NCBI RefSeq assembly: GCF_012863495.1
Contig: NZ_JAAVJL010000001.1
Coordinates: 1,736,001-1,800,000 of the forward strand
Length of the DNA stretch: 64,000 bases
Direction: 5' to 3'
From: Pseudanabaena yagii GIHE-NHR1
GTDB lineage: Bacteria; Cyanobacteriota; Cyanobacteriia; Pseudanabaenales; Pseudanabaenaceae
Position numbers and translations under genes: made by a program. Under the pieces are notes generated by a model, which was not told the origin of the DNA, made no database searches, and saw only the letters and a program-made list of their open reading frames with translations. Below, in pieces: positions 1 through 64,000 of this stretch; the stretch's first letter is position 1, and each line of letters begins with the position of its first letter.

Positions 1-1717
1 GTCCATAAATCCGAAACACTTCCTCTGACCAAGTGAGAGTTCCTGTACTAGTTTCAAATTCCCAACTGCCTAGCTTCCCGATTCGCTGAGCCGTTTTGAG
101 GTGGGTATCAGTCTTGATTAACTGCGCTTCTGCTAACTTGCGATTGGTAATATCAAAGTTGATTCCAAGCATTCGCAGGGGTATACCCTCATCATTTCGC
201 TGAACTATGGCATAGGCTTTGATATAGCGAATACTGCCATCGGGTAGCACGATCCGAAATTCTGGTTCGTAGTCCTTTTCGCCGCTTAAAGCTAGCTGTA
301 CCTCGTTTTCAGTGAATTGGCGATCGCTCGGATGGACACGATTAGCCCATGCTAAATAGGCATCAAGTTCATGATCGGGGTTAATGCCATAGAGTTCATA
401 GGTACGCTCATCCCAAATTAGACAGTTATTGGCAATATCCCATTCCCAAATGCCAATGGATGCGGATTTTAAGGCAAGGGTCAGGCGATCGGTGACATTT
501 TGAAGCTCTTGCTCAGTTTGTTTGCGATCGGTAATATCACGCACAATTACTAAGAGTTCATTTTCACAATAGGGAGCAATTCGTACTTCTTCATAGACAG
601 TTTTGCCAAATTTCGTTAACTGATGTTCATAGATTTGGACTTCACCTGTAGCGATCGCGGTTTCATATATTCTTAACTGAGTTTGAAGATCCTCTGCATC
701 TAATACTTCCGAAATGTGATGTTGAATGGGTAAATATTTGGATTTGTCTTGAGATGTCGGCATGATGCACTGTAGACAAGTGCCATCGGGCTTGAGTAAG
801 AGTAATAGATCGGGCAGGGCATGAAGAATTGCTAGATTACGGGCTTCACTCTGGCGTAAGTCTGCATTACTTTGAGTGATGCGCTTCTCTAGTTCTAAAT
901 TTAGATTATGCAAGCCAAGCTCTGCTAGTTTCAGATCTGTAATATCTCGCCCCACTGACTGGATCTCAATTAGCTTCCCATCTTCATTAAAAATCCCTTG
1001 TTTAATCCACTGAATCCAGCCCACTTGTCCATTAGGACGTTGATCGCGATTTATTAAGATAAAACTTGGTTTGTCAGGATTGAGTAGAGAGATATTTTCG
1101 AGGACACTTTCTAAAACATTAGGATCAGCAAAATCAATCCATTTCCGCCCAATCAATTCTTCTAGTTTACATTCTAGGATTCGACATAGGGCTTCATTTG
1201 CAAAGGTGATGGTAGTGTCAGGTCTTGACCGCAGAATTAGTTCACTATTTCTTTGGATCGCTTGATCATAATAACTCTCACCTTGATAGAGAATTACTTC
1301 AGTTTCTTTATGTTTAAAGGCAACTGTATGTAAGTCGCTAATTGCCGTCGCGATCGCATCAAGGCGAATAGGTGAGCCTGATTCATCTTTAAATATTTTC
1401 CAACGTACCGAAAACCTACATCTTTCGCCGTTGGGCATTTGCAGTTGATAATTGAGACGCGACGTTCCTGATACTTGCGCTTGGGTGATCGCCTCCTGCA
1501 TTTTGGGCTGATCTTCAATAGCAATCGCCTCTAACCAAAGCTGCGAATTGGCAAGTAATTCTTCGCGATCGCATTGATAAATTTGGGTAGCAGTTGCATT
1601 GAAATAAAGGGGAGTGAGATCGGGCAGAGACAGTGACCAAATCATCACGTCAAGGTTATCCATGATCTGATTTCCCCAACTTTCAGACGGATGGATGAAT
1701 GCTTGGACGTGACTCAT
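1..1717 (-). CDS. multi-PAS sensor protein, partial (C-terminus outside window)
   Basis: An open frame runs without a stop from an ATG at 1717 to the left edge (about 572 codons). It reads as serial PAS/PAC modules: a first PAS near residues 15-125, then modules closed by PAC-like motifs VGRDITDLK, IVRDITDRK and FDITNRK, and the beginning of another PAS (GKLGSWEFET) at the edge. Such proteins are signal-input parts of histidine kinases or diguanylate cyclases; the output domain is not in the window, so the class cannot be told. No signal peptide or membrane segment is visible, which suggests a cytosolic sensor. It is transcribed away from the window, after the glmM terminator. Confidence 0.8.
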   Translation of the reverse strand, partial: MSHVQAFIHPSESWGNQIMDNLDVMIWSLSLPDLTPLYFNATATQIYQCDREELLANSQLWLEAIAIEDQPKMQEAITQAQVSGTSRLNYQLQMPNGERCRFSVRWKIFKDESGSPIRLDAIATAISDLHTVAFKHKETEVILYQGESYYDQAIQRNSELILRSRPDTTITFANEALCRILECKLEELIGRKWIDFADPNVLESVLENISLLNPDKPSFILINRDQRPNGQVGWIQWIKQGIFNEDGKLIEIQSVGRDITDLKLAELGLHNLNLELEKRITQSNADLRQSEARNLAILHALPDLLLLLKPDGTCLQCIMPTSQDKSKYLPIQHHISEVLDAEDLQTQLRIYETAIATGEVQIYEHQLTKFGKTVYEEVRIAPYCENELLVIVRDITDRKQTEQELQNVTDRLTLALKSASIGIWEWDIANNCLIWDERTYELYGINPDHELDAYLAWANRVHPSDRQFTENEVQLALSGEKDYEPEFRIVLPDGSIRYIKAYAIVQRNDEGIPLRMLGINFDITNRKLAEAQLIKTDTHLKTAQRIGKLGSWEFETSTGTLTWSEEVFRIYG

Positions 1718-1765
1718 ATCTGAACTCAAGCGGCAACGGCTATATTTATTATAGGTAACATGTCT

Positions 1766-1800
1766 AAAAAAATAGGGAGCTACGGCTCCCTATTTTTTTA
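1766..1800 (-). terminator. terminator after glmM
   Basis: A GC-rich hairpin (TAGGGAGC, loop, GCTCCCTA) is framed by A-run and T-run. It overlaps the glmM stop codon and serves the minus strand; its symmetric A/T flanks would also work on the plus strand. Confidence 0.8.
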
Positions 1801-3189
1801 GACTTTAACTAGTTGTTTTTCAATTAGTCCCGTGAGGCTATTTGTCCAATGTTGAGCCAGATCAAGAGTTTCAGCTTCCACCATGACCCGCATCAATGGC
1901 TCTGTACCCGAAGCACGGACTAACACTCTGCCCCGATCGCCTAAGTCCTGTTCTGCTAAAGCGATCGCCTGCACGAGTGCATCACAGGTCTGCCAATTGC
2001 GGCGCAATTCACGATCCTCGACACGCACATTTTTCAGCAATTGAGGGTAGGGATGGAAGCTCTGATCCATCAGTTCGGCAAGAGGAGCTTTTTGCTTGGC
2101 AAGAGCCGCCAGATGCAAAGCTGCAAGTAAACCATCACCACTGACGGCATAGTGACGACATAGCACATGACCCGACTGTTCGCCGCCGAGCATTGCGCCC
2201 GATCGCACCATTTCTGCATGAACATACTGATCGCCCACGGCAGTCCGCACAAAATTACCGTCCAGCTTTTGCCATGCGCGTTCAAAGCCAAGATTTGCCA
2301 TGACCGTGGTAACGATCGCATTGTTGGGCAGTTGATTATTTTCTAGCAATTCCTGACCCCAGAGGTACAGGATGTAATCGCCATCAACGACACGCCCATT
2401 GCTATCCACAGCTAAAACGCGATCGGCATCGCCATCAAAGGCAAAGCCCATATCTGCGCCATGTGCTTTCACGGCTGCGCGTAATGGTTCGAGATGGGTG
2501 GAGCCGCAATTAACATTAATGCGATCGCCATCGGGTTCTTGGTGGAGGCAAATCACCTCTGCGCCAAGATTTTGAAATACTTCTAGGGAAACACGAGTCG
2601 CGGAGCCGTGAGCCAAGTCCAGAACTACCTTAATACCTTGTAAGTCTGTCGCGATCGAGTTTTGCAGAGAATCTTGATAGTCAGAAATTAAATGCGCTTT
2701 TTCGTGATACTTGCCCCAATCTGTCGAGGAATTAACGAGATCGGCATGAAGTCTGGATTCGAGTAAAGCTTCGATCGCCTGTTGCGTTTCGCTACACAGC
2801 TTTGTGCCATTGTCGCCAAAGAACTTAATCCCATTGTCTTCGGGGGGGTTATGGCTTGCGGAAATCATTACGCCGCCAAAGATTTCGGGAGAATTGGCAG
2901 TGAGATAGGCAACCGCAGGCGTAGGACATAGCCCGATATGCCACACGTCCCAGCCTGCTGCCGTCAAACCTGCGGAAATTGCTGCCGATAGCATATCGCC
3001 CGATGTCCGAGAATCTTGCCCGATCGCAATTACCTTTGCCGCATTTCCTGAAGCATTAAGGCGATCGCGCTCCAATTCCACCCGCTCTTTTAAAATCTTA
3101 CCCGCACTAATTCCTACTTCTAGGGCTAATGGGGCAGTCAAAAAACTACCGACATGACCACGAATGCCATCCGTACCAAACAATTTCAT
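1798..3189 (-). CDS. glmM: phosphoglucosamine mutase
   Basis: GlmM interconverts glucosamine-6-phosphate and glucosamine-1-phosphate on the way to UDP-GlcNAc for peptidoglycan; it is cytosolic. The 463 residues match the family length. Seen: the N-terminal FGTDGIRG signature, the active-site loop [12 protein letters not shown] with the phosphorylated serine at about residue 112, the metal loop FDGDADR, and the C-terminal phosphate-binding [14 protein letters not shown]. It stands alone on the minus strand between the PAS gene and clpP, with its own terminator. The ATG at 3189 leads straight into [10 protein letters not shown], as expected for the family. Confidence 0.97.
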
Positions 3190-3231
3190 AACCTAAACTC
3201 CACACACCAGACAGTATTTTGATGAACTCTG

Positions 3232-3262
3232 AGCAGGTTGGCTCCGTAGGAGTCAACCTGCT
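3232..3262. repeat. hairpin-forming inverted repeat upstream of glmM
   Basis: 14-base arms AGCAGGTTGGCTCC / GGAGTCAACCTGCT with a 3-base loop pair almost perfectly (one G opposite T). It lies between clpP and glmM, upstream of the glmM start; no T-run follows, so it is more likely an intergenic repeat or leader structure than a terminator. Confidence 0.6.
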
Positions 3263-3296
3263 GCGCTTTGCGCTTAAACCCAAACCCAGAAATTTC

Positions 3297-3325
3297 TTAA
3301 AAGCGTTGCAAAGCAACGCTTTTAA
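3297..3325. repeat. inverted repeat with TTGCAAAGCAA core
   Basis: Perfect 13-base arms TTAAAAGCGTTGC / GCAACGCTTTTAA around AAA. The same design, with longer arms and the same TTGCAAAGCAA centre, recurs at 59744-59798, so it belongs to a dispersed intergenic family. Confidence 0.65.
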
Positions 3326-3423
3326 AAAATTTCTTTTGGCTCGTTTGATCGCAAAGCACCTTACTAGAAATTAATGACCTATATATTTCTAATCAAGTTG
3401 CCATGAAAGTCAATAGCAATAAA

Positions 3424-3452
3424 CAAGAAGGCTCACATCGTGAGCCTTCTTG
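3424..3452 (-). terminator. terminator after clpP
   Basis: Perfect 13-base arms CAAGAAGGCTCAC / GTGAGCCTTCTTG with an ATC loop, 8 bases beyond the clpP stop on the minus strand. The downstream T-run is weak on that strand. Confidence 0.65.
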
Positions 3453-3460
3453 TGAAAAAA

Positions 3461-4057
3461 CTATGCTGCAACTTCAAACTTTGGGCGTTGATTAACCACT
3501 TCATCGATCAATCCGTAAGCCTTTGCCTCATCAGGAGCCATGAAGAAATCGCGATCGGTATCCTCAGCAATGCGATCGATGGGCTGACCAGTATGGAAAG
3601 CCATCAACTCATTCAGGCGATTCTTGTGATACAGGATTTCCTTAGCTTGGATTTCGATATCTGTTGCTTGCCCCTGTGCGCCGCCGAGAGGTTGGTGAAT
3701 CATGATACGGGTATGGGGCAAAGATAGTCTCTTGCCCTTTGCGCCACCAGTGAGCAAGAAAGCCCCCATACTTGCCGCTAGACCGACACAAATGGTCGAA
3801 ACATCAGGGCGAATGTGCTGCATCGTATCGTAAATTGCCATACCTGCGGTCACAGATCCCCCAGGGGAGTTGATATACAAGAAAATATCTTTTTCGGGAT
3901 CGTCGGCTTCGAGGAAAAGCAACTGAGCAACAATGATGTTGGCAATGCTGTCGTCAACCTGTTGCCCCAAAAATACGATCCGCTCCCGCAGCAGGCGCGA
4001 AAAAATATCAAAGGCTCTTTCGCCACGACCAGACTGTTCGATTACGGTTGGGATCAT
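3461..4057 (-). CDS. clpP: ATP-dependent Clp protease proteolytic subunit ClpP
   Basis: This is the serine peptidase subunit that forms the ClpP tetradecamer and degrades proteins fed by a Clp ATPase. The 198 residues are the usual length. The catalytic triad is visible: serine 96 in LAASMGAF, histidine 121 in IMIHQPLGG, aspartate 170 in TDRDFFM. Cyanobacteria usually carry several ClpP/ClpR paralogues; the intact triad says this one is an active ClpP, not ClpR. It is a single gene with its own terminator and no clpX beside it. The ATG at 4057 gives the expected N-terminus [18 protein letters not shown]. Confidence 0.97.
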
Positions 4058-4153
4058 AATTAATCTTTACGGTTTACTCTCAGTCTATTGTACTGATATG
4101 TAATCACCGCTAACCTCTCTCTCTATTCGGATTTCACCCCGTGTAGCAATCTC

Positions 4154-4189
4154 ATCAAAAAAAGCAGTACCAAGTACTGCTTTTTTGAT
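4154..4189 (-). terminator. terminator after the small secreted-protein gene
   Basis: AAAGCAGTAC / GTACTGCTTT hairpin with a CAA loop, flanked by ATC-A-run and T-run-GAT. It lies directly beyond the stop at 4189. Confidence 0.8.
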
Positions 4190-4503
4190 TAATCATGGCG
4201 ATCGCGATAAATTGCCTTAGAAACGCGGTTTTCTTCGCGAGTGAGACGGGCGGCTTCTTGACGGCTCAAATGTCCATCCCTGAGATAATAGCGACGCTGA
4301 GCATCAATGCGTTCTTCGCGTCTTTCTAGATTTTGGTATTCGCGCTGGCTGATTGTGCCTTGTTGTACGCCTTTGTAAATGCGTTCCTGTTGATTAACTT
4401 CGCGATTATAGATTGTGCCTGCGGATGCGGAACTGGGATTGACTAGGCTGAAGGTGCTAACTACTGAAGTAATAGCAAGAATGGGCAGAATCAAGCTTTT
4501 CAT
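4189..4503 (-). CDS. small secreted protein of unknown function
   Basis: The gene encodes 104 residues when started at the ATG at 4503, which gives a clear signal peptide (MKSLILPILA, hydrophobic core, SASAG cleavage-like site); the longer ATG at 4587 would bury that signal behind 28 residues. The mature part is highly charged and has two similar helical halves (EYQNLERREERIDAQRRYY and EAARLTREENRVSKAIY) separated by RDGHLS. Small periplasmic proteins of this style, with helix-DG-L-helix repeats, are common in bacteria, but I know no assigned role. It is single and has its own terminator. Confidence 0.7.
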   Translation of the reverse strand: MKSLILPILAITSVVSTFSLVNPSSASAGTIYNREVNQQERIYKGVQQGTISQREYQNLERREERIDAQRRYYLRDGHLSRQEAARLTREENRVSKAIYRDRHD

Positions 4504-4627
4504 AATGTTACCTTTGGCGATCGCCTTGAATCGAGTGTTTAACGATTTACGCTGATTTAGACATTTGCTCCTAGCCAAAAGGTTCAAGTTATTTTTTGCG
4601 GTAATGTCTCTTAAGATTTTTGCTAAT

Positions 4628-4645
4628 GTTATATTTAAATATAAC
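4628..4645 (+). promoter_or_regulatory. 18-bp palindrome upstream of mazE, candidate operator
   Basis: GTTATATTTAAATATAAC is a perfect palindrome ending 13 bases before the mazE ATG and overlapping the likely -10 region. MazE-type antitoxins are known to repress their own promoters through such sites; that this one is bound is inference. Confidence 0.45.
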
Positions 4646-4658
4646 TAATAGAGAAATT

Positions 4659-4913
4659 ATGCACACCACAAATCTCCGTAAGGTCGGTGGCTCGATCATG
4701 TTGGCGATTCCTCCCGCCATTCTCGAAATTTTGAACCTGCAATCAGGAACAACTGTGGGGGTTGCGGTTGATAATGGCAGACTGATTATTGAACCTCAAC
4801 TGAAACCACAATATTCACTGGATGAGCTTTTAGCACAATGCAATCCGAATGCGCCGATAACGGAAGACGATCGCGGTTGGCTAGATGTAGAACCTGTGGG
4901 GAATGAACTGTGA
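4659..4913 (+). CDS. mazE: MazE-like antitoxin (SpoVT/AbrB fold)
   Basis: 84 residues from the ATG at 4659; an upstream alternative at 4620 (TTG) adds an unlikely tail and runs through the palindrome. The N-terminal swapped-hairpin DNA-binding motif is readable: LRKVGGSIMLAIPPAILEIL followed by a hydrophobic GTTVGVAVDNGRLIIEP strand pair. The acidic C-terminus (residues 50-84) is the toxin-neutralising tail. It neutralises the MazF-like toxin encoded immediately downstream (stop and start overlap as GTGA) and probably represses the operon through the palindrome at 4628-4645. Confidence 0.85.
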   Translation: MHTTNLRKVGGSIMLAIPPAILEILNLQSGTTVGVAVDNGRLIIEPQLKPQYSLDELLAQCNPNAPITEDDRGWLDVEPVGNEL

Positions 4914-5245
4914 AGCGTGGTGATATTTATCTTGTTTCGCTTGATCCAACGGAAGGACATGAGCAACAAGGTACTAGACCAGTTCTGATTGTCTCTCCTG
5001 ATAAATTCAATGCTTTAACCAAAGTTCCGATCGTGGTTCCAATTACATCGGGTGGAAGTTTTGCAAGAACCGCAGGTTTTGCTGTTTCTCTGGATTCTGT
5101 TGGAACTCGAACCAAAGGTGTAGTTCGTTGCGATCAACCCCGTCCTATTGATTTATCTGCTCGTAAGGCTCGAAAGTTGGAGAGTGTGCCAGATGCGATC
5201 GTTGATGATGTTTTGGCTAGGATTGTTACTCTATTTAGTCCCTAG
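4910..5245 (+). CDS. mazF: MazF/PemK-like mRNA endoribonuclease toxin
   Basis: 111 residues starting with GTG at 4910, which overlaps the mazE stop by four bases. The fold signature is clear: MKRGDIYLVSLDPTEGHEQQ, then TRPVLIVSP, VPIVVPITS, and the GVVRCDQPRPID stretch typical of PemK/MazF. Members cleave mRNA at short sequence motifs and halt growth when the antitoxin is lost. This is the first of three MazF-type toxins in the window; the three are clearly different in sequence, so they are not recent copies of one another. Confidence 0.88.
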   Translation: MKRGDIYLVSLDPTEGHEQQGTRPVLIVSPDKFNALTKVPIVVPITSGGSFARTAGFAVSLDSVGTRTKGVVRCDQPRPIDLSARKARKLESVPDAIVDDVLARIVTLFSP

Positions 5246-5276
5246 TAATTTCGCGATCGCGAATGATGCTGAAGGG

Positions 5277-5319
5277 GCGATCGCCTTACTAACTTGTGAT
5301 GATAAATTTAAGCGATCGC
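5277..5319 (+). repeat. 43-bp separator repeat, copy 1
   Basis: A segment begins and ends in GCGATCGC and contains CTTGTGATGATAAATTTA. Close copies lie at 7981-8023 and, shortened, at 8681-8719; each lies in the gap between TA units. Non-coding as far as I can see. Confidence 0.6.
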
Positions 5320-5366
5320 TAACAGTGCTGAAGGAGCGATTGAAACATCTTTATCGTGACTTAATC

Positions 5367-5963
5367 TCAGCGATCGCACCATTGGCGAATATTTTCTTCT
5401 AATTTTTGAATGTCTTCAGGGCAACGATTACGAATGCGATCGTAACGTTTAGCTGCTTCTTCAGCGAGGATACCTCTGCCCTGACAACGTGCTTCTAATA
5501 GTGATCGCTGTTCTGCAAATCGTATGAAATAGCTGGTTTTAGATTTTTTCTCGGCACGAATTTCCGACCATTTCCAGATTTTAGGAAGATCTTCACATCC
5601 TGCTAAAACCCATACTTCTAACTCTTGCCAAGCATTTTCACCCAAAAACTTTTTTGGAGTTCTGTACTTATCATCTAAAAATTCCTGTGCCTTCTTTTCT
5701 AGACCATCAAGTTTAGCCCTTCTATCTTCATTGCCATCGCGATCTATACATACCAAAAACAAATCAGTCATACCTCCATATCTTTCCAAAATTTCTTGAA
5801 TCTTTTCCCATCTCAACGCTTCCGCATGACCTCGAAGACGCGGATTTTTACAGACTGTGACTCTTGCTTTTGGTTTTCCGATTGCTACCATCATCGCTTT
5901 TACAATCGGTAGCACCATACTTTCGTCATTAACAAAATCTTCAAGAATAATCAGGACATTCAT
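5367..5963 (-). CDS. DUF4276/TOPRIM-like protein paired with an ATPase
   Basis: 198 residues. The N-terminus (VLIILEDFVNDESMVLPIVK) has the acidic residues E8 and D13 expected of a TOPRIM-like first motif, and LFLVCIDRDGNED supplies a DxD (D74, D76). This fits the DUF4276/OLD-type TOPRIM families, which act as nucleases or RNA/DNA-processing effectors with an ABC-type ATPase. The start ATG overlaps the stop of the upstream ATPase gene as ATGA, so the two are translationally coupled. The C-terminal half is charged and helical. I infer a two-component defence or TA-like module; catalytic activity is unproven, and the family assignment rests on motifs only. Confidence 0.65.
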   Translation of the reverse strand: MNVLIILEDFVNDESMVLPIVKAMMVAIGKPKARVTVCKNPRLRGHAEALRWEKIQEILERYGGMTDLFLVCIDRDGNEDRRAKLDGLEKKAQEFLDDKYRTPKKFLGENAWQELEVWVLAGCEDLPKIWKWSEIRAEKKSKTSYFIRFAEQRSLLEARCQGRGILAEEAAKRYDRIRNRCPEDIQKLEENIRQWCDR

Positions 5964-7270
5964 GCGTTCTGTACCTCTTCATCTTCGAGAAAATACATCG
6001 CATCTTCTAGCCAACCTGAATCTAGTAAGCTCGATAATCCGTCATTAGCAATGATTTCCCTAGCATTGGAAATATCTATGATTTTAGTTATGCGTGACTC
6101 GGCGCGATCGCCTATTCGATATATCAAAGAGGCATATTCGAGGCTGGCAGGGCTGAGGAAATTTAACAAAAGTGGTGAATGGGTAGTAATCACAATTTGC
6201 ATAGAGCCATTAGTGACTTCTTGCTCCATGAGTTGCAGCAGCAAGCTCAAACGATTGGGATGAATGCCATTTTCAGGTTCTTCAAAAAAGTAAAAGCGCG
6301 ATCGCTGATTTCCCAATAGTGCAGCGAGTAAACCTAAAAATCGCAATGTTCCATCGGATGCACTATAAGCTGTTGTTTTCTGTCCGCTTGCCTCTTCGAT
6401 TCTCAGCAAAACTTTGCCTGTAAAGTCCTCTGGAAAGTCAAAATCCTTCGCATCCATTGGCGTTAAGGCTTGCAACCAATCTAATAAAATCGCCTTACGA
6501 GTTTCGTCACGACAAATATCTAACATTACCGACGACAAATTTTCACCGCGATCGCCCAAAATATTTTGTCCCGCAAAAGTCGGCAATCTCATCAAATCAG
6601 GGCTGAGATCCAAAAATCTCATATTACCTATGGCAATCAAAGCTCTATCACAAAGCTCTCTAAGCTCTCTAGCTCTTGATATTATGATTTGTCGATCATC
6701 AACATTTATTCCTTCAAACGATGTTTCAGTTGCGACTTGCCAAAGAACGGGAATGTAATTAAGTAAACCCTGATTTTCATTTGCAGACGACCAGATATTA
6801 AAAAAGCTCACAGAAATATAGTGAGTCCCAATCCGTTCCCAATTAATGATTGGTCGGGATTCAAAAATTGGCTTCTCAAATCCTGAGCAAGTTAGTTTTT
6901 CAAATACAATGCGGGGGAAAGGTTCTGATGACTTAAGTTTAATTTCGATATGATAATTCATATCGAGTTCATTACCATTATAGATAATAGAAAATGTGAC
7001 ACTAATCGCAAAAGAATCAGTACCACAATAAGTTATTTCCTTCGTTCCACCACGAATGCCACGCCATTGCAGCTCACCACCTTCACCATATTTCTCACCA
7101 ATAATTTCGGCAATACTATAGCCTCGTGAAATACCATGCAAAAAACGAAATGCATCGCGAATATTGCTCTTGCCTGAAGCATTAGTCCCTACTAAAACTG
7201 TCAAATCTCCAAGTGAAAGCTCAGCATTTTTAAAACTTTTAAAATTTTCTAAGCGTAAGCTTTTTAACAT
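5960..7270 (-). CDS. AAA/ABC-type ATPase (AAA_21, RecF/OLD-like)
   Basis: 436 residues, cytosolic. The N-terminus LKSLRLENFKSFKNAEL followed by Walker A GTNASGKSN (lysine 34) is typical of SMC/RecF-like ATPases; a Walker B region FYFFEEPENGIHP and the switch IVITTHSPLLL follow in the C-terminal third, with a signature-like SASDGTLRFLGLL before them. The long middle replaces the coiled coil. It is the first gene of a two-gene operon with the TOPRIM-like protein. Such ATPase plus TOPRIM pairs are established in anti-phage systems (OLD, Gabija, PARIS), but this pairing cannot be assigned to any named system from sequence alone. Confidence 0.8.
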   Translation of the reverse strand: MLKSLRLENFKSFKNAELSLGDLTVLVGTNASGKSNIRDAFRFLHGISRGYSIAEIIGEKYGEGGELQWRGIRGGTKEITYCGTDSFAISVTFSIIYNGNELDMNYHIEIKLKSSEPFPRIVFEKLTCSGFEKPIFESRPIINWERIGTHYISVSFFNIWSSANENQGLLNYIPVLWQVATETSFEGINVDDRQIIISRARELRELCDRALIAIGNMRFLDLSPDLMRLPTFAGQNILGDRGENLSSVMLDICRDETRKAILLDWLQALTPMDAKDFDFPEDFTGKVLLRIEEASGQKTTAYSASDGTLRFLGLLAALLGNQRSRFYFFEEPENGIHPNRLSLLLQLMEQEVTNGSMQIVITTHSPLLLNFLSPASLEYASLIYRIGDRAESRITKIIDISNAREIIANDGLSSLLDSGWLEDAMYFLEDEEVQNA

Positions 7271-7339
7271 TTAAACACTCACATACTCTAGTTGTAATTC
7301 CTAAAAAGGCGATCGCCTTGATTGCTCACAGCTTAACCA

Positions 7340-7675
7340 CTAGGTTAATAACGCCTCAATTTTGCCGATAACTTCATCAATAATACTTACAGAAGCCTTC
7401 TCAATAAAATCTATCTTTCTCGCTTGCCAATCTAAAGTCTTAATCTGATCCGCAAGAATCACTCCCTTAGTCTTAGTATCCGTGAGTAGAACCTCAAACT
7501 TCCATTCCTTAGTTTTAGAAGTAATCGGACAAAGCAGAGCCAAATTTGACCTTTGATTATAGGCGATCGGTGAAATCACAAAAGCAGGACGATGCCCAGA
7601 TTGTTCATGCCCAGCCTGTGGATCGAAATCTAGCCAAACAATATCACCACGATCGGGAATGTATGGCTTTACCAT
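7340..7675 (-). CDS. mazF: MazF/PemK-like toxin (second mazEF)
   Basis: 111 residues with the PemK/MazF signatures RGDIVWLDFDPQAGHEQSG, RPAFVISPIAYN, LALLCPITS and GVILADQIKTLDWQAR. Like its family it should be a small mRNA interferase. Its start overlaps the end of the antitoxin gene by 7 bases. It follows the ATPase/TOPRIM pair on the same strand with a 69-bp gap and lies downstream of its own antitoxin, as usual for mazEF. Confidence 0.87.
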   Translation of the reverse strand: MVKPYIPDRGDIVWLDFDPQAGHEQSGHRPAFVISPIAYNQRSNLALLCPITSKTKEWKFEVLLTDTKTKGVILADQIKTLDWQARKIDFIEKASVSIIDEVIGKIEALLT

Positions 7676-7911
7676 GCTTCATTCCCAACAGAAACACCCG
7701 TAGAAACTTCTGCATGGAGATGCTCAGAAGTCATCCCATCCAGCAATTCATCTAGAGTATATTTTTTACGCCGATGCGGAGTCAAAACAATCTTGCCATC
7801 AATAATATCAATACTGATTTCGCTTCCAGCTTGAATTTGCACCTGTTCAGCTATAGCTTGCGGAATGCGTACAGCTAAACTATTACCCCACTTCGCGATC
7901 GCGGCAGTCAT
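7669..7911 (-). CDS. mazE: MazE-like antitoxin (second mazEF)
   Basis: 80 residues from the ATG at 7911, preceded by a GGTGA ribosome-binding site; a TTG at 7926 would add five residues but lacks a good site. AAIAKWGNSLAVRIPQ is the classic MazE/AbrB-type N-terminus, and the C-terminal acidic tail (SEHLHAEVSTGVSVGNEAW) binds toxin. An 8-bp direct repeat just upstream (7927-7945) is a candidate autoregulatory site. Confidence 0.87.
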   Translation of the reverse strand: MTAAIAKWGNSLAVRIPQAIAEQVQIQAGSEISIDIIDGKIVLTPHRRKKYTLDELLDGMTSEHLHAEVSTGVSVGNEAW

Positions 7912-7926
7912 AAAAATCACCGTCAA

Positions 7927-7945
7927 TGTATCTATATTGTATCTA
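7927..7945 (-). promoter_or_regulatory. direct repeat upstream of mazE, candidate operator
   Basis: TGTATCTA occurs twice with an 11-bp period (one helical turn), 16 bases upstream of the chosen mazE start. Spacing and position suit an antitoxin operator; binding is inferred. Confidence 0.35.
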
Positions 7946-7980
7946 CATTAGCTTAATTTACGATCTTTGGTTTCTTTGAA

Positions 7981-8023
7981 GCGATCGCCTTGCTAATTCG
8001 TGATGATGGACTTAGGCGATCGC
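7981..8023 (+). repeat. 43-bp separator repeat, copy 2
   Basis: Matches copy 1 (5277-5319) over its full length with a few substitutions and lies between the second mazEF and vapBC. Both ends are GCGATCGC octamers. Confidence 0.6.
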
Positions 8024-8074
8024 GCTAAAATGATTAATATCGGCAACATAAAACTTTGTAAGAGAGGTGATTAT

Positions 8075-8299
8075 ATGTTATTAAAAGAACTCTTAAACGA
8101 AGCTAAAAACTTAGACCTACAAGAGCAAATTCAACTAGCTACACAGTTATTGCAATGGGTAGAAATAAAAATCAATCAAAAGCCTAAAGACTTGTCACCT
8201 AAACAATTACGACAAGCAGGACTAGGTTTAGGATCTTGTACATTTACGGCTGACTTTGATGATCCATTACCAGACGAACTCTGGATTGGCGAATCATGA
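8075..8299 (+). CDS. VapB-like antitoxin partner of a PIN toxin
   Basis: 74 residues from the ATG at 8075, which has a good site (AGAGAGGTG) upstream; the longer frame from 8000 runs through the repeat and is unlikely. The N-terminal helix pair (LLKELLNEAKNLDLQEQIQL) resembles DUF2281-type or other small cyanobacterial VapB-like antitoxins, and the acidic tail FDDPLPDELWIGES would wrap a toxin. Its stop overlaps the PIN gene start as ATGA. The same layout recurs at 12825-13082, and the N-terminal helices of the two are similar. Confidence 0.75.
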   Translation: MLLKELLNEAKNLDLQEQIQLATQLLQWVEIKINQKPKDLSPKQLRQAGLGLGSCTFTADFDDPLPDELWIGES

Positions 8300-8679
8300 A
8301 ATTATTGCTGGATACCCACACCTTCATATGGTGGCATAGCGAGCCAGAATGTATTACTCAAAACACCCTGAGCTTACTTCAAGATCCCGACCATGAAGTA
8401 ATGCTTAGCGTAGTCAGTTTATGGGAAATGCAAATCAAAATTCAGTTAGGTAAACTTACTCTCAGAGACGATCTAGAAGTTATGGTAAAGATTCAGCAGG
8501 AGCGAAATAATATTAGTCTGATATCTGTAACATTTTCTCACGTTCTAGAATTAAAGACTTTACCTTTGCACCATAAAGATCCCTTTGATAGAATTCTCAT
8601 AGCTCAGACTAAAGTTGAAAATGCAACATTAATCAGTCGAGACTTAGTTTTTAAAAATTATGAATGTTCTTTGATTTAG
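8296..8679 (+). CDS. vapC: VapC-like PIN-domain ribonuclease toxin
   Basis: 127 residues. The PIN acidic residues are visible: D6 in KLLLDTHTFIWW, the glutamate in VSLWEMQIK, the aspartates in HHKDPFDRILIAQ and the final LISRD. VapC toxins cleave tRNA or rRNA when not bound by VapB. It is coupled to the antitoxin by a 4-base overlap. The related VapC at 12433-12828 shares SLWE, GKL, LP.HH.DPFDR and LIAQ, so the two belong to the same PIN subfamily. Confidence 0.9.
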   Translation: MKLLLDTHTFIWWHSEPECITQNTLSLLQDPDHEVMLSVVSLWEMQIKIQLGKLTLRDDLEVMVKIQQERNNISLISVTFSHVLELKTLPLHHKDPFDRILIAQTKVENATLISRDLVFKNYECSLI

Positions 8680-8680
8680 T

Positions 8681-8719
8681 GATTGCTATAACTCGTGATG
8701 ATAGATTTTAGGCGATCGC
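8681..8719 (+). repeat. separator repeat, copy 3 (shortened)
   Basis: GATTGCTATAACTCGTGATG and the following GATAGATTTTA-GGCGATCGC match the core and right end of copies 1 and 2, but the left GCGATCGC is degraded. It starts right after the vapC stop. Confidence 0.5.
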
Positions 8720-8811
8720 CCCACAAGATGCGATCAGATCCTTTAAACTGGAATAGCTCTCAGATTTTCTGTCTAAATCTTGAAAATCATTTCCAAATAT
8801 TTCCAAAGCTA

Positions 8812-9252
8812 ATGTCAAGCCCGACCCATTTACCTGAAGCCATCGATCGCATTGTCCAGCGATTTCAGAGGCTCTCCGATCCAAAGCTACGTTATGAGCA
8901 ATTGATTTTATACGGGAAGAAACTCGAAGCATTTCCCGAAACTCTCAAAACCCCTGAAAACAAAGTGCAGGGCTGTGTATCACAGGTATATGTGGTAGCG
9001 AAACTAGATAGCAACGAGCGAGTCGTATTTGCAGGGGACTCGGATGCGTTGATTAGTAAAGGATTTGTCGGTTTGCTCTCGGTCTGTATGGGCGGCTTAA
9101 CCCAAAAGGAAATTGAGTTGCTCACCCCCGATTTTATTAAAGACACAGGTTTAGTCGCTAGCCTCACGCCATCTCGCGCCAATGGCTTTTATAACGTCTT
9201 CAAAAAAATGCAACAACAGGCGATCGAAATTGAATTACCCAGTGTTCGCTAA
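8812..9252 (+). CDS. sufE: SufE family sulfur-acceptor protein
   Basis: SufE accepts persulfide sulfur from the cysteine desulfurase SufS for Fe-S cluster assembly. 146 residues from the ATG at 8812, which gives the usual N-terminus (PEAIDRIVQRFQRLSDPKLR); the longer frame from 8695 crosses the repeat. The catalytic cysteine is C55 in VQGCVSQVYV, the family hallmark; GFVGLLSVCMGGLT and SRANGFYNVFKKM follow. It is a single gene ending at a strong bidirectional terminator. The suf genes proper are not nearby. Confidence 0.93.
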   Translation: MSSPTHLPEAIDRIVQRFQRLSDPKLRYEQLILYGKKLEAFPETLKTPENKVQGCVSQVYVVAKLDSNERVVFAGDSDALISKGFVGLLSVCMGGLTQKEIELLTPDFIKDTGLVASLTPSRANGFYNVFKKMQQQAIEIELPSVR

Positions 9253-9285
9253 ATAAAAAGCCTCGCAAAGCGAGGCTTTTTATTT
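9251..9285. terminator. bidirectional terminator between sufE and the dehydrogenase gene
   Basis: AAAGCCTCGC / GCGAGGCTTT hairpin with an AAA loop, with symmetric AAATAA and TTATTT flanks. It separates two convergent genes and works on both strands. Confidence 0.88.
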
Positions 9286-10390
9286 AAACGGTGGCGGTAA
9301 TTGGACTGGTAGTAGAAACCATTGCCGCCAGAACTTGGCTTGGGGAAACGGTAAAGGGTAAGCGATGAATATCGGAATTTGGCTGACAGGCGATCGCGGC
9401 AATATGTTCTAATTCGGCAAGGGTGACTTGACTTAAGCCAAGATCGGCAAGGGTAGTCGGTAAGCCAATCTCTTGATAAAACTTCAGCAATTGATGACGC
9501 GACGAAGCAGCGAGTTGATTGCCTTGAAATTCCTCTAGACGCAATTGCACCAAAATGCCATAGGCAACCTTTTCGCCATGCAATGTGCCGTGGGTTTGAT
9601 GCAGATGAGTTAACGCATTGTGAACTGCATGGGCGGCGACAGTACGACAATTTGCGCCACCGATCCCACCGATCGCTCCCGCCAGACATACCGATGCATC
9701 AACAACTTCGCGCCATGCTTGACTATTGGGATTAGCGATCGCTTCGGCAGACTTTTGAAACAAAATATCACGCAGGATTCTTGCCTCTTGCACGGCGGCA
9801 ATGACCATCGTTTTCTCGCTACTGCCACTACTGACCGAGGACTCGTACCATTTAGCGATCGCATCGCCAATGCCTGAAACAAGGGTGCGCTTAGGAGCCG
9901 TAGCAATTACGTCGTAGTCCACAAACATCATGTCAGGACAGCGATCGAGGGTCACGTCATAGTCAAAGGCTCCGTGAGCATCATAGACATTGCTAAGGGC
10001 TGTCCATGCGGCACAGGTTGCGCCCGTGGTCGGCACGGTGACAATCGGTAACTGACATTGATGGGCAACTAATTTCGCTGTATCAAGGACTTTGCCGCCA
10101 CCAATACCCACAATTACATGGGGATTTTCTTGCTGCACGAGGCGACGCAGCATCGCTAAATTTTCATCACTACAATCGGCGATCGCTGGTGCATAAATAA
10201 TTTCGCGATCGGTATTATGAAAATAGCTTGCAGTAACTTGACCTGCGGTTTCCCCAGCAATGACTAGAGCTTTATTCCCATAGCGTGACAAATATTTCGG
10301 GAGTTGCGATAAAATCCCGTTTCCCCGTAAAAGTTGGGCTGGTGCGATCGCCAAAATCGGTAATGCTTCCACCGTAAGTGTGTCTGACAT
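9284..10390 (-). CDS. iron-containing alcohol dehydrogenase / glycerol dehydrogenase family protein
   Basis: 368 residues, cytosolic. The NAD-binding half carries VIVGIGGGKVLDTAK (residues 92-106) and IVTVPTTGATCAAWTAL; the metal-binding half has D176 in SGIGDAIAKWYE, H254/H257 in VAAHAVHNALTH and H271 in GTLHGEKVAYG, matching the Asp-His-His set of glycerol dehydrogenase. The substrate is uncertain: the group includes glycerol dehydrogenase and glycerol-1-phosphate dehydrogenase relatives. It converges on sufE. No operon partner is visible. Confidence 0.88.
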   Translation of the reverse strand: MSDTLTVEALPILAIAPAQLLRGNGILSQLPKYLSRYGNKALVIAGETAGQVTASYFHNTDREIIYAPAIADCSDENLAMLRRLVQQENPHVIVGIGGGKVLDTAKLVAHQCQLPIVTVPTTGATCAAWTALSNVYDAHGAFDYDVTLDRCPDMMFVDYDVIATAPKRTLVSGIGDAIAKWYESSVSSGSSEKTMVIAAVQEARILRDILFQKSAEAIANPNSQAWREVVDASVCLAGAIGGIGGANCRTVAAHAVHNALTHLHQTHGTLHGEKVAYGILVQLRLEEFQGNQLAASSRHQLLKFYQEIGLPTTLADLGLSQVTLAELEHIAAIACQPNSDIHRLPFTVSPSQVLAAMVSTTSPITATV

Positions 10391-10502
10391 CAGGTTAAGA
10401 CTTGGTAAACATAAGCTCTATTCTATCTCTTCTGCTTCTAAATCTGCCAATTCTGCCGTGCAAAGATAGGCGGCATATCCATTTCAACGATAAAATCGGT
10501 CA

Positions 10503-11363
10503 ATGTTTGACAATATTTGCAAATACCTTGCTGAAACCTACTCTAGTGACATTGCCTCATGGTTACTCGGTGAGTCAATTTCACTTACCCAAGTACAACC
10601 TCAAGAGTTAGCGGTTGAGCCAATTCGTGCGGATAGTTTGATTTTGCTGGAAGCTGAAGGTCTGCTATTGCATTTGGAGTTTCAAACCAAAGCTGACCCG
10701 CAAATTCCGTTTCGGATGCTGGACTATTGGGTACGTGGCAAAAGGCGTTTTCCCGATAAAAAGATCCGCCAATTCGTGATTTATCTAAGAGAGACAAGCT
10801 CAAATTTAGTTTTTCAGCAAGCGTTTCAAGATGACTCTACCTACCACAGGTTTGGAGTCATCCGCCTGTGGGAACAACCTGTTGGCAAATTTTTAGAATA
10901 TGTAGGAATGTTGCCGTTTGCTATACTTGTAGGGCAAGGTGATAAAGAACGCTTGTTACAAGGTATTGCCGAAAAAATTGATCACATTGATGATTTAAAT
11001 ACTCGTGAAACCATCTCAGCAGCAACTTATGTCTTAGCTGGTATGGTTTTGGAGGAAAATATAATTAAGCAAATTTTAAGGAGAGATATCATGCAGGAGT
11101 CTGTAACATATCAAGCAATTCTTCGTGAGGGTCGCCAAGAAGGGCTTAAAGAGGGGCTTAAAGAGGGTGAAATTATAGGACGCAAGCAAGGTTTGTTGAC
11201 TATTATTTTACGATTGCTGACGCGCAAGTTTGGGACTTTGCCACCAAAGTTGCATACAAGGATTGCAAGGCTACAGATTCCCCGTTTAGAGAGTCTTGCG
11301 GAGGCGATTTTGGATTTTGAGAGTGTTGCTGATTTGGAACTTTGGTTGAACAAGAAGAAGTAG
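10503..11363 (+). CDS. Rpn/PD-(D/E)XK-type nuclease-transposase family protein with DUF4351 tail
   Basis: 286 residues. The N-terminal half (ADSLILLEAEGLLLHLEFQT, RMLDYWVRGKRRF, VIYLRE) follows the recombination-promoting nuclease (Rpn/PDDEXK_2) pattern common in cyanobacteria; the acidic strand D..LLHLEFQ carries glutamine where the family's ExK lysine would stand, so catalytic capacity is unclear. A charged EGRQEGLKEGLKEGEIIGRK linker with two EGLK units joins it to a C-terminal DUF4351-like segment (ILRLLTRKFGTLPPKL, IPRLESLAEAILDFESVADL). No neighbour explains its role. Confidence 0.75.
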   Translation: MFDNICKYLAETYSSDIASWLLGESISLTQVQPQELAVEPIRADSLILLEAEGLLLHLEFQTKADPQIPFRMLDYWVRGKRRFPDKKIRQFVIYLRETSSNLVFQQAFQDDSTYHRFGVIRLWEQPVGKFLEYVGMLPFAILVGQGDKERLLQGIAEKIDHIDDLNTRETISAATYVLAGMVLEENIIKQILRRDIMQESVTYQAILREGRQEGLKEGLKEGEIIGRKQGLLTIILRLLTRKFGTLPPKLHTRIARLQIPRLESLAEAILDFESVADLELWLNKKK

Positions 11364-11391
11364 CTGCTTGTTGCTTTCTTATCCAATTGAC

Positions 11392-11763
11392 CTAATTTCT
11401 AAAAGGAATTGATTCAACCATTGCATTTTGTTTTTTTGCGGAGACTAGTTTACGGATGCGAGGTGATTGTAGTCTTAGCACCATGTCGTCTTCGGGTATG
11501 CCTCTAGCAATGAGTTCTTGATCGACAGATATTTCAGTAGAGTTATGTTGTAGCCAAACTTTGTTATCAATGATGTCAATCCGCATGGGACAGCCATAAA
11601 TTCGTCGAGCGTCTTGCCAGCCAATATGAACTAATAAGTAGCGATCGCGCTTTTCATCAAATACTAATTCAGCCGTGACGTTTTCGTTAGGTGAGACGCT
11701 TTCTTGGGCATATTCTTCGAGAAATGTACGCACAATTTGGCGATAACGTTCTAATCGATCCAT
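11392..11763 (-). CDS. XisI-like protein without an adjacent XisH
   Basis: 123 residues. It aligns by eye with the XisI at 27411-27746: (M)(D/E)(R/K)L..YR.I...L, LVFDE..D.YLL...GW, RI.GC...IDIIDNKVWLQ, and ELIARGIP..DMVL. XisI was described as a control factor for excision of the fdxN element in Nostoc, but such genes are abundant in genomes with no such element. Unusually, the conserved tail of the other copy (VRPYTGYAIA) is replaced by a different, longer end (IRKLVSAKKQNAMVESIPFRN broken into two parts here), and no XisH lies beside it. It follows a MazF gene by 23 bases on the same strand. Confidence 0.75.
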   Translation of the reverse strand: MDRLERYRQIVRTFLEEYAQESVSPNENVTAELVFDEKRDRYLLVHIGWQDARRIYGCPMRIDIIDNKVWLQHNSTEISVDQELIARGIPEDDMVLRLQSPRIRKLVSAKKQNAMVESIPFRN

Positions 11764-11786
11764 TGTTCTATTTCCTCTTTTTCTGT

Positions 11787-12125
11787 TTAGCTGATGATAA
11801 CGCTAAAAGTTTGGACAACTAAATCAACAAAATCTTTGGGCAAAATTTCTCCAGTTGTTTTCCACCAGCGCTGATTGAGATCGAGGGTTCTTATTTGTTC
11901 GGCAATAACCGAACCCTGAATTTTAAAACCTTCGGGAATAGGGATCATCATTTTGATTTCAGGTTTAATCGTGCTGGTAATGGGATGAACGATTACTATT
12001 CCCTGACGTTTTTGATTGTATTGCGTGTGGCTGATTACTAAACATGGACGAGCGTTTCCTGCCTGTTCTCTTCCTTGGGTTGGGTTAAGATTAATTCTGA
12101 TAATTTCACCTCTTTGGATATTCAT
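11787..12125 (-). CDS. MazF/PemK-like toxin paired with a non-MazE antitoxin
   Basis: 112 residues with MazF hallmarks: IQRGEIIRINLNPTQGREQ, ARPCLVISHTQYN, IVHPITS and GSVIAEQIRTLDLNQR. Predicted mRNA interferase. Its start overlaps the stop of the upstream gene as ATGA. The partner is not of MazE type, so this is a mixed toxin-antitoxin pairing. Confidence 0.85.
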   Translation of the reverse strand: MNIQRGEIIRINLNPTQGREQAGNARPCLVISHTQYNQKRQGIVIVHPITSTIKPEIKMMIPIPEGFKIQGSVIAEQIRTLDLNQRWWKTTGEILPKDFVDLVVQTFSVIIS

Positions 12126-12394
12126 AGAAGTTCGCGCCCTAGTGGTTCACTTTCAGCAAATTCCGTTACATCGTCAGGATATGTAAAGTTATTGGGAATA
12201 GTGGATATTAGGTCATTAAGGGTTAGTTTTTGATGCTGTGCGTTGATATCTGAGCTTTTGACCGCTATATTGGGAGAACTTGTAACTGGGGCGTATGTTT
12301 GTTGTAAGAAGGCGATAAAGTTAAGGGCTTGGCGCTGGGCTTCGATGGGTAATGACTCGAAGGCTTTGAATAGTTCTTGTTGTGTCATATTCAT
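12122..12394 (-). CDS. putative antitoxin (DUF2281-like) for the MazF toxin
   Basis: 90 residues. The N-terminus (MTQQELFKAFESLPIEAQRQ ALNFIAFLQQ) is the helix pattern of DUF2281-like antitoxins, usually met with VapC, and the C-terminal NDLISTIPNNFTYPDDVTEF has the acidic tail expected for toxin wrapping. It overlaps the mazF start by four bases. There may be two starts (MNMTQQ): either ATG is plausible. Confidence 0.65.
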   Translation of the reverse strand: MNMTQQELFKAFESLPIEAQRQALNFIAFLQQTYAPVTSSPNIAVKSSDINAQHQKLTLNDLISTIPNNFTYPDDVTEFAESEPLGRELL

Positions 12395-12432
12395 GAGTTA
12401 ATCTTAATTCTACCTATCATATTTTATCTGTT

Positions 12433-12828
12433 TTACTTCTGCCCAAATACATTTACCTGATATTGACAAAAGATGTGATCTTCTGAAACTAAGGTTAAAG
12501 TTTCTGATTTTGCCTGAGCAATTAATAGACGATCAAATGGATCTCGATGGTGAAACGGTAGGTTTTGTAGTGTTAGTAAGTGTGCAATATCAATTGGTAA
12601 AATCTTGATTCCGCTAGGCAACACAAAATCACAGATAATTTTTTCTAGTGGAGTTTCTAATTGGAGTTTACCAAGGCTGGTTTTGATCGCAATTTCCCAT
12701 AAGCTCACTATGCTGATATACAGACTATTGGTTTCATCTTCTATTACCTGTCTGACTCTAGGGCTAAGGTTTTGATTGCCTTCTAACAACCAAATCAAAA
12801 TATGAGTATCCAGTAATAATTTCATCAC
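12433..12828 (-). CDS. vapC: VapC-like PIN-domain toxin (second vapBC)
   Basis: 131 residues. D7 in KLLLDTHILIWLLEG, the glutamate in SLWEIAIKTSLGKL, the aspartates in HHRDPFDRLLIAQ, and LVSED form the PIN acid cluster. It is the nearest relative in the window of the VapC at 8296-8679 but differs at many positions. Its start overlaps the antitoxin stop by four bases. Confidence 0.9.
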   Translation of the reverse strand: MMKLLLDTHILIWLLEGNQNLSPRVRQVIEDETNSLYISIVSLWEIAIKTSLGKLQLETPLEKIICDFVLPSGIKILPIDIAHLLTLQNLPFHHRDPFDRLLIAQAKSETLTLVSEDHIFCQYQVNVFGQK

Positions 12829-13082
12829 ATATGCTCAGCAAAATCAGCAAGGGGAGCATCGAAATCTGGAGCCATTTTTATTTTGTCTTTCATACAGCCA
12901 AAAAGATCTTTACGGCTTAATGTTGGGATTGTAGTGGTTTTATCGGTAGATATTTGATTAGATATTTCATTGAGGTGTGGTGGTTGCTGCCAAATATTTA
13001 TCAGATGTGAAACTAGTTGTAGTTGCTCTTGGGGGTTAAGTTGCGTCGCGTCGGCTAAAACTTTAGTTAATAAGGGACTCAT
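12825..13082 (-). CDS. VapB-like antitoxin (second vapBC)
   Basis: 85 residues. The N-terminal helices LLTKVLADATQLNPQEQLQL parallel the antitoxin at 8075-8299, and the tail FDAPLADFAEHM is acidic. The start codon has a strong GGAGGT site; a 12-bp motif repeated 35 bp apart (13091-13137) lies immediately upstream. It sits 59 bp downstream of the CHAT-TPR gene on the same strand. Confidence 0.72.
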   Translation of the reverse strand: MSPLLTKVLADATQLNPQEQLQLVSHLINIWQQPPHLNEISNQISTDKTTTIPTLSRKDLFGCMKDKIKMAPDFDAPLADFAEHM

Positions 13083-13090
13083 AATTTACC

Positions 13091-13137
13091 TCCATCGCCT
13101 CATTGCTTTGGTCTTAACATTGTATTCCATCGCCTCA
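13091..13137 (-). promoter_or_regulatory. 12-bp direct repeat upstream of vapB, candidate operator
   Basis: TCCATCGCCTCA occurs at 13091-13102 and 13126-13137; the copy nearer the gene overlaps the ribosome-binding site. The position suits autoregulation by VapBC; no binding evidence. Confidence 0.3.
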
Positions 13138-13141
13138 GTCA

Positions 13142-15241
13142 TCATCCTAGTTCTCTAATTCTATTTTGCACATCGTCATAATCTGATGCTCTACCCTGCT
13201 GTTGATAGAGTTCCGAGGCTTTCCGAAAATCCACTAATGCATTTCGTCCCTCACCTATCTGTTGATATGCATTTCCTCGGTTATGGTAAGCATCCGCAAG
13301 ACTTCTCGCATCCCAAAAAGAATTAAATCGAATTGCTTGGTTAAAGTCGGCTATAGCTTTTTGAGTATCTCCTAAGCTTGCCATAACTATTCCGCGATCG
13401 CAGTACGATTCAGAGTCATTGTATTCAAGAGAAATAGCTTTTGTAAAAGCAGCAATAGCATCTTGTGGACGGCGAAGACCATAAAACAAGATGGCTCCAC
13501 GTGTATGGTATGCGGCGGAATAACTAGGATTAAAGCGAAGGGATTGCTCGACATCAAGCAATGCTTCTTGGCTATTTCCCATTAGATATTTTATCCATGC
13601 TAAACCGTTATATGCATTAGCATTGTCAGGATTGAGGCGAATAGCTTCGTTGTAGTCGGCGATCGCTCCTTGTTTGTCACCTAATACAGACTTCGCTATC
13701 CCGCGATTGCTGTAAGCATCAGCAAGATTAGGATTGAGGCGGATGACTTCGTTGTAATCGGCGATCGCTCCTTGTTTGTCTCCTAAATCATACTTCGCTA
13801 ACCCTCGATTGTAGTAAGCAGTAGCATAATCAGGATTGAGGCGGATTGCTTCGTTGTGATCGGCGATCGCTCCTTGTTTGTCTCCTAAATCATACTTCGC
13901 TAACCCTCGATTGGAGTAAGCAGCAGCAAGATTAGGATTGAGGCGGATTGCTTCGTTGTGATCGGCGATCGCACCTTGTTTGTCGCCTAATTCATACTTC
14001 GCTACCCCGCGATTGTTGTAAGGATCAGCATCACTAGGATTGAAACGGATGGCTTCGTTGTGATCGGCGATCGCTCCTTGTTTGTCTCCTAAATCATACT
14101 TCGCTAACCCTCGATTGTAGTAAGCAGTAGCATAATCAGGATTGAGGCGGATGGCTTCGTTGTGATCGGCGATCGCTCCTTGTTTGTCTCCTAAATCATA
14201 CTTCGCTAACCCTCGATTGGAGTAAGCAGCAACAAGATTAGGATTGAGGTGGATGGCTTCGTTGTAGTCGGCGATCGCACCTTGTTTGTCGCCTAATTCA
14301 TACTTCGCTACCCCGCGATTGGAGTAAGCAATAGCATCATTAGGATTGAGGAGGAGTGCCTCGTTGTAGTCAGCGATCGCACCTTGTTTGTCGCCTAATT
14401 CATACTTCTCATAAGCGCCATCGAAGCACTCAGTAGCCGATAAAGAACGCTGTGGGTTTGGCTGAGAAACAGGAATCTGCGGTGGAACGGGAATAGATTG
14501 AGAAAATGATTCACCTTTCTTTCTTAAAACGAGAATTTGAGATGCTTCATTATTGGCAAGATCGAACTCGATCGCCACCTTCCCCCATTCAAAAGCCTTT
14601 TCATAACCCTTCCCCGCCCCGATCGCATCATAAAACCCCTGCGAAAACTTAATTGCCACATTATCCGCCACCTGATCGCGCATCCCAATCGTAAACAGAA
14701 TATTTGCTGATATCGCATTACCCTGCACATCCGAATAACAAGCATTCAAAACCACACATTCCAGATGGTCTTCACAAAGCTGCAACAAATTCGCCAGTGG
14801 TTGCGCGGGAACAAATTTAATTTCATCAGAATTAGTCGAACGCGATCGCACCGCCCCATCATCTGAACGATACAGCGAACCCATTGACTCATCACTTACA
14901 AACAGTAAACCCCTATCCCCAGCACCGTGACCACTAAAATGCAAAACATGAGGCTCCAAATCCAACAAAGCGCGGCGCAACTCTGAAGGTGTCGCCGCCA
15001 GCCGATATTCCACCGCAAAATTATCGCGCTTGCGCGATCGCCTTAATGCCTCTTGGATGGTCTTCACCTCATGGTCTAGCTTTAGAGGTGATGAACCCAA
15101 AGGGTTAGCCGCTACCACTAAAATTCTGACGCGATCGCCCGACTGCTCAAGCCTTTCCGCAATGCCAAGATTGAGGTTTTGGACATTTACCGTTCCGTCT
15201 CGCACATTAATACCAAGTTTTTCGGCTAAAGGATCGGTCAT
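13142..15241 (-). CDS. CHAT-domain (caspase-like) protein with 12 TPR repeats
   Basis: 699 residues. Residues about 37-245 form a CHAT peptidase domain with the caspase-type dyad H105 in VLHFSGHGAGD and C168 in VVLNACYS. A short proline-rich linker leads to about 12 TPR units (pattern AYSNRGLAKYDLGDKQGAIA and following 14 residues). CHAT-TPR proteins act as proteases in immunity and cell-death pathways (the CRISPR-linked Craspase TPR-CHAT is one studied example); here no CRISPR is present, so the trigger is unknown. It is first in a minus-strand series followed by vapBC, antitoxin-mazF and xisI. Several TPRs are nearly identical in DNA. Confidence 0.88.
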   Translation of the reverse strand: MTDPLAEKLGINVRDGTVNVQNLNLGIAERLEQSGDRVRILVVAANPLGSSPLKLDHEVKTIQEALRRSRKRDNFAVEYRLAATPSELRRALLDLEPHVLHFSGHGAGDRGLLFVSDESMGSLYRSDDGAVRSRSTNSDEIKFVPAQPLANLLQLCEDHLECVVLNACYSDVQGNAISANILFTIGMRDQVADNVAIKFSQGFYDAIGAGKGYEKAFEWGKVAIEFDLANNEASQILVLRKKGESFSQSIPVPPQIPVSQPNPQRSLSATECFDGAYEKYELGDKQGAIADYNEALLLNPNDAIAYSNRGVAKYELGDKQGAIADYNEAIHLNPNLVAAYSNRGLAKYDLGDKQGAIADHNEAIRLNPDYATAYYNRGLAKYDLGDKQGAIADHNEAIRFNPSDADPYNNRGVAKYELGDKQGAIADHNEAIRLNPNLAAAYSNRGLAKYDLGDKQGAIADHNEAIRLNPDYATAYYNRGLAKYDLGDKQGAIADYNEVIRLNPNLADAYSNRGIAKSVLGDKQGAIADYNEAIRLNPDNANAYNGLAWIKYLMGNSQEALLDVEQSLRFNPSYSAAYHTRGAILFYGLRRPQDAIAAFTKAISLEYNDSESYCDRGIVMASLGDTQKAIADFNQAIRFNSFWDARSLADAYHNRGNAYQQIGEGRNALVDFRKASELYQQQGRASDYDDVQNRIRELG
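13590..14420. repeat. tandem 102-bp TPR-coding repeats
   Basis: Eight units of 102 bp encode TPR motifs and each carries CGATCGC followed by a CCTTGTTTGTC stretch. Units 3 and 6, and 4 and 7, are close to identical over tens of bases, which points to recent unit duplication or gene conversion within the gene. Confidence 0.8.
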
Positions 15242-15522
15242 AAAAGTAAATATTATCTGACTAAACCAATTATCATCAATTTTTTGATTAATTACAAGGC
15301 TATATAGTTTCCATAAGCAAATCTGCGATCGCCATTACCCCCTCTTTTTGTCATGGCTTCTCTACAATTTAACTTGACTTTTAAACTATTGCGATCGTTG
15401 CTAACCCTTATAGAGAGCGAATCAATACCTCTAAGTTTCTAACTTCAACTAAAAAAGCTTAAAATAAGTTCAGGATGGTTGCTGGCTATACTAATTGATT
15501 GCAAGGATTATGGATAAAAGTC

Positions 15523-18500
15523 GTGGTTAGCCAAACGCAGCAAGCAGGTAGAAGTTTTGATGCTTCTCTAGATGTCTCTAAATATGAAGCGAAGACACAG
15601 GAAATCGCCAAGAAGATTTTAAGTGGCAATGAGAAAAGTTCTTTTTGGTCTAAGTTATCGCAAATTAAGGATGAATTGCGCCTCGATGACAAGCTGATGG
15701 CTTGGACAATGGAAAATGAAGGCTTGCGCGTGCAATTATTTAGATTGATCGATTGCTTGCCTGCGTTGCAAAGTAAAGCCGAGATTGCGCGACATATGCA
15801 GGAATATCTCGCCAGTGATGCAGTGGAAGTTCCTGCTCTGCGGGCTTTATTGAATTTCAGCACCGACAATCCTAATTCGATTCCTGCAACGGCGGCGGCG
15901 ACTACCCTCTCGACGGCGGTAGCAACTCTCGCCAAGCGCTATATCTGCGGTGAGAACTTGTCAGAGGCGACTAAATCCATTGAGAAACTGCGGCGCGATC
16001 GCTTTGCTTTTACGATGGATTTGCTCGGTGAGGCCGTGATTAGCGAAGTAGAGGCAGGTGAATATCTCAATCGCTATATTGCGATGATGGAAGATTTGTC
16101 TAGCAAGGCGAAGGCTTGGGGCTTGATCGATCAAATTGATAAAGCCGATGGTGAAGAACTGAAGCGGGTTCAAGTTTCCGTGAAATTGAGCGCCTTCTAT
16201 TCTCAATTCGATCCTCTTGATCCAGTTAAAACCACCGAGAAAGTCAGCGAACCAGCAAGGATTTTATTGCGTAAGGCGCAAGCTTTAGGCTGTGGTATCC
16301 ATTTTGATATGGAGCAGTACGAGTTTAAGTCGCTGACATTGCAAATCCTCAAGCAAGTCTTAATGGAACCCGAATTTCGCGATCGCACGGATGTGGGAAT
16401 TACGCTGCAAGGCTATTTGCGCGACAGTGAGCAGGATTTGCGCGATTTAGTGGAATGGGCAAAATTGCGTGGTAAGCCTGTGACAGTACGCCTAGTCAAG
16501 GGAGCCTATTGGGATCGGGAAACGATTCGTTCCTATCAACAGGGTTGGGCTTTGCCAGTTTTCTCCGATAAGGTTTCCACCGATGCCAATTACGAGCGCT
16601 TGATTCAGATTCTCTTAGAAAATCATCAATATCTCTATGCGGCAATTGGAAGTCATAATGCGCGATCGCTTGCCAAAGCCGTTGCCATTGTCCAAACCCT
16701 GAATATCCCCAGTCGCGCCTTTGAAACTCAATGTCTCTATGGCATGGGTGATAAATTTGCCAAAGCGATCGCCGATATGGGCTATCGCGTGCGGGTGTAC
16801 TGCCCCTTTGGTGATTTGATTCCAGGGATGTCTTACCTAATTCGCCGCCTGTTGGAAAATACCGCCAATAGTTCCTTTTTGAGAATTAGTGGAGAAGGTG
16901 TTGATATCAGTAAACTAATTGCTGCGCCTGTGATGACGGAACGGGATGCGAATTACAATGGCGCACCTGCTCTGAATATTTTTGATGGTTTTGTCAATTC
17001 TAGCGATCGCGACTATGCGATTAATGATGAGAGGGAAGCCGCCCAAACTGCTTTACAACAAGTTCGCCGCCAACTTGGTAAAACCTATTTGCCGATCATC
17101 AATGGTCAAGCGGTAGAAACGGAAACCTATATCGAATCCGTTAATCCTGCGAACTCTTCGCAAGTAGTCGGAAAAATCGGTCTAGCCAGCATTGAACAAG
17201 CGGAAGAAGCTGTTCAAGTTGCCAAAAATGCCTTCTCCTCATGGAAGAAACTCAGCGCTAAAGAACGGGGTGATATTCTCCGTAAAACTGCTGACATCAT
17301 GGAAGAGAAGCGCGAAGAATTAGTTGCATGGATCTGTTGGGAAGTTGCCAAACCAATCCGCGAAGGTGATGGCGAAGTCTCCGAAGCGATCGACTTCTGC
17401 CGCTACTATGCCAAAGAAATGGAACGTCTTGAATCGGGCGTACAGCGCAATCTCCCAGGGGAAGATAATACTTACATCTATCAACCTCGCGGCGTGGTGG
17501 TCGTGATTTCGCCTTGGAACTTTCCCTTTGCGATCGCCTTGGGTATGAGTGTGGCTGCGATCGCCGCAGGTAATACAGTCATTCTCAAACCCGCCGAACA
17601 ATCCTCCGTAATAGGCGCAAAAATCGCTGAAGTTCTCCAAGCCGCAGGATTACCCACAGGTGTATTTACCTATCTTCCTGCTAAGGGTTCCACCGTAGGC
17701 GCTCACTTGGTCAAACATCCTGATGTGCATTTAATTGCCTTCACAGGTTCCCAACAAGTCGGCTGTCAAATCGTCACCGAAGCCTCGATTTTGCGCCCTA
17801 AACAAAAACACATGAAGCGCGTCATTGCGGAAATGGGTGGCAAAAATGGCATCATCATCGATGAAAGCGCCGATCTCGATCATGCCGTAGTGGGTGTAAT
17901 GAATTCCGCCTTCGGTTTTGCTGGACAAAAATGTTCCGCTTGTTCCAGAGCGATCGTCCTCGCTCCCGTTTACGACAACTTCCTAGAGCGTCTGGTGGAA
18001 GCCACGCGATCGCTAAAAGTTGGTGAAGCCCATCTCCCTGACACCAAATTCAGTGCAGTGATCGATGGAGCTGCTCAGCAGAACATTCTCAACTACATCG
18101 CCAAGGGCAAAGAAACCGCCAAACTTGCCTTTGAAGGAGAAGTTCCCAATCACGGATTCTATGTGCCACCGACCATCTTTAGTGATGTCGATCCTGACAG
18201 TGCGATCGCCCAAGAGGAAATCTTTGGACCTGTACTGGCGGTAATCAAGGCACAGAGTTTTGATGAGGCATTAGCGATCGCCAATGGTACAAACTTCGCA
18301 CTCACGGGTGGCTTATATTCGCGCACTCCTTCCCATATCGAACGCGCCTATCGCGAGTTTGAAGTGGGCAATCTCTACATCAATCGCGGCATCACTGGCG
18401 CATTGGTAGATCGCCATCCCTTCGGTGGTTTCAAGCTAAGTGGTATCGGTTCCAAAGCTGGCGGACGCGATTATCTATTGCAGTTCTTAGAGCCAAGGTC

Positions 18501-18555
18501 AATCACTGAAAATACTCAGCGTCAGGGCTTTGCGCCTCTTGATGGGATTGAGTAA
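15523..18555 (+). CDS. putA: bifunctional proline dehydrogenase / glutamate-semialdehyde dehydrogenase
   Basis: PutA oxidises proline to glutamate: an FAD-dependent proline dehydrogenase domain in the N-terminal half (RLVKGAYWDRET, LYGMGDKFAKAIA, VYCPFGDLIPGMSYLIRRLL) and an NAD-dependent aldehyde dehydrogenase in the C-terminal half (FTGSQQVGCQIV, EMGGKN, catalytic cysteine in FAGQKCSACSRAI). No ribbon-helix-helix DNA-binding domain is present, as in other cyanobacterial PutA. About 1010 residues. The start is uncertain: GTG at 15523 (chosen) or TTG at 15499; the ATG at 15510 is out of frame and opens a six-codon ORF. A hairpin terminator follows. Confidence 0.95.
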   Translation: MVSQTQQAGRSFDASLDVSKYEAKTQEIAKKILSGNEKSSFWSKLSQIKDELRLDDKLMAWTMENEGLRVQLFRLIDCLPALQSKAEIARHMQEYLASDAVEVPALRALLNFSTDNPNSIPATAAATTLSTAVATLAKRYICGENLSEATKSIEKLRRDRFAFTMDLLGEAVISEVEAGEYLNRYIAMMEDLSSKAKAWGLIDQIDKADGEELKRVQVSVKLSAFYSQFDPLDPVKTTEKVSEPARILLRKAQALGCGIHFDMEQYEFKSLTLQILKQVLMEPEFRDRTDVGITLQGYLRDSEQDLRDLVEWAKLRGKPVTVRLVKGAYWDRETIRSYQQGWALPVFSDKVSTDANYERLIQILLENHQYLYAAIGSHNARSLAKAVAIVQTLNIPSRAFETQCLYGMGDKFAKAIADMGYRVRVYCPFGDLIPGMSYLIRRLLENTANSSFLRISGEGVDISKLIAAPVMTERDANYNGAPALNIFDGFVNSSDRDYAINDEREAAQTALQQVRRQLGKTYLPIINGQAVETETYIESVNPANSSQVVGKIGLASIEQAEEAVQVAKNAFSSWKKLSAKERGDILRKTADIMEEKREELVAWICWEVAKPIREGDGEVSEAIDFCRYYAKEMERLESGVQRNLPGEDNTYIYQPRGVVVVISPWNFPFAIALGMSVAAIAAGNTVILKPAEQSSVIGAKIAEVLQAAGLPTGVFTYLPAKGSTVGAHLVKHPDVHLIAFTGSQQVGCQIVTEASILRPKQKHMKRVIAEMGGKNGIIIDESADLDHAVVGVMNSAFGFAGQKCSACSRAIVLAPVYDNFLERLVEATRSLKVGEAHLPDTKFSAVIDGAAQQNILNYIAKGKETAKLAFEGEVPNHGFYVPPTIFSDVDPDSAIAQEEIFGPVLAVIKAQSFDEALAIANGTNFALTGGLYSRTPSHIERAYREFEVGNLYINRGITGALVDRHPFGGFKLSGIGSKAGGRDYLLQFLEPRSITENTQRQGFAPLDGIE

Positions 18556-18709
18556 TTAGATTCAGACAAGGGGCTTAAGCCCCTTGTTCTTTGGGATATA
18601 CTTGAGAAATTCTGTATCGCATCGCCTAAACCTATGACCCAGACTATCGAGCAAAAATCTACGCTATACGATCGCGATCTTAATTTGTGGTTAGAAGAGG
18701 CGATCGCTA
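18541..18709 (+). repeat. 169-bp direct repeat, copy A (putA tail, terminator, DUF29 head)
   Basis: Aligns without gaps to 19613-19781 with about 11 differences by my count (roughly 93% identity). It spans the last five putA codons, the hairpin, and the first 25 codons of a DUF29 gene. The DUF1778/GNAT pair lies between the two copies. Confidence 0.85.
18566..18587 (+). terminator. terminator after putA
   Basis: ACAAGGGGCTTAAGCCCCTTGT is a perfect 22-bp palindrome 10 bases beyond the putA stop, followed by a T-rich stretch. A second copy, 19639-19658, follows the GNAT toxin as part of the duplicated segment. Confidence 0.7.
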
Positions 18710-18768
18710 CTTCGCCAGTTTTTAATGAAATCCGACAATGTGTTGACATTGTATATACAAAACATTAG
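18634..18768 (+). pseudogene. truncated DUF29 head, remnant 1
   Basis: The first 25 codons match the intact DUF29 gene at 19706 (MTQTIEQKSTLYDRDLNLWL then EEAIA). After a GCGATCGC octamer the frame departs from DUF29 and stops at 18768 inside the promoter region of the next TA operon, giving a 44-residue ORF. It is a broken end, not a working gene. Confidence 0.75.
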
Positions 18769-18771
18769 ACT
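18743..18771 (+). promoter_or_regulatory. promoter with embedded palindromic operator for the DUF1778/GNAT pair
   Basis: TTGACA (18743-18748) and TAGACT (18766-18771) are spaced by 17 bases, and the spacer holds a perfect 12-bp palindrome TTGTATATACAA (18749-18760). The layout is that of an antitoxin-repressed promoter; the antitoxin start lies 30 bases downstream. Confidence 0.6.
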
Positions 18772-18800
18772 AGGGAAGTGCTTATTTTAGGCAAACTCCT

Positions 18801-19097
18801 ATGTCTACTTCAATAGATAACACCACTTCTAGCCAAAATCGCGATGTAACGATTAACATTCGTGTAAAACAAGAGCAACGGAATATCATTGATCGTGCTG
18901 CCGAAGTACAGGGTAAAACGCGCTCTGAATTTATGCTTGAGTCAGCATATCAGAAAGCACAAGATGTTCTTTTAGATTGGACTTTCTTTGATTTAGACTC
19001 ATCGAAGTATCAAGAATTTACAGCGTTATTGGATAGAATTCCTCAACCAAATAAAAAGTTACAGAAGTTACTAACAACTAAATCTCCGTGGGAATAA
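18801..19097 (+). CDS. DUF1778 (TacA/AtaR-like) antitoxin
   Basis: 98 residues. The ribbon-helix-helix DNA-binding part is RDVTINIRVKQEQRNIIDRA followed by GKTRSEFMLESAY; the C-terminal segment (WTFFDLDSSKYQEFTALLDR) is the conserved toxin-binding helix of DUF1778 proteins. It neutralises the GNAT toxin encoded downstream with a 10-base overlap and probably represses the operon through the palindrome at 18749-18760. Confidence 0.9.
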   Translation: MSTSIDNTTSSQNRDVTINIRVKQEQRNIIDRAAEVQGKTRSEFMLESAYQKAQDVLLDWTFFDLDSSKYQEFTALLDRIPQPNKKLQKLLTTKSPWE

Positions 19098-19597
19098 GTT
19101 TAGATAATTTGCGATCGCCTGAAAAGCTTAATTTATCTCACCAGATTAAGGGTTTTGACTCTGGCAATAGTCAACTAGACGACTGGTTAAAGAACAGAGC
19201 GATTAAAAATGAAATAGAAGGTGCTTCGCGTACCTATGTTCTGTGTAATGGTAATGTTGTGATTGGTTTCTATTGCCTCGCTAATGGCTCAGTGTTTCAA
19301 TCTGTCGCTACGGGTAAGGTGCGGCGAAACATGCCCGATCCGATTCCTGTAATGGTGATCGGAAGATTAGCAATTGATCGCAGTTGGCAGGGGAAAGGAC
19401 TTGGTCGTGCCTTGCTAAGAGACGCGATTTTAAGAACTCTACAAGCGTCTGAAATTGCGGGAATACGCGCTATCCTTGTCCATGCTATTTCTGAGAATGC
19501 GAAGCTTTTTTATGAGAAATGTGGGTTTACAGCTTCGCCGATTGATGAGATGACTCTTATGATCAGGATTAAAGATGCGATCGCAGTATTCGCGTAA
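19088..19597 (+). CDS. GNAT acetyltransferase toxin (TacT/AtaT-like)
   Basis: 169 residues starting with GTG at 19088 inside the antitoxin gene. TacT-type toxins acetylate the amino group of aminoacyl-tRNA and stop translation. Seen: the family start SGNSQLDDWLKNRAI, VIGRLAIDRSWQGKGLGRAL with the acetyl-CoA pyrophosphate loop (QGKGLG), and the C-terminal LFYEKCGF with the tyrosine used in catalysis. Two copies of a 169-bp repeat frame the pair, suggesting the cassette was inserted. Confidence 0.92.
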   Translation: MGISLDNLRSPEKLNLSHQIKGFDSGNSQLDDWLKNRAIKNEIEGASRTYVLCNGNVVIGFYCLANGSVFQSVATGKVRRNMPDPIPVMVIGRLAIDRSWQGKGLGRALLRDAILRTLQASEIAGIRAILVHAISENAKLFYEKCGFTASPIDEMTLMIRIKDAIAVFA

Positions 19598-19612
19598 ATC
19601 GTGGCTTATTTT

Positions 19613-19781
19613 GATCGGATTGAGTAATCAGATTCAGGCAAGGGGCTTAAGCCCCTTGTTCTTGGGGATATACTTGATAAATGCTGTATCGCATCACCTA
19701 AACCTATGACCCAGACTATCGAGCAAAAATCCACGCTATACGATCGCGATCTTAATTTGTGGTTAGAAGAAGTGATCGCAA
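19613..19781 (+). repeat. 169-bp direct repeat, copy B
   Basis: Second copy of the putA-tail/terminator/DUF29-head segment (see 18541-18709); here the DUF29 head continues into a complete gene. The tail codons read D-R-I-E-stop against D-G-I-E-stop in putA. Confidence 0.85.
19639..19658 (+). terminator. duplicated terminator, now after the GNAT toxin
   Basis: CAAGGGGCTTAAGCCCCTTG palindrome, the copy B version of the putA terminator; it now ends the TA operon. Confidence 0.6.
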
Positions 19782-20164
19782 AGTTAAAAGCAGGTGATTT
19801 TCAAAATTTAGATGTCGAAAACTTAATTGAGGAGTTAGAGGGTTTGGCGGGTAGAGATCGGCGCGAATTAGAATCACGTTTGACTAGATTGATTGAGCAT
19901 ATCCTCAAACGTTGTTATGTAAATCTGCCTGAGTGTTATCGAGGTTGGGAAATTACAATCGTTAATCAAAGGGCTGAATTAACTACACTATTGGAGCAGT
20001 CTCCCAGTCTGAAAGGTCATTTCTCACAGGTTTTTGACCGAGCTTTTGACACTGCCCTCAAACTCGTAAAGCTAGAATATTCTGATACTACTTTTCCTAA
20101 TGTATGGCAATTTAGCCGAGATGCTAAGAAAGTTTTAAATTTAAATTTTTGGACAAGTGTTTAG
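19706..20164 (+). CDS. DUF29 family protein
   Basis: 152 residues of the DUF29 family, abundant in cyanobacteria and of unknown function. Typical features: LYDRDLNLWLEEVIAKLKAG, FQNLDVENLIEELEGLAGRD RRELESRL, and the later LLEQSPSLK and LKLVKLEY. No catalytic motif is evident; mostly helical and charged, probably cytosolic. It is the only complete member among four heads in this region (others at 18634, 20171, 22213), and so is likely the original gene downstream of putA. Confidence 0.88.
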   Translation: MTQTIEQKSTLYDRDLNLWLEEVIAKLKAGDFQNLDVENLIEELEGLAGRDRRELESRLTRLIEHILKRCYVNLPECYRGWEITIVNQRAELTTLLEQSPSLKGHFSQVFDRAFDTALKLVKLEYSDTTFPNVWQFSRDAKKVLNLNFWTSV

Positions 20165-20170
20165 AAACTT

Positions 20171-20236
20171 ATGACTCAAACTATCGAGCAAAAATCTACG
20201 CTATATGATCGCGATCTTAATTTGTGGTTAGAATAG
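20171..20236 (+). pseudogene. truncated DUF29 head, remnant 3
   Basis: ATG followed by 20 codons nearly identical to the start of the intact DUF29 gene, then a TAG at the GCGAT junction. It lies 6 bases beyond the intact gene's stop and upstream of the higBA module. Confidence 0.75.
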
Positions 20237-20389
20237 GCGAATATCTGGAAAAACAGCGCTATATTCTTCTAATTTTTTGACATTTTATTTTAACGTACCA
20301 AAAATGATACAATAGTACAATCAAAGTTAAATACTCACTTATTTATCACTTAATTCCTAAATTTTGAGAGCTTCTGCTGTAATTTTCCT

Positions 20390-20674
20390 ATGAGCAATAT
20401 TAAGAGAATTAAAGCAAGCTTTTTTAAAACCGAATCTGGCAAAGAACCTGTTAGGGATTGGCTGATGACTTTATCGAAAGAAGATAGACAAAAAATAGGA
20501 GAAGATATTAAAACAATTGAGTTTGGATTTCCTATCGGAATGCCTACCTGTCGCCCTATGGGTAAAGGATTGTATGAGGTGCGTACTAACCTTGAGAATA
20601 CGATTACCAGAGTTCTGTTTTGTGTGGAAGGCGAGCAAATGATTCTTCTGCATGGGTTTACTAAGAAAACCTAA
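20390..20674 (+). pseudogene. HigB/DUF891-type toxin gene truncated by an IS element
   Basis: The 94-residue ORF carries RelE-superfamily HigB (Gp49-like) features: FFKTESGKEPVRDWLMTLSK, DIKTIEFGFPIGMPTCRPMG, LYEVRTNL, RVLFCVEG, ILLHGFTKKT. The IS at 20671-21812 adds a stop one codon after the target duplication. The rest of the reading frame survives beyond the IS (21813-21896) and would add about 23 residues (QKISKEDLNLAIKRQIEF then KNKARS). Joined, the product would be of normal size, about 117 residues. The RNase core is mostly retained, so residual activity cannot be excluded. Confidence 0.85.
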
Positions 20675-21732
20675 GTACAGGACAAAAATTTAATGGAGTT
20701 AAAGAAGGCTTGAGAATTGAGATGTAAGTCAAAGATGATGTGACGAAGGAAATCAAAACCAAGGCGAAAAATGCTTTTAGGAAGACGACCGTGTTTTTTA
20801 GGCTTGAGGGGATTTAGTTGAGCCAACCAAAGCCCAGAAGAAAAAGCCCAACATAAAGCCAGAGTAAGCAAAGCAATTAGTTTGGAAAGACGTTCAGGAT
20901 CTTGAAGATGAGTGGACTCCAAACAAAAGCCACGGGTTTTAAAGCACCCGAATAAAGTCTCAATAGCCCAACGCTTAGCATAGTCAGCAATAGCCGTATC
21001 AGGGTCATGAGTCGTCGCGACAATTAATAAATCGCCATCATCAAGACGCATAGCGGCTATACGAAGCCAATGGTTCCAAACCTTTCTGGGCTTGGACAAT
21101 ACTTTGGACTGACCAACTTGGAGGTCTTGAAAACAAATGTCGGCACGCAGTTTTTTCTGCCCGTCATTGAGCAAAGTATTTTTACGAATGCGGATACGAA
21201 AACGGTTACATGGTTCACACAACAAGTAATCTAACCAATCCTCACCGACAAACTCTCGGTCTGCACTCAAAAAGTCGATTTTGCGGTCTCCAAATATTTC
21301 CAGAAATCGATTACACAATTCACAGCGCTCACGGGTGTTTGAGTTACCTTTTTTGTCCAGCATCATCCATACCAACGGGAATGCAATACCGTAATGCACT
21401 ATTCCCAATGTCAGCACATTAAACACGGTTTTACCGAATTCCCAATCGGTGCGGTCGATAGAAATTACCCAAGGTTCGGGGATTTGCATGACTTTGACGA
21501 CCATGAGTGCGATCTTTTCATAGTCCACTTCAAAGTCTCGAAAAAATCTCTGTAACCTCTTATAGTGTGATTCGACTTTGGCATAACCACTAAATCCTGT
21601 GGCAATTTCAGCTAGGTTTACTGTCTTTACTCGCATTAGCGCGATCAAGAACATGGACACAAAGGCTAGTCTTGCTCTATTCCATTGCAGATGTTGCTGC
21701 AACTTTTCTCGGAATAGGTTAATCTCTTTCAT
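20671..21732 (-). CDS. IS4 family transposase
   Basis: 353 residues with a DDE catalytic set: D93 in VISIDRTDW, D158 in DFLSADREFVG and E258 in the IS4 signature YAKRWAIETLFGCFK, in which Y251, R254, E258 and K265 match the Y-2-R-3-E-6-K pattern. Length is that of a full enzyme and no frameshift is seen, so the copy may be active. The gene's 3' end runs through the terminal inverted repeat to the element boundary. Confidence 0.93.
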   Translation of the reverse strand: MKEINLFREKLQQHLQWNRARLAFVSMFLIALMRVKTVNLAEIATGFSGYAKVESHYKRLQRFFRDFEVDYEKIALMVVKVMQIPEPWVISIDRTDWEFGKTVFNVLTLGIVHYGIAFPLVWMMLDKKGNSNTRERCELCNRFLEIFGDRKIDFLSADREFVGEDWLDYLLCEPCNRFRIRIRKNTLLNDGQKKLRADICFQDLQVGQSKVLSKPRKVWNHWLRIAAMRLDDGDLLIVATTHDPDTAIADYAKRWAIETLFGCFKTRGFCLESTHLQDPERLSKLIALLTLALCWAFSSGLWLAQLNPLKPKKHGRLPKSIFRLGFDFLRHIIFDLHLNSQAFFNSIKFLSCT

Positions 21733-21812
21733 AGGGGTTTTATTTACGATGTGGTTATCTTTTATAAAACCCCTCCCTGCCTACTTTTGCAACTTTTTGT
21801 CCTGTACTAAGT
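20671..21812 (-). mobile_element. IS4-type insertion sequence
   Basis: 1142 bp. Ends CTAAGTACAGGACAAAAA and, inverted, CTTAGTACAGGACAAAAA (one mismatch in 18) bracket a single transposase gene. An 8-bp target duplication AAGAAAAC is present at 20663-20670 and 21813-21820. It interrupts higB. The transposase stop codon TAG is formed by the last three bases of the element. The perfect target duplication indicates a fairly recent, complete insertion. Confidence 0.92.
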
Positions 21813-21896
21813 AAGAAAACACAAAAAATATCTAAAGAAGATTTGAATTTAGCTATCAAGCGCCAAATTGAATTTAAAAATAAAGCTAGGAGTTAA
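21813..21896 (+). pseudogene. 3' remnant of the interrupted higB gene
   Basis: Beginning with the target duplication, the frame AAG AAA ACA CAA continues for 27 codons to TAA at 21894-21896, in phase with the 5' fragment at 20390 once the IS and one target copy are removed. It abuts the higA start with a 2-base gap, as in intact higBA operons. Confidence 0.8.
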
Positions 21897-21898
21897 CC

Positions 21899-22192
21899 AT
21901 GTCTAACAATTGTCATTTAGGTTCTGCTTTTGATGACTTTCTAGAACAGGAAGGAATCTTAAACGAAGTAACAGAAGCTGCGTTGAAGCGTGTTTTGGCT
22001 TGGCAAGTTGAGCAAGCAATGAAAGAACGTGGCTTAACTAAATCCAAGATGGCTAAGTCTATGCAAACTAGCCGCGCAGCACTAGATCGCTTACTTGATC
22101 CTGAGTATGATTCTGTAACTTTACGAACTTTAGATAAGGCAGCTAGGGCAGTGGGTAAAAGAATTAAGATAGATCTGGTTGATGTAATTTAA
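21899..22192 (+). CDS. higA: HigA-like XRE-type antitoxin
   Basis: 97 residues. A helix-turn-helix is visible in VEQAMKERGLTKSKMAKSMQ TSRAALDRLL, with the rest (SVTLRTLDKAARAVGKRIKI) typical of HigA. It is the intact partner of the IS-broken higB. With the promoter of the pair upstream of higB, the IS may now reduce or replace its transcription. Its ribosome-binding site AGGAG lies inside the higB remnant. Confidence 0.88.
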   Translation: MSNNCHLGSAFDDFLEQEGILNEVTEAALKRVLAWQVEQAMKERGLTKSKMAKSMQTSRAALDRLLDPEYDSVTLRTLDKAARAVGKRIKIDLVDVI

Positions 22193-22212
22193 ATCATCCC
22201 TAACTAAAACCT

Positions 22213-22296
22213 ATGACACAGGCTATCAAGTAGAAATCTAATCTGTACGATCTCGATCGCAGTTTGTGTTTAGAAGAGGCGATCGCTTTCCTTTAG
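22213..22296 (+). pseudogene. degenerate DUF29 head, remnant 4
   Basis: ATGACACAGGCTATCAAG then a TAG stop, with the DUF29-like reading resuming (KSNLYDLDRSLCLEEAIAF) up to GCGATCGC. More diverged than the other heads; it lies just downstream of higA, so a head stands at each side of the higBA module. Confidence 0.65.
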
Positions 22297-22360
22297 CCTA
22301 TTCAAAAGTGATTGTGAAGTTTGGCTTGCAATAGTATAGATAATTCAAATAAGAACTACA

Positions 22361-22411
22361 GCTCCGACTTCGCTCAGCTAGCTTACACCGATGGCTGAGT
22401 GGAGTCGAAGC
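22361..22411. repeat. imperfect inverted repeat, GCTTCGACTCCGCTCAGC family
   Basis: Arms GCTCCGACTTCGCTCAGC and GCTGAGTGGAGTCGAAGC pair with three mismatches. A perfect member of the same family is at 29845-29888. Confidence 0.6.
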
Positions 22412-22436
22412 CCCTCTGCAAATTATTTAAAATAAC

Positions 22437-22660
22437 TATATCTTTATCTCTAGTGTTGGGATTAGTAAACATGCGTAGGTGTATAGCATTCCCGCAATAA
22501 TTTCTAAATTCTCAGGTTCCTTCGATTTGGGAATGCTAGGCTCCAACACCTGACAACGCAGGGACAAGCGATCGGTGAAGGCAAAGAGGGTTCTGCATTT
22601 ACGAATGGAGGTTTATGTGGGGTGTTTGGGAATGGTGGCGCAAATGCAAAACCCCTACAA
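22437..22660. repeat. direct repeat flanking parDE, copy 1
   Basis: 224 bp closely matching 23474-23696 from TATATCTTTATCTCTAGTG to AAAACCCCTACAA. The inside holds a long hairpin (AGCATTCCC / GGGAATGCT) and terminal GTAGG / CCTAC complementarity, so it may be a small non-autonomous element. No protein-coding sense is apparent. Confidence 0.8.
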
Positions 22661-22703
22661 TATTGAGAGAATCGATGAGATCGCCAGAAACCTCTAAATG
22701 CAC

Positions 22704-22768
22704 AGATCTCCGACTTTTTCTAAGCAAGCAAAGACAATTTACGAATTCACAAAAAAAGTCGGAGATCT
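22704..22768. repeat. inverted repeat AGATCTCCGACTTTTT
   Basis: Perfect 16-base arms (22704-22719 and 22753-22768) separated by 33 bases. Looks like a small dispersed intergenic element; nothing else is visible between 22661 and 22880. Confidence 0.65.
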
Positions 22769-22880
22769 TAAATCTGTGCTTTTTAAAACATTTTCATCCA
22801 TGTATAGGGCGATCGCCATAGCCTTAATGAGGTGTTGCTTGAAGTTTGGCTTGCAATGTGTAGACCTCCATAACAAGGAA

Positions 22881-23180
22881 CTAAGGGTTTTCTTCAAACA
22901 TAGCTTCTAGATTCCGATCGCCTCTAATCACTCGCATAATTTCTATGTCTTCATCAATGACGCGATAGAAGATGATGTAGTTTTGCATGGGAATACCACG
23001 CAGATAATTGCGAATCTGGGAATAGCTTCGACCAATTAAGGGGAATTGGGTGAGATACCGACATTTTTTGGTGAATTCATTGAGTAGCCGATCGCCTGTT
23101 TCTACGTTTCTTTCTGTGAAATAGTCGATGATGTCTTCAAGGTCGCGGATAGCTGTGGGGGATATGGTGTATTGAGGCAT
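22881..23180 (-). CDS. parE: ParE/RelE-superfamily toxin
   Basis: 99 residues. The ParE pattern is clear: YTISPTAIRDLEDIIDYFTE, LLNEFTKKCRYLTQFPLIGR, LRGIPMQNYIIFYRVIDEDI and EIMRVIRGDRNLEAMF. Studied ParE toxins poison DNA gyrase, though RelE-like ribosome-dependent RNases share the fold. The gene follows parD by 6 bases. Confidence 0.9.
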   Translation of the reverse strand: MPQYTISPTAIRDLEDIIDYFTERNVETGDRLLNEFTKKCRYLTQFPLIGRSYSQIRNYLRGIPMQNYIIFYRVIDEDIEIMRVIRGDRNLEAMFEENP

Positions 23181-23186
23181 GGGAAA

Positions 23187-23444
23187 TTAAGCTTCGCGGT
23201 TTTTGTGAAGTCTTGCTCTTAGCTGATTAATAGCTGTTTCGCCATCAAGTCCTTCACCGCGATCAAGTTCTGCGGCGGCGATGTCGATTTTGTTGCCGAG
23301 TTCTTCGACCCAGAGATCATAATGGTTGCGTTTTTCTAGAAGTTGCAATGCTTCGGCAATTACTTCAGTGGCGTTGGCGTAGCGCCCTGTGGCAAGCTGG
23401 GTTTGAATGAATTGCTCTTGTTCGGGTTGTAGGGTGATAGGCAT
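23187..23444 (-). CDS. parD: ParD-like antitoxin
   Basis: 85 residues with the ParD/CC2985 N-terminal ribbon-helix-helix (MPITLQPEQEQFIQTQLATG RYANATEVIAEALQLLEKR) and a helical acidic C-terminus that wraps the toxin. A TTATATC motif repeated with a 9-bp period lies upstream (23464-23479) and could be its operator. The parDE pair is bracketed by direct repeats of about 223 bp. Confidence 0.9.
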   Translation of the reverse strand: MPITLQPEQEQFIQTQLATGRYANATEVIAEALQLLEKRNHYDLWVEELGNKIDIAAAELDRGEGLDGETAINQLRARLHKNREA

Positions 23445-23473
23445 AGGTTAGTTGATGCGATCATTATATCGAT

Positions 23474-23696
23474 TATATCTTTATCTCTAGTGTTGGGATT
23501 AGTAAACATTCGTAGGGGCAGAGCATTCCCGCGACAATTTCTAAATTCTCAGGTTCCTTTGATTTGGGAATGCTATGCCCAATACCTGACAACGCAGGGA
23601 CAATTTATCGGTGAAGGCGAAGAGGGTTCTGCATTTGCAAATGGAGATTTATGTGGGGTGTTTGGGAATAGTGGCACAAATGCAAAACCCCTACAA
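23474..23696. repeat. direct repeat flanking parDE, copy 2
   Basis: Second copy of the 22437-22660 element. Here the hairpin arms GGGCAGAGCATTCCC and GGGAATGCTATGCCC are nearly perfect and GTAGGGG / CCCCTAC close the ends, so this copy is the better preserved. Confidence 0.8.
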
Positions 23697-23717
23697 AATT
23701 TTTTCCCTTTTACCTTT

Positions 23718-26700
23718 TTACTTTTGCCTTGGAGCAATGCCACACATCTGTCTGTCCTCATCACTGGCAATTTCGCTATTGGTAAGATAGTCGTGTAGTT
23801 TGTCACAGCCTAGAATTAATAGGCGATGAAGATCACCCTCAATCTTAACTTCCCACACCCGTGCGGTTCCATCAACGGAGGCAGTGACAATTTTGCTGCC
23901 ATCAGAGCTAAAATTCGCACTATTGACTCTTTTTGTATGACCTTTGAGTTCGGTGATTAGATTCCCAAGAACATCCCACACTTGTACTGTTTTATCAGAT
24001 GTCGTGACAATTTTGCTGCCATCAGGGCTAAAATTTGCATTACTACCTATATCTATATCGCCTTTTAGTTCAGCGATTAAATTACCTTTTACATCCCATA
24101 CTCGTGCAGTTTTGTCATCAGAGCTTGTGACAATTTTGTTGCCATCAGGACTAAAAGCTGGACTTCTTACAGTACTTGTATGACCTCTTAATTCTGCGAT
24201 TAAATTACCTTTGATATCCCATACATTCGCAATTTTAAAAGAGGCAGTAACAATCTTGTTGCCATCAGGACTGAAATTTGCATCACCTACAATATCTGGG
24301 TGACCTTTTAAGTCGGCGACTAAATTACCTTGGATATCCCAGACCTTCGCAGTTTTATCAAAAGATGCAGTGACAATTTTGCTGCCATCAGGACTAAAGT
24401 TTGCATTCCAGATAATACCCTTATGATCTTTTAGTTCAGTAATTAAATTACCTTTGATACCCCAGAGCTTCGCAGTTTTATCAAAAGATGCAGTAACAAT
24501 TTTGCTGCCATCAGGACTAAAATTTGCACTATTGACCTGACCTTGATGACCTTTGAACTCAGCAAGTAGATTTCCGTTAAAATCCCATAGACTCGCCTTA
24601 TTGTCAATGGAAGTTGTGATAATTTTGCTACTGTCAGGGCTAAAATTTTTAATGAATGTACCTTTTAGTTCAGCAATTTGATTACCATTAATATCCCAAA
24701 CACGCCCTATCATGCTTTCTGCCGTAGTATCAATAGATGTAGTGAAAATCTTGCTGCCATCAGGGCTAAAATTTGCACTCCAGACAATATCTTTATTATT
24801 TTTTAGTTCAGCAATTTGGCTCCCTTTAATGTTCCACACCCGTAATGTTTTGTCAGCAGATACAGTGACAATTTTGTTTCCATCTGGACTAAAACTTGCA
24901 TTTGTAGATATGCTGCCTTTTAGTTCATCGATTTGATTACCTTTATTATCCCATATCCGAGTGGTTCCGTCGTCTGATGTCGTGACAATTTTGTTGTCGT
25001 TAAGGCTAAAATTCGCACTACTAAGCCTTTTTGTGTGACCTTTAAATTCGGTGATTTGATTACCATCAAGATCCCATAATCGCGCCGTTTTGTCCCAAGA
25101 AGCAGTGATGACTTTGCTACCGTCATGGCTAAAATTTGCACTCAAGATAGGATCTGTGTGACCATTGAATTCGGTAATTTGATTACCATCAAGATCCCAC
25201 AATCGCGCTGTTTTGTCCCAAGAAGCAGTAATAATTTTGCTACCATCAGGACTGAAATTTGCACTATAGACAGAATCTGTATGACCTTTTAGTTCGGCAA
25301 TTTGACTGCCATTAGTATTCCATATCCTCGTAGTTTTATCGGCGGACGCAGTGACAATTTTGCTTCCATCAGGACTGAAATTTGCGCTCGCAATTTCACT
25401 TGTATGACCTTTTAAAGACGCGATTAGACTTCCTTTGAGATCCCATACTTCCACAGTTCCATCGTTAGAAGAAGTGAGGATTTTACTGCCGTCTGAGCTA
25501 AAATTTGCATTCCAGATTTGTTTTGTGTAACCTGTAAGTTCAATAACTGTGATTATATTCCCTTTCAAATCCCAAGTGCGAATCTTTTTGTCTTCCGATG
25601 TAGTAAAAATTTTACTTCCATCATTACTGAAATTCGCACTAACTAACTTCTGTCCAAAATGGTTGATTTGGGGTACTCGATAAATCGTCTGTTGCAAGAT
25701 TGGGACAACATCGGACTGTTTTATTTCCTGCCAATCTATTAAGCTCTTCTCAATCTGTTTTAGCTTGTAACCCGCTCTCAACGCTAATAATTGAGATTCA
25801 ATTCCACGATTATCTAAAAATGCAACTTTTGCATTAACACTCTCTAGTTTTACTTGCGCTAGTGCAATTTGTCTTAGCGCTGTCTCCTTGGCTACTTCTG
25901 ATTGTTCAGTACTTTGTTTTGCCTCTTTCAAAGATAACGAAGCCCCAGCAATCACCAGTCCCGCAGCCAACACAGTTCCTGTCAAAATCCCCGCCAAAAT
26001 CAGAGTGCCAGATCTGACTCTATTCCTTGCAATTTGCTCTGCTTCAATCAAGATTTGATTAGCCTCTTCTGCTGATTTTCTTGCCAAACGCTCCGCTTCC
26101 AATTTAAGGACTACTTCTACCTTCTCAACCTCCCGACTCTCCCGCAAAAAATCCTCATCCCCATCACTAAGCCGCTTTCCCCTCGCCCATATTTCCGCAT
26201 TCCTCAACGCCTCACCCCGCAACAAAAAACCATCTTTTATTTCCGACCCCTGCCAAGCCCGAAACGCCGAAGCATAAAACTCTGGACGCAAATCCGCTAA
26301 CTGACCCTCCACCCATGCATTATTAAACACAGCCGCATAGATTGGATTGTAAGAAATCAACCGCCCATCCCGTCGCACCACCAACCCCGTCAACCGCAAC
26401 TTCGATCGCTCCTCACTGCGATCATCTTCCAACTCCCCATCCGCCAACACCTGCTGATAGCAACCCAACATCCGCCCCCGCAACTTCTCTTCCACACTCA
26501 GCACGCGATCCCTAATCGTCGTCAAGTGTGGCGGCGCATCCTGCGATTCCCAATTCGTGACAATCCGCTCCTGTACTAAATTCTCAACCCATGCTGCAAT
26601 ATTTTCAGGGGTAGCAATTCCTGCTAGCTCCTTCTCCATCATGCCCAACAATCGCTGAATCAGAAAAGGCTGTCCCCCCGTCCACTTCACCGCCTCTTCC

Positions 26701-27398
26701 AGATAATCCTGCGGATTCGCTACCTTACTCGCCAAACCTTGCATCAAAGGCAAAGCCTCCGCCAGCGTAAACCCCGCCATCTCCACCGCATAGCCAATAT
26801 TAAACGCCGAAGTATTATGACTCTGAATCAAATCCGTCGGTGTCGCCACACCCAAAAACGAAAAAGTGAGGCGATTATATTCGGGCTTAGTCGGACGATC
26901 TTCAAAAAACGATCGCACTAATCCAAAGAAATCATCCATCCCAAACTTGAGACTCAACAGGCGATCAATTTCTTCCACAAAAATCACAATCGGCGCATCA
27001 ATCTCTTGCAACACGACTGTTTCAATAAACTCCGCAAAGCGCTGCACAGGCGACAGCAACTCCCGTTCCCTAATCCAACTTCGCAAATCAAACTTACTTT
27101 TTAAATTCAGATCCCCCACCAAACTCCGAATCGCGCTGGCATACCACTGCTCACAAGTCACCTCCACCCCAATCTTCTGCGGATCGATGGTCGCGCACAC
27201 AATCCCCTCCGCTTGCAATTTATGCGTTACCCGCACCCGCAAACTCGATTTCCCCATCTGCCGACAGTTAAACACATAGCAATATTTACACTCCTTGAGT
27301 AAGTCGTAATAGTCGCGATCGCATTGGCGCTCTACATAACTAGGCGCATCCGCAGGGAGACTACCACCAACTTGATAATTAAAATTTTGGTTACTCAT
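23718..27398 (-). CDS. AAA-like ATPase with transmembrane segment and 15 WD40 repeats (STAND-like)
   Basis: 1226 residues. N-terminal AAA_35-like ATPase: Walker A-like VFNCRQMGKSSLRVR (K50) and Walker B IVIFVEEIDRLL (about 137-147). A charged helical part (EAERLARKSAEEANQIL) precedes one hydrophobic segment near 465-490 (GILTGTVLAAGLVIAGASLS). From about 575 on there are 15 WD40 repeats (pattern ANFSPDGSKIVTASFDKTAK then VWDI), enough for two propellers. This is the layout of STAND-type signal proteins with a WD40 sensor. It ends a four-gene operon after CHAT-ATPase, XisH and XisI, with a 12-bp gap to xisI. The trigger is unknown. Confidence 0.88.
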   Translation of the reverse strand: MSNQNFNYQVGGSLPADAPSYVERQCDRDYYDLLKECKYCYVFNCRQMGKSSLRVRVTHKLQAEGIVCATIDPQKIGVEVTCEQWYASAIRSLVGDLNLKSKFDLRSWIRERELLSPVQRFAEFIETVVLQEIDAPIVIFVEEIDRLLSLKFGMDDFFGLVRSFFEDRPTKPEYNRLTFSFLGVATPTDLIQSHNTSAFNIGYAVEMAGFTLAEALPLMQGLASKVANPQDYLEEAVKWTGGQPFLIQRLLGMMEKELAGIATPENIAAWVENLVQERIVTNWESQDAPPHLTTIRDRVLSVEEKLRGRMLGCYQQVLADGELEDDRSEERSKLRLTGLVVRRDGRLISYNPIYAAVFNNAWVEGQLADLRPEFYASAFRAWQGSEIKDGFLLRGEALRNAEIWARGKRLSDGDEDFLRESREVEKVEVVLKLEAERLARKSAEEANQILIEAEQIARNRVRSGTLILAGILTGTVLAAGLVIAGASLSLKEAKQSTEQSEVAKETALRQIALAQVKLESVNAKVAFLDNRGIESQLLALRAGYKLKQIEKSLIDWQEIKQSDVVPILQQTIYRVPQINHFGQKLVSANFSNDGSKIFTTSEDKKIRTWDLKGNIITVIELTGYTKQIWNANFSSDGSKILTSSNDGTVEVWDLKGSLIASLKGHTSEIASANFSPDGSKIVTASADKTTRIWNTNGSQIAELKGHTDSVYSANFSPDGSKIITASWDKTARLWDLDGNQITEFNGHTDPILSANFSHDGSKVITASWDKTARLWDLDGNQITEFKGHTKRLSSANFSLNDNKIVTTSDDGTTRIWDNKGNQIDELKGSISTNASFSPDGNKIVTVSADKTLRVWNIKGSQIAELKNNKDIVWSANFSPDGSKIFTTSIDTTAESMIGRVWDINGNQIAELKGTFIKNFSPDSSKIITTSIDNKASLWDFNGNLLAEFKGHQGQVNSANFSPDGSKIVTASFDKTAKLWGIKGNLITELKDHKGIIWNANFSPDGSKIVTASFDKTAKVWDIQGNLVADLKGHPDIVGDANFSPDGNKIVTASFKIANVWDIKGNLIAELRGHTSTVRSPAFSPDGNKIVTSSDDKTARVWDVKGNLIAELKGDIDIGSNANFSPDGSKIVTTSDKTVQVWDVLGNLITELKGHTKRVNSANFSSDGSKIVTASVDGTARVWEVKIEGDLHRLLILGCDKLHDYLTNSEIASDEDRQMCGIAPRQK

Positions 27399-27410
27399 AG
27401 TTTTTTTTAC

Positions 27411-27746
27411 TCAGGCGATCGCGTAGCCAGTATAGGGACGCACATCCGCAGGATGAAAAGCTAACACAATATCACTAGCTGGGATTCCTGCTGCTACAAG
27501 TTCAGGAGTTATCCCATCCTCAGTCTCATCACGTTGTATCCAAACTTTATCGTTAATAATATCTACATGAACTAAGCAACCATGCACGCGAGTTTTACGA
27601 TCCCAACCAAGGGTTATTAATAAATAGCTATCATGAACTTCGTCAAAGAGGGGCTTACAAATTAATTCACCATGAGAATAGGGAATTTCAGTATAAGTCA
27701 GTAAAATATACTGAATAATTTTGCGATATTTAGCTAGCTTTTCCAT
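27411..27746 (-). CDS. xisI: XisI-like protein
   Basis: 111 residues. Canonical XisI layout: KLAKYRKIIQYILLTYTEIP, PLFDEVHDSYLLITLGWDRK, HVDIINDKVWIQRDETEDG, ELVAAGIPASDIVLAFHP and the tail VRPYTGYAIA. It overlaps xisH by 13 bases. XisH/XisI were first linked to fdxN-element excision in Nostoc, but no excision element is seen here and the pair probably has another role, perhaps as a two-gene toxin or defence unit (inference). Confidence 0.9.
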   Translation of the reverse strand: MEKLAKYRKIIQYILLTYTEIPYSHGELICKPLFDEVHDSYLLITLGWDRKTRVHGCLVHVDIINDKVWIQRDETEDGITPELVAAGIPASDIVLAFHPADVRPYTGYAIA

Positions 27747-28150
27747 TGTAGAATCTCCTCCTTTTCAGCATCAAATACGATTAGTTTCAGATTTTCATCT
27801 TCAATTAAAATTTGTCCAATTGGCTCTTCAAAAAAAGAACTATACACAACATCGCGGATTGCTAGATATAAAATGAAATCTGGATATGTGCGGCGTAAAA
27901 CAGCACGATAGATAGCAAACTGTCCCACTGCATCACGGAAAGCTTGCATTTCAGACACACCAAGAAAACTCTTAACTTCCACAGCAATTTTCTGCTCTGA
28001 ACGCTCGGCAATAATCAACCTTTTCGCACCCAGATCGACATACATATCTTTGCGTCCCCAGCGCAGATGTAAAGGATCATGGGTGATCTTCCAACCATCT
28101 TTAATGAGGGCTTGTCTAGCAGCATTGTGATAAATGTCAAGGGCTGGCAT
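27734..28150 (-). CDS. xisH: XisH-like PD-(D/E)XK-fold protein
   Basis: 138 residues. ALIKDGWKITHDPLHLRWGRKDMYVDLGAKRLIIAERSEQ (given in two parts: residues about 14-40 and on) leads to the nuclease-like strand KIAVEVKSFLG, which together with the preceding aspartate in YVDLG makes a D...ExK motif. FRDAVGQFAIYRAVLRR and FLYLAI-like strands follow, the standard XisH order. The fold is that of restriction-type nucleases; activity is not demonstrated by sequence. It lies 9 bases after the CHAT-ATPase gene, so the four genes read as one operon. Confidence 0.9.
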   Translation of the reverse strand: MPALDIYHNAARQALIKDGWKITHDPLHLRWGRKDMYVDLGAKRLIIAERSEQKIAVEVKSFLGVSEMQAFRDAVGQFAIYRAVLRRTYPDFILYLAIRDVVYSSFFEEPIGQILIEDENLKLIVFDAEKEEILQWKS

Positions 28151-28159
28151 AAGGCTAAT

Positions 28160-29767
28160 TTACACTCCTAAACGGTTTTGGAAATAGCGCCGATATAGCT
28201 CATTGCGGATCTTTACACCTGTTTCTGTGCGTAATATTAAACCCATTCCATCCAATTTTGCCGTAGTCGCCAAATCAAAACGGATTGGTTGCTGTGAATT
28301 AACCAGCGATCGCAAAACTTCCGTAAGATGAGTATCTTTTTCGACCTTGGCTAAGCGAGTGGTGAGATGTTTGCCAAAAAGTCCCACTTCCGTCGCCGCA
28401 CCTTGGATAATCGGCTCAAGGGAATTTGCACCACTAGCTAAATTATAGAAAGCCATCCGTACAAGGTAAGGATGACCACCCACCAAATTAGCGATCGGTT
28501 CTATTTGTGCGGCTGATAATCCGTGCAATGCTGCCAATTCTTGAACTTGAGCAATTGTGAATTCATCCAAATCAATTGGCGTACCCACATTAAATGGTGA
28601 TTGGTTAATATCCTTAGTTGAAAAAGATTCCATCGAATAGGCAAGCACTAGCCGCAACTTGCCCCATGTTTTGTCATGCTTGCCCTGCTCATGCCAACCA
28701 CGCAACAAACCACAAAAATCCACCTCGATCGCTTCATGGAGAAATATGCGATCCAGATTTTCGATCGCAATCACTAACGGGCGATCGTCATCATCATTCA
28801 ATAAATATCTTTCAAAAAACTCCTCACAGTTCCCATTTGCCCCAAACATCTCATCCCAATCATCGGTCGGTTTCGCCTTCACCCCAAAATCGCGCCCAAT
28901 CACCGCACAAAACCACTGCAAGAAACGATCCATATTTTCAAAAAACTTGCGATCGCACTTTTGCAAATCTAGCCATGTGGTGCGATTGCCTAACTGCCTC
29001 GCTTCTTCTAATACCCGTACCAATAGCGAAGACTTACCCATGCGATCGGGAGATTTTAAACGGATTAGGGCATGGGGCATGGCGATCGCTTTAAAAGCTT
29101 GTTCTTCTTGGGGAGATCGCGGAATATAAAATTGTGAGCCAATCCTGACTGCCCCCTCAGGTTCCTCGATCGCCAGATTCACCCTTGGTAAGACCTGTCT
29201 TTCATAACTGCGTTCTAACAACACAGGCGTTTGCACTTCAGGGATATTTTTTAAGGCAATGAGATTTTTACCTAGCTCAAAAGCATCCTTAACGGATTTC
29301 CCCTCAAATAACGCGCCATAAAAACCCTTAGCAAATTCAATCGCCGCCACATCCCCGATCGCTTGATTCATCCCCAACACATAAGGCACATAACGAGCGA
29401 TCGCCTCCGCCTGCACCTGCGAAAAACAAGCATTCAACACCACGCAATCGATCCCATTTTGTAAAATCCGAAATAATTCTGCTAAAGCATCCGTCGGTGC
29501 AAGCTGCCAATCCCCCGCATCATTTTCTAAAACCAGACCATTTTCGGCTGCCCCATGTCCTGAGAAATGCACCACACGCGGCACTTCCTGAAGCAAAATT
29601 GGCTGTAGGTCATCAATGCGTACTGCGCCCTTAGCAACAATCGCAAAGCGATCGCGCAAACTCGACTTCTGACAACATGCTTCGATTTCCCGAAATTCTG
29701 CCTCCACCCTTAGGCGATCGGTATTCGAGGGATTGGCAGACAGGAGCAGTACTTTTTTCTTATCCAC
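28160..29767 (-). CDS. CHAT-domain (caspase-like) protease fused to an AAA-like ATPase
   Basis: 535 residues. The N-terminal CHAT domain (about 4-185) has H71 in RVVHFSGHGAAE and C114 in CVVLNACFS. From about 208 (RIGSQFYIPRSPQEEQAF) an AAA_35-like ATPase follows, with Walker A-like LKSPDRMGKSSLLVR (K245) and Walker B LVIAIENLDRIF. The ATPase half is a homologue by layout of the N-terminal part of the AAA-WD40 protein at the end of the same operon, so both share the same switch type with different partners (protease here, WD40 sensor there). First gene of the CHAT-ATPase/xisH/xisI/AAA-WD40 set. Predicted role in regulated proteolysis or cell-death immunity is inference. Confidence 0.88.
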   Translation of the reverse strand: MDKKKVLLLSANPSNTDRLRVEAEFREIEACCQKSSLRDRFAIVAKGAVRIDDLQPILLQEVPRVVHFSGHGAAENGLVLENDAGDWQLAPTDALAELFRILQNGIDCVVLNACFSQVQAEAIARYVPYVLGMNQAIGDVAAIEFAKGFYGALFEGKSVKDAFELGKNLIALKNIPEVQTPVLLERSYERQVLPRVNLAIEEPEGAVRIGSQFYIPRSPQEEQAFKAIAMPHALIRLKSPDRMGKSSLLVRVLEEARQLGNRTTWLDLQKCDRKFFENMDRFLQWFCAVIGRDFGVKAKPTDDWDEMFGANGNCEEFFERYLLNDDDDRPLVIAIENLDRIFLHEAIEVDFCGLLRGWHEQGKHDKTWGKLRLVLAYSMESFSTKDINQSPFNVGTPIDLDEFTIAQVQELAALHGLSAAQIEPIANLVGGHPYLVRMAFYNLASGANSLEPIIQGAATEVGLFGKHLTTRLAKVEKDTHLTEVLRSLVNSQQPIRFDLATTAKLDGMGLILRTETGVKIRNELYRRYFQNRLGV

Positions 29768-29844
29768 TTGTTTAGCTATGGTTGCGATCGAGGTTGGAGG
29801 GCTATAGGCGATAAGGGACTTGCTATTAATTTAAAGTACCTGTG

Positions 29845-29888
29845 GCTTCGACTCCGCTCAGCCAACGTTAGCTGAGCGGAGTCGAAGC
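29845..29888. repeat. inverted repeat GCTTCGACTCCGCTCAGC
   Basis: Perfect 18-base arms around an 8-base spacer, upstream of the CHAT-ATPase operon. Related to 22361-22411. A dispersed intergenic element. Confidence 0.75.
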
Positions 29889-29973
29889 TAGATAACTTTG
29901 GTGGGAAATTTTTTATCCGCAAGAGCCTAAGGTAATTTTAATATCCCAGCTAGCGATTCAATAAATAATATCT

Positions 29974-30007
29974 AAAAAAAAAGAGACGGTGCTATGCACC
30001 GTCTCTT
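29974..30007 (-). terminator. terminator after mraY
   Basis: AAGAGACGGTGC / GCACCGTCTCTT stem with TAT loop; on the minus strand it is followed by a long T-run. It lies 24 bases beyond the mraY stop. Confidence 0.9.
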
Positions 30008-30030
30008 CAGGAAACATAAATTCAAAGAAT

Positions 30031-31131
30031 TTAAAGTTTGCTAATCAAAAGAGCTACTCCAACGAGAAATCCGCCTGTCAGATAAAAAGCTCTGACTACG
30101 TGTAACTCATGCCATCCACTTAGTTCTAAGTGATGGTGAAAAGGAGCCATTCTAAAAAGTCGCTTACCCATCCCCGTTTCATCCTTGGTTGCCTTGTAGT
30201 AGGAAACCTGTGCAATTACCGAGATTGATTCCCAGATGAAAATTGCACCCACAATCAAGAAAGCCCAGAGCAAGTTACCGAGAATTGCGGTAGATGCTAA
30301 TGCGCCTCCTAATGCTAGTGAACCCGTGTCCCCCATGAATACCTTGGCAGGATAGCGATTGTGCCAGAGAAAGCCCAAATAGCTACCACTGAGACACATA
30401 CAGAATATGGCAAGTTCTTTGTTGTTAGGGAATAGCAATAGCCCCATTCCAAACAAAGCGATCGCTCCCGTACCACCTGCGAGACCATCTAAACCATCGG
30501 TGAGGTTAGTGGCGTTACTGCTGCCAAGAAAGACAAACAGCGCAAGGGGAAAGAACAGTAATCCTAGAGGAATGACAAAATGCAATGGCAAATTAATCGT
30601 GGCGATCGCCTGCCAATTTTGGGTGAAACCTAACCAAGCACAGAAACAAGCGGAAAATCCAGCTTGTAGTAATAACTTGGCACGCGGTGAAAGTCCCTTA
30701 TTGGAGTGGCGACGCAAGATTTTCCAGTCATCAAGCCAACCGATAAATGCAAAGGAAAGGGTGAGTAAACTGCAAGCAATTACTTTGTCGTTAAAGCCAG
30801 ACCAGACTAAACCCAACAAGATCCCGACAGGTATAATGAATATCCCCCCCATCGTCGGCGTACCTTGTTTTTTGAGGTGAGCTTGAGGACCATCTTCACG
30901 GATAATCTGACCAGCCTTAAGGCGACGTAAAGCAGGTACAGCAAAAGTTCCTAAGAAGGCAACCCCACCACCACCAAAGGTAAAGGGCAATAACAGGCTA
31001 GAACTTATATTTGGATGCAGGAAAAGATCGACACCAACAATTAAACTTATTAAACCGATTGCTAACCCAAGTGCTAGGCTACTCCCTGACGGGAATTTTG
31101 CTCTCCTAACTCTTACACCAGTATCAACCAT
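30031..31131 (-). CDS. mraY: phospho-N-acetylmuramoyl-pentapeptide transferase
   Basis: Integral membrane enzyme that makes lipid I from UDP-MurNAc-pentapeptide and undecaprenyl phosphate. 366 residues with about ten membrane segments. Signatures: GTPTMGGIFI, IGWLDDWKIL, NATNLTDGLDGLAGG, FMGDTGSLALGG and the HHH motif MAPFHHHLELSGW. Alone here, not in a mur cluster, as often in cyanobacteria. Confidence 0.97.
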   Translation of the reverse strand: MVDTGVRVRRAKFPSGSSLALGLAIGLISLIVGVDLFLHPNISSSLLLPFTFGGGGVAFLGTFAVPALRRLKAGQIIREDGPQAHLKKQGTPTMGGIFIIPVGILLGLVWSGFNDKVIACSLLTLSFAFIGWLDDWKILRRHSNKGLSPRAKLLLQAGFSACFCAWLGFTQNWQAIATINLPLHFVIPLGLLFFPLALFVFLGSSNATNLTDGLDGLAGGTGAIALFGMGLLLFPNNKELAIFCMCLSGSYLGFLWHNRYPAKVFMGDTGSLALGGALASTAILGNLLWAFLIVGAIFIWESISVIAQVSYYKATKDETGMGKRLFRMAPFHHHLELSGWHELHVVRAFYLTGGFLVGVALLISKL

Positions 31132-31385
31132 TGCCGCTCCTCACACCCACAATAATCACCAAATCCTTCTCGAAATATGAAGCCGTTTTGTAGTTTTTTT
31201 ACAGCTTTGTAACAGATGATTAATAACCACCTCGATCTACGCTCTTAGATACCAAATAATGGCTGCATTTGTCTACTGTGCAATCATTGAATTTTTCTAA
31301 TTCTTGAATTCTGCCATCAATTATTTAGATAGCTTCATTAAATAGCTTTGGAAATAGCCCTTTAACTTGACTTTATAAATTGCCG
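31132..31385. other. intergenic region between divergent mraY and rsmB
   Basis: About 250 bp of AT-rich DNA that must hold the two divergent promoters. I see no strong hairpin or repeat in it. Confidence 0.6.
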
Positions 31386-32741
31386 ATGACGAGTAAGAAC
31401 TCTCGACAGATTGCTTTAGAAGCTCTCCGCCTCATTCAAAGACGAAATGCATATGCTGATGTTGCGCTGGACTGTACGCTCTCACGTGCGCGCCAGAATA
31501 ACATAATTCTCCCAGAAAGCGATCGCCGTCTGATCACTGAGTTAGTTTATGGATGTACGCGCCGCCAAAAAACCCTGCAAGCGGTTTTGCAAAACTTCTC
31601 ACAAAAACCAACCACAAAATTACCACCAGATCTATTAATAATTCTACAGATAGGTGTGTACCAGCTATGTTTTCTCGATCGCATTAAGCCCTCAGCCATT
31701 GTGCATACGACGGTGGAGCTAGCTAAAGAAAATAATTTAACGGGATTATCTGGATTTACGAATGGGATCATGCGATCCATACTCCGAGCCAAGGAGAAGG
31801 AAGATATCCTCGCCAATATTAGCGATCCCGCTAGCTTTTATAGTTACCCCGAATGGCTAATCGAGCTATGGCAAAAAGAATTTGGTCAAGAAGCGATCGC
31901 AAATATTTGCAATTGGTTTAATCAAACGCCCCATCTCGATTTGCGGGTAAATCTGCTCCATGCGACAAGGGATCAAGTATTAGCAGCGTTTGCCGAAGCA
32001 AAAATTCCTGTCGAGCCGATTCCCCACCTTCCTGACGGTATCCGTGTGGGTCAAGGTGCGGGTGATGTCAGTCAATTGCCCAAATTTAAAGATGGTTGGT
32101 GGTCGGTTCAGGATGCTAGCGCTCAGTTAGTTACCTATCTATTAGATCCACAGCCCAATGAAATTATTATTGATGCCTGTGCTGCCCCCGGTGGCAAGAC
32201 TACGCATATTAGCGATCGCCTCAAAAATACGGGCAAAGTTTATGCCCTCGATCGTCTTGCAAACCGTCTCAAAAAAGTTGATCAAAATACCGCTCGTTTA
32301 GGGATCACTAATGTGGAAACCCTTGAGATTGATGCCCGTGAGTTTGCAGGTATTCCAGAAGGCAAATGCGATCGCGTCTTATTAGATGTGCCTTGCTCTG
32401 GCTTAGGCACATTGCACCGTCATGCCGATGCCCGTTGGCGACAAACCCCTGATGAGCCTTATAAATTAGCCAAAACTCAAGCTGAGATTCTCGAAAGTGC
32501 TATTCAATGGGTCAAACCCGAAGGCGTAATTGTCTACAGCACTTGCACGATCCATCCTGCTGAAAATGAAGAAGTAATTACCCAGTTTTTAATCAATCAT
32601 CCCGATTGGCAAATTGTGCCACCAAGTGCCGATAATCCTGCGGCACATTTTGCCAGCGATCGCGGTTGGGTAAAAGTCCTACCCCATGAACATGATATGG
32701 ATGGTTTTTTTATGGTGAAGTTGCAAAGGCTAGGTGGTTGA
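31386..32741 (+). CDS. rsmB: 16S rRNA (cytosine-967-C5) methyltransferase
   Basis: 451 residues from the ATG at 31386 (a TTG six bases earlier is possible). The N-terminal NusB-like RNA-binding domain (RQIALEALRLIQRRNAYADV, LVYGCTRRQKTL, QIGVYQLCFLDRIKPSAIVH) precedes a Rossmann methyltransferase with the SAM loop DACAAPGGKTTHI, DVPCSGLGTLHRHADARWR (general catalytic cysteine) and YSTCTIHPAENEEV (second cysteine, the nucleophile in this family). It forms m5C at position 967 of 16S rRNA. Confidence 0.96.
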   Translation: MTSKNSRQIALEALRLIQRRNAYADVALDCTLSRARQNNIILPESDRRLITELVYGCTRRQKTLQAVLQNFSQKPTTKLPPDLLIILQIGVYQLCFLDRIKPSAIVHTTVELAKENNLTGLSGFTNGIMRSILRAKEKEDILANISDPASFYSYPEWLIELWQKEFGQEAIANICNWFNQTPHLDLRVNLLHATRDQVLAAFAEAKIPVEPIPHLPDGIRVGQGAGDVSQLPKFKDGWWSVQDASAQLVTYLLDPQPNEIIIDACAAPGGKTTHISDRLKNTGKVYALDRLANRLKKVDQNTARLGITNVETLEIDAREFAGIPEGKCDRVLLDVPCSGLGTLHRHADARWRQTPDEPYKLAKTQAEILESAIQWVKPEGVIVYSTCTIHPAENEEVITQFLINHPDWQIVPPSADNPAAHFASDRGWVKVLPHEHDMDGFFMVKLQRLGG

Positions 32742-32762
32742 ATCCTATAAGAAACTGACAAG

Positions 32763-33521
32763 TTAGCTTGGCAAATTATCAGGATCAATGCCTTGCGATC
32801 GCAAATAAGCCGCCAATCTATTCGCCCTTTGACTCTCAGCTTCAGCCCTTTGACTCTCAGCTTCAGCCCTCTCAGCCAAGGTTGGAATCCAGCTAGTTTG
32901 GTCATACCAGCGCAGCCATAGCCCTTTAGTTTCCTGATACACCCCTTGCCATAGTCCTAACCCTAATCCCAAACTGGGTATCCAAAAGCGTTGCTCAGTC
33001 AGGGTAATTGGCTTATAACCGTTAACCGAAAGCTCGAAGGCACGTAGATTATTTTCGTAGCGATCGTAAACAACATAGTAAGGCACTCGCAAAATACGTT
33101 CATACACCTCCCATTTTCTGGGTGGTTGATTCACTTCTCTCAGTCTTTGACCTAAATCTTCATCTTCCGTGCCAGGGGATAGTAGCTCTACGACTAAAAA
33201 AGGCGTTACTCCCTCTTGCCAAATTAAATAGCTCAGTCTTAGCTCGTTCTGCTCATTAGCCCTTGGTACTCCTAGAACCATGTACCAGTCGGGTCGTTTG
33301 TACCAACTAGTATGTCGAGGATCGTAATAAAGATTGAGATCGGTTGCCAATAATATTTCTTCTGAAGCGTAACCCACTGGTTTGCAGGTTTCAGTTAGTA
33401 AATCCGCTTGGATTATATGAAATTCGTCGGGCAAACCAGATTCTCCTACCAACTCACTTGGCAAATCGTACATTGTGGGCATCGTCTCAAGGGGCGATTT
33501 CGGATGAATTGGCTCATACAT
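32763..33521 (-). CDS. Uma2/DUF820 family PD-(D/E)XK-like protein
   Basis: 252 residues. The core reads DLNLYYDPRHTSWYKRPDWYMVLG, VTPFLVVELLSPGTEDEDLG, KWEVYERILRVPYYVVYDR and the later GLGLWQGVYQ: the Uma2 (DUF820) family so expanded in cyanobacteria, a restriction-like fold of unknown function. The C-terminus has two copies of AEAESQR coded by a 21-bp tandem repeat (about 32823-32865), then AAYLRSQGIDPDNLPS, a tail found in many Uma2 proteins. It converges on rsmB. Confidence 0.88.
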   Translation of the reverse strand: MYEPIHPKSPLETMPTMYDLPSELVGESGLPDEFHIIQADLLTETCKPVGYASEEILLATDLNLYYDPRHTSWYKRPDWYMVLGVPRANEQNELRLSYLIWQEGVTPFLVVELLSPGTEDEDLGQRLREVNQPPRKWEVYERILRVPYYVVYDRYENNLRAFELSVNGYKPITLTEQRFWIPSLGLGLGLWQGVYQETKGLWLRWYDQTSWIPTLAERAEAESQRAEAESQRANRLAAYLRSQGIDPDNLPS

Positions 33522-33591
33522 GGTATGGCTAGCCTCAATTAATACTATCTAAATAAGATTTTATAACTTCTTTCGAGTCGCATGCTAATTA

Positions 33592-33699
33592 GATAAGTAG
33601 GTGGGCGCAATTAAATATAAAACCCCAAGACCTGTGGCGCACGCGCAGCGTGCGCCACAGGTCTTGGTTCTGGTTTTTAATTATGCCCACCTACTTATC
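33592..33699. mobile_element. 108-bp MITE-like element with 15-bp terminal inverted repeats
   Basis: Ends GATAAGTAGGTGGGC and GCCCACCTACTTATC are perfect inverted repeats; inside, GACCTGTGGCGCACGC / GCGTGCGCCACAGGTC forms a second strong stem, and the sequence between is loosely symmetric too, so most of the element folds into one hairpin. It is non-coding and lies between the Uma2 and rpsA genes. Confidence 0.75.
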
Positions 33700-33852
33700 C
33701 CCCTTTCGCAGCCAAATCAAGAAATTCAAGCAATAAAAGTAAAAAAATATTTGCTAGTACTTTTGCGATAAAGCTGAACTACGCTATAATTAAAAACCTA
33801 TGACTATAGGTTGAACTAGAACTCTCTTGCTAGGAACACCAAATATAGACAT

Positions 33853-33899
33853 AGGATGTAAACCGCAACAGGCTGCAAGGCTTGCTGCTCTTACATTTC
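33853..33899 (+). promoter_or_regulatory. possible structured rpsA leader
   Basis: ATGTAA (33856) pairs with TTACAT (33891) and encloses a GCAAG-G-CTTGC stem, 55 bases ahead of the rpsA start. Ribosomal protein S1 genes are often autoregulated through their leaders; that this element does so is a guess. Confidence 0.3.
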
Positions 33900-33952
33900 C
33901 GGGAGGAAACAAAAAAATCTCAAGGAGAACAGGAACAAGGATAAATTTAGTT

Positions 33953-34978
33953 ATGGTCAATCGGACAAAAACTGCTACCACCAATGTCGGCTTTACACAT
34001 GAAGATTTTGCCAAACTCTTAGATAAGTACGATTATCACTTTAGCCCCGGCGACATTGTTGCAGGTACGGTATTCAGCATTGAGCCTAGGGGCGCACTTA
34101 TTGACATTGGCGCAAAAACAGCAGCGTACATCCCCATTCAGGAGATGTCGATCAACCGAGTTGACCAGCCTGAAGAAGTTTTGCAGAACAATGAAACCCG
34201 TGAGTTTTTCATTCTCGCCGACGAAAACGAAGAAGGACAATTAACTCTTTCGATTCGCCGCATCGAGTACATGAGAGCATGGGAACGTGTCCGTCAGTTG
34301 CAAGCAGAAGACGCAACTGTGCGATCGCTTATTTTCGCAACCAACCGTGGTGGTGCTCTAGTCAGAATCGAAGGTCTACGTGGATTCATCCCTGGATCTC
34401 ATATCAGCACCCGCAAACCCAAGGAAGAGTTGGTTGGCGAAGAATTGCCACTCAAGTTTTTAGAAGTAGACGAAGACCGTAACCGTCTTGTCCTTAGCCA
34501 TCGTCGTGCTCTTGTCGAGCGCAAGATGAACAAGCTCGAAGTTGGCGAAGTCGTTATTGGAGTAGTACGTGGTATCAAGCCCTACGGTGCATTCATCGAT
34601 ATCGGTGGTGTTAGCGGCTTGTTGCACATTTCCGAAATCTCCCACGAGCATATCGAAACTCCTCATAACGTCTTCAACGTCAATGACGAAGTGAAGGTCA
34701 TGATCATCGATCTCGATGCAGAGCGTGGACGGATTTCTCTCTCCACCAAGCAACTCGAAGCTGAACCTGGTGATATGGTCAAGGATCCTCAACTGGTTTA
34801 CGCTAAGGCAGAAGAAATGGCTGCGAAATATCGCGAACAGCTAAATGCTCCTCCTGCGGTAATGGAAATTCCTTTGCCTCCAGTAGATGATGATTATGAA
34901 GTTCCTGATGCTATGGAAGAGCCTGAAATTCCTGAAGAAGTTGTTGCTGAAGCAGTAGAAGCTACGGCTGAAGTTTAA
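33953..34978 (+). CDS. rpsA: 30S ribosomal protein S1 (three S1 domains)
   Basis: 341 residues from the ATG at 33953 with an AAGGAT site; the frame is open to 33827 but that extension is not family-like. Three S1 domains: GDIVAGTVFSIEPRGALIDIG (residues about 33 on; here 20 shown plus G), a second from about 120 with RGGALVRIEGLRGFIPGSH, and the third, GEVVIGVVRGIKPYGAFIDI, then GLLHISEISHEHIETP. The short form and acidic proline-rich tail (PPAVMEIPLPPVDDDYEVPD) are cyanobacterial/chloroplast-like. It binds mRNA on the 30S subunit. Confidence 0.95.
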   Translation: MVNRTKTATTNVGFTHEDFAKLLDKYDYHFSPGDIVAGTVFSIEPRGALIDIGAKTAAYIPIQEMSINRVDQPEEVLQNNETREFFILADENEEGQLTLSIRRIEYMRAWERVRQLQAEDATVRSLIFATNRGGALVRIEGLRGFIPGSHISTRKPKEELVGEELPLKFLEVDEDRNRLVLSHRRALVERKMNKLEVGEVVIGVVRGIKPYGAFIDIGGVSGLLHISEISHEHIETPHNVFNVNDEVKVMIIDLDAERGRISLSTKQLEAEPGDMVKDPQLVYAKAEEMAAKYREQLNAPPAVMEIPLPPVDDDYEVPDAMEEPEIPEEVVAEAVEATAEV

Positions 34979-35017
34979 AAAATCAAGGCTAGTGCTAAGC
35001 ACTAGCCTTGATTTTTT
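34977..35017 (+). terminator. terminator after rpsA
   Basis: 19-base arms AAAAAATCAAGGCTAGTGC / GCACTAGCCTTGATTTTTT with TAA loop, right at the rpsA stop. Confidence 0.92.
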
Positions 35018-35022
35018 AGTCG

Positions 35023-35051
35023 AAAAAAGCAGTGCTTAGCACTGCTTTTTT
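35023..35051 (-). terminator. terminator after the STAS gene
   Basis: AAAAAAGCAGTGC / GCACTGCTTTTTT with TTA loop, 27 bases beyond the STAS gene stop. It makes a back-to-back pair with the rpsA terminator; the stems share GCACT-type bases but are distinct. Confidence 0.85.
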
Positions 35052-35078
35052 TATGCTATTTCTTATGCTCAGCCTGTC

Positions 35079-35402
35079 CTAACTTAAGGTCGCATTGAAT
35101 TCATCGATTGTTGGATAAATTTTAAAAATCTTGGTCATGCTGGTTAGTTCAAATAGCATTTGCACTTGATCATTGGCACCACAAATTACCATCTCCCCAT
35201 TGCTGTTACGAATTGACTTTAAGGCAGACACGAGAGCGCCTAGCCCCGAACTATCCATAAAAGAGATCTCTTGCAGATCAACTAATAAATATTTGGGAGA
35301 ATTTGAGGCTAAGGCAATATCGTTAACTTGACGACGAAACTCAGCCGCAGTTGTGACATCAAGTCTTCCTGAAGGTTGTATAACTTTTACTTCATTACTC
35401 AT
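35079..35402 (-). CDS. STAS-domain anti-anti-sigma factor-like protein
   Basis: 107 residues, a single STAS domain as in SpoIIAA/RsbV: VKVIQPSGRLDVTTAAEFRR, YLLVDLQEISFMDSSGLGAL with the phosphorylatable serine of DSSGLG, and VICGANDQVQMLFELTSM. In the family, dephosphorylated protein sequesters an anti-sigma kinase. No kinase gene is adjacent. Confidence 0.92.
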   Translation of the reverse strand: MSNEVKVIQPSGRLDVTTAAEFRRQVNDIALASNSPKYLLVDLQEISFMDSSGLGALVSALKSIRNSNGEMVICGANDQVQMLFELTSMTKIFKIYPTIDEFNATLS

Positions 35403-35591
35403 GGATTTATTTCCTGACCTAGATATTTATTGATTGAGATAATTGAGGGGCGCGGAATACTAAATAAATGCTGTAAGAGAATATTTCATCATAAGCATAA
35501 ATCTTTATCGATAACTTTGGCTCTTATTTGGGCTTTAATGAAATCTTGGCAGTATTAAGCAAATTTTTTAATTTTTGAACTTTCTAAATCT

Positions 35592-36677
35592 ATGGCTGAT
35601 TTACATGATTTGCAAGCGATAAAGGACGTATTAACACCAATCATCGATCCCGATCGCCAAAAAAGCATTATCGAACTGGATATGGTGAGAGATATCGCCA
35701 TTAAGTCCAATGGGGTGGTCAGCTTTACGCTTTTGTTAAATGATCCCAATAGCCCTAAACGCGACCCGTTAATCCAAGAATGTAAAAATGCCATTAAGGC
35801 AATCGCAACAGTTACCGATGTCTGGGTGAAGGTAATTGCGAATAGTCCTGCTGTTGCCACGCCAGTACCACCAACCAATGCGCTACAAGGAATCGAAGGC
35901 GTAAAACATATTTTGGCGATCTCTAGTGGAAAAGGTGGTGTCGGGAAAACCTCGGTAGCCGTCAATGTAGCAGTTGCGCTTGCGGATATGGGCGCAAAGG
36001 TAGGGCTACTTGATGCGGATATTTATGGACCAAATGTGCCACTGATGCTTGGGGTAGAAGCTGCACAAGTAAAGGTGGTTAAAGCAGAAAATGGTGCAGA
36101 TGTAGTTGAGCCAGCCTTTAACTATGGTGTGAAAACCATCTCGATGGCATTTTTGATTGCGAAGGATCAGCCCGTAGTGTGGCGGGGACCGATGCTCAAT
36201 GGTGTAATTCGTCAGTTTCTCTATCAGGCAAATTGGGGCGAACTAGATTATTTAATTGTGGATATGCCCCCCGGTACTGGTGACGCGCAGTTAACCCTTA
36301 CCCAGTCCGTACCATTGGCAGGAGCGGTGATCGTAACTACTCCACAAACTGTCTCGCTCTTGGATTCGCGTAAAGGATTGAAGATGTTTGAGAATATGGG
36401 CATTCCTGTTTTAGGTATTGTCGAAAATATGAGCTATTTCATTCCACCCGATCAACCTGATAAGCAATACGATATTTTTGGTTCAGGTGGTGGTAAGAAG
36501 GCATCCGATGAGCTTGGTGTGGAGCTGCTCGGTTGTGTGCCTCTAGAAATTAGTCTGCGTGAAGGTGGCGATCGCGGTGTGCCAATTGTCTTAGGTCATC
36601 CTGAGTCTGCTTCGGCTAAGGCATTAAGGGATATCGCTAAAGCGATCGCGGCTAAAATCCAAGAACAAGATAACTAA
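35592..36677 (+). CDS. mrp: Mrp/ApbC (NBP35-like) iron-sulfur carrier ATPase
   Basis: 361 residues. An N-terminal MIP18/DUF59 domain (HDLQAIKDVLTPIIDPDRQK) and a P-loop domain with the deviant Walker A ISSGKGGVGKTS, LLDADIYGPNVP, DMPPGTGDAQLT. It carries Fe-S clusters to target proteins. Where many homologues have a CxxC this one reads ENMSYFIPPDQPDKQYDIFG, without the cysteines; I recall the same in other cyanobacterial members. A duplicate of its last 32 codons is found downstream (37197-37292), beyond a broken hicBA pair. Confidence 0.94.
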   Translation: MADLHDLQAIKDVLTPIIDPDRQKSIIELDMVRDIAIKSNGVVSFTLLLNDPNSPKRDPLIQECKNAIKAIATVTDVWVKVIANSPAVATPVPPTNALQGIEGVKHILAISSGKGGVGKTSVAVNVAVALADMGAKVGLLDADIYGPNVPLMLGVEAAQVKVVKAENGADVVEPAFNYGVKTISMAFLIAKDQPVVWRGPMLNGVIRQFLYQANWGELDYLIVDMPPGTGDAQLTLTQSVPLAGAVIVTTPQTVSLLDSRKGLKMFENMGIPVLGIVENMSYFIPPDQPDKQYDIFGSGGGKKASDELGVELLGCVPLEISLREGGDRGVPIVLGHPESASAKALRDIAKAIAAKIQEQDN

Positions 36678-36744
36678 AATTCAGTTCGGGGTAATTTCAG
36701 ATTATGTCTTAACTTTTTGGAGATTAACCCGAACTTACGCTAGT

Positions 36745-36888
36745 TTATTCATAAAAGTAAGGAAATAGCTCTGATTCGAGAATATAGCGGGTAGCTTGTC
36801 GAAAGATTGATTGACAAGTGCCTGTGGCTAATTCGCGATGGTTAGGAATAGTTGCATCTGCACCAGAGAGACGTTTAAGCTTTGACAT
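36745..36888 (-). pseudogene. HicA-like toxin gene with internal deletion
   Basis: 47 codons: MSKLKRLSGADATIPNHREL then ATGTCQSIFRQATRYILESE. The start (KLKRLSG) and the later VPNHRELATGTLRSI-type block of HicA are present but fused directly; the usual 30-40 residues between them, which include the catalytic histidine region (GSHxxM), are missing. The C-terminus is also atypical. Overlaps the 3' end of the hicB remnant. Confidence 0.75.
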
Positions 36889-37126
36889 ATTCTGGTTGTA
36901 GCTCAAAGGTGTCGAAAATTGATGGATTTGCGACCAAGCCGAAGTCTTAAGGATTTTCGCTTTCTAGGTGTAAGCCAACGGCTTCGATGAGATTTTCAAC
37001 AACTTCATCTAAGGTGTTTCCCTGTGTAACTACTGATATTTCCAAGCATTTGGCAACATAGCCGCCTTCTAGGTTTGACCGAATAAATGACTTGATGTTT
37101 TGCTAAAGTTTAATGTGACTTTTCAT
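36875..37126 (-). pseudogene. HicB-like antitoxin gene with two premature stops
   Basis: Reading from an ATG at 37126: MKSHIKL, TAG, then QNIKSFIRSNLEGGYVAKCL, EISVVTQGNTLDEVVENLIE, AVGLHLESENP, TAA, DFGLVANPSIFDTFELQPEY. The block GYVAKCLEI...VTQGNTLDEVVENLIEAV is the HicB partial-RNase-H-like domain. Two in-frame stops make it dead. It precedes the hicA remnant, a hicB-hicA order. Confidence 0.78.
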
Positions 37127-37196
37127 CTATGTATCGGGAATGATGAACACAATTTTTCTATCATCCCTATGTTAACGCGATCACTGTTAGGTAAGA

Positions 37197-37292
37197 GATC
37201 GCGGTGTGACAATTTTCTTAGCTCATCCTGATTCCGCATCGGCTAAGGCATTGAAGGAGATTGCTAAAACCGTGGCTAAATTCCAAGCGTAA
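37197..37292 (+). pseudogene. displaced copy of the mrp 3' end
   Basis: 32 codons DRGVTIFLAHPDSASAKALK then EIAKTVAKFQA-stop, homologous to the end of mrp (DRGVPIVLGHPESASAKALR then DIAKAIAAKIQ). The similarity begins abruptly at GATCGCGGTGTG (HIP1-like) and ends at the stop codon; no upstream mrp sequence accompanies it. Confidence 0.85.
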
Positions 37293-37650
37293 AATCATCC
37301 TTATTGATTGTCTATGTACCAAAATTTAAAAAATAGCTGGGTTTTGACTCAAATTGCCTTTTTTCGTACAATTTCATCGGGTTTATATAGTTAAGTAATA
37401 CACGAAAATTTCTGCCTAACACACCAATTTAAGCGATTTTAACTTACTAGGCAGAAACTTTCCTTCTATTCACCTCAAAATGCTATCTGAGTCAGAAACT
37501 TTCTATATAAAATTCCATATAGGCCATATCGTCTGACAGTCAAATTTTAGTTTGTATGCCATATAATCAAATTAAGCTGAATTTTCTGCCTAATACTATA
37601 ATTAGATCTAGCAATTAAATCACTATTTAGACTCGAATTTAAAATGGCAA
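37293..37650. other. AT-rich intergenic stretch with a repeated TTTCTGCCTA motif
   Basis: No gene seen. TTTCTGCCTA is present at 37409-37418 and 37583-37592 and in inverted form at 37448-37457; the first and inverted copies could form a stem. The G+C content is visibly lower than in the flanking housekeeping genes and continues into the next gene. Confidence 0.5.
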
Positions 37651-38559
37651 ATGAAGTTAACAATAATAAACCAAATTAAAGAGCTTATACTTAAGATTAT
37701 TTATTGGCATCCTCACCGTACAGGTAAAATAGTTTTCTGCCGACCTAGGGGTGGGTTGAATGATATGCTCTGTCAGATAGAAAAATGTAGGATTTATGCA
37801 ATAAAAAGTAATAGAGATTTATGGGTTGATACTAGTCTATCTGGTTTGCATGATTGTTTAGGTAATTATTTTGAACCTAGTAAAGTATTTAATTTTGGTT
37901 CACCTATCAAAAAATTATGCAACGATAGTTCATGCTTCCCCGAATGTTTAACTCATAAACTTGATTCTTATGAGGCAGATTGGGATAGCTCTATCATGAA
38001 TTTTGTAGATAAAGAAACAAGAAATCCGTTAACATTTGATTTTAACGCACATTATGATGAAAGTGTATTACTCCATGAACAATGTGGTGGTGGAGACTAC
38101 TCAATTAAAACTTTAGCACTCTTACAATTAAAGCAAGATATCAAACATAAAATAAAGCATATCATTGAAAATCTTGGCAGATACGACTCAATTCATATTA
38201 GAAACACTGATTATACAACAGACTATAAATATTTTTTTGATAAATTAAAAGACAAAATCAATAGTAAAGTTGTTGTATGCACAGATGACTTCAATTGCCA
38301 ACAGTATGCCAAGGAATTTTGGGGCAGTAAACTAGTTGTCATTCATAATGTTCCAGACATGGCTGGACTGCCATTGCACGAGTTTAAAGCGACAGACCAA
38401 TATACCCTAAATTTAGAAGTATTAATCGATTTATTTGTTTTAGCTTCTTCTGAAAATTTTTATAGTTGCATAACCAATCAAGGTGTAGCATCTGGATTTG
38501 CTCTTCTTGCAGAATCACTGCGCTCTAATCCCAAAATCATAAAGAAATTAATTAATTGA
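37651..38559 (+). CDS. low-GC fucosyltransferase-like glycosyltransferase
   Basis: 302 residues. IVFCRPRGGLNDMLCQIEKC near the N-terminus, then GRYDSIHIRNTDYTTDYKYF, KVVVCTDDFNCQQYAKEF and the tail DLFVLASSENFYSCITNQGV resemble the NodZ/O-fucosyltransferase-like (GT23/GT65-68 type) fold, in which the HxR segment binds GDP-sugar. This is motif-level recognition only. Base composition is more AT-rich than neighbours and there are few HIP1 sites, which suggests recent acquisition. No ribosome-binding site is obvious and no partner gene is nearby. Confidence 0.6.
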   Translation: MKLTIINQIKELILKIIYWHPHRTGKIVFCRPRGGLNDMLCQIEKCRIYAIKSNRDLWVDTSLSGLHDCLGNYFEPSKVFNFGSPIKKLCNDSSCFPECLTHKLDSYEADWDSSIMNFVDKETRNPLTFDFNAHYDESVLLHEQCGGGDYSIKTLALLQLKQDIKHKIKHIIENLGRYDSIHIRNTDYTTDYKYFFDKLKDKINSKVVVCTDDFNCQQYAKEFWGSKLVVIHNVPDMAGLPLHEFKATDQYTLNLEVLIDLFVLASSENFYSCITNQGVASGFALLAESLRSNPKIIKKLIN

Positions 38560-38697
38560 AAATGCTAGTAAAACTGATTAGACCTAATACTTGCATCCAT
38601 CGAACTGCTCATCAGTCTTTTTTCTTCATGATAGTATTCTAAAACCGATGACGCTTACTGTATACCTAACCTATAAGTCTGTTAAAGTTGTATGCTT

Positions 38698-38858
38698 TTA
38701 GCCAAAGAAATTAGGCAACCCAAGATGCTCTACTTCGTTGTTGAGTTTGGATAAGTTATTGGTGATTTCTTTCAGGGTGCGTTTCACCGCAAAGATAAGG
38801 AATTGAGGAGCGATCGCCTGTTTAAATTTTGGATAGAGAAATAGGCGATCGCTCAATA
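38698..38858 (-). pseudogene. possible 3' remnant of an unknown gene
   Basis: The minus frame reads LSDRLFLYPKFKQAIAPQFL then IFAVKRTLKEITNNLSKLNN EVEHLGLPNFFG-stop. It looks like real protein sequence but has no start nearby, and I do not recognise the family. Probably the tail of a lost gene. Confidence 0.3.
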
Positions 38859-38867
38859 TATAAAACT

Positions 38868-39081
38868 TTAAAGAGTTGATCCCGTTATATATTGATACGC
38901 TTGTTTATAAAAGTTAAGTATTTTCTCGTTATTTTCGTTAAGATAGTAAAGATTTCCTAAAGAATCGCTTAGACCAACATAGAGCATCCTTAAATAAATG
39001 TTTATATTATGACCACTTTCAACAGATTTGAGAGTAATCCATCTATAAGGATGTGATGTTCTGTTGAGTGCAGAAATTGAA
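38868..39081 (-). other. possible ORF remnant (about 70 codons)
   Basis: Minus frame ending in TAA at 38868-38870 reads RTSHPYRWITLKSVESGHNI, NIYLRMLYVGLSDSLGNLYY, LNENNEKILNFYKQAYQYIT. No convincing start. May be a fragment of a gene lost by deletion; unrecognised. Confidence 0.25.
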
Positions 39082-39104
39082 CATACGTGAATTAAGGTGC
39101 ATGA

Positions 39105-40250
39105 ATGAAGATAGGCGTTATCAAAGAAATAGAATTTGGTGAACGTAGAGTCGCGCTAATTCCTGAAGTTGTTAGTCGCTTGACCAAAAATGGTTTAGAA
39201 GTCTTTGTCGAGAGTCATGCTGGTGAATTATCCTTTTTCGCGGATTCTGCCTATACAGAAGCAGGAGCCAAGATTATTACCGATAAAAGCACTCTCATTA
39301 ACGAATCAGATATTCTGCTTAAGGTGGGAGCACCCCGCGAAGAAGAAGTGAGTATGTTCAAACAAGGACAAATCACCATCGGCTTTCTCAATCCATTAGG
39401 AAGACCCGAACTCATTCGCCGCCTTGCCCATCAAGGAGTCACCGCTCTGAGTATGGAGATGATCCCCCGCAGTAGTCGCGCCCAAAGTATGGATGCGCTC
39501 TCTTCGCAAGCATCGATCGCAGGTTACAAGGCAGTACTCCTCGCCGCCGCCGCCTTACCGAAATACTTACCGATGCTAACCACCGCCGCAGGCACGATCC
39601 CGCCTGCTAAGGTCGTGGTTTTGGGTGCAGGGGTGGCAGGACTTCAGGCGATCGCTACAGCCCGTCGTCTCGGCGCTCAAGTCGAAGCTTACGATATCCG
39701 TCCTGCGGTGCGGGAGGAAGTTCAAAGCCTCGGTGCAAAGTTTATTGATGTAATTTTGCAAGAAGATACTACAGCCGCAGGTGGCTATGCTAAGGAGATT
39801 TCTGAGGCGGCAAAGCATCATGCTCAGGTGGTTTTAGCTAAACACATCAAGGAAGCAGATATTGTGATCACCACTGCCCAAGTCCCTGGACGCAAAGCGC
39901 CTATGATGTTGACGGAAGCCATGATTTCGCAAATGCGGCGCGGTTCGATTATCGTTGATCTTGCAGGTGAGCAGGGTGGTAATTGCGAAGGAACGGTTGC
40001 AGGAAAGGATGTGATTTCCCACGGTGTAACCATCATCTCGCCAATTAATTTGCCTGCAACGATGCCCATCCATGCTTCTCAGAAATACGCGAAGAATTTA
40101 CTCAATCTTCTCAACCATTTAATTAAGAAAGGCGAACTGCATCTTGATTTTGCTGATGACATTATCAGCAGTACTTGCATTACCCACGCTGGCGAAATTC
40201 TCAATCAGCGCGTGAAAGATGCTCTATCACAATTAGCAGTTACCGCCTAG
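39105..40250 (+). CDS. pntA: NAD(P) transhydrogenase subunit alpha part 1
   Basis: 381 residues forming the NAD(H)-binding domain I of proton-translocating transhydrogenase, which couples hydride transfer between NADH and NADP+ to proton movement. Seen: GVIKEIEFGERRVALIPEVV, the Rossmann loop VVLGAGVAGLQAIATARRLG, VEAYDIRPAVREEVQSLGAK and the AGEILNQRVKDAL end. In cyanobacteria the alpha subunit is split in two; part 2 follows after 46 bp. First gene of the pnt operon. Confidence 0.96.
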   Translation: MKIGVIKEIEFGERRVALIPEVVSRLTKNGLEVFVESHAGELSFFADSAYTEAGAKIITDKSTLINESDILLKVGAPREEEVSMFKQGQITIGFLNPLGRPELIRRLAHQGVTALSMEMIPRSSRAQSMDALSSQASIAGYKAVLLAAAALPKYLPMLTTAAGTIPPAKVVVLGAGVAGLQAIATARRLGAQVEAYDIRPAVREEVQSLGAKFIDVILQEDTTAAGGYAKEISEAAKHHAQVVLAKHIKEADIVITTAQVPGRKAPMMLTEAMISQMRRGSIIVDLAGEQGGNCEGTVAGKDVISHGVTIISPINLPATMPIHASQKYAKNLLNLLNHLIKKGELHLDFADDIISSTCITHAGEILNQRVKDALSQLAVTA

Positions 40251-40296
40251 CCCTTCCTAGCCCCTTTCTCTAAGGGAGAAGGGGAATCAAAAAACT

Positions 40297-40587
40297 ATGA
40301 ATGAATCATTAATTAGCGCTCTATTTGTCTTTGTACTTGCTTCCTTTGCAGGATTTGAAGTAATTAACAAGGTTCCACCAACATTGCATACACCGCTAAT
40401 GTCAGGTTCCAATGCCATTTCAGGAATCTCGGTCATTGGCGCTCTCATCGTCGCAGGTAGCGATGTAAATCCCAATCTCTCCGTAGTTCTCGGACTAATC
40501 TCAGTGGTCTGCGCCACCATCAACGTTGTCGGCGGCTTTCTAGTCACTGATCGCATGTTGCAAATGTTCAAGAAGAAAGAGGCATAA
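40297..40587 (+). CDS. NAD(P) transhydrogenase subunit alpha part 2
   Basis: 96 residues with three membrane helices (LFVFVLASFAGFEVINKV, AISGISVIGALIVAGS, LSVVLGLISVVCATINVVGG) and the VPPTLHTPLMSGSNAISGI signature of the domain II fragment usually called PntAB. It ends 6 bases before pntB. Confidence 0.95.
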   Translation: MNESLISALFVFVLASFAGFEVINKVPPTLHTPLMSGSNAISGISVIGALIVAGSDVNPNLSVVLGLISVVCATINVVGGFLVTDRMLQMFKKKEA

Positions 40588-40593
40588 ATTGCG

Positions 40594-42006
40594 ATGTTAG
40601 AGAATATCTCGAACTACATACCAACTGGGATTCAGTTAACTTACCTAGTTGCAGCCTCACTCTTTATCGTCGGTCTCAAACAGATGGGATCACCAGCCAC
40701 TGCGCGTCAGGGCAATTTGCTAGGAGCGATCGCTATGTTACTGGCGGTCGTGGCAACATTACTCGATAAACAAGTTTTAAGCTATGGCTTGATTTTAGTG
40801 GCGATCGTGATCGGTTCCGTCATTGGTGCGCTGATTGCCTATAAAGTCGCCATGACCGATATGCCACAGATGGTCGGGTTACTGAATGGATTAGGTGGTT
40901 TAGCTTCTTCTTTAGTTGCCGTGGGAGCATATTGGCAAGTCATCAGTCATGGGCAAACCCTTGCCCTAGCCGATAACCTATCGATTATCATCAGCATCCT
41001 CATCGGCAATATTACCTTTACAGGAAGTATGGTTGCCTTTGCTAAATTACAGGGGATCATTAAGGGTGCACCGATTCGCTTTGCCTATCAGCAGACTATC
41101 AACATTCTCCTATTAGCTGCCTTTGTCTTTGGTTCGATCCTCTTAATTATCAATCCTGCCGATCTTGCGGGCTTCATTGGGATTAATGTCGTTTCCCTCC
41201 TCGTCGGTGTGCTGTTTGTGATCCCCATCGGTGGCGGTGATATGCCCGTGGTGATCTCGCTGCTTAACTCCCTTTCAGGGGTTGCCGCCAGTGCAGCAGG
41301 TTTTGTGGTGATGAACAATGTGTTGATTATTTCGGGCGCATTAGTTGGTGCATCAGGTTTAATCCTCACCCAGATCATGTGCAAAGCCATGAACCGCACC
41401 CTCACCAATGTGCTATTTAGTGGCTTTGGTTCCCCCGTTGCTACTAGTGGTGATGCAGGTGACAATGCCAATAAGAGCGTCAAAACCATCGATCCCGAAG
41501 AATGCGCGATGATGTTGGGCTATGCGCGATCGGTCGTCATCGTCCCCGGTTATGGTATGGCAGTTGCCCAAGCCCAGCACGCTGTCCGCGAATTGTCCGA
41601 TATGCTCGAACGCAAAGGCGTAGAAGTGAAGTTTGCGATTCATCCTGTGGCAGGACGGATGCCCGGACATATGAATGTGTTACTCGCTGAAGCAAATGTT
41701 CCCTATTCGCAACTCTATGACATGGATGATATCAATACACAGTTTGAGAATACTGATGTCGTTTTGATTATCGGTGCTAACGATGTGGTTAATCCTGCGG
41801 CACGGACTAATCAAGCTAGTCCTATTTACGGAATGCCTATTCTGGAAGTGGATCGTGCTAAAAATGCGATCGTGATTAAACGCGGTATGAGTGCAGGTTT
41901 TGCTGGCGTAGAGAATGATCTGTTCTATCAGCAAAAAACAATGATGCTCTTTGGTGGAGCCAAGGACATGGTAGGCAAGCTTGCCAATGAGCTGAAGCAG
42001 ATATAA
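40594..42006 (+). CDS. pntB: NAD(P) transhydrogenase subunit beta
   Basis: 470 residues. About nine membrane helices (domain II) and a C-terminal NADP(H)-binding domain III: VVIVPGYGMAVAQAQHAV, IHPVAGRMPGHMNVLLAEAN, VVLIIGANDVVNPAAR and FYQQKTMMLFGGAK. Completes the enzyme with the two preceding genes. A small hairpin (42018-42045) follows the stop. Confidence 0.97.
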   Translation: MLENISNYIPTGIQLTYLVAASLFIVGLKQMGSPATARQGNLLGAIAMLLAVVATLLDKQVLSYGLILVAIVIGSVIGALIAYKVAMTDMPQMVGLLNGLGGLASSLVAVGAYWQVISHGQTLALADNLSIIISILIGNITFTGSMVAFAKLQGIIKGAPIRFAYQQTINILLLAAFVFGSILLIINPADLAGFIGINVVSLLVGVLFVIPIGGGDMPVVISLLNSLSGVAASAAGFVVMNNVLIISGALVGASGLILTQIMCKAMNRTLTNVLFSGFGSPVATSGDAGDNANKSVKTIDPEECAMMLGYARSVVIVPGYGMAVAQAQHAVRELSDMLERKGVEVKFAIHPVAGRMPGHMNVLLAEANVPYSQLYDMDDINTQFENTDVVLIIGANDVVNPAARTNQASPIYGMPILEVDRAKNAIVIKRGMSAGFAGVENDLFYQQKTMMLFGGAKDMVGKLANELKQI

Positions 42007-42017
42007 GTAATACCAAC

Positions 42018-42045
42018 TCACGAAAGTGTTGTCACACTTTCGTGA
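42018..42045. terminator. hairpin after pntB
   Basis: TCACGAAAGTGT / ACACTTTCGTGA stem, 4-base loop, 12 bases beyond the pntB stop. There is no T-run, so termination is uncertain. It is the first of four hairpins in a row. Confidence 0.45.
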
Positions 42046-42074
42046 ATTAAAACCCAAACCTAGTAAAGGTTTTC

Positions 42075-42107
42075 AAAACTAAAAATGGCTATGCCATTTT
42101 TAGTTTT
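42075..42107. terminator. second hairpin after pntB
   Basis: Perfect 15-base arms AAAACTAAAAATGGC / GCCATTTTTAGTTTT with TAT loop. The T-rich right arm suits a terminator on either strand. Confidence 0.5.
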
Positions 42108-42111
42108 GGTA

Positions 42112-42206
42112 TATAGCGCTTTTCAAGCAAGCGAGGTAAATAGGTTTGTTTCCCCGCCTTCGGCGGGGAAACAAACCTATACTTCACTAGGTGGGTAAAC
42201 GCTATA
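42112..42206. repeat. nested inverted repeat with strong central hairpin
   Basis: TATAGCG (42112) and CGCTATA (42200) are outer inverted ends; inside lies a perfect 19-base stem, ATAGGTTTGTTTCCCCGCC at 42140-42158 pairing with 42162-42180. Looks like a small MITE-like or folded intergenic element. Confidence 0.55.
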
Positions 42207-42208
42207 AA

Positions 42209-42237
42209 GTATAGGCGACGCGAAGCGTCGCCTATAC
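42209..42237. repeat. hairpin before the ABC permease gene
   Basis: Perfect 13-base arms GTATAGGCGACGC / GCGTCGCCTATAC with GAA loop, 53 bases upstream of the permease start. Confidence 0.6.
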
Positions 42238-42289
42238 CGATTTGATTAGAGTTATCATAGTTAAAGTGGCTAAATTGTCTGAAGAAACT

Positions 42290-43147
42290 ATGACTCAAAC
42301 CCTTACAAACCAAGAATTAATCGAATCTCCTAATTCCAGTGCCGCCGAATTTTGGCAAGAGGTTTCAGCGCTAACCAAAAGACTATTCATTCAACTACGC
42401 CGCCGCCCCACGACATTGATCGCAGGTGTATTGCAACCTCTGATGTGGTTACTCTTGTTTGGAGCATTGTTTAGTGGTTTGCCTAAGGGGCTAGTTGGTG
42501 ATGGTCAAACCTATGTCCAGTTTTTAGCGGCGGGGATCATTGTCTTTACTGCTTTTAGCAGTGCTCTTAACTCAGGATTGCCAATGCTGTTCGATCGCGA
42601 ATTTGGGTTCCTCAATCGCATCTTAGTTGCTCCCCTCATATCTCGATTTTCGATCATTGCCGCTTCCGCAGTTTTTATCATTGCCTTGAGCATGGTGCAA
42701 ACGATCGCGATCGTTTCTGTCAGTGGCTTAATGGGAGCAGGTTTTCCCAGTATTAGCGGATTAGCCGTAATGGCATTAATCTTAATTCTCTTAATTGTGG
42801 ACTTCACAATGTTGAGTCTTGGGCTTGCCTTTGCCATGCCCGGACACCAAGAAATGCTAGCGTTTATTTTCTTAGTCAATTTACCTTTGCTGTTTTCCAG
42901 TACTGCCCTCGCGCCCCTTGGTTTCATGCCCACTTGGTTGCAATGGATCGCTAGCCTCAATCCCCTATCTTGGGCAATCGAGCCAATCCGTTATGTCTAT
43001 AGCCACAGCGTATGGTCATGGGATAGCGTCGTTTTCACTGCACCTTGGGGAAATATGACCATTCTGAATACTGCGATCGCTTTACTGAGCTTCGGTATAT
43101 TCGTAGGTGTATTCATTCGTGGAACTTTACGTCGAGGCATAGCATGA
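42290..43147 (+). CDS. ABC-2 type transporter permease
   Basis: 285 residues from the ATG at 42290 (an upstream TTG frame is unlikely). A cytoplasmic start (FWQEVSALTKRLFIQLRRRP) precedes six membrane segments, with the ABC-2 pattern QPLMWLLLFGALFSGLP, SGLPMLFDREFGFLNRILVA and the later LAPLGFMPTWLQWIASLNPL. It would export a drug, lipid or polysaccharide. The nucleotide-binding partner is not adjacent, so it must come from elsewhere. Its stop overlaps the next start as ATGA. Confidence 0.88.
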   Translation: MTQTLTNQELIESPNSSAAEFWQEVSALTKRLFIQLRRRPTTLIAGVLQPLMWLLLFGALFSGLPKGLVGDGQTYVQFLAAGIIVFTAFSSALNSGLPMLFDREFGFLNRILVAPLISRFSIIAASAVFIIALSMVQTIAIVSVSGLMGAGFPSISGLAVMALILILLIVDFTMLSLGLAFAMPGHQEMLAFIFLVNLPLLFSSTALAPLGFMPTWLQWIASLNPLSWAIEPIRYVYSHSVWSWDSVVFTAPWGNMTILNTAIALLSFGIFVGVFIRGTLRRGIA

Positions 43148-43854
43148 TTGCGGAAACAGGTGAAGTTCCCACTTTTCCTGATGCACAGCCTTTTGCCGAT
43201 AACTGGTCATATCTCAAGGCGGAACTGGCTTGGCTCGATCGCGTATTGATGCGATCGCTATCAAAACAACGTCAGAGCAATCAAGAAATTGATCGCGTTG
43301 CCAAGTCACCCGTCGATCGCTCGACCAGTCATTGGTGGAAAGGCTTTATGGCGATCGATCCTTCCAAAGGCGGCAGCCTTGTTCCGCCACAAACTCCTCA
43401 AAATCAGCATCCCCTCGGACGCTATGGCGATCGCCTTGAGGCAAGTCGTCATCAAAATATTAGCTTAGCGATTCCCACCCTATGCGATCGCCTTGAGCTA
43501 GGTCATTTTGAGCGTGATTTACTGATTCTCTGTCTTGCTCCCGAAATCAGTCGTCGCTATGAAAGACTCTATACTTTTTTAAATAATGACGATATCAATT
43601 GCCGACAACCCACAGTGGATCTAGCCCTGCGCCTATTTTGTCGCTCCGATGCTGAATGGCGTAATGCTAGAGGTAAATTTGCGCTTCAATCCCCCTTAAT
43701 TAAACACAAAATCCTGAAACTGTATTTGCCTGAATATAGCACTGCGCGATCACTGCTTTCCAAAGCCATGCTCCTCAGTGAAAAAGCAGTTACTTATTTA
43801 CTCAGTGAAGACTTACCCATTGAAACAGTTATTCCTAAGCCCAGAAAGAGATAA
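43144..43854 (+). CDS. winged-helix-like domain protein resembling the N-terminus of cyanobacterial AAA ATPases
   Basis: 236 residues. LKAELAWLDRVLMRSLSKQR and LCDRLELGHFERDLLILCLA PEISRRYERLYTFLNND resemble, as I remember them, the N-terminal winged-helix part of larger cyanobacterial AAA ATPases, but no Walker motif follows and the protein stops at PKPRKR. It may be a stand-alone homologue or a truncated gene. It is translationally coupled to the ABC permease and ends in a strong terminator. Confidence 0.55.
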   Translation: MIAETGEVPTFPDAQPFADNWSYLKAELAWLDRVLMRSLSKQRQSNQEIDRVAKSPVDRSTSHWWKGFMAIDPSKGGSLVPPQTPQNQHPLGRYGDRLEASRHQNISLAIPTLCDRLELGHFERDLLILCLAPEISRRYERLYTFLNNDDINCRQPTVDLALRLFCRSDAEWRNARGKFALQSPLIKHKILKLYLPEYSTARSLLSKAMLLSEKAVTYLLSEDLPIETVIPKPRKR

Positions 43855-43885
43855 AGACATCACTTAGTGATGTCTTTATCTCTTT
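43845..43885. terminator. bidirectional terminator
   Basis: Perfect 19-base arms AAAGAGATAAAGACATCAC / GTGATGTCTTTATCTCTTT with TTA loop, overlapping the end of the winged-helix gene and preceding the end of the convergent pilin-like gene. Confidence 0.85.
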
Positions 43886-43893
43886 CTTTAGCT

Positions 43894-44487
43894 CTAAGTC
43901 TGATTGCATCCTGAACTTTCAGCTTGGCGTAATGAACCGAGTAAGGTGGAAATAATCACACATTTTTTGCGATCGCCAATTCTTGCAGCAAAGGTAATGC
44001 GACCTAATTCCCCAAGACCATTAGGATTCCCCTGAGATGTAAACTGCACACGATATACATCAGGTTCAGGAATTGCCGTCAGCTTTGTTAAGGTTGTCCG
44101 TGGCTGGGGTTCTGTATCATCAACAATTCGCACCCCATCATCAAAATTTTGCCAAGGTAGACTATCCCAGTAAGCTTGATTGGTCGTTGAAGTAGGTGCT
44201 TGGTGCACAGCATATTGGGAAACATTGGGCGTATTTCTAAAAGTTGCTTGCCACATAGTGTTGCTACGTTTGGCATTGCTCTGAGCTAAGCGCATCACGC
44301 TATAGGCTCGACTTTGGGCAGCGTTTAATCTTTGATTGCTAACAAAGCCTAACCATGATGGCGCAGCGATCGCCGCAAGGACACTAATGATAGTCAGAAC
44401 TACTAAGATTTCAATCAGTGTAAAACCAAGATTTTTACTATAGCGATCGCGTTTCCTTTGGCGATATCTTCTTATAGCCCACAACAT
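43894..44487 (-). CDS. type IV pilin-like (prepilin-type cleavage) protein
   Basis: 197 residues. A basic leader ends in a prepilin peptidase site: SKNLG-FTLIEILVVLTIIS with glycine before the cut and glutamate at +5. The long hydrophobic N-terminal helix and a globular C-terminus (cysteines in KKCVIIST and SSGCNQT) follow, GspH/PilA-like. Last gene of the hps-type cluster, 97 bp after the next pilin gene, whose mature start (APxWLGFVxNxRLxAxQSR) it closely resembles; the two are probably paralogues. Confidence 0.85.
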   Translation of the reverse strand: MLWAIRRYRQRKRDRYSKNLGFTLIEILVVLTIISVLAAIAAPSWLGFVSNQRLNAAQSRAYSVMRLAQSNAKRSNTMWQATFRNTPNVSQYAVHQAPTSTTNQAYWDSLPWQNFDDGVRIVDDTEPQPRTTLTKLTAIPEPDVYRVQFTSQGNPNGLGELGRITFAARIGDRKKCVIISTLLGSLRQAESSGCNQT

Positions 44488-44584
44488 AGTATTTTGTGAT
44501 TTTTAGATGCAATTATCTGACAATTGGCAGTTTAACAAATTATCAGTTTATTTGTATCTAAAATATTTGTACCTAAAATATTTA

Positions 44585-45160
44585 TTAAGGACAATCAGTA
44601 TCTGCTCCTGATTTCATAGAACCTAGAATCGTAGTTATTGAGGTGCATCTTTTACGATTAGGAGTATTAGCAACATTTAAAGTGATTTTAAGTGGATAAT
44701 CAGTAAAATTAGAACAATTATTGACAGTGGTGGGGACTCCTTGGGCGCTAAATGTAATTGTTAATGGGATTGTAGAAGAAAGACTGCATGATGTACCACT
44801 TTTTGTAACCGATAGAACCTGTACGCCTTGCTCTAAATATTGAGCTTGTGATCTACTAGTTACTACATAAGCCCCATTAGTAGGGTCATTGCCAATTTTA
44901 AAATCAACTGTAGTACCACTGCGCTTAGCTACAGCTTGAGCATCTTTTATTGTGCTAAATACGCGGCTTTGAGAAGCGCTGAGTCGATTGTTATTTACAA
45001 AACCCAGCCATCCAGGAGCAACGATCGCCGATAAGACACCGACAATCACCATAACAACTAGAACCTCAATCAACGTAAATCCGTGATCGCGATTTCGTAA
45101 TAATATCCACCGTAATAATTTTTGATTATTTCGCTTTTTAGATAGCCACAGCATTTGCAT
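44585..45160 (-). CDS. type IV pilin-like (prepilin-type cleavage) protein
   Basis: 191 residues with the prepilin site RDHG-FTLIEVLVVMVIVG, then APGWLGFVNNNRLSASQSR as in the neighbouring pilin gene, and a C-terminal cysteine pair (KRCTSITT, DTDCP). A minor pseudopilin of the hps set; possibly the HpsD position, which I cannot confirm. The start may be the first or second ATG (MQM). Confidence 0.85.
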   Translation of the reverse strand: MQMLWLSKKRNNQKLLRWILLRNRDHGFTLIEVLVVMVIVGVLSAIVAPGWLGFVNNNRLSASQSRVFSTIKDAQAVAKRSGTTVDFKIGNDPTNGAYVVTSRSQAQYLEQGVQVLSVTKSGTSCSLSSTIPLTITFSAQGVPTTVNNCSNFTDYPLKITLNVANTPNRKRCTSITTILGSMKSGADTDCP

Positions 45161-45237
45161 ACCTCCTTAAAGATCTAATGCTACAAGAATTAAAGTCTGT
45201 CATTTGACCTGTGGCAACATGACAGACTTCATCAAGG

Positions 45238-46557
45238 CTACTGAGTGTAGACCCTGCCGCGACCAAATGCTCTAATATTACCCGTTGACAGATATGTAGA
45301 ATCAAAAACCCTTCTTTGACTTTCAGTTTGGTTAGGTCTCAATCTTGCAAGTGTATTTCCCCTTAAATAGATTCTTGCAACGTTTTGAGTTGGGTTCACG
45401 CATACATAAAAACTACTAGGAATACCAGTAAAAGTACTAGGAACTCTTAAGGAAGCAGCGGTATTAATCGAACCACCATTGCCAGTACCAACATCTTCTT
45501 TGTAGCAGTCAGGATTAGTTGAAGGAGTGCCTGCGACATTTGCTCTGATTGGAATAACAACTGCTGGATTGCCTGCTGGTGTATTGCTGCCTAAAGTTCC
45601 ATCATCTTGATCAGCAGAGTAAGGCGAGTCATCAAGGTAATCAATCAAAACCGTTGGCGTATTAGTAGATGCAAAACCAGCAGTAGCTCTAGTCCACTTA
45701 TTCATCAGGGCATCTACCGTACCACCAGTAGATGCAAATGGTGCAAAACCTTGATCGGGAACAGACCAATAGTTGACCATACTAGAGCCTGCGATCGCTG
45801 TTGGTGGTGTAACATCGATCCGAGCATATGGTTTTGGATCACTACAGGTAGTAATATCACTCGATTGGCAAGATGAACGGATGCCATCATTTAGTTCCCA
45901 TCGACCTAATCTTACTGCATTTGAGAAGTTTGAGTCTGAGCCATACATCACATAGTATGCAACCAGAGAATAAGCATATCGTCCAGAACCAATTGGCGCA
46001 TTAGGGTCACATGTTCCATTAGTTGTAGTTGTGCCATACTCCAAACACCCTACTTTTTTTGTGATTGTTTTTCCTGCATTTACATACACATCATCTGTAG
46101 GAGCATAGTACTTTCGTTTCCAGAACACTAAAATAGGGGTGCTGCTGGTAAAAGTTGGAAGTTGATCTTGGATACCATTTGGGCTAACCGTATTTAAGCT
46201 GTCAGCATCATAGATATAGACAGCTTCCTGCATATCATCAGCAATATAGTTGAGGGCAGCTTGTACGTCCGACTGCGATTCTACTTTTGCTTGTTCTTTG
46301 CGATCAGTTTCCATAATGTTGACCGTAAAGGCAAGCAAAGTACTGATAATTACCGATGCTATTAACATCGACATCAGCAGTTCGATTAAAGTAAAACCTT
46401 TTACCCTCGCACTCATGCGATCACCTACTGCAAATAACCTAGCAATCAAGCGTTTAAAAAATATCTTTAACTCAAACATCAATCGTCCAAAGCGATCGCG
46501 TTGGAATTTCTGATGAGAACGATTAGTCCTGAATAGTTTGTGAATTGAGAATATCAT
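45238..46557 (-). CDS. hpsC: PilW-like pseudopilin, HpsC-type
   Basis: 439 residues. A long basic leader ends in KG-FTLIELLMSMLIASVII, then a coiled segment (ETDRKEQAKVESQSDVQAAL NYIADDMQEAV) and a large beta-rich domain with several cysteines. Position directly after the HpsA and HpsB genes and the PilW-like start match HpsC of Nostoc, a pseudopilin needed for hormogonium polysaccharide secretion; the symbol rests on synteny and domain type, not on direct alignment. The leader is long (over 50 residues), so a later start is possible. Confidence 0.7.
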   Translation of the reverse strand: MIFSIHKLFRTNRSHQKFQRDRFGRLMFELKIFFKRLIARLFAVGDRMSARVKGFTLIELLMSMLIASVIISTLLAFTVNIMETDRKEQAKVESQSDVQAALNYIADDMQEAVYIYDADSLNTVSPNGIQDQLPTFTSSTPILVFWKRKYYAPTDDVYVNAGKTITKKVGCLEYGTTTTNGTCDPNAPIGSGRYAYSLVAYYVMYGSDSNFSNAVRLGRWELNDGIRSSCQSSDITTCSDPKPYARIDVTPPTAIAGSSMVNYWSVPDQGFAPFASTGGTVDALMNKWTRATAGFASTNTPTVLIDYLDDSPYSADQDDGTLGSNTPAGNPAVVIPIRANVAGTPSTNPDCYKEDVGTGNGGSINTAASLRVPSTFTGIPSSFYVCVNPTQNVARIYLRGNTLARLRPNQTESQRRVFDSTYLSTGNIRAFGRGRVYTQ

Positions 46558-46650
46558 GGCAGTACGGGAGAATTAGGATAGAAGTTATGATTAAAGATAT
46601 TCCAGAAAAGCTTACGCTTACATATACAGGCTTAAATACAGTAGTCATAT

Positions 46651-47355
46651 TTATAAACGACTCTTAATCTGGCTCATCGTACTTGTCGATGGATTAATAT
46701 CAACCTTCATCACTACTAAAGGACAATCTTTTCCGCCACCTGTACTAGTAATAACTCTGCGACCATTTGGACAAAGAGCCTCATTGTTGCCAGTTTGCAA
46801 TGTTAGCCCTGATTGAATTCCATTCAAATTACCTGAACTGTCCTGTGTAAATGCATCAGCCCGATATACTCGTACCTGCATATAAAAACCTTGTGTTGCC
46901 AAATCTGAACCACCAGTTCTCATTGGTTGAACCACTAAGTCTTGTGAATCAGTAACGCTGAAGCCATTGCTATTAGTATCAACCTTGATTCCTTGAATCC
47001 CATTCAAACTCGCAATATTAGAACTACTTGGTGCAGCTACACTTTGAAAATACTGATTGCGTGCAGAGTCTACACTATTGTTGTTAATGAATACTGTTGG
47101 GAAAGCGGGTGTTGGATCAATAATGTTGATTGCACCAGAACGTACCCCATCAATATAACCACGAGCAGCTTGAGTAGCTAAGTCAACTCGTCTTGAATTG
47201 ACTCTCGTTGCTGTTGACAAAACGATCATCGGCAAAATTGCAGTCATGAGAATACTGACCACCACTACAGCCATCAACGCTTCTAGTAGCGAAAACCCTG
47301 ATTGATTCGACATTAAATACTTGATCAGGAATAAACGAGTATTTATTTTTCGCAT
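46651..47355 (-). CDS. hpsB: type IV pilin-like protein, HpsB-type
   Basis: 234 residues with the site SNQSG-FSLLEALMAVVVVSI, a transmembrane helix and a C-terminal domain containing DSQDLVVQPMRTGGSDLATQ and two cysteines (NEALCPNGRR, GGKDCPLVVM). It is the first gene after hpsA, as in the Nostoc hpsABC order; the symbol rests on that synteny. Predicted minor pilin of the polysaccharide-secretion pseudopilus. Confidence 0.7.
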   Translation of the reverse strand: MRKINTRLFLIKYLMSNQSGFSLLEALMAVVVVSILMTAILPMIVLSTATRVNSRRVDLATQAARGYIDGVRSGAINIIDPTPAFPTVFINNNSVDSARNQYFQSVAAPSSSNIASLNGIQGIKVDTNSNGFSVTDSQDLVVQPMRTGGSDLATQGFYMQVRVYRADAFTQDSSGNLNGIQSGLTLQTGNNEALCPNGRRVITSTGGGKDCPLVVMKVDINPSTSTMSQIKSRL

Positions 47356-47455
47356 AGTGGATCACCTTAAATGAGGAGTAGTTAATACCAGTCTGTCAAA
47401 TTTGCCTTAGATTCTACGCTAATAAAGTATTACCCAAATATTTCCTAAAAATTGC

Positions 47456-47496
47456 AAAGATGCTATTTCTACAAACTTTGTAAAAATAGCATCTTT
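47456..47496 (-). terminator. hairpin after hpsA
   Basis: 13-base arms AAAGATGCTATTT / AAATAGCATCTTT with a 15-base loop that itself has ACAAA/TTTGT pairing, 12 bases beyond the hpsA stop. It could attenuate between hpsA and the pilin genes. Confidence 0.5.
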
Positions 47497-47507
47497 AACA
47501 ATCATTA

Positions 47508-50500
47508 CTAGCTAGCAGGATTATAAGTCAAGGATGGAGATGTTGCTGTGCAACCCGCAGAAGCCCTTTCATTCTTACCTAAAGCATAGGCTGTGTAGTT
47601 TGGTGGTTTTGTACCTAATCGTTGTGCGTAGCCTGAGTTAATTGCCTTAGGATCGCTAGAGGTTGCAGGATTATTTGTATTAAGCGATGCTGGTGCAGGT
47701 TGCAAGGCACAGAGCATTGTTTGTACCCAAGGATCGGTTTTAGGTGCTTCTCTAAAGAACTCATTGGGATTAGGCAATGCTTGCGAGAATCGTTGTGCAA
47801 ACAAGTCAGGCTGTTGTACTAGCAAGCCAACATCAAATCCCCATTTTCTAACTGGTGGTGCATAGAAAGGAACTGATTGCACTGTAGCGGACTGGTAGTA
47901 CTTCGAGAAGTTGCTTAGAGGATCGCTAACTGCATTGGGATTGGTAAACCAAGTCTGCATATCGCTACTGGTCTCAATACAGGTGTTACGAGTTGCATAA
48001 GTCAAGCCACTATAACATCCAGACAATGACAGGCTGGTGTAAGGAGCCGTAGATGAGAAAGGTGCAGTAGCAAAGACACTTCGGGTGTTTTGGATGAATC
48101 CACCTGAAATATTTAAGGTCTGTCCTCTCCAGTTCTCCATAAATCTGACAAAGTTGTGTAATCCTCCACCTGTCTCAGCCGTAAAGATGGGAACTCCAGC
48201 AGAAACCGCTGTTGCTGATGTGGTGTAGGGGACATAGGAGCGCGAAGGTGTATTACCAGCCACGAAGTAGATGTTAACCTTGGTTGCACTCGCTCTCTGT
48301 GTCCATTGTCCAATACCATCGGTAGTAGTTGGTACACCATTAATACCACCAGTGTATTTGTTTACAGACCCTAACTGAGGCATTGTTGAGAGAGAGGTTG
48401 TGGGAACTGTTGCCGTGATTGGTGAGTGCAGTTGGAGAACTGGAACCACAATTGGTTGATCGACCGTAGTCATTGCGGTGATTGTGGCAGTAGAGTCAAC
48501 ACCGATCGCAGCAGCAGCAGGTGGCGAAGCAGGTGCAGCAGTCAACTCCGCAGAAGATTGAGCTGTAGCAACCGTAACTGCCCTAAAGCCAAGGAATCGC
48601 GCACTTCTAATCGCAACTCCTTTACCATCATAGGTAGGACCAATGTTTAGCCCTGTGGAGTCAGCCTTTGTACCACCAGTAGCAGGCATCGTACCGATGA
48701 AGTTACCAACTAATACAGTTGGGTTACTGTTTTGACCGCTACTTGCAATAGTTGCTGCTGATCGCCCAATTGTCAGAGCCGTGGGGCCAGTTTTAGGGAA
48801 TAGCCAAAATACCTTATTGGGATCAACACCTTTCAACTTGACATACAGACCATCAATGGTCACATCAGAGTTAGGTGCACGAAGTACGAAGGTAGGATCG
48901 GGATTACCATTGGCACTTAATGTGAGGGTCGAATTTAGTAAGGAGGTGAAGTTGGCTGCCGTCAAATCTAGGACATTTACTTGAGTACTGCTAGCTGCAT
49001 TCACTGTGAAATTCGGAGCAGTACCACTTAGAGATACGGCTTGACCAGTAGTGAAGTTTGTTGCACTTAAACCAGAGGCAAAAGTCACGATCGCCTGACG
49101 TGGATTACCCACTGTAGTTGGACAAGAACTACCTGTAATGTCAGCCCCTAAAGAAGTTCCACGTTGCTCATAGGCTTGATATCTTCTGGAATTACCAGTG
49201 ACCCCGCACACCGTAAATGAAGATGCAGGTTGATTAGTGCCACTGGGGAATATATTGTTGACTGGTGCATTGAGGCTGAGGTATGAGGCATTTGCAGTAG
49301 TAATAGTCGTACTTGGAGTGCTAGCACAGGTTTTGTCAACTAAACCTGTTGCTGTATCAATACAAACTGTCGAGGGCAGGATTAATGGCGCAGGCTGATT
49401 GGTATTGAATGTAGCACCTGATGCTGCGGGATTGGCTACGGTTGAGTCATAGCTAGTGTTGTAGATAAATAAGTCTTTAGACTTACCATATTCCACATCG
49501 GCACTATCGCCTGTTGGTTGATTATTTGCAGTAGTCGTTCTATACCATAGCGATCGCGCTACCCTTTGAGGAATTAAATCTTCCATACCAGGGAGCATCG
49601 GAATTTGTCCGTTCTCAGTATTAGCATTATAGCCAGTAGTACCAGAAGGCAGCAAAGGAGCTTGAGCAGGTGCAATGTCAGGGAATTGACTAGCCGTAGG
49701 CACACCCCAAACGCTATTGATGTTAGAACCGGGAGTAAATGAGTAACTATTTGCAGGGAAAGAAGGGAAAGGATAGTTAGTTCCACCCACAGGTGCGGCG
49801 GGATAGGCAGCAGCTATCGAACCTGACGTAGGTATGCGTGGCATGATTGCCGAGAATGGTAAACGACCATGACTAAATGTCTTGGGTGGGAATAAAGTTC
49901 CAGGACCAATTGGTACTGGTGTTGGCGTTGGTGTTGGTGTTGGCTTCGGTGTAGGTGTAGGTGTAGGTACTGGTGTTGGGGTGACGGGTTTTGGTGTTGG
50001 TGTCGGTGTTGGGATTGGTGTAGGTGTAGGTACTGGCGTTGGTGCTGGCGTTGGTGTTGGCTTCGGTGTAGGTGTAGGTACTGGTGTAGGTGTAGGTGTA
50101 GGTGTAGGTACTGGTGTTGGGGTGACGGGTTTTGGTGTTGGTGTCGGTGTTGGGATTGGTGTCGGTGTTGGTGTTGGTGTTGGTGTTGGTGTTGCAGTAC
50201 CAAATGCGGTAGGAGTATCGTCATTATCAATGACAACCCAACGATAATCGTAGGTGCTATTTGTAGCTGTATTAGCAGTTGTAGTTCTTAAGGTTGCACC
50301 TGTGACCGCAGTATTCGGATTTGCAAGCTTAACGCGGAATCTTTCTTGTTCCTCATCAGCACTGTCTCGTACAACCAAGACGGTAACCCATTGCCAGCAG
50401 CTACCAGCGGCAAGAGTCGTCGCTGTACAATGTGGATTTGTGGCATCAGGGAACTTGAGTACCTGTGTTGCGCCTGCAACACCTGTACTAGGAGGCGTGG

Positions 50501-53500
50501 CAATGGTGCTAGCGTAGTCCGCAGGAACCCAAGTTGTGCCGTTCCATTTATAGATTGTCGAGAGATAGTCTACGCCAGAGGTTTCACTGCGATCAGAAGG
50601 TGGATTCTCTTCATCACCAATTCCATTTAAAGCTGTAAAAGGCGGATTGAAGTTAGCTCCAGCCGAACGAGTATTTTTGACTTGAGGTAGCAATCCTGTT
50701 GCGCCCGTACCGAGATATGCTCCCCGTTTCGCCCGTTGAGATTTACCATTGGCAGAATTTGCTGCTGTGGGTAAGGTAGTAAGTAGAGGATCTTCTGTAG
50801 AGATTTCTACAGTCATTGGATTAGTAGCTGAAAGATTGGCGTAGTTATTCGCAGTATTAGGGTTAGTAACCACAACTGCAAAGGTATATGGACGATAAAC
50901 TGCGTTATTGCTAAATGTCAGGTTGCTTGGAGGATTAGATGCTGTATTTCCTTCTCCATCATTGGGATTGACATTACTACCTGTAGTTTCATTAGATGTT
51001 CCACCAGTAGCAAGAGGAAACTGACGGACAACATTTCGATAGGGAGTAGAAGGAGCCTGCCACGATGGAGTTGGATTCGCACCAACAGCATTGGTAGATG
51101 GACGATTATCAAAGAAAGGTGCTGGGAGGTTGCCACTAGTAGCGATCGGGGCATAGGCAGCAGTCTTCACATAGTCGGAGGCTGTTGTATTTAGCGTAGT
51201 CGCTGCAGGATAAGCAGTTGGGATATTGTCGCCTTGTCGCAGAGGTGGATTTTGGAAATCTCCATTAGTTTTACTACCAAGTCCTGTTGCTGCAACTGCA
51301 ATGAGAGGATCGCCAGCAGCATTATCAGCAGGAAACTGGGGCAAATTATAAATTCTTCTGCCCTCAGCATCTTGAATATCGGTAGCCCTCTCAAACCCGA
51401 TTATAGGTTTCGCCGCAGGGCAACCGACATTACCATATGCTGAAGAGTTCGCATTACTAAAAGGCGTGATGAGTCCACCTAGAACCTTAGGATAGGTATA
51501 ACCAGCAGTAGATGCGGTTGCTGCGGTTGCAGAGGCATTGCCTCGGACAACCCCGATAGGCATCGGCCACCAGTTATTTAGGGCAGGACAAGCACCTGCC
51601 GCCATAATTAGCGCTTCGTTACCATCCTTATAGATATCGTCATAGCGCAAGAATGAGAGACGACGAGGGAAACGCTCATCCGCAGGATCAATATATCGAG
51701 GCGCAGTAGTCGGCGTTGCCGCGGTTCCAGCAGCATTCGCTAGAGCTGTAGTACCTGCTCCATCCTTAACCCAATCACTAAAAGTACATTCCGACGCAGG
51801 AACCTTACGGCATATCTCCATGCCATATTCCCCAAAAATCACGCGGCGCTGTACAGGCGTAACTCCATTGGATAGATAACTATTTGATAAGGAACTATTA
51901 GCCGTCGATGTATTACCTACCCAGAGATTTGAACTGACATCAGATGCAGTACTTGCACCACCCATCTCTGTATAGTCGGGGAACCCAGTACTCATACTAG
52001 GATTGGAGATTGCATCTGCCACAGTAGCATCAGGCAGCCAGTTCGAGCTAGTGACAAAATTATTGTTCAAGAAGCCCATACTGAGGCGTTTGATCACAGG
52101 GAAATCTTGACGTTCCGCCAAAGCGCTACTACCCAAACCAACGGTTTGACTGGTTAATTTAGTCGTTAAGCTCCGATTTTCCCAACCAACAGTAGTTGAT
52201 GTATTGCGATTGTTACGAAGGTCATAGTCACCTAGATTGCGATATCCGTCGTTAAAGCTACCAGACTGTACCGTAATACCATCAGAGATTACGGTCGCAG
52301 GTCGCCATTCATCACCAGCAGTCGCTAGAGCCTGTCCCGGACGATAGGCAAAGTTAGGATCAAGTGTGCTTGCAGCCCTTGTATAGAAGTTACTCCAATC
52401 CGAAGCTAGCGCTGTTGTAAATTCCTCTTTTGTATGTAGATTAAAGTCACCCTTGACATATACAGGCTCATTAGAGACTAAAATCAAGCCCTTTTCGCCT
52501 TGAGTTGCTGTGCTGTAGTTTGGTTGTGCGGTTCCTGTACCACGCCAGAGACGCTGCCCATTAACCAGACGAATTCCATTAGGGCGGCGTGTTGGATCAA
52601 GAACAAAATCAGTCGAACTAAGTGATTTTCTGTCGCTCATCTTTGTGGGATTGCCAGAAAAATAGCTTAGATCTGGTAATGCATCATCACGAGTTGCATA
52701 GACAACACCACTATAGGGCAGTAAATAATCAGTAGCCAAACCATTAGAGCTATTGTTAGTAGTGCCAGAGATAGTTTGCCCTCGCAGGATGTCCATATCC
52801 AGATCTGTCACCCGAATCTCTAGCGGTTGTCGCTGTTCTATTTCGAGGTCATAGAGATCGGGACGTGAACCTGTCAAGGATTCATCTTGATTGAGAGCCT
52901 TGACTTCGCGACCGTCCAAGAATGCAGCTTCCTTAACGGCAAAGTTTGGGAAAGCCGATGTACTCCTTGAGAGAGTTCCATCAAGGATCTGTAAGGAGCA
53001 AAGTGTTGAGTCCATAGCGGACTGATCTTGCAATGTCAGTGTTTGGCTTGCAGCAACCTTAATCAACGCATTCCGCAAAGGCTCATTCACAAATCTGCCA
53101 TTGGGGAACATCAAGTTAGCTTGATAGGACAATCGTGCTGCTAAAGAAGCAGAGGTTGAAGAAGGATCATCTCCACCAGTTGCTACTGTAAATAATCCAG
53201 TGGAACTATTAAACGTAATTCCACTAGTGATGCCAGCAGCAGTAGTACCTACTGGATAGGCATATCCATTATTCGAGCGCCCTCCAGAAGTACCTTGAGT
53301 GATTTTATCGAGAGCAGTTACAGAGTTAGTTGGATCGTAGTAGCTACTGACACAGGCGATCGGTGTTTGATAGGTAGCAGGAGCAGATGGGTCATAGGTT
53401 GAGGTTTTGTAGTGATAGACCGCAGTTGCTCGCATCTGTAAATCACCCTGACGATTATCAGGATTAGACGCAGTATTACCAAGAGCATCGATAGTTACAG

Positions 53501-56078
53501 TTGCTGCATCTGAACTATTAGCCCAGCGACCTGCTGTCCAGTTCCAAGGGCGGTAGACATTTGGAGTAACGGAAGTGTCCAACTTCACGGAGCCAGTCAT
53601 GGGCATCGCATCACTCCACACCACAGTGAAATTCGACTCATTCAATCTGTAACGAGGATCGGGTTCAGCTGTGTCATTAGCAGTAACGGGATTATCGAGA
53701 AGAGCAGGTGGTGCGGGTAAAAATGTTTGAGTTGGTTTGCGGCTGTAGACCCCAGCACCAGTAACTACTCTAAGTCCACCACTAACGGGTACTGCGGTAG
53801 GAGTAGATTTACCAGTAGCATCAACTCCAGGGTTATCAGCAGCATTGAGTTCCCAGAAACCACCACGATCAGATACCCCCAAAGACTTGAGTGAACTGGC
53901 TTGAGTAAAACGATACCGAGCAGAATTGGGAGTAGCTGCCGCAGTTTCAGTTCCATTCCAAAAAACGGAACTATCAGTCGTGAGGTAGTAAGGCTCAGTA
54001 TTTGCAACATAGCGATTGATGCCACTATCATTCTTGAGCCACAACGCAGGTAGGTTATTCCCCACTAAAACGCGATCGCCTAAGAACTGCTCATAATTAA
54101 CTTTCTCATCTTCGGGCTTGGTTGCAGGAAGAGCAGCAATTGATGCAGCCGTAGTTTGAGCTAAGGTCAAGTCTCCAATTTTGATGACAGGGCTTTGGGG
54201 GGAGGCTGGTGTTGCATTAGAAGATCCTCTACGTAAAGCCTTGCCAGCGTCAATATCTGCTTGTGTTGTTGAGGTAATTGTAGTGGTATTGGTATAGGCC
54301 GGAATCATCCATTCCAAAGGAGGCTGCCATTCATTTCCACTAGTTGTCGTAATATTAGTAAGGGTTGGTGTGATTCCGCCATAGATAACACTAGTCGCAG
54401 CTCCATATGGAACTTCTCTAAATGGAACTTTACGAGTCCTTAGTCTGAAATAGGCATCTAGAGCTTTTAGACGAGCCGTTCTAAAGTCAGCCTGTGTAGT
54501 TAAGCCTTCATCCTTAATACGGGAAACAATATCTAACTTGACAGAGAGGGGATCGTTGGTGAGAACATTTTTGTCTGTAATTGTTGCGTATGAGGATAAC
54601 CCAGCCGTAACGACATTAGCTGTTGAGGAAAATGTGGCATCTGCCAAGTCAACTAGCTTCTGCACTCGGACATTATAAGCAAAGTCATTAAAAGCTACAT
54701 CACGCCCACGATTTGAATCATTATCTGCTAAGCTTTGCGTCGTATTATTGACTAGTTTGATTTGTCCCAGTCCAGAACCAGTATTCGTACCAATGAGCGT
54801 ACTTGCATTACCACCAGTAGGATCTACCCCCGATCCTCGGAACAAGTGTACTGCAACTGTAGAAATATTTCCATTGGCAGTATCATTACTGAGGGAGTTG
54901 TCACTAACTAGTGCATCACCTTCAACAAGATTGCCTCCTACGATGATTTTGCTATTTTCTTCCTTGTAATAGCAGGAGAAGGGGCTACTAACCTGAAACA
55001 GACGGATGGGAGTGGTTTCAACCGCTAGCATGAGGTTGCCTGCGGTGTAGATTCTACCATTTAAGTCAAACTGAGCAGCACGGGATAATTCCAAGTCGCC
55101 TTCAAACCAGACCGCGTTGTTATTTTGAGGCGATCGTCCACGGTCTTGTTGCAATTCGAGAGCACTAAAAGAGGGATTACCACTATAGACTTCAAAGTTA
55201 CCACTTGATTGTTCTGCTACCGTTAATGGACTACTGGCATCGTTAAGCGGTGTTGTAATTGGAACTGTAAGCGCATAAACAAAGAAACTCTTTTTGAGAA
55301 TATTATCCGATGTTGTGACCCAACCTTCAGTGGTACTAGCTCCAGTGGTAGCAGCACTCACACAAGCACCACTTAAAACCCCATTATCCATTGGAGGAGT
55401 GCGGACTTCGATCGGGCTTACTGCACGAGTATTGAGGTTAGTAACGCTATCGCGTGGTGTGGAACGGAAGAGAATGCTGTAAATAGCAAAGGAGTCATAT
55501 TTGCCATTGCTATCAGTGTCAACTGGGAACTTCCAAGCAGTACTGACAACATCATTATTAGAAAGGAGGGATGTTCCCAATGGGAACCAGTCAACCGCAG
55601 TACTAGATGCGTTTGCTGCGGGGTCGGCAAGTTGCAAACGTACCTCATCGGCAAAGGTGTAGTTACCATTGTCCTGAGTAATTGCCTGATAGAGTGAAGA
55701 TTCAGGTGGAGTACCGCCGGGGAGTGTGGGATCTTCGAGGAGCGCGCTAATTTTTGCCCTAGCGCGATCAAGAATGGCGGTATTAGCGCTGCGATAAACT
55801 TGTTCGACTCTAGTGTTTGATGCTTCGCGAGCGCGATCAGTTGATCGCGCAACTGTCGATACCACCAGCAAGGTGGTAACTAGAGTCACCATGGTCACAG
55901 TTGGCAAGATGAAACCGCCCGCTTTACGTTTTTTGCCACTACTGCCATTGAGCAATAGACGAATAAAGCGACGACTAATCCGAATTGGGCTGCCGATTTT
56001 ATTTAACCATTTTCTAATCTTGGCGAGAAATTCGGCAAAAAAACGATTGAGTTTGCGGCTTTGCTTAGAGTCGGACAT
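47508..56078 (-). CDS. hpsA: very large HpsA-like hormogonium polysaccharide protein
   Basis: 2856 residues from the ATG at 56078 (the TTG at 56093 is less likely). A basic cytoplasmic start, then a pilin-like hydrophobic helix ([20 protein letters not shown]), then [20 protein letters not shown]. The long extracellular part is rich in Ser/Thr/Asn/Gly. About two thirds along, a Calx-beta-like segment ([12 protein letters not shown] ... [14 protein letters not shown] ... VVIDNDDTP) leads into some 100 residues of PT/PTPTP repeats, then a C-terminal domain with scattered cysteines. Followed by four pilin-like genes on the same strand, the hps order. HpsA is required for hormogonium polysaccharide in Nostoc; its exact action is unknown. 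Confidence 0.75.
49910..50210. repeat. proline-threonine coding repeat inside hpsA
   Basis: About 300 bp of GGTGTTGGTGTAGGTGTAGG-type sequence codes for PTPTP units on the minus strand, with longer sub-repeats (the [14 protein letters not shown] unit occurs twice). Likely length-variable by slippage; an antisense ORF across it (49882-50247) is an artefact of the repeat. Confidence 0.85.
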
Positions 56079-56186
56079 AAAAGTTTCTACCAACCTGACT
56101 GAAATATATTACCCAAGCAAGTTGTAAAAGTTGCAAATATTTTGATTTTGTGACTACAGCAATCCTTTTAGACAATCTTGAACTAA

Positions 56187-56222
56187 AAAGGAAAGACGGC
56201 AAGAAGCGCCGCCTTTCCCTTT
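56187..56222. repeat. hairpin in the divergent hpsA/glycosyltransferase intergenic region
   Basis: GGAAAGACGGC pairs with GCCGCCTTTCC (one mismatch). It sits between the divergent starts of hpsA and the membrane glycosyltransferase gene. Function unknown. Confidence 0.4.
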
Positions 56223-56281
56223 GGGGTTTTGCTATATTACTTGTCTAGTGACAAGATGCTGCTCAGCTTTCTGAGCCACCA

Positions 56282-57544
56282 ATGACCAATATGGCTCAAT
56301 CCCCTTTCAAATTAGATGCGCCAAGATTTTATCTAGGATTAGCGATCGCCTTAGTTTTACATCTAGTATTAATTAGTTTTCCTATAGCCTTTTGGATTGA
56401 CATGAATCTCTTTAAGGCTTGGTCACTAGATTTAGTCCAGCAAGGTTTAGCCAATTTTTATGGTTACTCCAACTGTGACTATCCGCCTGCCTATCTCTAT
56501 GTGCTGTGGCTGATCGGCAAGATTTATCAGGTTTTTGATCCAACTCTGAGTCATCGCGATGGGTTATTACTGATGGCGATGATTAAGTTACCACCTATAT
56601 TGGCGGATATTGGCGCAGCGTGGTTAATTGCTCAAATCCTCAAGCCTCACACCACGGTAGACAGGGCTTATCAGGTTGCGCTCATCTATGCCTTTAACCC
56701 CTTGATGCTATTTGTGTCGGCGATATGGGGGCAGGTAGATGAGGTGATGATTTTTTTGATGCTAGGAGCTTTTTATTTAATTCAACAAAATTATCTGGTG
56801 AGGTCAGGACTATTAATTGCGGTGATGGTGATTATGAAACCGCAAGGATTATTTCTCGCTCCATTTTTATTGTTGTCCCAATGGTTTCGCCAAGCTTGGT
56901 GGAAATGGGTGGCGATCGCCTTGGGTGGATTAACCCTAATTTGGCTAATGATCTTGCCATTTTATGGAGTGAAAGCATATGGTTTGGCTACGCCATTTGT
57001 ATTACTCTATCAACGCTTAGAAAGCACAGCGAATTATTATGACTTTGCCTCAGTCAATGCCTTTAATATCTGGGGATGGGCAAACTGGGAACGGGACTAT
57101 ACGCAATTTTTGGGAATTAGTTATAAGGTAATTGGTCTAGCCTTTTTGGGAATCCTCTTGGTGTGGTTGGGGATATTTCTCTATCAACAGCGTCATTTTG
57201 AGACTCAGGCGATCGCCGTTGCCACATTATTGATCGGATTCTTTATGTTGCCGACGCGAATGCACGAACGTTACATGTTGTATGGATTAGCTTTTTTGGC
57301 GATCGCTTTAGCGATATTTCCCATCGTGCAATGGCTCTACTGGGGCTTTACCCTGACGGGAGCCGTAAATGTGGGTTATGTTTATCTGCGCTATAACCAT
57401 GAAGCTTTATTTAATACCATCCCTGAAATGTTCTTTCAGGGCTTAATCTACTCAATGAGTGCCTTAAACATAATTTTGTTTTTAGTGCTTCTCTCCCACA
57501 CATTCCGATCGCAACCATTGCCAAGCAAACAGTTAGCACTATGA
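56282..57544 (+). CDS. multi-pass membrane glycosyltransferase (GT-C type)
   Basis: 420 residues with ten or more membrane helices. The first loop holds the GT-C-like acidic start (FPIAFWIDMNLFKAWSLDLV) and SNCDYPPAYLYVLWLIGKIY, typical of mannosyltransferase-like proteins that use lipid-linked sugars. AVMVIMKPQGLFLAPFLLLS and MLPTRMHERYMLYGL follow. It overlaps the GT2 gene by 4 bases; that gene's product could supply the lipid-linked donor. Donor and acceptor are not known. Confidence 0.75.
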   Translation: MTNMAQSPFKLDAPRFYLGLAIALVLHLVLISFPIAFWIDMNLFKAWSLDLVQQGLANFYGYSNCDYPPAYLYVLWLIGKIYQVFDPTLSHRDGLLLMAMIKLPPILADIGAAWLIAQILKPHTTVDRAYQVALIYAFNPLMLFVSAIWGQVDEVMIFLMLGAFYLIQQNYLVRSGLLIAVMVIMKPQGLFLAPFLLLSQWFRQAWWKWVAIALGGLTLIWLMILPFYGVKAYGLATPFVLLYQRLESTANYYDFASVNAFNIWGWANWERDYTQFLGISYKVIGLAFLGILLVWLGIFLYQQRHFETQAIAVATLLIGFFMLPTRMHERYMLYGLAFLAIALAIFPIVQWLYWGFTLTGAVNVGYVYLRYNHEALFNTIPEMFFQGLIYSMSALNIILFLVLLSHTFRSQPLPSKQLAL

Positions 57545-58326
57545 GCTATGCACCTATGACCCATTCTCTATCTCTGTCTGTAGTACTGCCTGCTTATAAT
57601 GAGGCGGAAAATATTGGTCGGGTGATTGCCAACGCTGTTGATTATTTAAGCGATCGGCAAATTCCCTACGAAATTATAGTGGTGAATGATGGCTCCACCG
57701 ATGCAACTAAAGCGATCGTTAACCAGTTATGCTCACAAAATGCAAGGATTCGCTTAATTAACCATCCTCGCAACTTGGGCTATGGCTCAGCTTTACGCAG
57801 TGGCTTTGATCAAGCGGTAAATGAATATATTTTCTTGACCGATGGGGATGGTCAATTTGCCATTAGCGATCTGGATCGGTTTATGCCATATATCGACAAC
57901 TCTCAGACCTCACAGATCGTGATTGGCTATCGGGCGAAACGGGCGGATGTATTTGTGCGATCGCTTAATGCTTGGCTGTATCACCTATTCATTCAATGGG
58001 TGCTCGGACTGAAGGTCAAAGATATTGACTGTGCCTTTAAACTATTTCCCCGCAACATTTATCAAGCCGTAAAACCGATCAAATCCGATGGTGCTTTATT
58101 TAGCGCTGAGTTTCTGGTGAAGTTACAGCAATTACAGAATATTGCACCAATTATCGAGTTACCCGTGCAGCATTTCCCACGCAAATTTGGTGTTGCCACA
58201 GGTGCGAATATCAAAGTTATTCTCAAGATGTTTTGGGAATGTTGGCAACTCAAGCAATCCTGTCGGGACTCGGCTCAAATCCAGTTAAAACCTGACCAAC
58301 TGTCTGGCATAAACCAAATGCGCTGA
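57541..58326 (+). CDS. family 2 glycosyltransferase, DPM1/dolichol-phosphate-mannose-synthase-like
   Basis: 261 residues. SVVLPAYNEAENIGRVIANA, IIVVNDGSTDATKAIV and FLTDGDGQFAISDLDRFMPY give the GT-A fold with the metal-binding DGD; KDIDCAFKLFPR is typical of polyprenyl-phosphate sugar transferases. Expected product: a polyprenyl-phosphate hexose used by the adjacent GT-C enzymes. The start could also be the internal ATG at 57556. The 3' end overlaps the convergent PMT-like gene by 52 bp. Confidence 0.88.
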   Translation: MSYAPMTHSLSLSVVLPAYNEAENIGRVIANAVDYLSDRQIPYEIIVVNDGSTDATKAIVNQLCSQNARIRLINHPRNLGYGSALRSGFDQAVNEYIFLTDGDGQFAISDLDRFMPYIDNSQTSQIVIGYRAKRADVFVRSLNAWLYHLFIQWVLGLKVKDIDCAFKLFPRNIYQAVKPIKSDGALFSAEFLVKLQQLQNIAPIIELPVQHFPRKFGVATGANIKVILKMFWECWQLKQSCRDSAQIQLKPDQLSGINQMR

Positions 58327-59699
58327 TAGAAATCTTTGGGGAGGATGGGAAGCCCCAACCAAAGTGGCAGAAAGAAGAGCTGGCTGATTACAACTGTGAC
58401 AATAATGCCATAGCCGAGATAACGGAGTTTCCCCTTTTGTTCTAGCAGTTGATAAACTATCCATGCGAGGGCGATAAAGCTAAAAATTGACGCAGACATA
58501 TAGTGGTATAGGAAGAGGCAGCGCTTGACGATAAGCCAAGGGACATAATTTGCAAAATATCCTAATAGTAGATAGTTGTTGCTGCCAATATTCGTGGATT
58601 TCTGTAATTTTGGCACAATGGAGCCAAGTGTGATACCAACGATCGCTAAGGTTGAGAACCACCACAGCAGAGGATTACCCAAGCCTTGGATTACTGCAAA
58701 ATATGCATTGCTATTTTGGAAATAGTAACCCACTGGTCTCGCTAAAACTGCCCAAGAAATTGCTGATGAGCAATAGGGGTGGGCAGGATGAGCAGGGTCA
58801 ATGCTGGTGACAATGTCAGTGGAATGCCACCAGAGAATATGTTGATGGATTGCCACGAGAAAGTGGGGAAATGCACTTATTGATTGCCAGATATTTTCGC
58901 CAGAGGGTACTCCCGGATTCAATATAAATAAAGGAAGCCACTGGATTAAATAAAAAGCGATCGGCATCACCACAAAACATAGTGGATATTGCCACCAATG
59001 TAGTTTGGTAATTTCAGCCAGAACACCTAGTTTAGAGAGTTGCTGTGGGAAGAATTTAGCGATCGCACCTACAAGCAACAGCAATAAAAATACCAATAGA
59101 CTAAATCCTAAGCCATTCCATTTCACCGAAGCCGCCGCCCCCAACATCAGTCCAGCAAAACAGAGTAATAGGGTGCGTAATTTGCCTTGATGAGCTAAAC
59201 CTGACACCAAAAACATTTGGGAAACTAATCCAAAGGAAACTAAAAAGATATTGAGTAAGGCTAAACGCGACTCGACTAAAAATAAACCATCACTAAATAC
59301 AAATAAACCTGCAAGGAGTGCAAAATTGCGTTTGGCAGTGAGGCGATAGACTAACCCAATTACCAATAGGGGCAGGATCGAACCAAAGCTCGCATCCCAA
59401 AAGCGGAAGCCAATTTCATTCTGCCCAAATAGCAAAATCCCCAACATGATGAAGTATTTGCCGAGTGGTGGATGCCCTTCCCAAGTGGGATTTCCCTCTA
59501 GATACTCCTTGGCATATTGACCAAATAGAGATTCATCAAATACAGGATAGGGGATTGTACCTAGCTGCCAAAAATGGAGAAATAAGGCGATCGCCAAAAT
59601 CCCTAAACTTCCCGCGACCAAATACCAATCCCATCCTTGCGATCGGCTTTGCTCAATACTATCAATATCCTTACTGAGGCTATTCTCTAAATTTTGCAT
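58275..59699 (-). CDS. dolichyl-phosphate-mannose-protein mannosyltransferase-like (GT39/PMT) protein
   Basis: 474 residues. A membrane start followed by the PMT-like loop IPYPVFDESLFGQYAKEYLE and GHPPLGKYFIMLGILLFG, then many helices and a large loop (FLVAIHQHILWWHSTDIVTS). The DE motif and HPPLGK are those of PMT-family (PF02366-like) transferases, which move a sugar from polyprenyl phosphate to protein or glycan. The C-terminus overlaps the GT2 gene tail-to-tail. A long hairpin lies upstream. Confidence 0.88.
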   Translation of the reverse strand: MQNLENSLSKDIDSIEQSRSQGWDWYLVAGSLGILAIALFLHFWQLGTIPYPVFDESLFGQYAKEYLEGNPTWEGHPPLGKYFIMLGILLFGQNEIGFRFWDASFGSILPLLVIGLVYRLTAKRNFALLAGLFVFSDGLFLVESRLALLNIFLVSFGLVSQMFLVSGLAHQGKLRTLLLCFAGLMLGAAASVKWNGLGFSLLVFLLLLLVGAIAKFFPQQLSKLGVLAEITKLHWWQYPLCFVVMPIAFYLIQWLPLFILNPGVPSGENIWQSISAFPHFLVAIHQHILWWHSTDIVTSIDPAHPAHPYCSSAISWAVLARPVGYYFQNSNAYFAVIQGLGNPLLWWFSTLAIVGITLGSIVPKLQKSTNIGSNNYLLLGYFANYVPWLIVKRCLFLYHYMSASIFSFIALAWIVYQLLEQKGKLRYLGYGIIVTVVISQLFFLPLWLGLPILPKDFYQRIWFMPDSWSGFNWI

Positions 59700-59743
59700 A
59701 ATCTTTCTGTAGAACCCACAAAGTTTTTTGGATTAAACGAACC

Positions 59744-59798
59744 CTAAGAAACTTTTAAAAAAGTGTTGCAAAGCAACACTTTTTTAAAAGTTTCTTAG
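59744..59798 (-). terminator. long perfect hairpin, probable terminator of the TVP38 gene
   Basis: 26-base perfect arms around AAA (core GTGTTGCAAAGCAACAC), 35 bases beyond the TVP38 gene stop. Same family as 3297-3325. Such a long perfect stem may instead be a dispersed element. Confidence 0.6.
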
Positions 59799-59832
59799 TT
59801 TGGGTTTGAGCGCTGAGCGCTGTAATTTGGGA

Positions 59833-60450
59833 TCAGTTTTGGCTGGATTTGTACCACGTACCCACTACAATCAGTACCGCTAGCCCCATGCTACTAGCCA
59901 ATAAAGGTAACACATCATGACTAGTTCCCATTTGTACCCCTGTACTCCCCAAAAACACAAAGGGAGCAATTCCCAATGGCGTACCCAGTAAAGTCCCGAG
60001 TAAATAATCGCGACGCTTGATTGGACTCAATCCTGCGGCAAAACTCACCACTCCATAGGGAATGATCGGCAATAGTCTTGCTGCAAAGGAGTAGGCAATA
60101 CCACCAGCCACAAGATTTTGGCTAATCTTTGCCCAACGCTCATCATCGGCGCTAAACTTCAGCGATCGCGCCAATATAAAACCCAGTAATGCTGAAAGTA
60201 AGGCTCCTAGGGATGTCAGTAATAGTCCTTCGACATTGCCATAGAGTGCTCCACCTGCGATATTAAAAGCGGTCACAGGCAAAATCAGTAAAGTGGCGAT
60301 CGCATAGGCAATCACAAAAATGACATAGCCCCAAATCCCCGCATCTTGGACAATATCTTGAATCTGGTTCAGTCCATCAATATGGGTAAAGGTAATCCAG
60401 CCACTAACTACAGTCAGAGCAAAGATACCAATCAGCAGTTTTTTATTCAC
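59833..60450 (-). CDS. TVP38/TMEM64 (VTT domain, DedA-like) membrane protein
   Basis: 205 residues from GTG at 60450, which overlaps the acyltransferase stop by 8 bases; the track-like longer start would intrude far into that gene. VTT features: GYVIFVIAYAIATLLILPVT, FNIAGGALYGNVEGLLLTSL, GALLSALLGFILAR, RLLPIIPYGVVSFAAGL and the GTPLGIAPFVFLGS end. Likely lipid scrambling or envelope function; specific role unknown. Confidence 0.88.
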   Translation of the reverse strand: MNKKLLIGIFALTVVSGWITFTHIDGLNQIQDIVQDAGIWGYVIFVIAYAIATLLILPVTAFNIAGGALYGNVEGLLLTSLGALLSALLGFILARSLKFSADDERWAKISQNLVAGGIAYSFAARLLPIIPYGVVSFAAGLSPIKRRDYLLGTLLGTPLGIAPFVFLGSTGVQMGTSHDVLPLLASSMGLAVLIVVGTWYKSSQN

Positions 60451-61663
60451 GTTGGTTCGCCTGCAAAAAGTTAAGTTTCTGACGTAAAAAAGGACGTTCC
60501 CAAAATAGAGTGAGCAAGGTCGCAATCACAATTGCTAAGCCCATAGTAAAGATCGTAAAGGCTACTTGCCACTGCGGATCATCATGCGGATCAGGCGTTA
60601 TTGGCTCAGGGAAACGGGCATTAAATAATTTTGCCGCAATAAACTGATGCCAGATGTATAGGTTATAAGAAATCAACGAGAAAAATGCTAAAAAGCGATT
60701 ATTCAAAATCTTTTGCATCCAAGGATTAGCAAAATGTCCTCCGATCGCCGCAAGCATTAGCGATATGCCGATCAGCGATCGATAGCGGGCTTGCCACAGG
60801 ATCATGCCATCATGCATCTTTGCCATTGTACCCACATCTCTGATCAGCAAAACAAAGACCGTCAAGCCTAAAAGCATAATTATCGAAAAGAATGGCATAT
60901 AACGCTTGATATTTTCGTAATTACGTAGCCACACCAAAATATAGGCAGTTAACATTCCCGCCGCAAATAAATCTAAAAAAGCAGGCAACTGGCTGAGGTA
61001 TGGGGTTAACATTCCGCTACCATGTTGCGTTGTCACAATATATTGACGATAGGCGATCGTAATACCTGTCATCAAGCCCGTAATCAGTAGAGGTCTAGCA
61101 CGAAAAAATTTTGCAATTACAGGAAAGATCAGATAAAACTGTACCTCCACGGCTAAAGACCAAAATACTCCATTAATCGAGTAATGGGTTTCAGGGAAAA
61201 GATTGTGGATAAAGAGGAAATGAGAGATTAAATGCCAAGACAATTGCTCTTTAGGAAATTCCCACTCAAACAAGACCAGAACTAACAGGATTGCCAACAA
61301 ATAGGACGGCAAAATTTTTAAGGCTCGTTTACGTGCATAGTCTTGCCATGAAGCCAAAGGATACTGCTCGAAGCAATGGCGCGCATGGGGATAAAAGAGA
61401 CAGAATCCACTGATAAAAAAGAAGGCTTCAACTCCCAGAAATCCAAAGCGGGCGATAAAGTTTATATATACAGGACTATTCAATACTGTTGTAAAGTCCA
61501 GCCAAGATAGTTGCCAAACATGAAAAATAAATACTAGTAGAATGGCAATTCCCCGTAAACCATCCATTACCGCAACATGAGATTTCTCATTATTCTCCTC
61601 TAACCCAATTCCCCTATTAAATATATTTTTTGAGAGAAATAGAAACCTTTGTAATGTGATCAT
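60443..61663 (-). CDS. acyltransferase family 3 membrane protein (OafA-like)
   Basis: 406 residues, about ten helices. The start AVMDGLRGIAILLVFIFHVW holds the RG..A..H motif with the catalytic histidine; FFISGFCLFYPHARHCF and VNGVFWSLAVEVQFYLIFPV-type segments follow (here INGVFWSLAVEVQFYLIFPV). Such enzymes O-acetylate surface sugars. Near a polysaccharide/glycosyltransferase group, consistent with decoration of a cell-surface glycan. Coupled to the TVP38 gene. Confidence 0.92.
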   Translation of the reverse strand: MITLQRFLFLSKNIFNRGIGLEENNEKSHVAVMDGLRGIAILLVFIFHVWQLSWLDFTTVLNSPVYINFIARFGFLGVEAFFFISGFCLFYPHARHCFEQYPLASWQDYARKRALKILPSYLLAILLVLVLFEWEFPKEQLSWHLISHFLFIHNLFPETHYSINGVFWSLAVEVQFYLIFPVIAKFFRARPLLITGLMTGITIAYRQYIVTTQHGSGMLTPYLSQLPAFLDLFAAGMLTAYILVWLRNYENIKRYMPFFSIIMLLGLTVFVLLIRDVGTMAKMHDGMILWQARYRSLIGISLMLAAIGGHFANPWMQKILNNRFLAFFSLISYNLYIWHQFIAAKLFNARFPEPITPDPHDDPQWQVAFTIFTMGLAIVIATLLTLFWERPFLRQKLNFLQANQRE

Positions 61664-61702
61664 TATTTACATTCTTATTACATTTCTAATTACATTTTTA
61701 GT

Positions 61703-62593
61703 TCACTCAACTTTACGAAGAATAACAAATATACTTCCAGTATCAGCATACCAATTCAGATTGTCCAAACCAAATAATTTAACAATCAGACTAAATAATC
61801 TTGCCAGATTATAAAATCCATAATGCTCTAGTCTATCGACAATAAAGGGTATATTTGAGTATTGACCAGATCTTTTCATCACTTCTACCCGTAGCCCATG
61901 ATCTTGTGCCAGTCGTTTTAATGTTGAAGGAGAAAAGTAATATAAGTGTTCCACAGGCTTAAACTGAAACCATCGTCTTCTAAAAATTCTATATTGGAGA
62001 CTCTCGATATTAGGTGTGGAAATTGCAAGAATACCTTGATCTGAAAGTAAACTACTAATTTTCGCAAAATCCTTCTGTAACTCAGGCAAATGTTCAATTA
62101 CATCAAACATCGTGATCAGATCGTATTGATGTGCGGCAGTGAAATATTCTAGAGGTTCATTACTGATGGTATATCCCTTCTGAATAAGCAAATCATACAT
62201 ACGATGCTCCAGTTCTATTCCCTCGACCTGCCATTGATGTTCTTGTAAAACATCAAGAAAATATCCTGCGGCACAACCAATATCTAGAGCGATTCCTTTA
62301 TTTATGCAGTATGGATCAAGATCTCTATACCATTTCTCAAAGGTTTTAATTCTTAAATTAGCAATACTTTCATAGTCATTATATCCATCTTGTTTACGAT
62401 GAAAATATTCATGACGATAAATATCAAAGAGATAGTTATTACTAATTCTAGGATTAACAAATGACATGCTACATGCCGAGCATCTCACAATATCAAAACC
62501 CTGTATCGAATATAGTTTTTTATAATTTGCTCCACCACATATGGGACATGGATATTTATGGAGTTTAAACTTAGAAATATCAAGTTTAGACAT
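61703..62593 (-). CDS. class I SAM-dependent methyltransferase with zinc-binding N-terminus
   Basis: 296 residues. The N-terminal CPICGGANYKK ... VRCSACSMSFV has two CxxC pairs that probably bind zinc, common in methyltransferases of sugar clusters. Then ALDIGCAAGYFLDVLQ (SAM loop), LITMFDVIEHLPELQKDF and LAISTPNIESLQYRIF. Likely methylates a sugar or lipid-linked intermediate; substrate unknown. Confidence 0.88.
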   Translation of the reverse strand: MSKLDISKFKLHKYPCPICGGANYKKLYSIQGFDIVRCSACSMSFVNPRISNNYLFDIYRHEYFHRKQDGYNDYESIANLRIKTFEKWYRDLDPYCINKGIALDIGCAAGYFLDVLQEHQWQVEGIELEHRMYDLLIQKGYTISNEPLEYFTAAHQYDLITMFDVIEHLPELQKDFAKISSLLSDQGILAISTPNIESLQYRIFRRRWFQFKPVEHLYYFSPSTLKRLAQDHGLRVEVMKRSGQYSNIPFIVDRLEHYGFYNLARLFSLIVKLFGLDNLNWYADTGSIFVILRKVE

Positions 62594-62618
62594 AAGAAAT
62601 TTTATAGCGCTTTAAACT

Positions 62619-64000
62619 TTAAGATTGAGCGCCAAATAGTTCGGGATTTAGGAATAGAACTGCACCAAACATATTAAACCAAAGGGAAATTAGGATGCAG
62701 GTGAGTGGAAGTAAGTGGGTAGGATTAACCCTAGATTTCAGCAATAGAAAAGAGGCAAATGGAAAGAAATCTAAAAAGTAACGATAGCCAAATTGCTGCC
62801 AACCAGTTGAACAATGCGTGAATATAGGTACTGCAATAATTGCCATACATAACCAAGCAAAATTTTTCCAAGAATCACTTCTATTTTTATCCCTCAGAAT
62901 ATAGATGAATAAAGGACTAATTGCCAAAATACCATTACCCATATCATCAATCTTGAAAAAAGGAAATTGAGTAACTAGTTTGGGGATAGCAATAATGCCG
63001 TGGTATATATTTGGGAAAATATAGATTAAATTACGGAATCCATACTTCTGAATATTTTCCTTGAAAAAATCTGCATAGAGAAGTTCTTCATACTTAATCG
63101 AAAATGGACTGCCAAAACGCACCCAGTTCCACCAAGCTACAAAAATAATAAACATAACGGCTGGGACACATAAGGCAACTAGTGCTTTAATATTCCCTGC
63201 ATAACGACTAAACCAAGCTTTGAGAATAAAGGCTGGAAAAATTACTGCTAAATGAAATCGCCCAATTGAAGCGATCGCTAGTAAAGTAATGGCAAATATA
63301 TCTTGTTTTAATCCTTGAGCATAATAAAGAGTAATCCAAGCTAAAGAAAGAAATAAACAACTACCCAATACAGCATTGAACCAAGATGAAGCTATTACTG
63401 CACAAGGGAAAATCATGGTTCCTAATGTTAAAAAGATAAATAGTAGTCTACGTTGACTATTTTTTTGTGATGATGCAAATTTTTCCACATAGATAAACTG
63501 AACAATAATTAGAAGAAAATACAAAACTAGAGAAAAGACTGTTTCTGTAAATCTTCCACCAAAAAAATGGACAAATGGTAACATCAAAAAGCCATTTAAG
63601 GGTGGGATTGCTAGAAATAGCTTGCCATCAAATGGAATTAGATCGAGAGTCCAAGTTACATCAAGATTAGTTCTACCTTGTAACAAGGCTTCAGCTTGCA
63701 TATAGAACATTGCACCACTTCTTCCATCTAAATTGCCACTTATGGAATAAGAAACTAGGAATGTGATGGTTGCACAAAAACTAATTATTGCTAATCCATG
63801 CCAAAATTTGTAATTTGAGATATAGCTGAGGATATAATCTTTAGATTTTTGAAATAGTTTATATGTATTGACAAGAGCTATAACGATGGATATGAAAATG
63901 GTAGAAACAACTAAAACAATATATCCAAGTAATCTTAGGATTATATTTTCATAAATTAGTGTTTTTATCTCATTGATTTTTTCTAGTGTGTGATTAATCC
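62619..64000 (-). CDS. multi-pass membrane protein, GT-C glycosyltransferase-like, partial (N-terminus outside window)
   Basis: The frame stays open from the right edge to a stop at 62619 (460 codons); an internal ATG at 63710 is unlikely to be the true start because coding continues upstream (LLGYIVLVVSTIFISIVIAL, KFWHGLAIISFCATITFLVS). At least ten hydrophobic helices; DGRSGAMFYMQAEALLQG and DLIPFDGKLFLAIPPLNGFL resemble the first lumenal loop of GT-C enzymes (PMT/ArnT-like). The acceptor is unknown. It lies 25 bases before the methyltransferase gene, probably in one operon. Confidence 0.8.
   Translation of the reverse strand, partial: INHTLEKINEIKTLIYENIILRLLGYIVLVVSTIFISIVIALVNTYKLFQKSKDYILSYISNYKFWHGLAIISFCATITFLVSYSISGNLDGRSGAMFYMQAEALLQGRTNLDVTWTLDLIPFDGKLFLAIPPLNGFLMLPFVHFFGGRFTETVFSLVLYFLLIIVQFIYVEKFASSQKNSQRRLLFIFLTLGTMIFPCAVIASSWFNAVLGSCLFLSLAWITLYYAQGLKQDIFAITLLAIASIGRFHLAVIFPAFILKAWFSRYAGNIKALVALCVPAVMFIIFVAWWNWVRFGSPFSIKYEELLYADFFKENIQKYGFRNLIYIFPNIYHGIIAIPKLVTQFPFFKIDDMGNGILAISPLFIYILRDKNRSDSWKNFAWLCMAIIAVPIFTHCSTGWQQFGYRYFLDFFPFASFLLLKSRVNPTHLLPLTCILISLWFNMFGAVLFLNPELFGAQS

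Follow-up and report, generated by a model that had tools for sequence, protein, structure and literature searches.

A MazF pair at the former place of xisH beside an XisI gene of Pseudanabaena yagii

Gene content of two CHAT-led strings

The window analysed here is a stretch of 64,000 nt from Pseudanabaena yagii GIHE-NHR1 (assembly GCF_012863495.1, contig NZ_JAAVJL010000001.1, positions 1,736,001-1,800,000). A first-pass annotation described six genes on its minus strand, running from CHAT-TPR to XisI with gaps of at most 59 bp. Open reading frames and Pfam matches place all six where it had put them, and the measured spacings are 59, -4, 38, -4 and 23 bp. The string begins with a CHAT-TPR protein of 699 aa (13142..15241; Pfam CHAT, 37.3 bits, plus TPR repeats), which has a paralogue in the same genome at L007:7492-9138. 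It is followed by a VapB-like DUF2281 antitoxin (12825..13082; PF10047, 27.0 bits against a cut-off of 26.5) and a PIN (VapC) toxin (12433..12828; PF01850, 60.9 bits) that overlaps its antitoxin by 4 bp. The next pair consists of a presumed antitoxin (12122..12394), which is DUF2281-like on sub-threshold Pfam matches only (DUF5958, 20.1 bits; DUF2281, 19.7 bits) and has an orthologue at L083:7326-7598, and a PemK/MazF toxin (11787..12125; 74.5 bits). The MazF assignment combines the family match with the presence of this small upstream gene, which overlaps by 4 bp and lies below the Pfam cut-offs. The last gene is a full-length XisI without XisH (11392..11763; PF08869, 122.8 bits over residues 1-106), with matches to the solved XisI structures 2nlv, 3d7q, 2nwv and 2nvm. 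A DUF4351 gene lies beyond it on the plus strand (10503..11363). A promoter and terminator scan gave eight promoter-like sites against 9.8 expected, and six terminator-like sites, all on the opposite strand, which is no usable signal for or against a common transcript. TA-like pairs are numerous across the window.

A second CHAT-led string with an XisI gene, which had been described about 8 kb away, is indeed present at a distance of 8.5 kb, also on the minus strand (23718-29767), but it contains XisH as well. Its CHAT protein (28160..29767), whose profile match extends slightly past this start, is followed by XisH (27734..28150), which overlaps the XisI family member (27411..27746) by 13 nt, and, as the last gene, by an AAA_35-WD40 protein (23718..27398). 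This XisH matches structures 2inb and 2okf. None of the PADLOC models was matched by XisH or XisI of the window.

Exchange of xisH for a MazF pair

The same chromosomal spot in a sister genome (G413, locus L079) carries the order DUF4351-XisI-XisH-caspase-TPR, with the DUF4351 gene as the syntenic flank common to both genomes. The DNA is 82.3% identical over window positions 8743-11784, and homology stops at a distance of 3 bp from the MazF end. XisH is absent directly upstream of the window XisI, and only its last 12 codons, stop included, are left. This fossil, TEKEEIEQWID* (11751..11786, minus strand), directly follows the MazF stop codon, has a 13-nt overlap with the XisI start and includes the AG-rich stretch that precedes XisI; its empirical p is 0.0008 against 1,322 background ORFs. 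The same fossil occurs at locus L083 of a further sister genome, G193, where the MazF pair is intact but only 76 aa are left of the XisI next to it, as opposed to the full-length XisI of the window. The XisI of L084 is also truncated. Comparison of these loci shows that the DUF2281-like/MazF pair replaced xisH in an ancestor common to the window and G193. The junction is the MazF stop codon, which abuts the former xisH sequence, and only the last 12 xisH codons were spared. Both toxin pairs of the window resemble known MazF and PIN (VapBC) pairs in their Pfam families and 4-bp overlaps, but unlike the usual MazF pairs, this one fills a former xisH slot at codon precision. In most loci the XisH-XisI pair (PF08814/PF08869, annotated as fdxN element excision controlling factors) comprises the same families in the same order with the same overlap, which is 13 nt in 93 of 99 readable pairs; the window string differs in having MazF in the place of XisH.

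Since the window string arose through the exchange of xisH for MazF, the order of its genes cannot be taken to indicate a CHAT-XisI system. Relatives carry caspase-type genes at the position of the window CHAT; caspases are clan CD proteases. The string resembles CHAT/caspase conflict loci, in that CHAT-TPR and caspase-TPR genes share a position in relatives, but across the sampled phylum CHAT is not generally linked to XisI. The relatives show the string to be a patchwork of exchangeable conflict genes rather than a CHAT operon, with CHAT-TPR and the PIN pair as neighbouring modules.

The first-pass annotation had proposed that XisI-type proteins are partners of CHAT or TA systems rather than of element excision. 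The TA half of this proposal survives in a changed form, and the CHAT half has mostly failed. The own genome has 21 XisI, 38 CHAT and 25 PIN places, and 16 PemK places once fragments are joined, so 0.24 XisI would be expected per 64 kb. In a rotation test (with merging that reduced CHAT from 39 to 38 rows and PemK from 17 to 16, contig C6 taken as 60 kb, C9 ignored), 5 of the 21 XisI had CHAT no more than 5 kb away (expected 1.33, p 0.011) and 3 of 21 had MazF directly upstream (expected 0.005, p 0.0001). The strong signal is MazF-XisI adjacency, and the CHAT-XisI enrichment is mild. That CHAT and XisI form a system encoded by one operon draws on this enrichment and on locus L007, where the closest own-genome XisI paralogue (86%) and the CHAT paralogue lie 1.4 kb apart. 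However, an opposite-strand gene lies between them, and CHAT directly precedes XisH in just 1 of 110 paired rows. In a neighbour survey with few-seed CHAT models, CHAT was within 4.5 kb of 3 of 80 XisI loci and of 0 of 18 orphans (controls, 0 of 40). The 80 loci were not random, having been taken from similarity-ranked lists with the window XisI as reference, and the orphans are defined more loosely than the 27 rows lacking XisH that these loci contribute to the slot count below. Together with the caspase-type genes at the window locus in relatives, these counts make such a system very improbable. CHAT as a general partner of XisI was rejected, as it is not enriched in the phylum-wide sample, though mildly so in the own genome. 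The regular partner of XisI is XisH, found at 106 of 166 distinct places.

Toxin genes upstream of XisI in other genomes

After removal of 7 duplicates from 173 XisI rows, 166 distinct places remained, and many of those outside the 106 with intact XisH keep an xisH stub. The slot count bore out the link to TA genes: a type II toxin (MazF, PIN or ParE) lies just upstream of XisI at 9 of the 59 XisH-less places (about six events). In the 106 intact pairs no toxin was seen in front of xisH (p 6e-5; p 0.0014 when counted as six events), and the sampled loci L091-L170 alone give 3 of 27 against 0 of 55 (p 0.033). The absence of a toxin before intact xisH in the 106 pairs refers to local PemK and PIN models, which missed two divergent PINs that Pfam detected, and to the Pfam matches listed. 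Among 110 paired rows, 52 have a gene on the same strand no more than 150 bp ahead of xisH; 46 such genes of 50-699 aa were scanned with Pfam, with the best 25 of 64 families listed. Rescanning 22 of the 24 small genes before xisH, with all 9 families considered, found no toxin, one HicB antitoxin and one DUF433. No toxin was among the matches listed for 54 neighbours of control genes (best 25 of 115 families) or for 23 small ones rescanned (best 25 of 29 families). Three places were left out of the toxin count: L049 (YoeB 314 bp away), L132 (HicB-like, 165 bp) and L046. Two candidate swaps were dropped, namely L047, where XisI is fused with the initial codons of xisH, and L102, where an HsdS-like gene and a Pfam-negative gene lie upstream.

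A second swap is seen at L166 and L077, where a DUF2281-like gene, MazF and XisI follow each other, as against L155 and L076, where XisH precedes a near-identical XisI. The XisI genes share 94.6% and 93.6% DNA identity, and homology breaks 3 bp before the XisI ATG. No xisH fossil was found at L166/L077. At L159 a PIN gene occupies the xisH slot with the same breakpoint. Such alignments with relatives prove an exchange of xisH for a toxin gene in two MazF cases and one PIN case. An earlier state was seen in no relative for L037, where ParE is in the slot, or for L014/L015, and L135 keeps an xisH stub. More widely, an xisH 3' fossil scored above the 99th percentile of background at 17 of 30 distinct XisI places without a detected XisH. 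The order small gene-MazF-XisI also occurs on two contigs of the own genome and on a named Pseudanabaena galeata plasmid. A toxin lies directly upstream in 1 of 7 plasmid XisI examined that lack an annotated XisH.

XisI could function as a third member of the adopted MazF, PIN or ParE modules, a shared regulator or antidote whose toxin slot takes up different toxins in turn. The toxin gene ends 6-40 bp upstream of XisI on the same strand in 8 of the 9 places (129 bp at L135, a PIN), between the three MazF cases the toxin proteins share about 29-31% identity or no detectable likeness, PIN (L159) and ParE (L037) are also found in the slot, and XisI beside MazF is under purifying selection. However, the toxin keeps its own antitoxin-like small upstream gene in the window and at L014, L015, L077, L166, L159 and L037 (with partial Pfam support), and the G193 MazF pair is intact next to an XisI of 76 aa. 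We consider this role unlikely.

Since TA genes are common in these genomes, part of the slot pattern may reflect hot-spot insertion. In its full form, this would mean that TA modules land neutrally in decaying accessory DNA and that orphan XisI are remnants awaiting loss. The abundance of TA-like pairs in the window, the truncated XisI of L083 and L084, the scattered loss of XisH and the lack of an adjacent toxin at most plasmid orphans examined all speak for such decay. On the other side stand the few non-synonymous changes in XisI beside MazF, although the truncated copy is low too, the presence of XisI beside all 73 intact XisH, and junctions that spare XisI and the AG-rich stretch upstream. 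Neutral decay is a slightly poorer candidate still than a third component.

Retention of XisI and the nature of the XisH-XisI pair

In 15 genomes, all 73 intact XisH adjoin an intact XisI, and of 125 intact XisI, 73 have an intact XisH, 19 a remnant and 33 neither (52 without intact XisH). Intact means at least 95 of 110 positions for XisI and at least 118 of 134 for XisH, without a stop; 14 XisI and 35 XisH records below these limits were used solely as remnants, and 14 of the genomes were picked among those with hits and few contigs, not drawn at random. The loss of XisH is scattered over the XisI tree and calls for at least 48 changes. This tree of 161 XisI, built from a short alignment with XisI below 95 aa and repeats left out, is weakly resolved, as 66 of its 158 inner branches are open. 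Orphan XisI as a separate clade was accordingly unsupported. An orphan-specific C-terminal tail was also dropped, as the paired XisI of L025 and L051 likewise lack the usual C-terminal motif.

The window XisI has dN/dS values of 0.06-0.18 against four relatives, and XisI beside MazF shows 28 synonymous to 9 non-synonymous changes (p 9e-12), which indicates purifying selection. The truncated G193 XisI is similarly low, at 9 to 4 across 50 codons, and the ratio is therefore no proof of present XisI function. In XisH, D39, E58 and K60 are conserved in 102, 102 and 101 of 102 proteins, and we take them to be the catalytic residues. XisH is named among previously identified PD-(D/E)XK members in PMC1189080.

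The retention asymmetry together with the purifying selection on XisI beside MazF makes the XisH-XisI pair resemble an addiction pair. Genome comparisons suggest that XisH, as a predicted nuclease, is toxin-like and XisI antidote-like; an XisI that serves a toxin-type partner would be consistent with the asymmetry. Like type II TA systems, the pair is a small, multi-copy, two-gene operon in which an orphan partner is common and the nuclease partner XisH is never alone in the 15 genomes. In most type II TA pairs the antitoxin gene lies upstream of the toxin, with HigBA as an exception. The XisH-XisI pair differs from the usual order in that XisH, whose toxicity is predicted, precedes XisI.

We therefore favour, with a probability of roughly 0.7, the reading that the window XisI is the leftover of an XisH-XisI pair of toxin/antidote-like character whose xisH was swapped for the DUF2281-like/MazF pair. 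XisH, as a PD-(D/E)XK family nuclease, would be harmful without XisI. It would be lost first and XisI retained, just as a toxin is lost before its antitoxin. Orphan XisI could then be kept by selection because it would neutralise XisH from other XisH-XisI copies, of which there are 13 here, or from arriving copies, and mainly those replacements that leave XisI expressed would survive.

A bolder extension makes the pair an unrecognised addiction module. XisI would be an antidote-type anchor that stays in place while the toxin slot upstream of it is filled again and again, with MazF and PIN swaps that are independent and nearly codon-precise. It would remain functional, expressed and under selection, as a guard against XisH of other copies or in the service of the adopted toxin. 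This extension is tentative and was rated lower because a toxin lies beside only 1 of the 7 plasmid orphans and because of the low ratio in the truncated G193 XisI.

The literature gives the pair a role other than addiction: it describes XisH as an endonuclease and XisI as a directionality factor (PMC4853749, citing Hwang 2014), and states that xisH and xisI are both required for fdxN-element excision in Nostoc 7120 (PMC4874684). For that element, the excision role stands uncontradicted here. On the same published basis, the window XisI might keep the textbook role, with XisH dispensable for it. However, the published function needs XisH too, and 21 XisI places in the genome are more than one element needs, which leaves this alternative little chance. 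Term searches for Xis had no hit in the main text of the 2009 TA survey (PMC2701414) or in the searchable text of PMC4963859. Searches that joined 'fdxN element excision' with toxin-antitoxin found nothing, and those linking XisI with antitoxin, or XisH with toxin and nuclease, found no TA-pair proposal in the text they returned.

Annotation treats XisH and XisI as element-excision factors, yet in many cyanobacterial genomes there is more than one copy. Were XisH a toxin-type nuclease kept in check by XisI, the meaning of a widely annotated family would change, and the copy number and loss pattern of the pair would become understandable. The swap junctions offer a clean natural record of the way in which a toxin module can replace another gene and leave the neighbour undisturbed.

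MazF and the remnant of xisH at the window locus

The six genes that the first-pass annotation placed in one string at 11392-15241 (CHAT-TPR, a DUF2281 antitoxin, PIN, a DUF2281-like gene, MazF, and XisI at 11392-11763) are all present there; they share the minus strand and are closely spaced. A second CHAT-led string with XisI also exists (23718-29767, minus strand), but it carries XisH too, beside XisI. The window genome (5.57 Mb, 9 contigs) contains 21 XisI genes, 38 CHAT genes, 16 PemK genes after merging of fragments, 25 PIN places, and 15 XisH rows, 13 of them full length. The adjacency of MazF and XisI stands out as the signal of this genome: three of the 21 XisI genes have MazF as their immediate upstream neighbour in the same orientation, against 0.005 expected.

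The closest relatives of the window XisI, 84-89% identical, belong to the same genus. At the orthologous locus of one relative, G413, the downstream genes are as in the window: DUF4351 followed by two more, which we take to be glycerol-dehydrogenase-like and SufE-like genes. Directly upstream of XisI, G413 has XisH, preceded by a caspase-TPR gene. DNA similarity between the two genomes is 82.3% across window 8743-11784 and stops 3 bp away from where the MazF gene ends. Between the MazF stop and XisI, the window retains a xisH frame (TEKEEIEQWID*) that is one residue off the xisH ends of G413 (IEKEEIEQWID*) and of another relative, G404 (TEKEEIEQWIE*). A third relative, G193, matches the MazF pair, the junction and the chromosomal spot of the window, with 91% DNA identity over the pair and the XisI start; its XisI is truncated to 76 aa. 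Since pair, junction and spot are common to both genomes, the simplest view is that the MazF pair replaced xisH once, before they split. The head gene varies at this locus, being caspase-type in relatives and CHAT-TPR in the window. In G193 its DNA is 81% identical to the caspase portion of the G413 gene, and by eye it has a SUMF1-like tail. The most likely reading of the window XisI is that it was the antidote-like half of XisHI (the XisH-XisI gene pair) and was left stranded by a precise swap of the toxin module.

Retention of XisH and XisI and selection on XisI

In the window genome and 14 others, all 73 intact XisH genes have an intact XisI directly downstream, whereas of 125 intact XisI, 52 stand without an intact XisH (19 beside a remnant of it, 33 on their own). 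With 110 model positions, XisI does not offer a larger target than XisH (134), so target size acts slightly the other way and cannot yield 52 to 0. Thiomargarita is reported to have seven xisI and four xisH, an imbalance in the same direction (PMC4853749). XisH was among the previously identified PD-(D/E)XK members taken as seeds in one study (PMC1189080), and its residues D39 and E58 are kept in 102/102 sequences and K60 in 101/102. Most simply, XisH would do harm when XisI is absent. Alternatively, XisH may be unable to fold or persist without XisI, and would then decay fast. In the literature searched, which left out most subscription journals, we found no proposal that XisHI is a toxin-antitoxin (TA) pair, and a term search of the main text of a 2009 TA survey gave no mention of Xis. 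XisH and XisI are reported among the domains of predicted contractile-injection toxins in a 2024 paper (PMC11297309), and in Lyngbya, hoxW is reported to be co-transcribed with xisH and xisI (PMC2674450).

XisI beside MazF shows few non-synonymous changes. Between two pairs of MazF-XisI loci, XisI differs by nine synonymous and three non-synonymous changes (L077/L166) and by 19 and six (L014/L015; pooled p 9e-12), and the window XisI has a dN/dS of 0.06-0.18 against four relatives. An AG-rich stretch before the window XisI lies within the surviving xisH remnant, as would be expected if XisI expression were kept. However, the truncated G193 XisI likewise has a low ratio over its first 50 codons (9 to 4), so the ratio may record earlier history. 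G193 keeps its MazF pair with no intact XisI adjoining; that MazF pair therefore needs no intact XisI at that spot. The stranded window XisI may guard against other XisH copies, may have joined the new toxin, or may be on its way out.

Toxins upstream of XisI at other loci

Among 166 distinct XisI places, XisH is intact in 106, a stub or damaged in 29, not found in 30 and unreadable in one. In 17 of those 30 the xisH end is still present, with a score above the 99th percentile for 1,322 other ORF starts; it lies in the register of the 13-nt overlap that 93 of 99 readable XisH/XisI pairs show. A type II toxin stands just before XisI (<=150 bp, same strand) at nine of 59 XisH-less places (MazF six, PIN two, ParE one). 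None was found before intact xisH in 106 pairs, on a search by Pfam tallies among the families listed and by local models for PemK and PIN; these local models had missed the two divergent PINs. Collapsing shared events leaves six (p 0.0014). The sampled loci alone give 3/27 XisH-less against 0/55 paired (p 0.033), and exclusion of own-genome and targeted loci gives 5/46 against 0/91 (p 0.0037).

Beyond adjacency, comparison with relatives shows a swap in three cases: the window (with G193), L166/L077 and L159. For the latter two, L155 and L076 have nearly the same XisI preceded by an intact XisH, and homology to these stops 3 bp ahead of the XisI start. Among the three MazF cases, the MazF proteins share ~29-31% identity or no detectable similarity. 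A Pseudanabaena galeata CCNP1313 plasmid carries a hypothetical gene, MazF and XisI in order, its XisI being 97.4% identical to that on contig C5 of the window genome. It is the only one of seven plasmid XisI examined without annotated XisH to have a toxin directly upstream, which counts against generality of the swap; the other six follow an MFS transporter, an opposite-strand gene, a four-helix-bundle gene, a methylase-type gene (two plasmids) and an unnamed gene.

Contigs C5 and C8, both plasmid-sized, hold near-identical units of a small gene, MazF and XisI (L014:5677-10993 and L015:5092-9616); further along, each has an Mfd-like gene (by eye) in the opposite orientation. On two cyanobacterial plasmids (L235:1354-2321, L236:1351-2318), a 213-codon gene, annotated as N-6 DNA methylase in one, overlaps XisI by 4 nt. 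It is another recurrent occupant of the XisH slot, and the gene upstream at L092 may be its relative. At L047:1465-1836, XisI is fused in frame with the first xisH codons (MAAKDKFHEAVK). At L046:1214-1498, a Pfam-negative, antitoxin-like (by eye) frame is fused in frame to the xisH C-terminal end and overlaps XisI by 13 nt.

CHAT, caspase and toxin-antitoxin neighbours

The proposal that XisI proteins are partners of CHAT or TA systems holds in spirit for TA, with XisI as the probable antidote-like half of XisHI; its CHAT part does not generalise. In the window genome, CHAT lies within 5 kb of 5/21 XisI (1.33 expected, p 0.011). Few-seed CHAT models, which may miss divergent members, place CHAT within 4.5 kb of 3/80 sampled XisI loci and of none of 18 orphans (XisI without XisH). 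Within the same distance, MazF occurs at 6/80 and PIN at 4/80 loci, and CHAT, MazF and PIN occur in 0/40 control stretches, which were taken from the same contigs at a distance of ~80 kb. At several loci of the genus, CHAT or caspase genes head XisHI or XisI, so a local association exists; we interpret it as a mobile island whose parts can be exchanged. At L007, a further XisI-CHAT locus of the window genome, an opposite-strand gene intervenes and the end of xisH persists as a trace. L007, L080 and L081 share a recurrent island of a TumE-type toxin with partner genes, caspase or CHAT, and XisI; their outer flanks differ, and their DNA similarity to the window begins inside the last XisI codons.

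The TPR region of CHAT-TPR (13630-14440) is encoded by near-identical DNA repeats (by eye), possibly with variable copy number. The region is a TA-rich stretch, with other TA-like pairs at 4620-5245, 7340-7926, 8000-8679, 18801-19597 and 22881-23444, where MazEF at 4620-5245 and the PIN assignments are tool results and the rest is named partly by eye. An ATPase (5960-7270) matches the PADLOC candidate PDC-M07A at 236.8 bits and, with the small gene overlapping it, forms a candidate defence pair (5367-7270).
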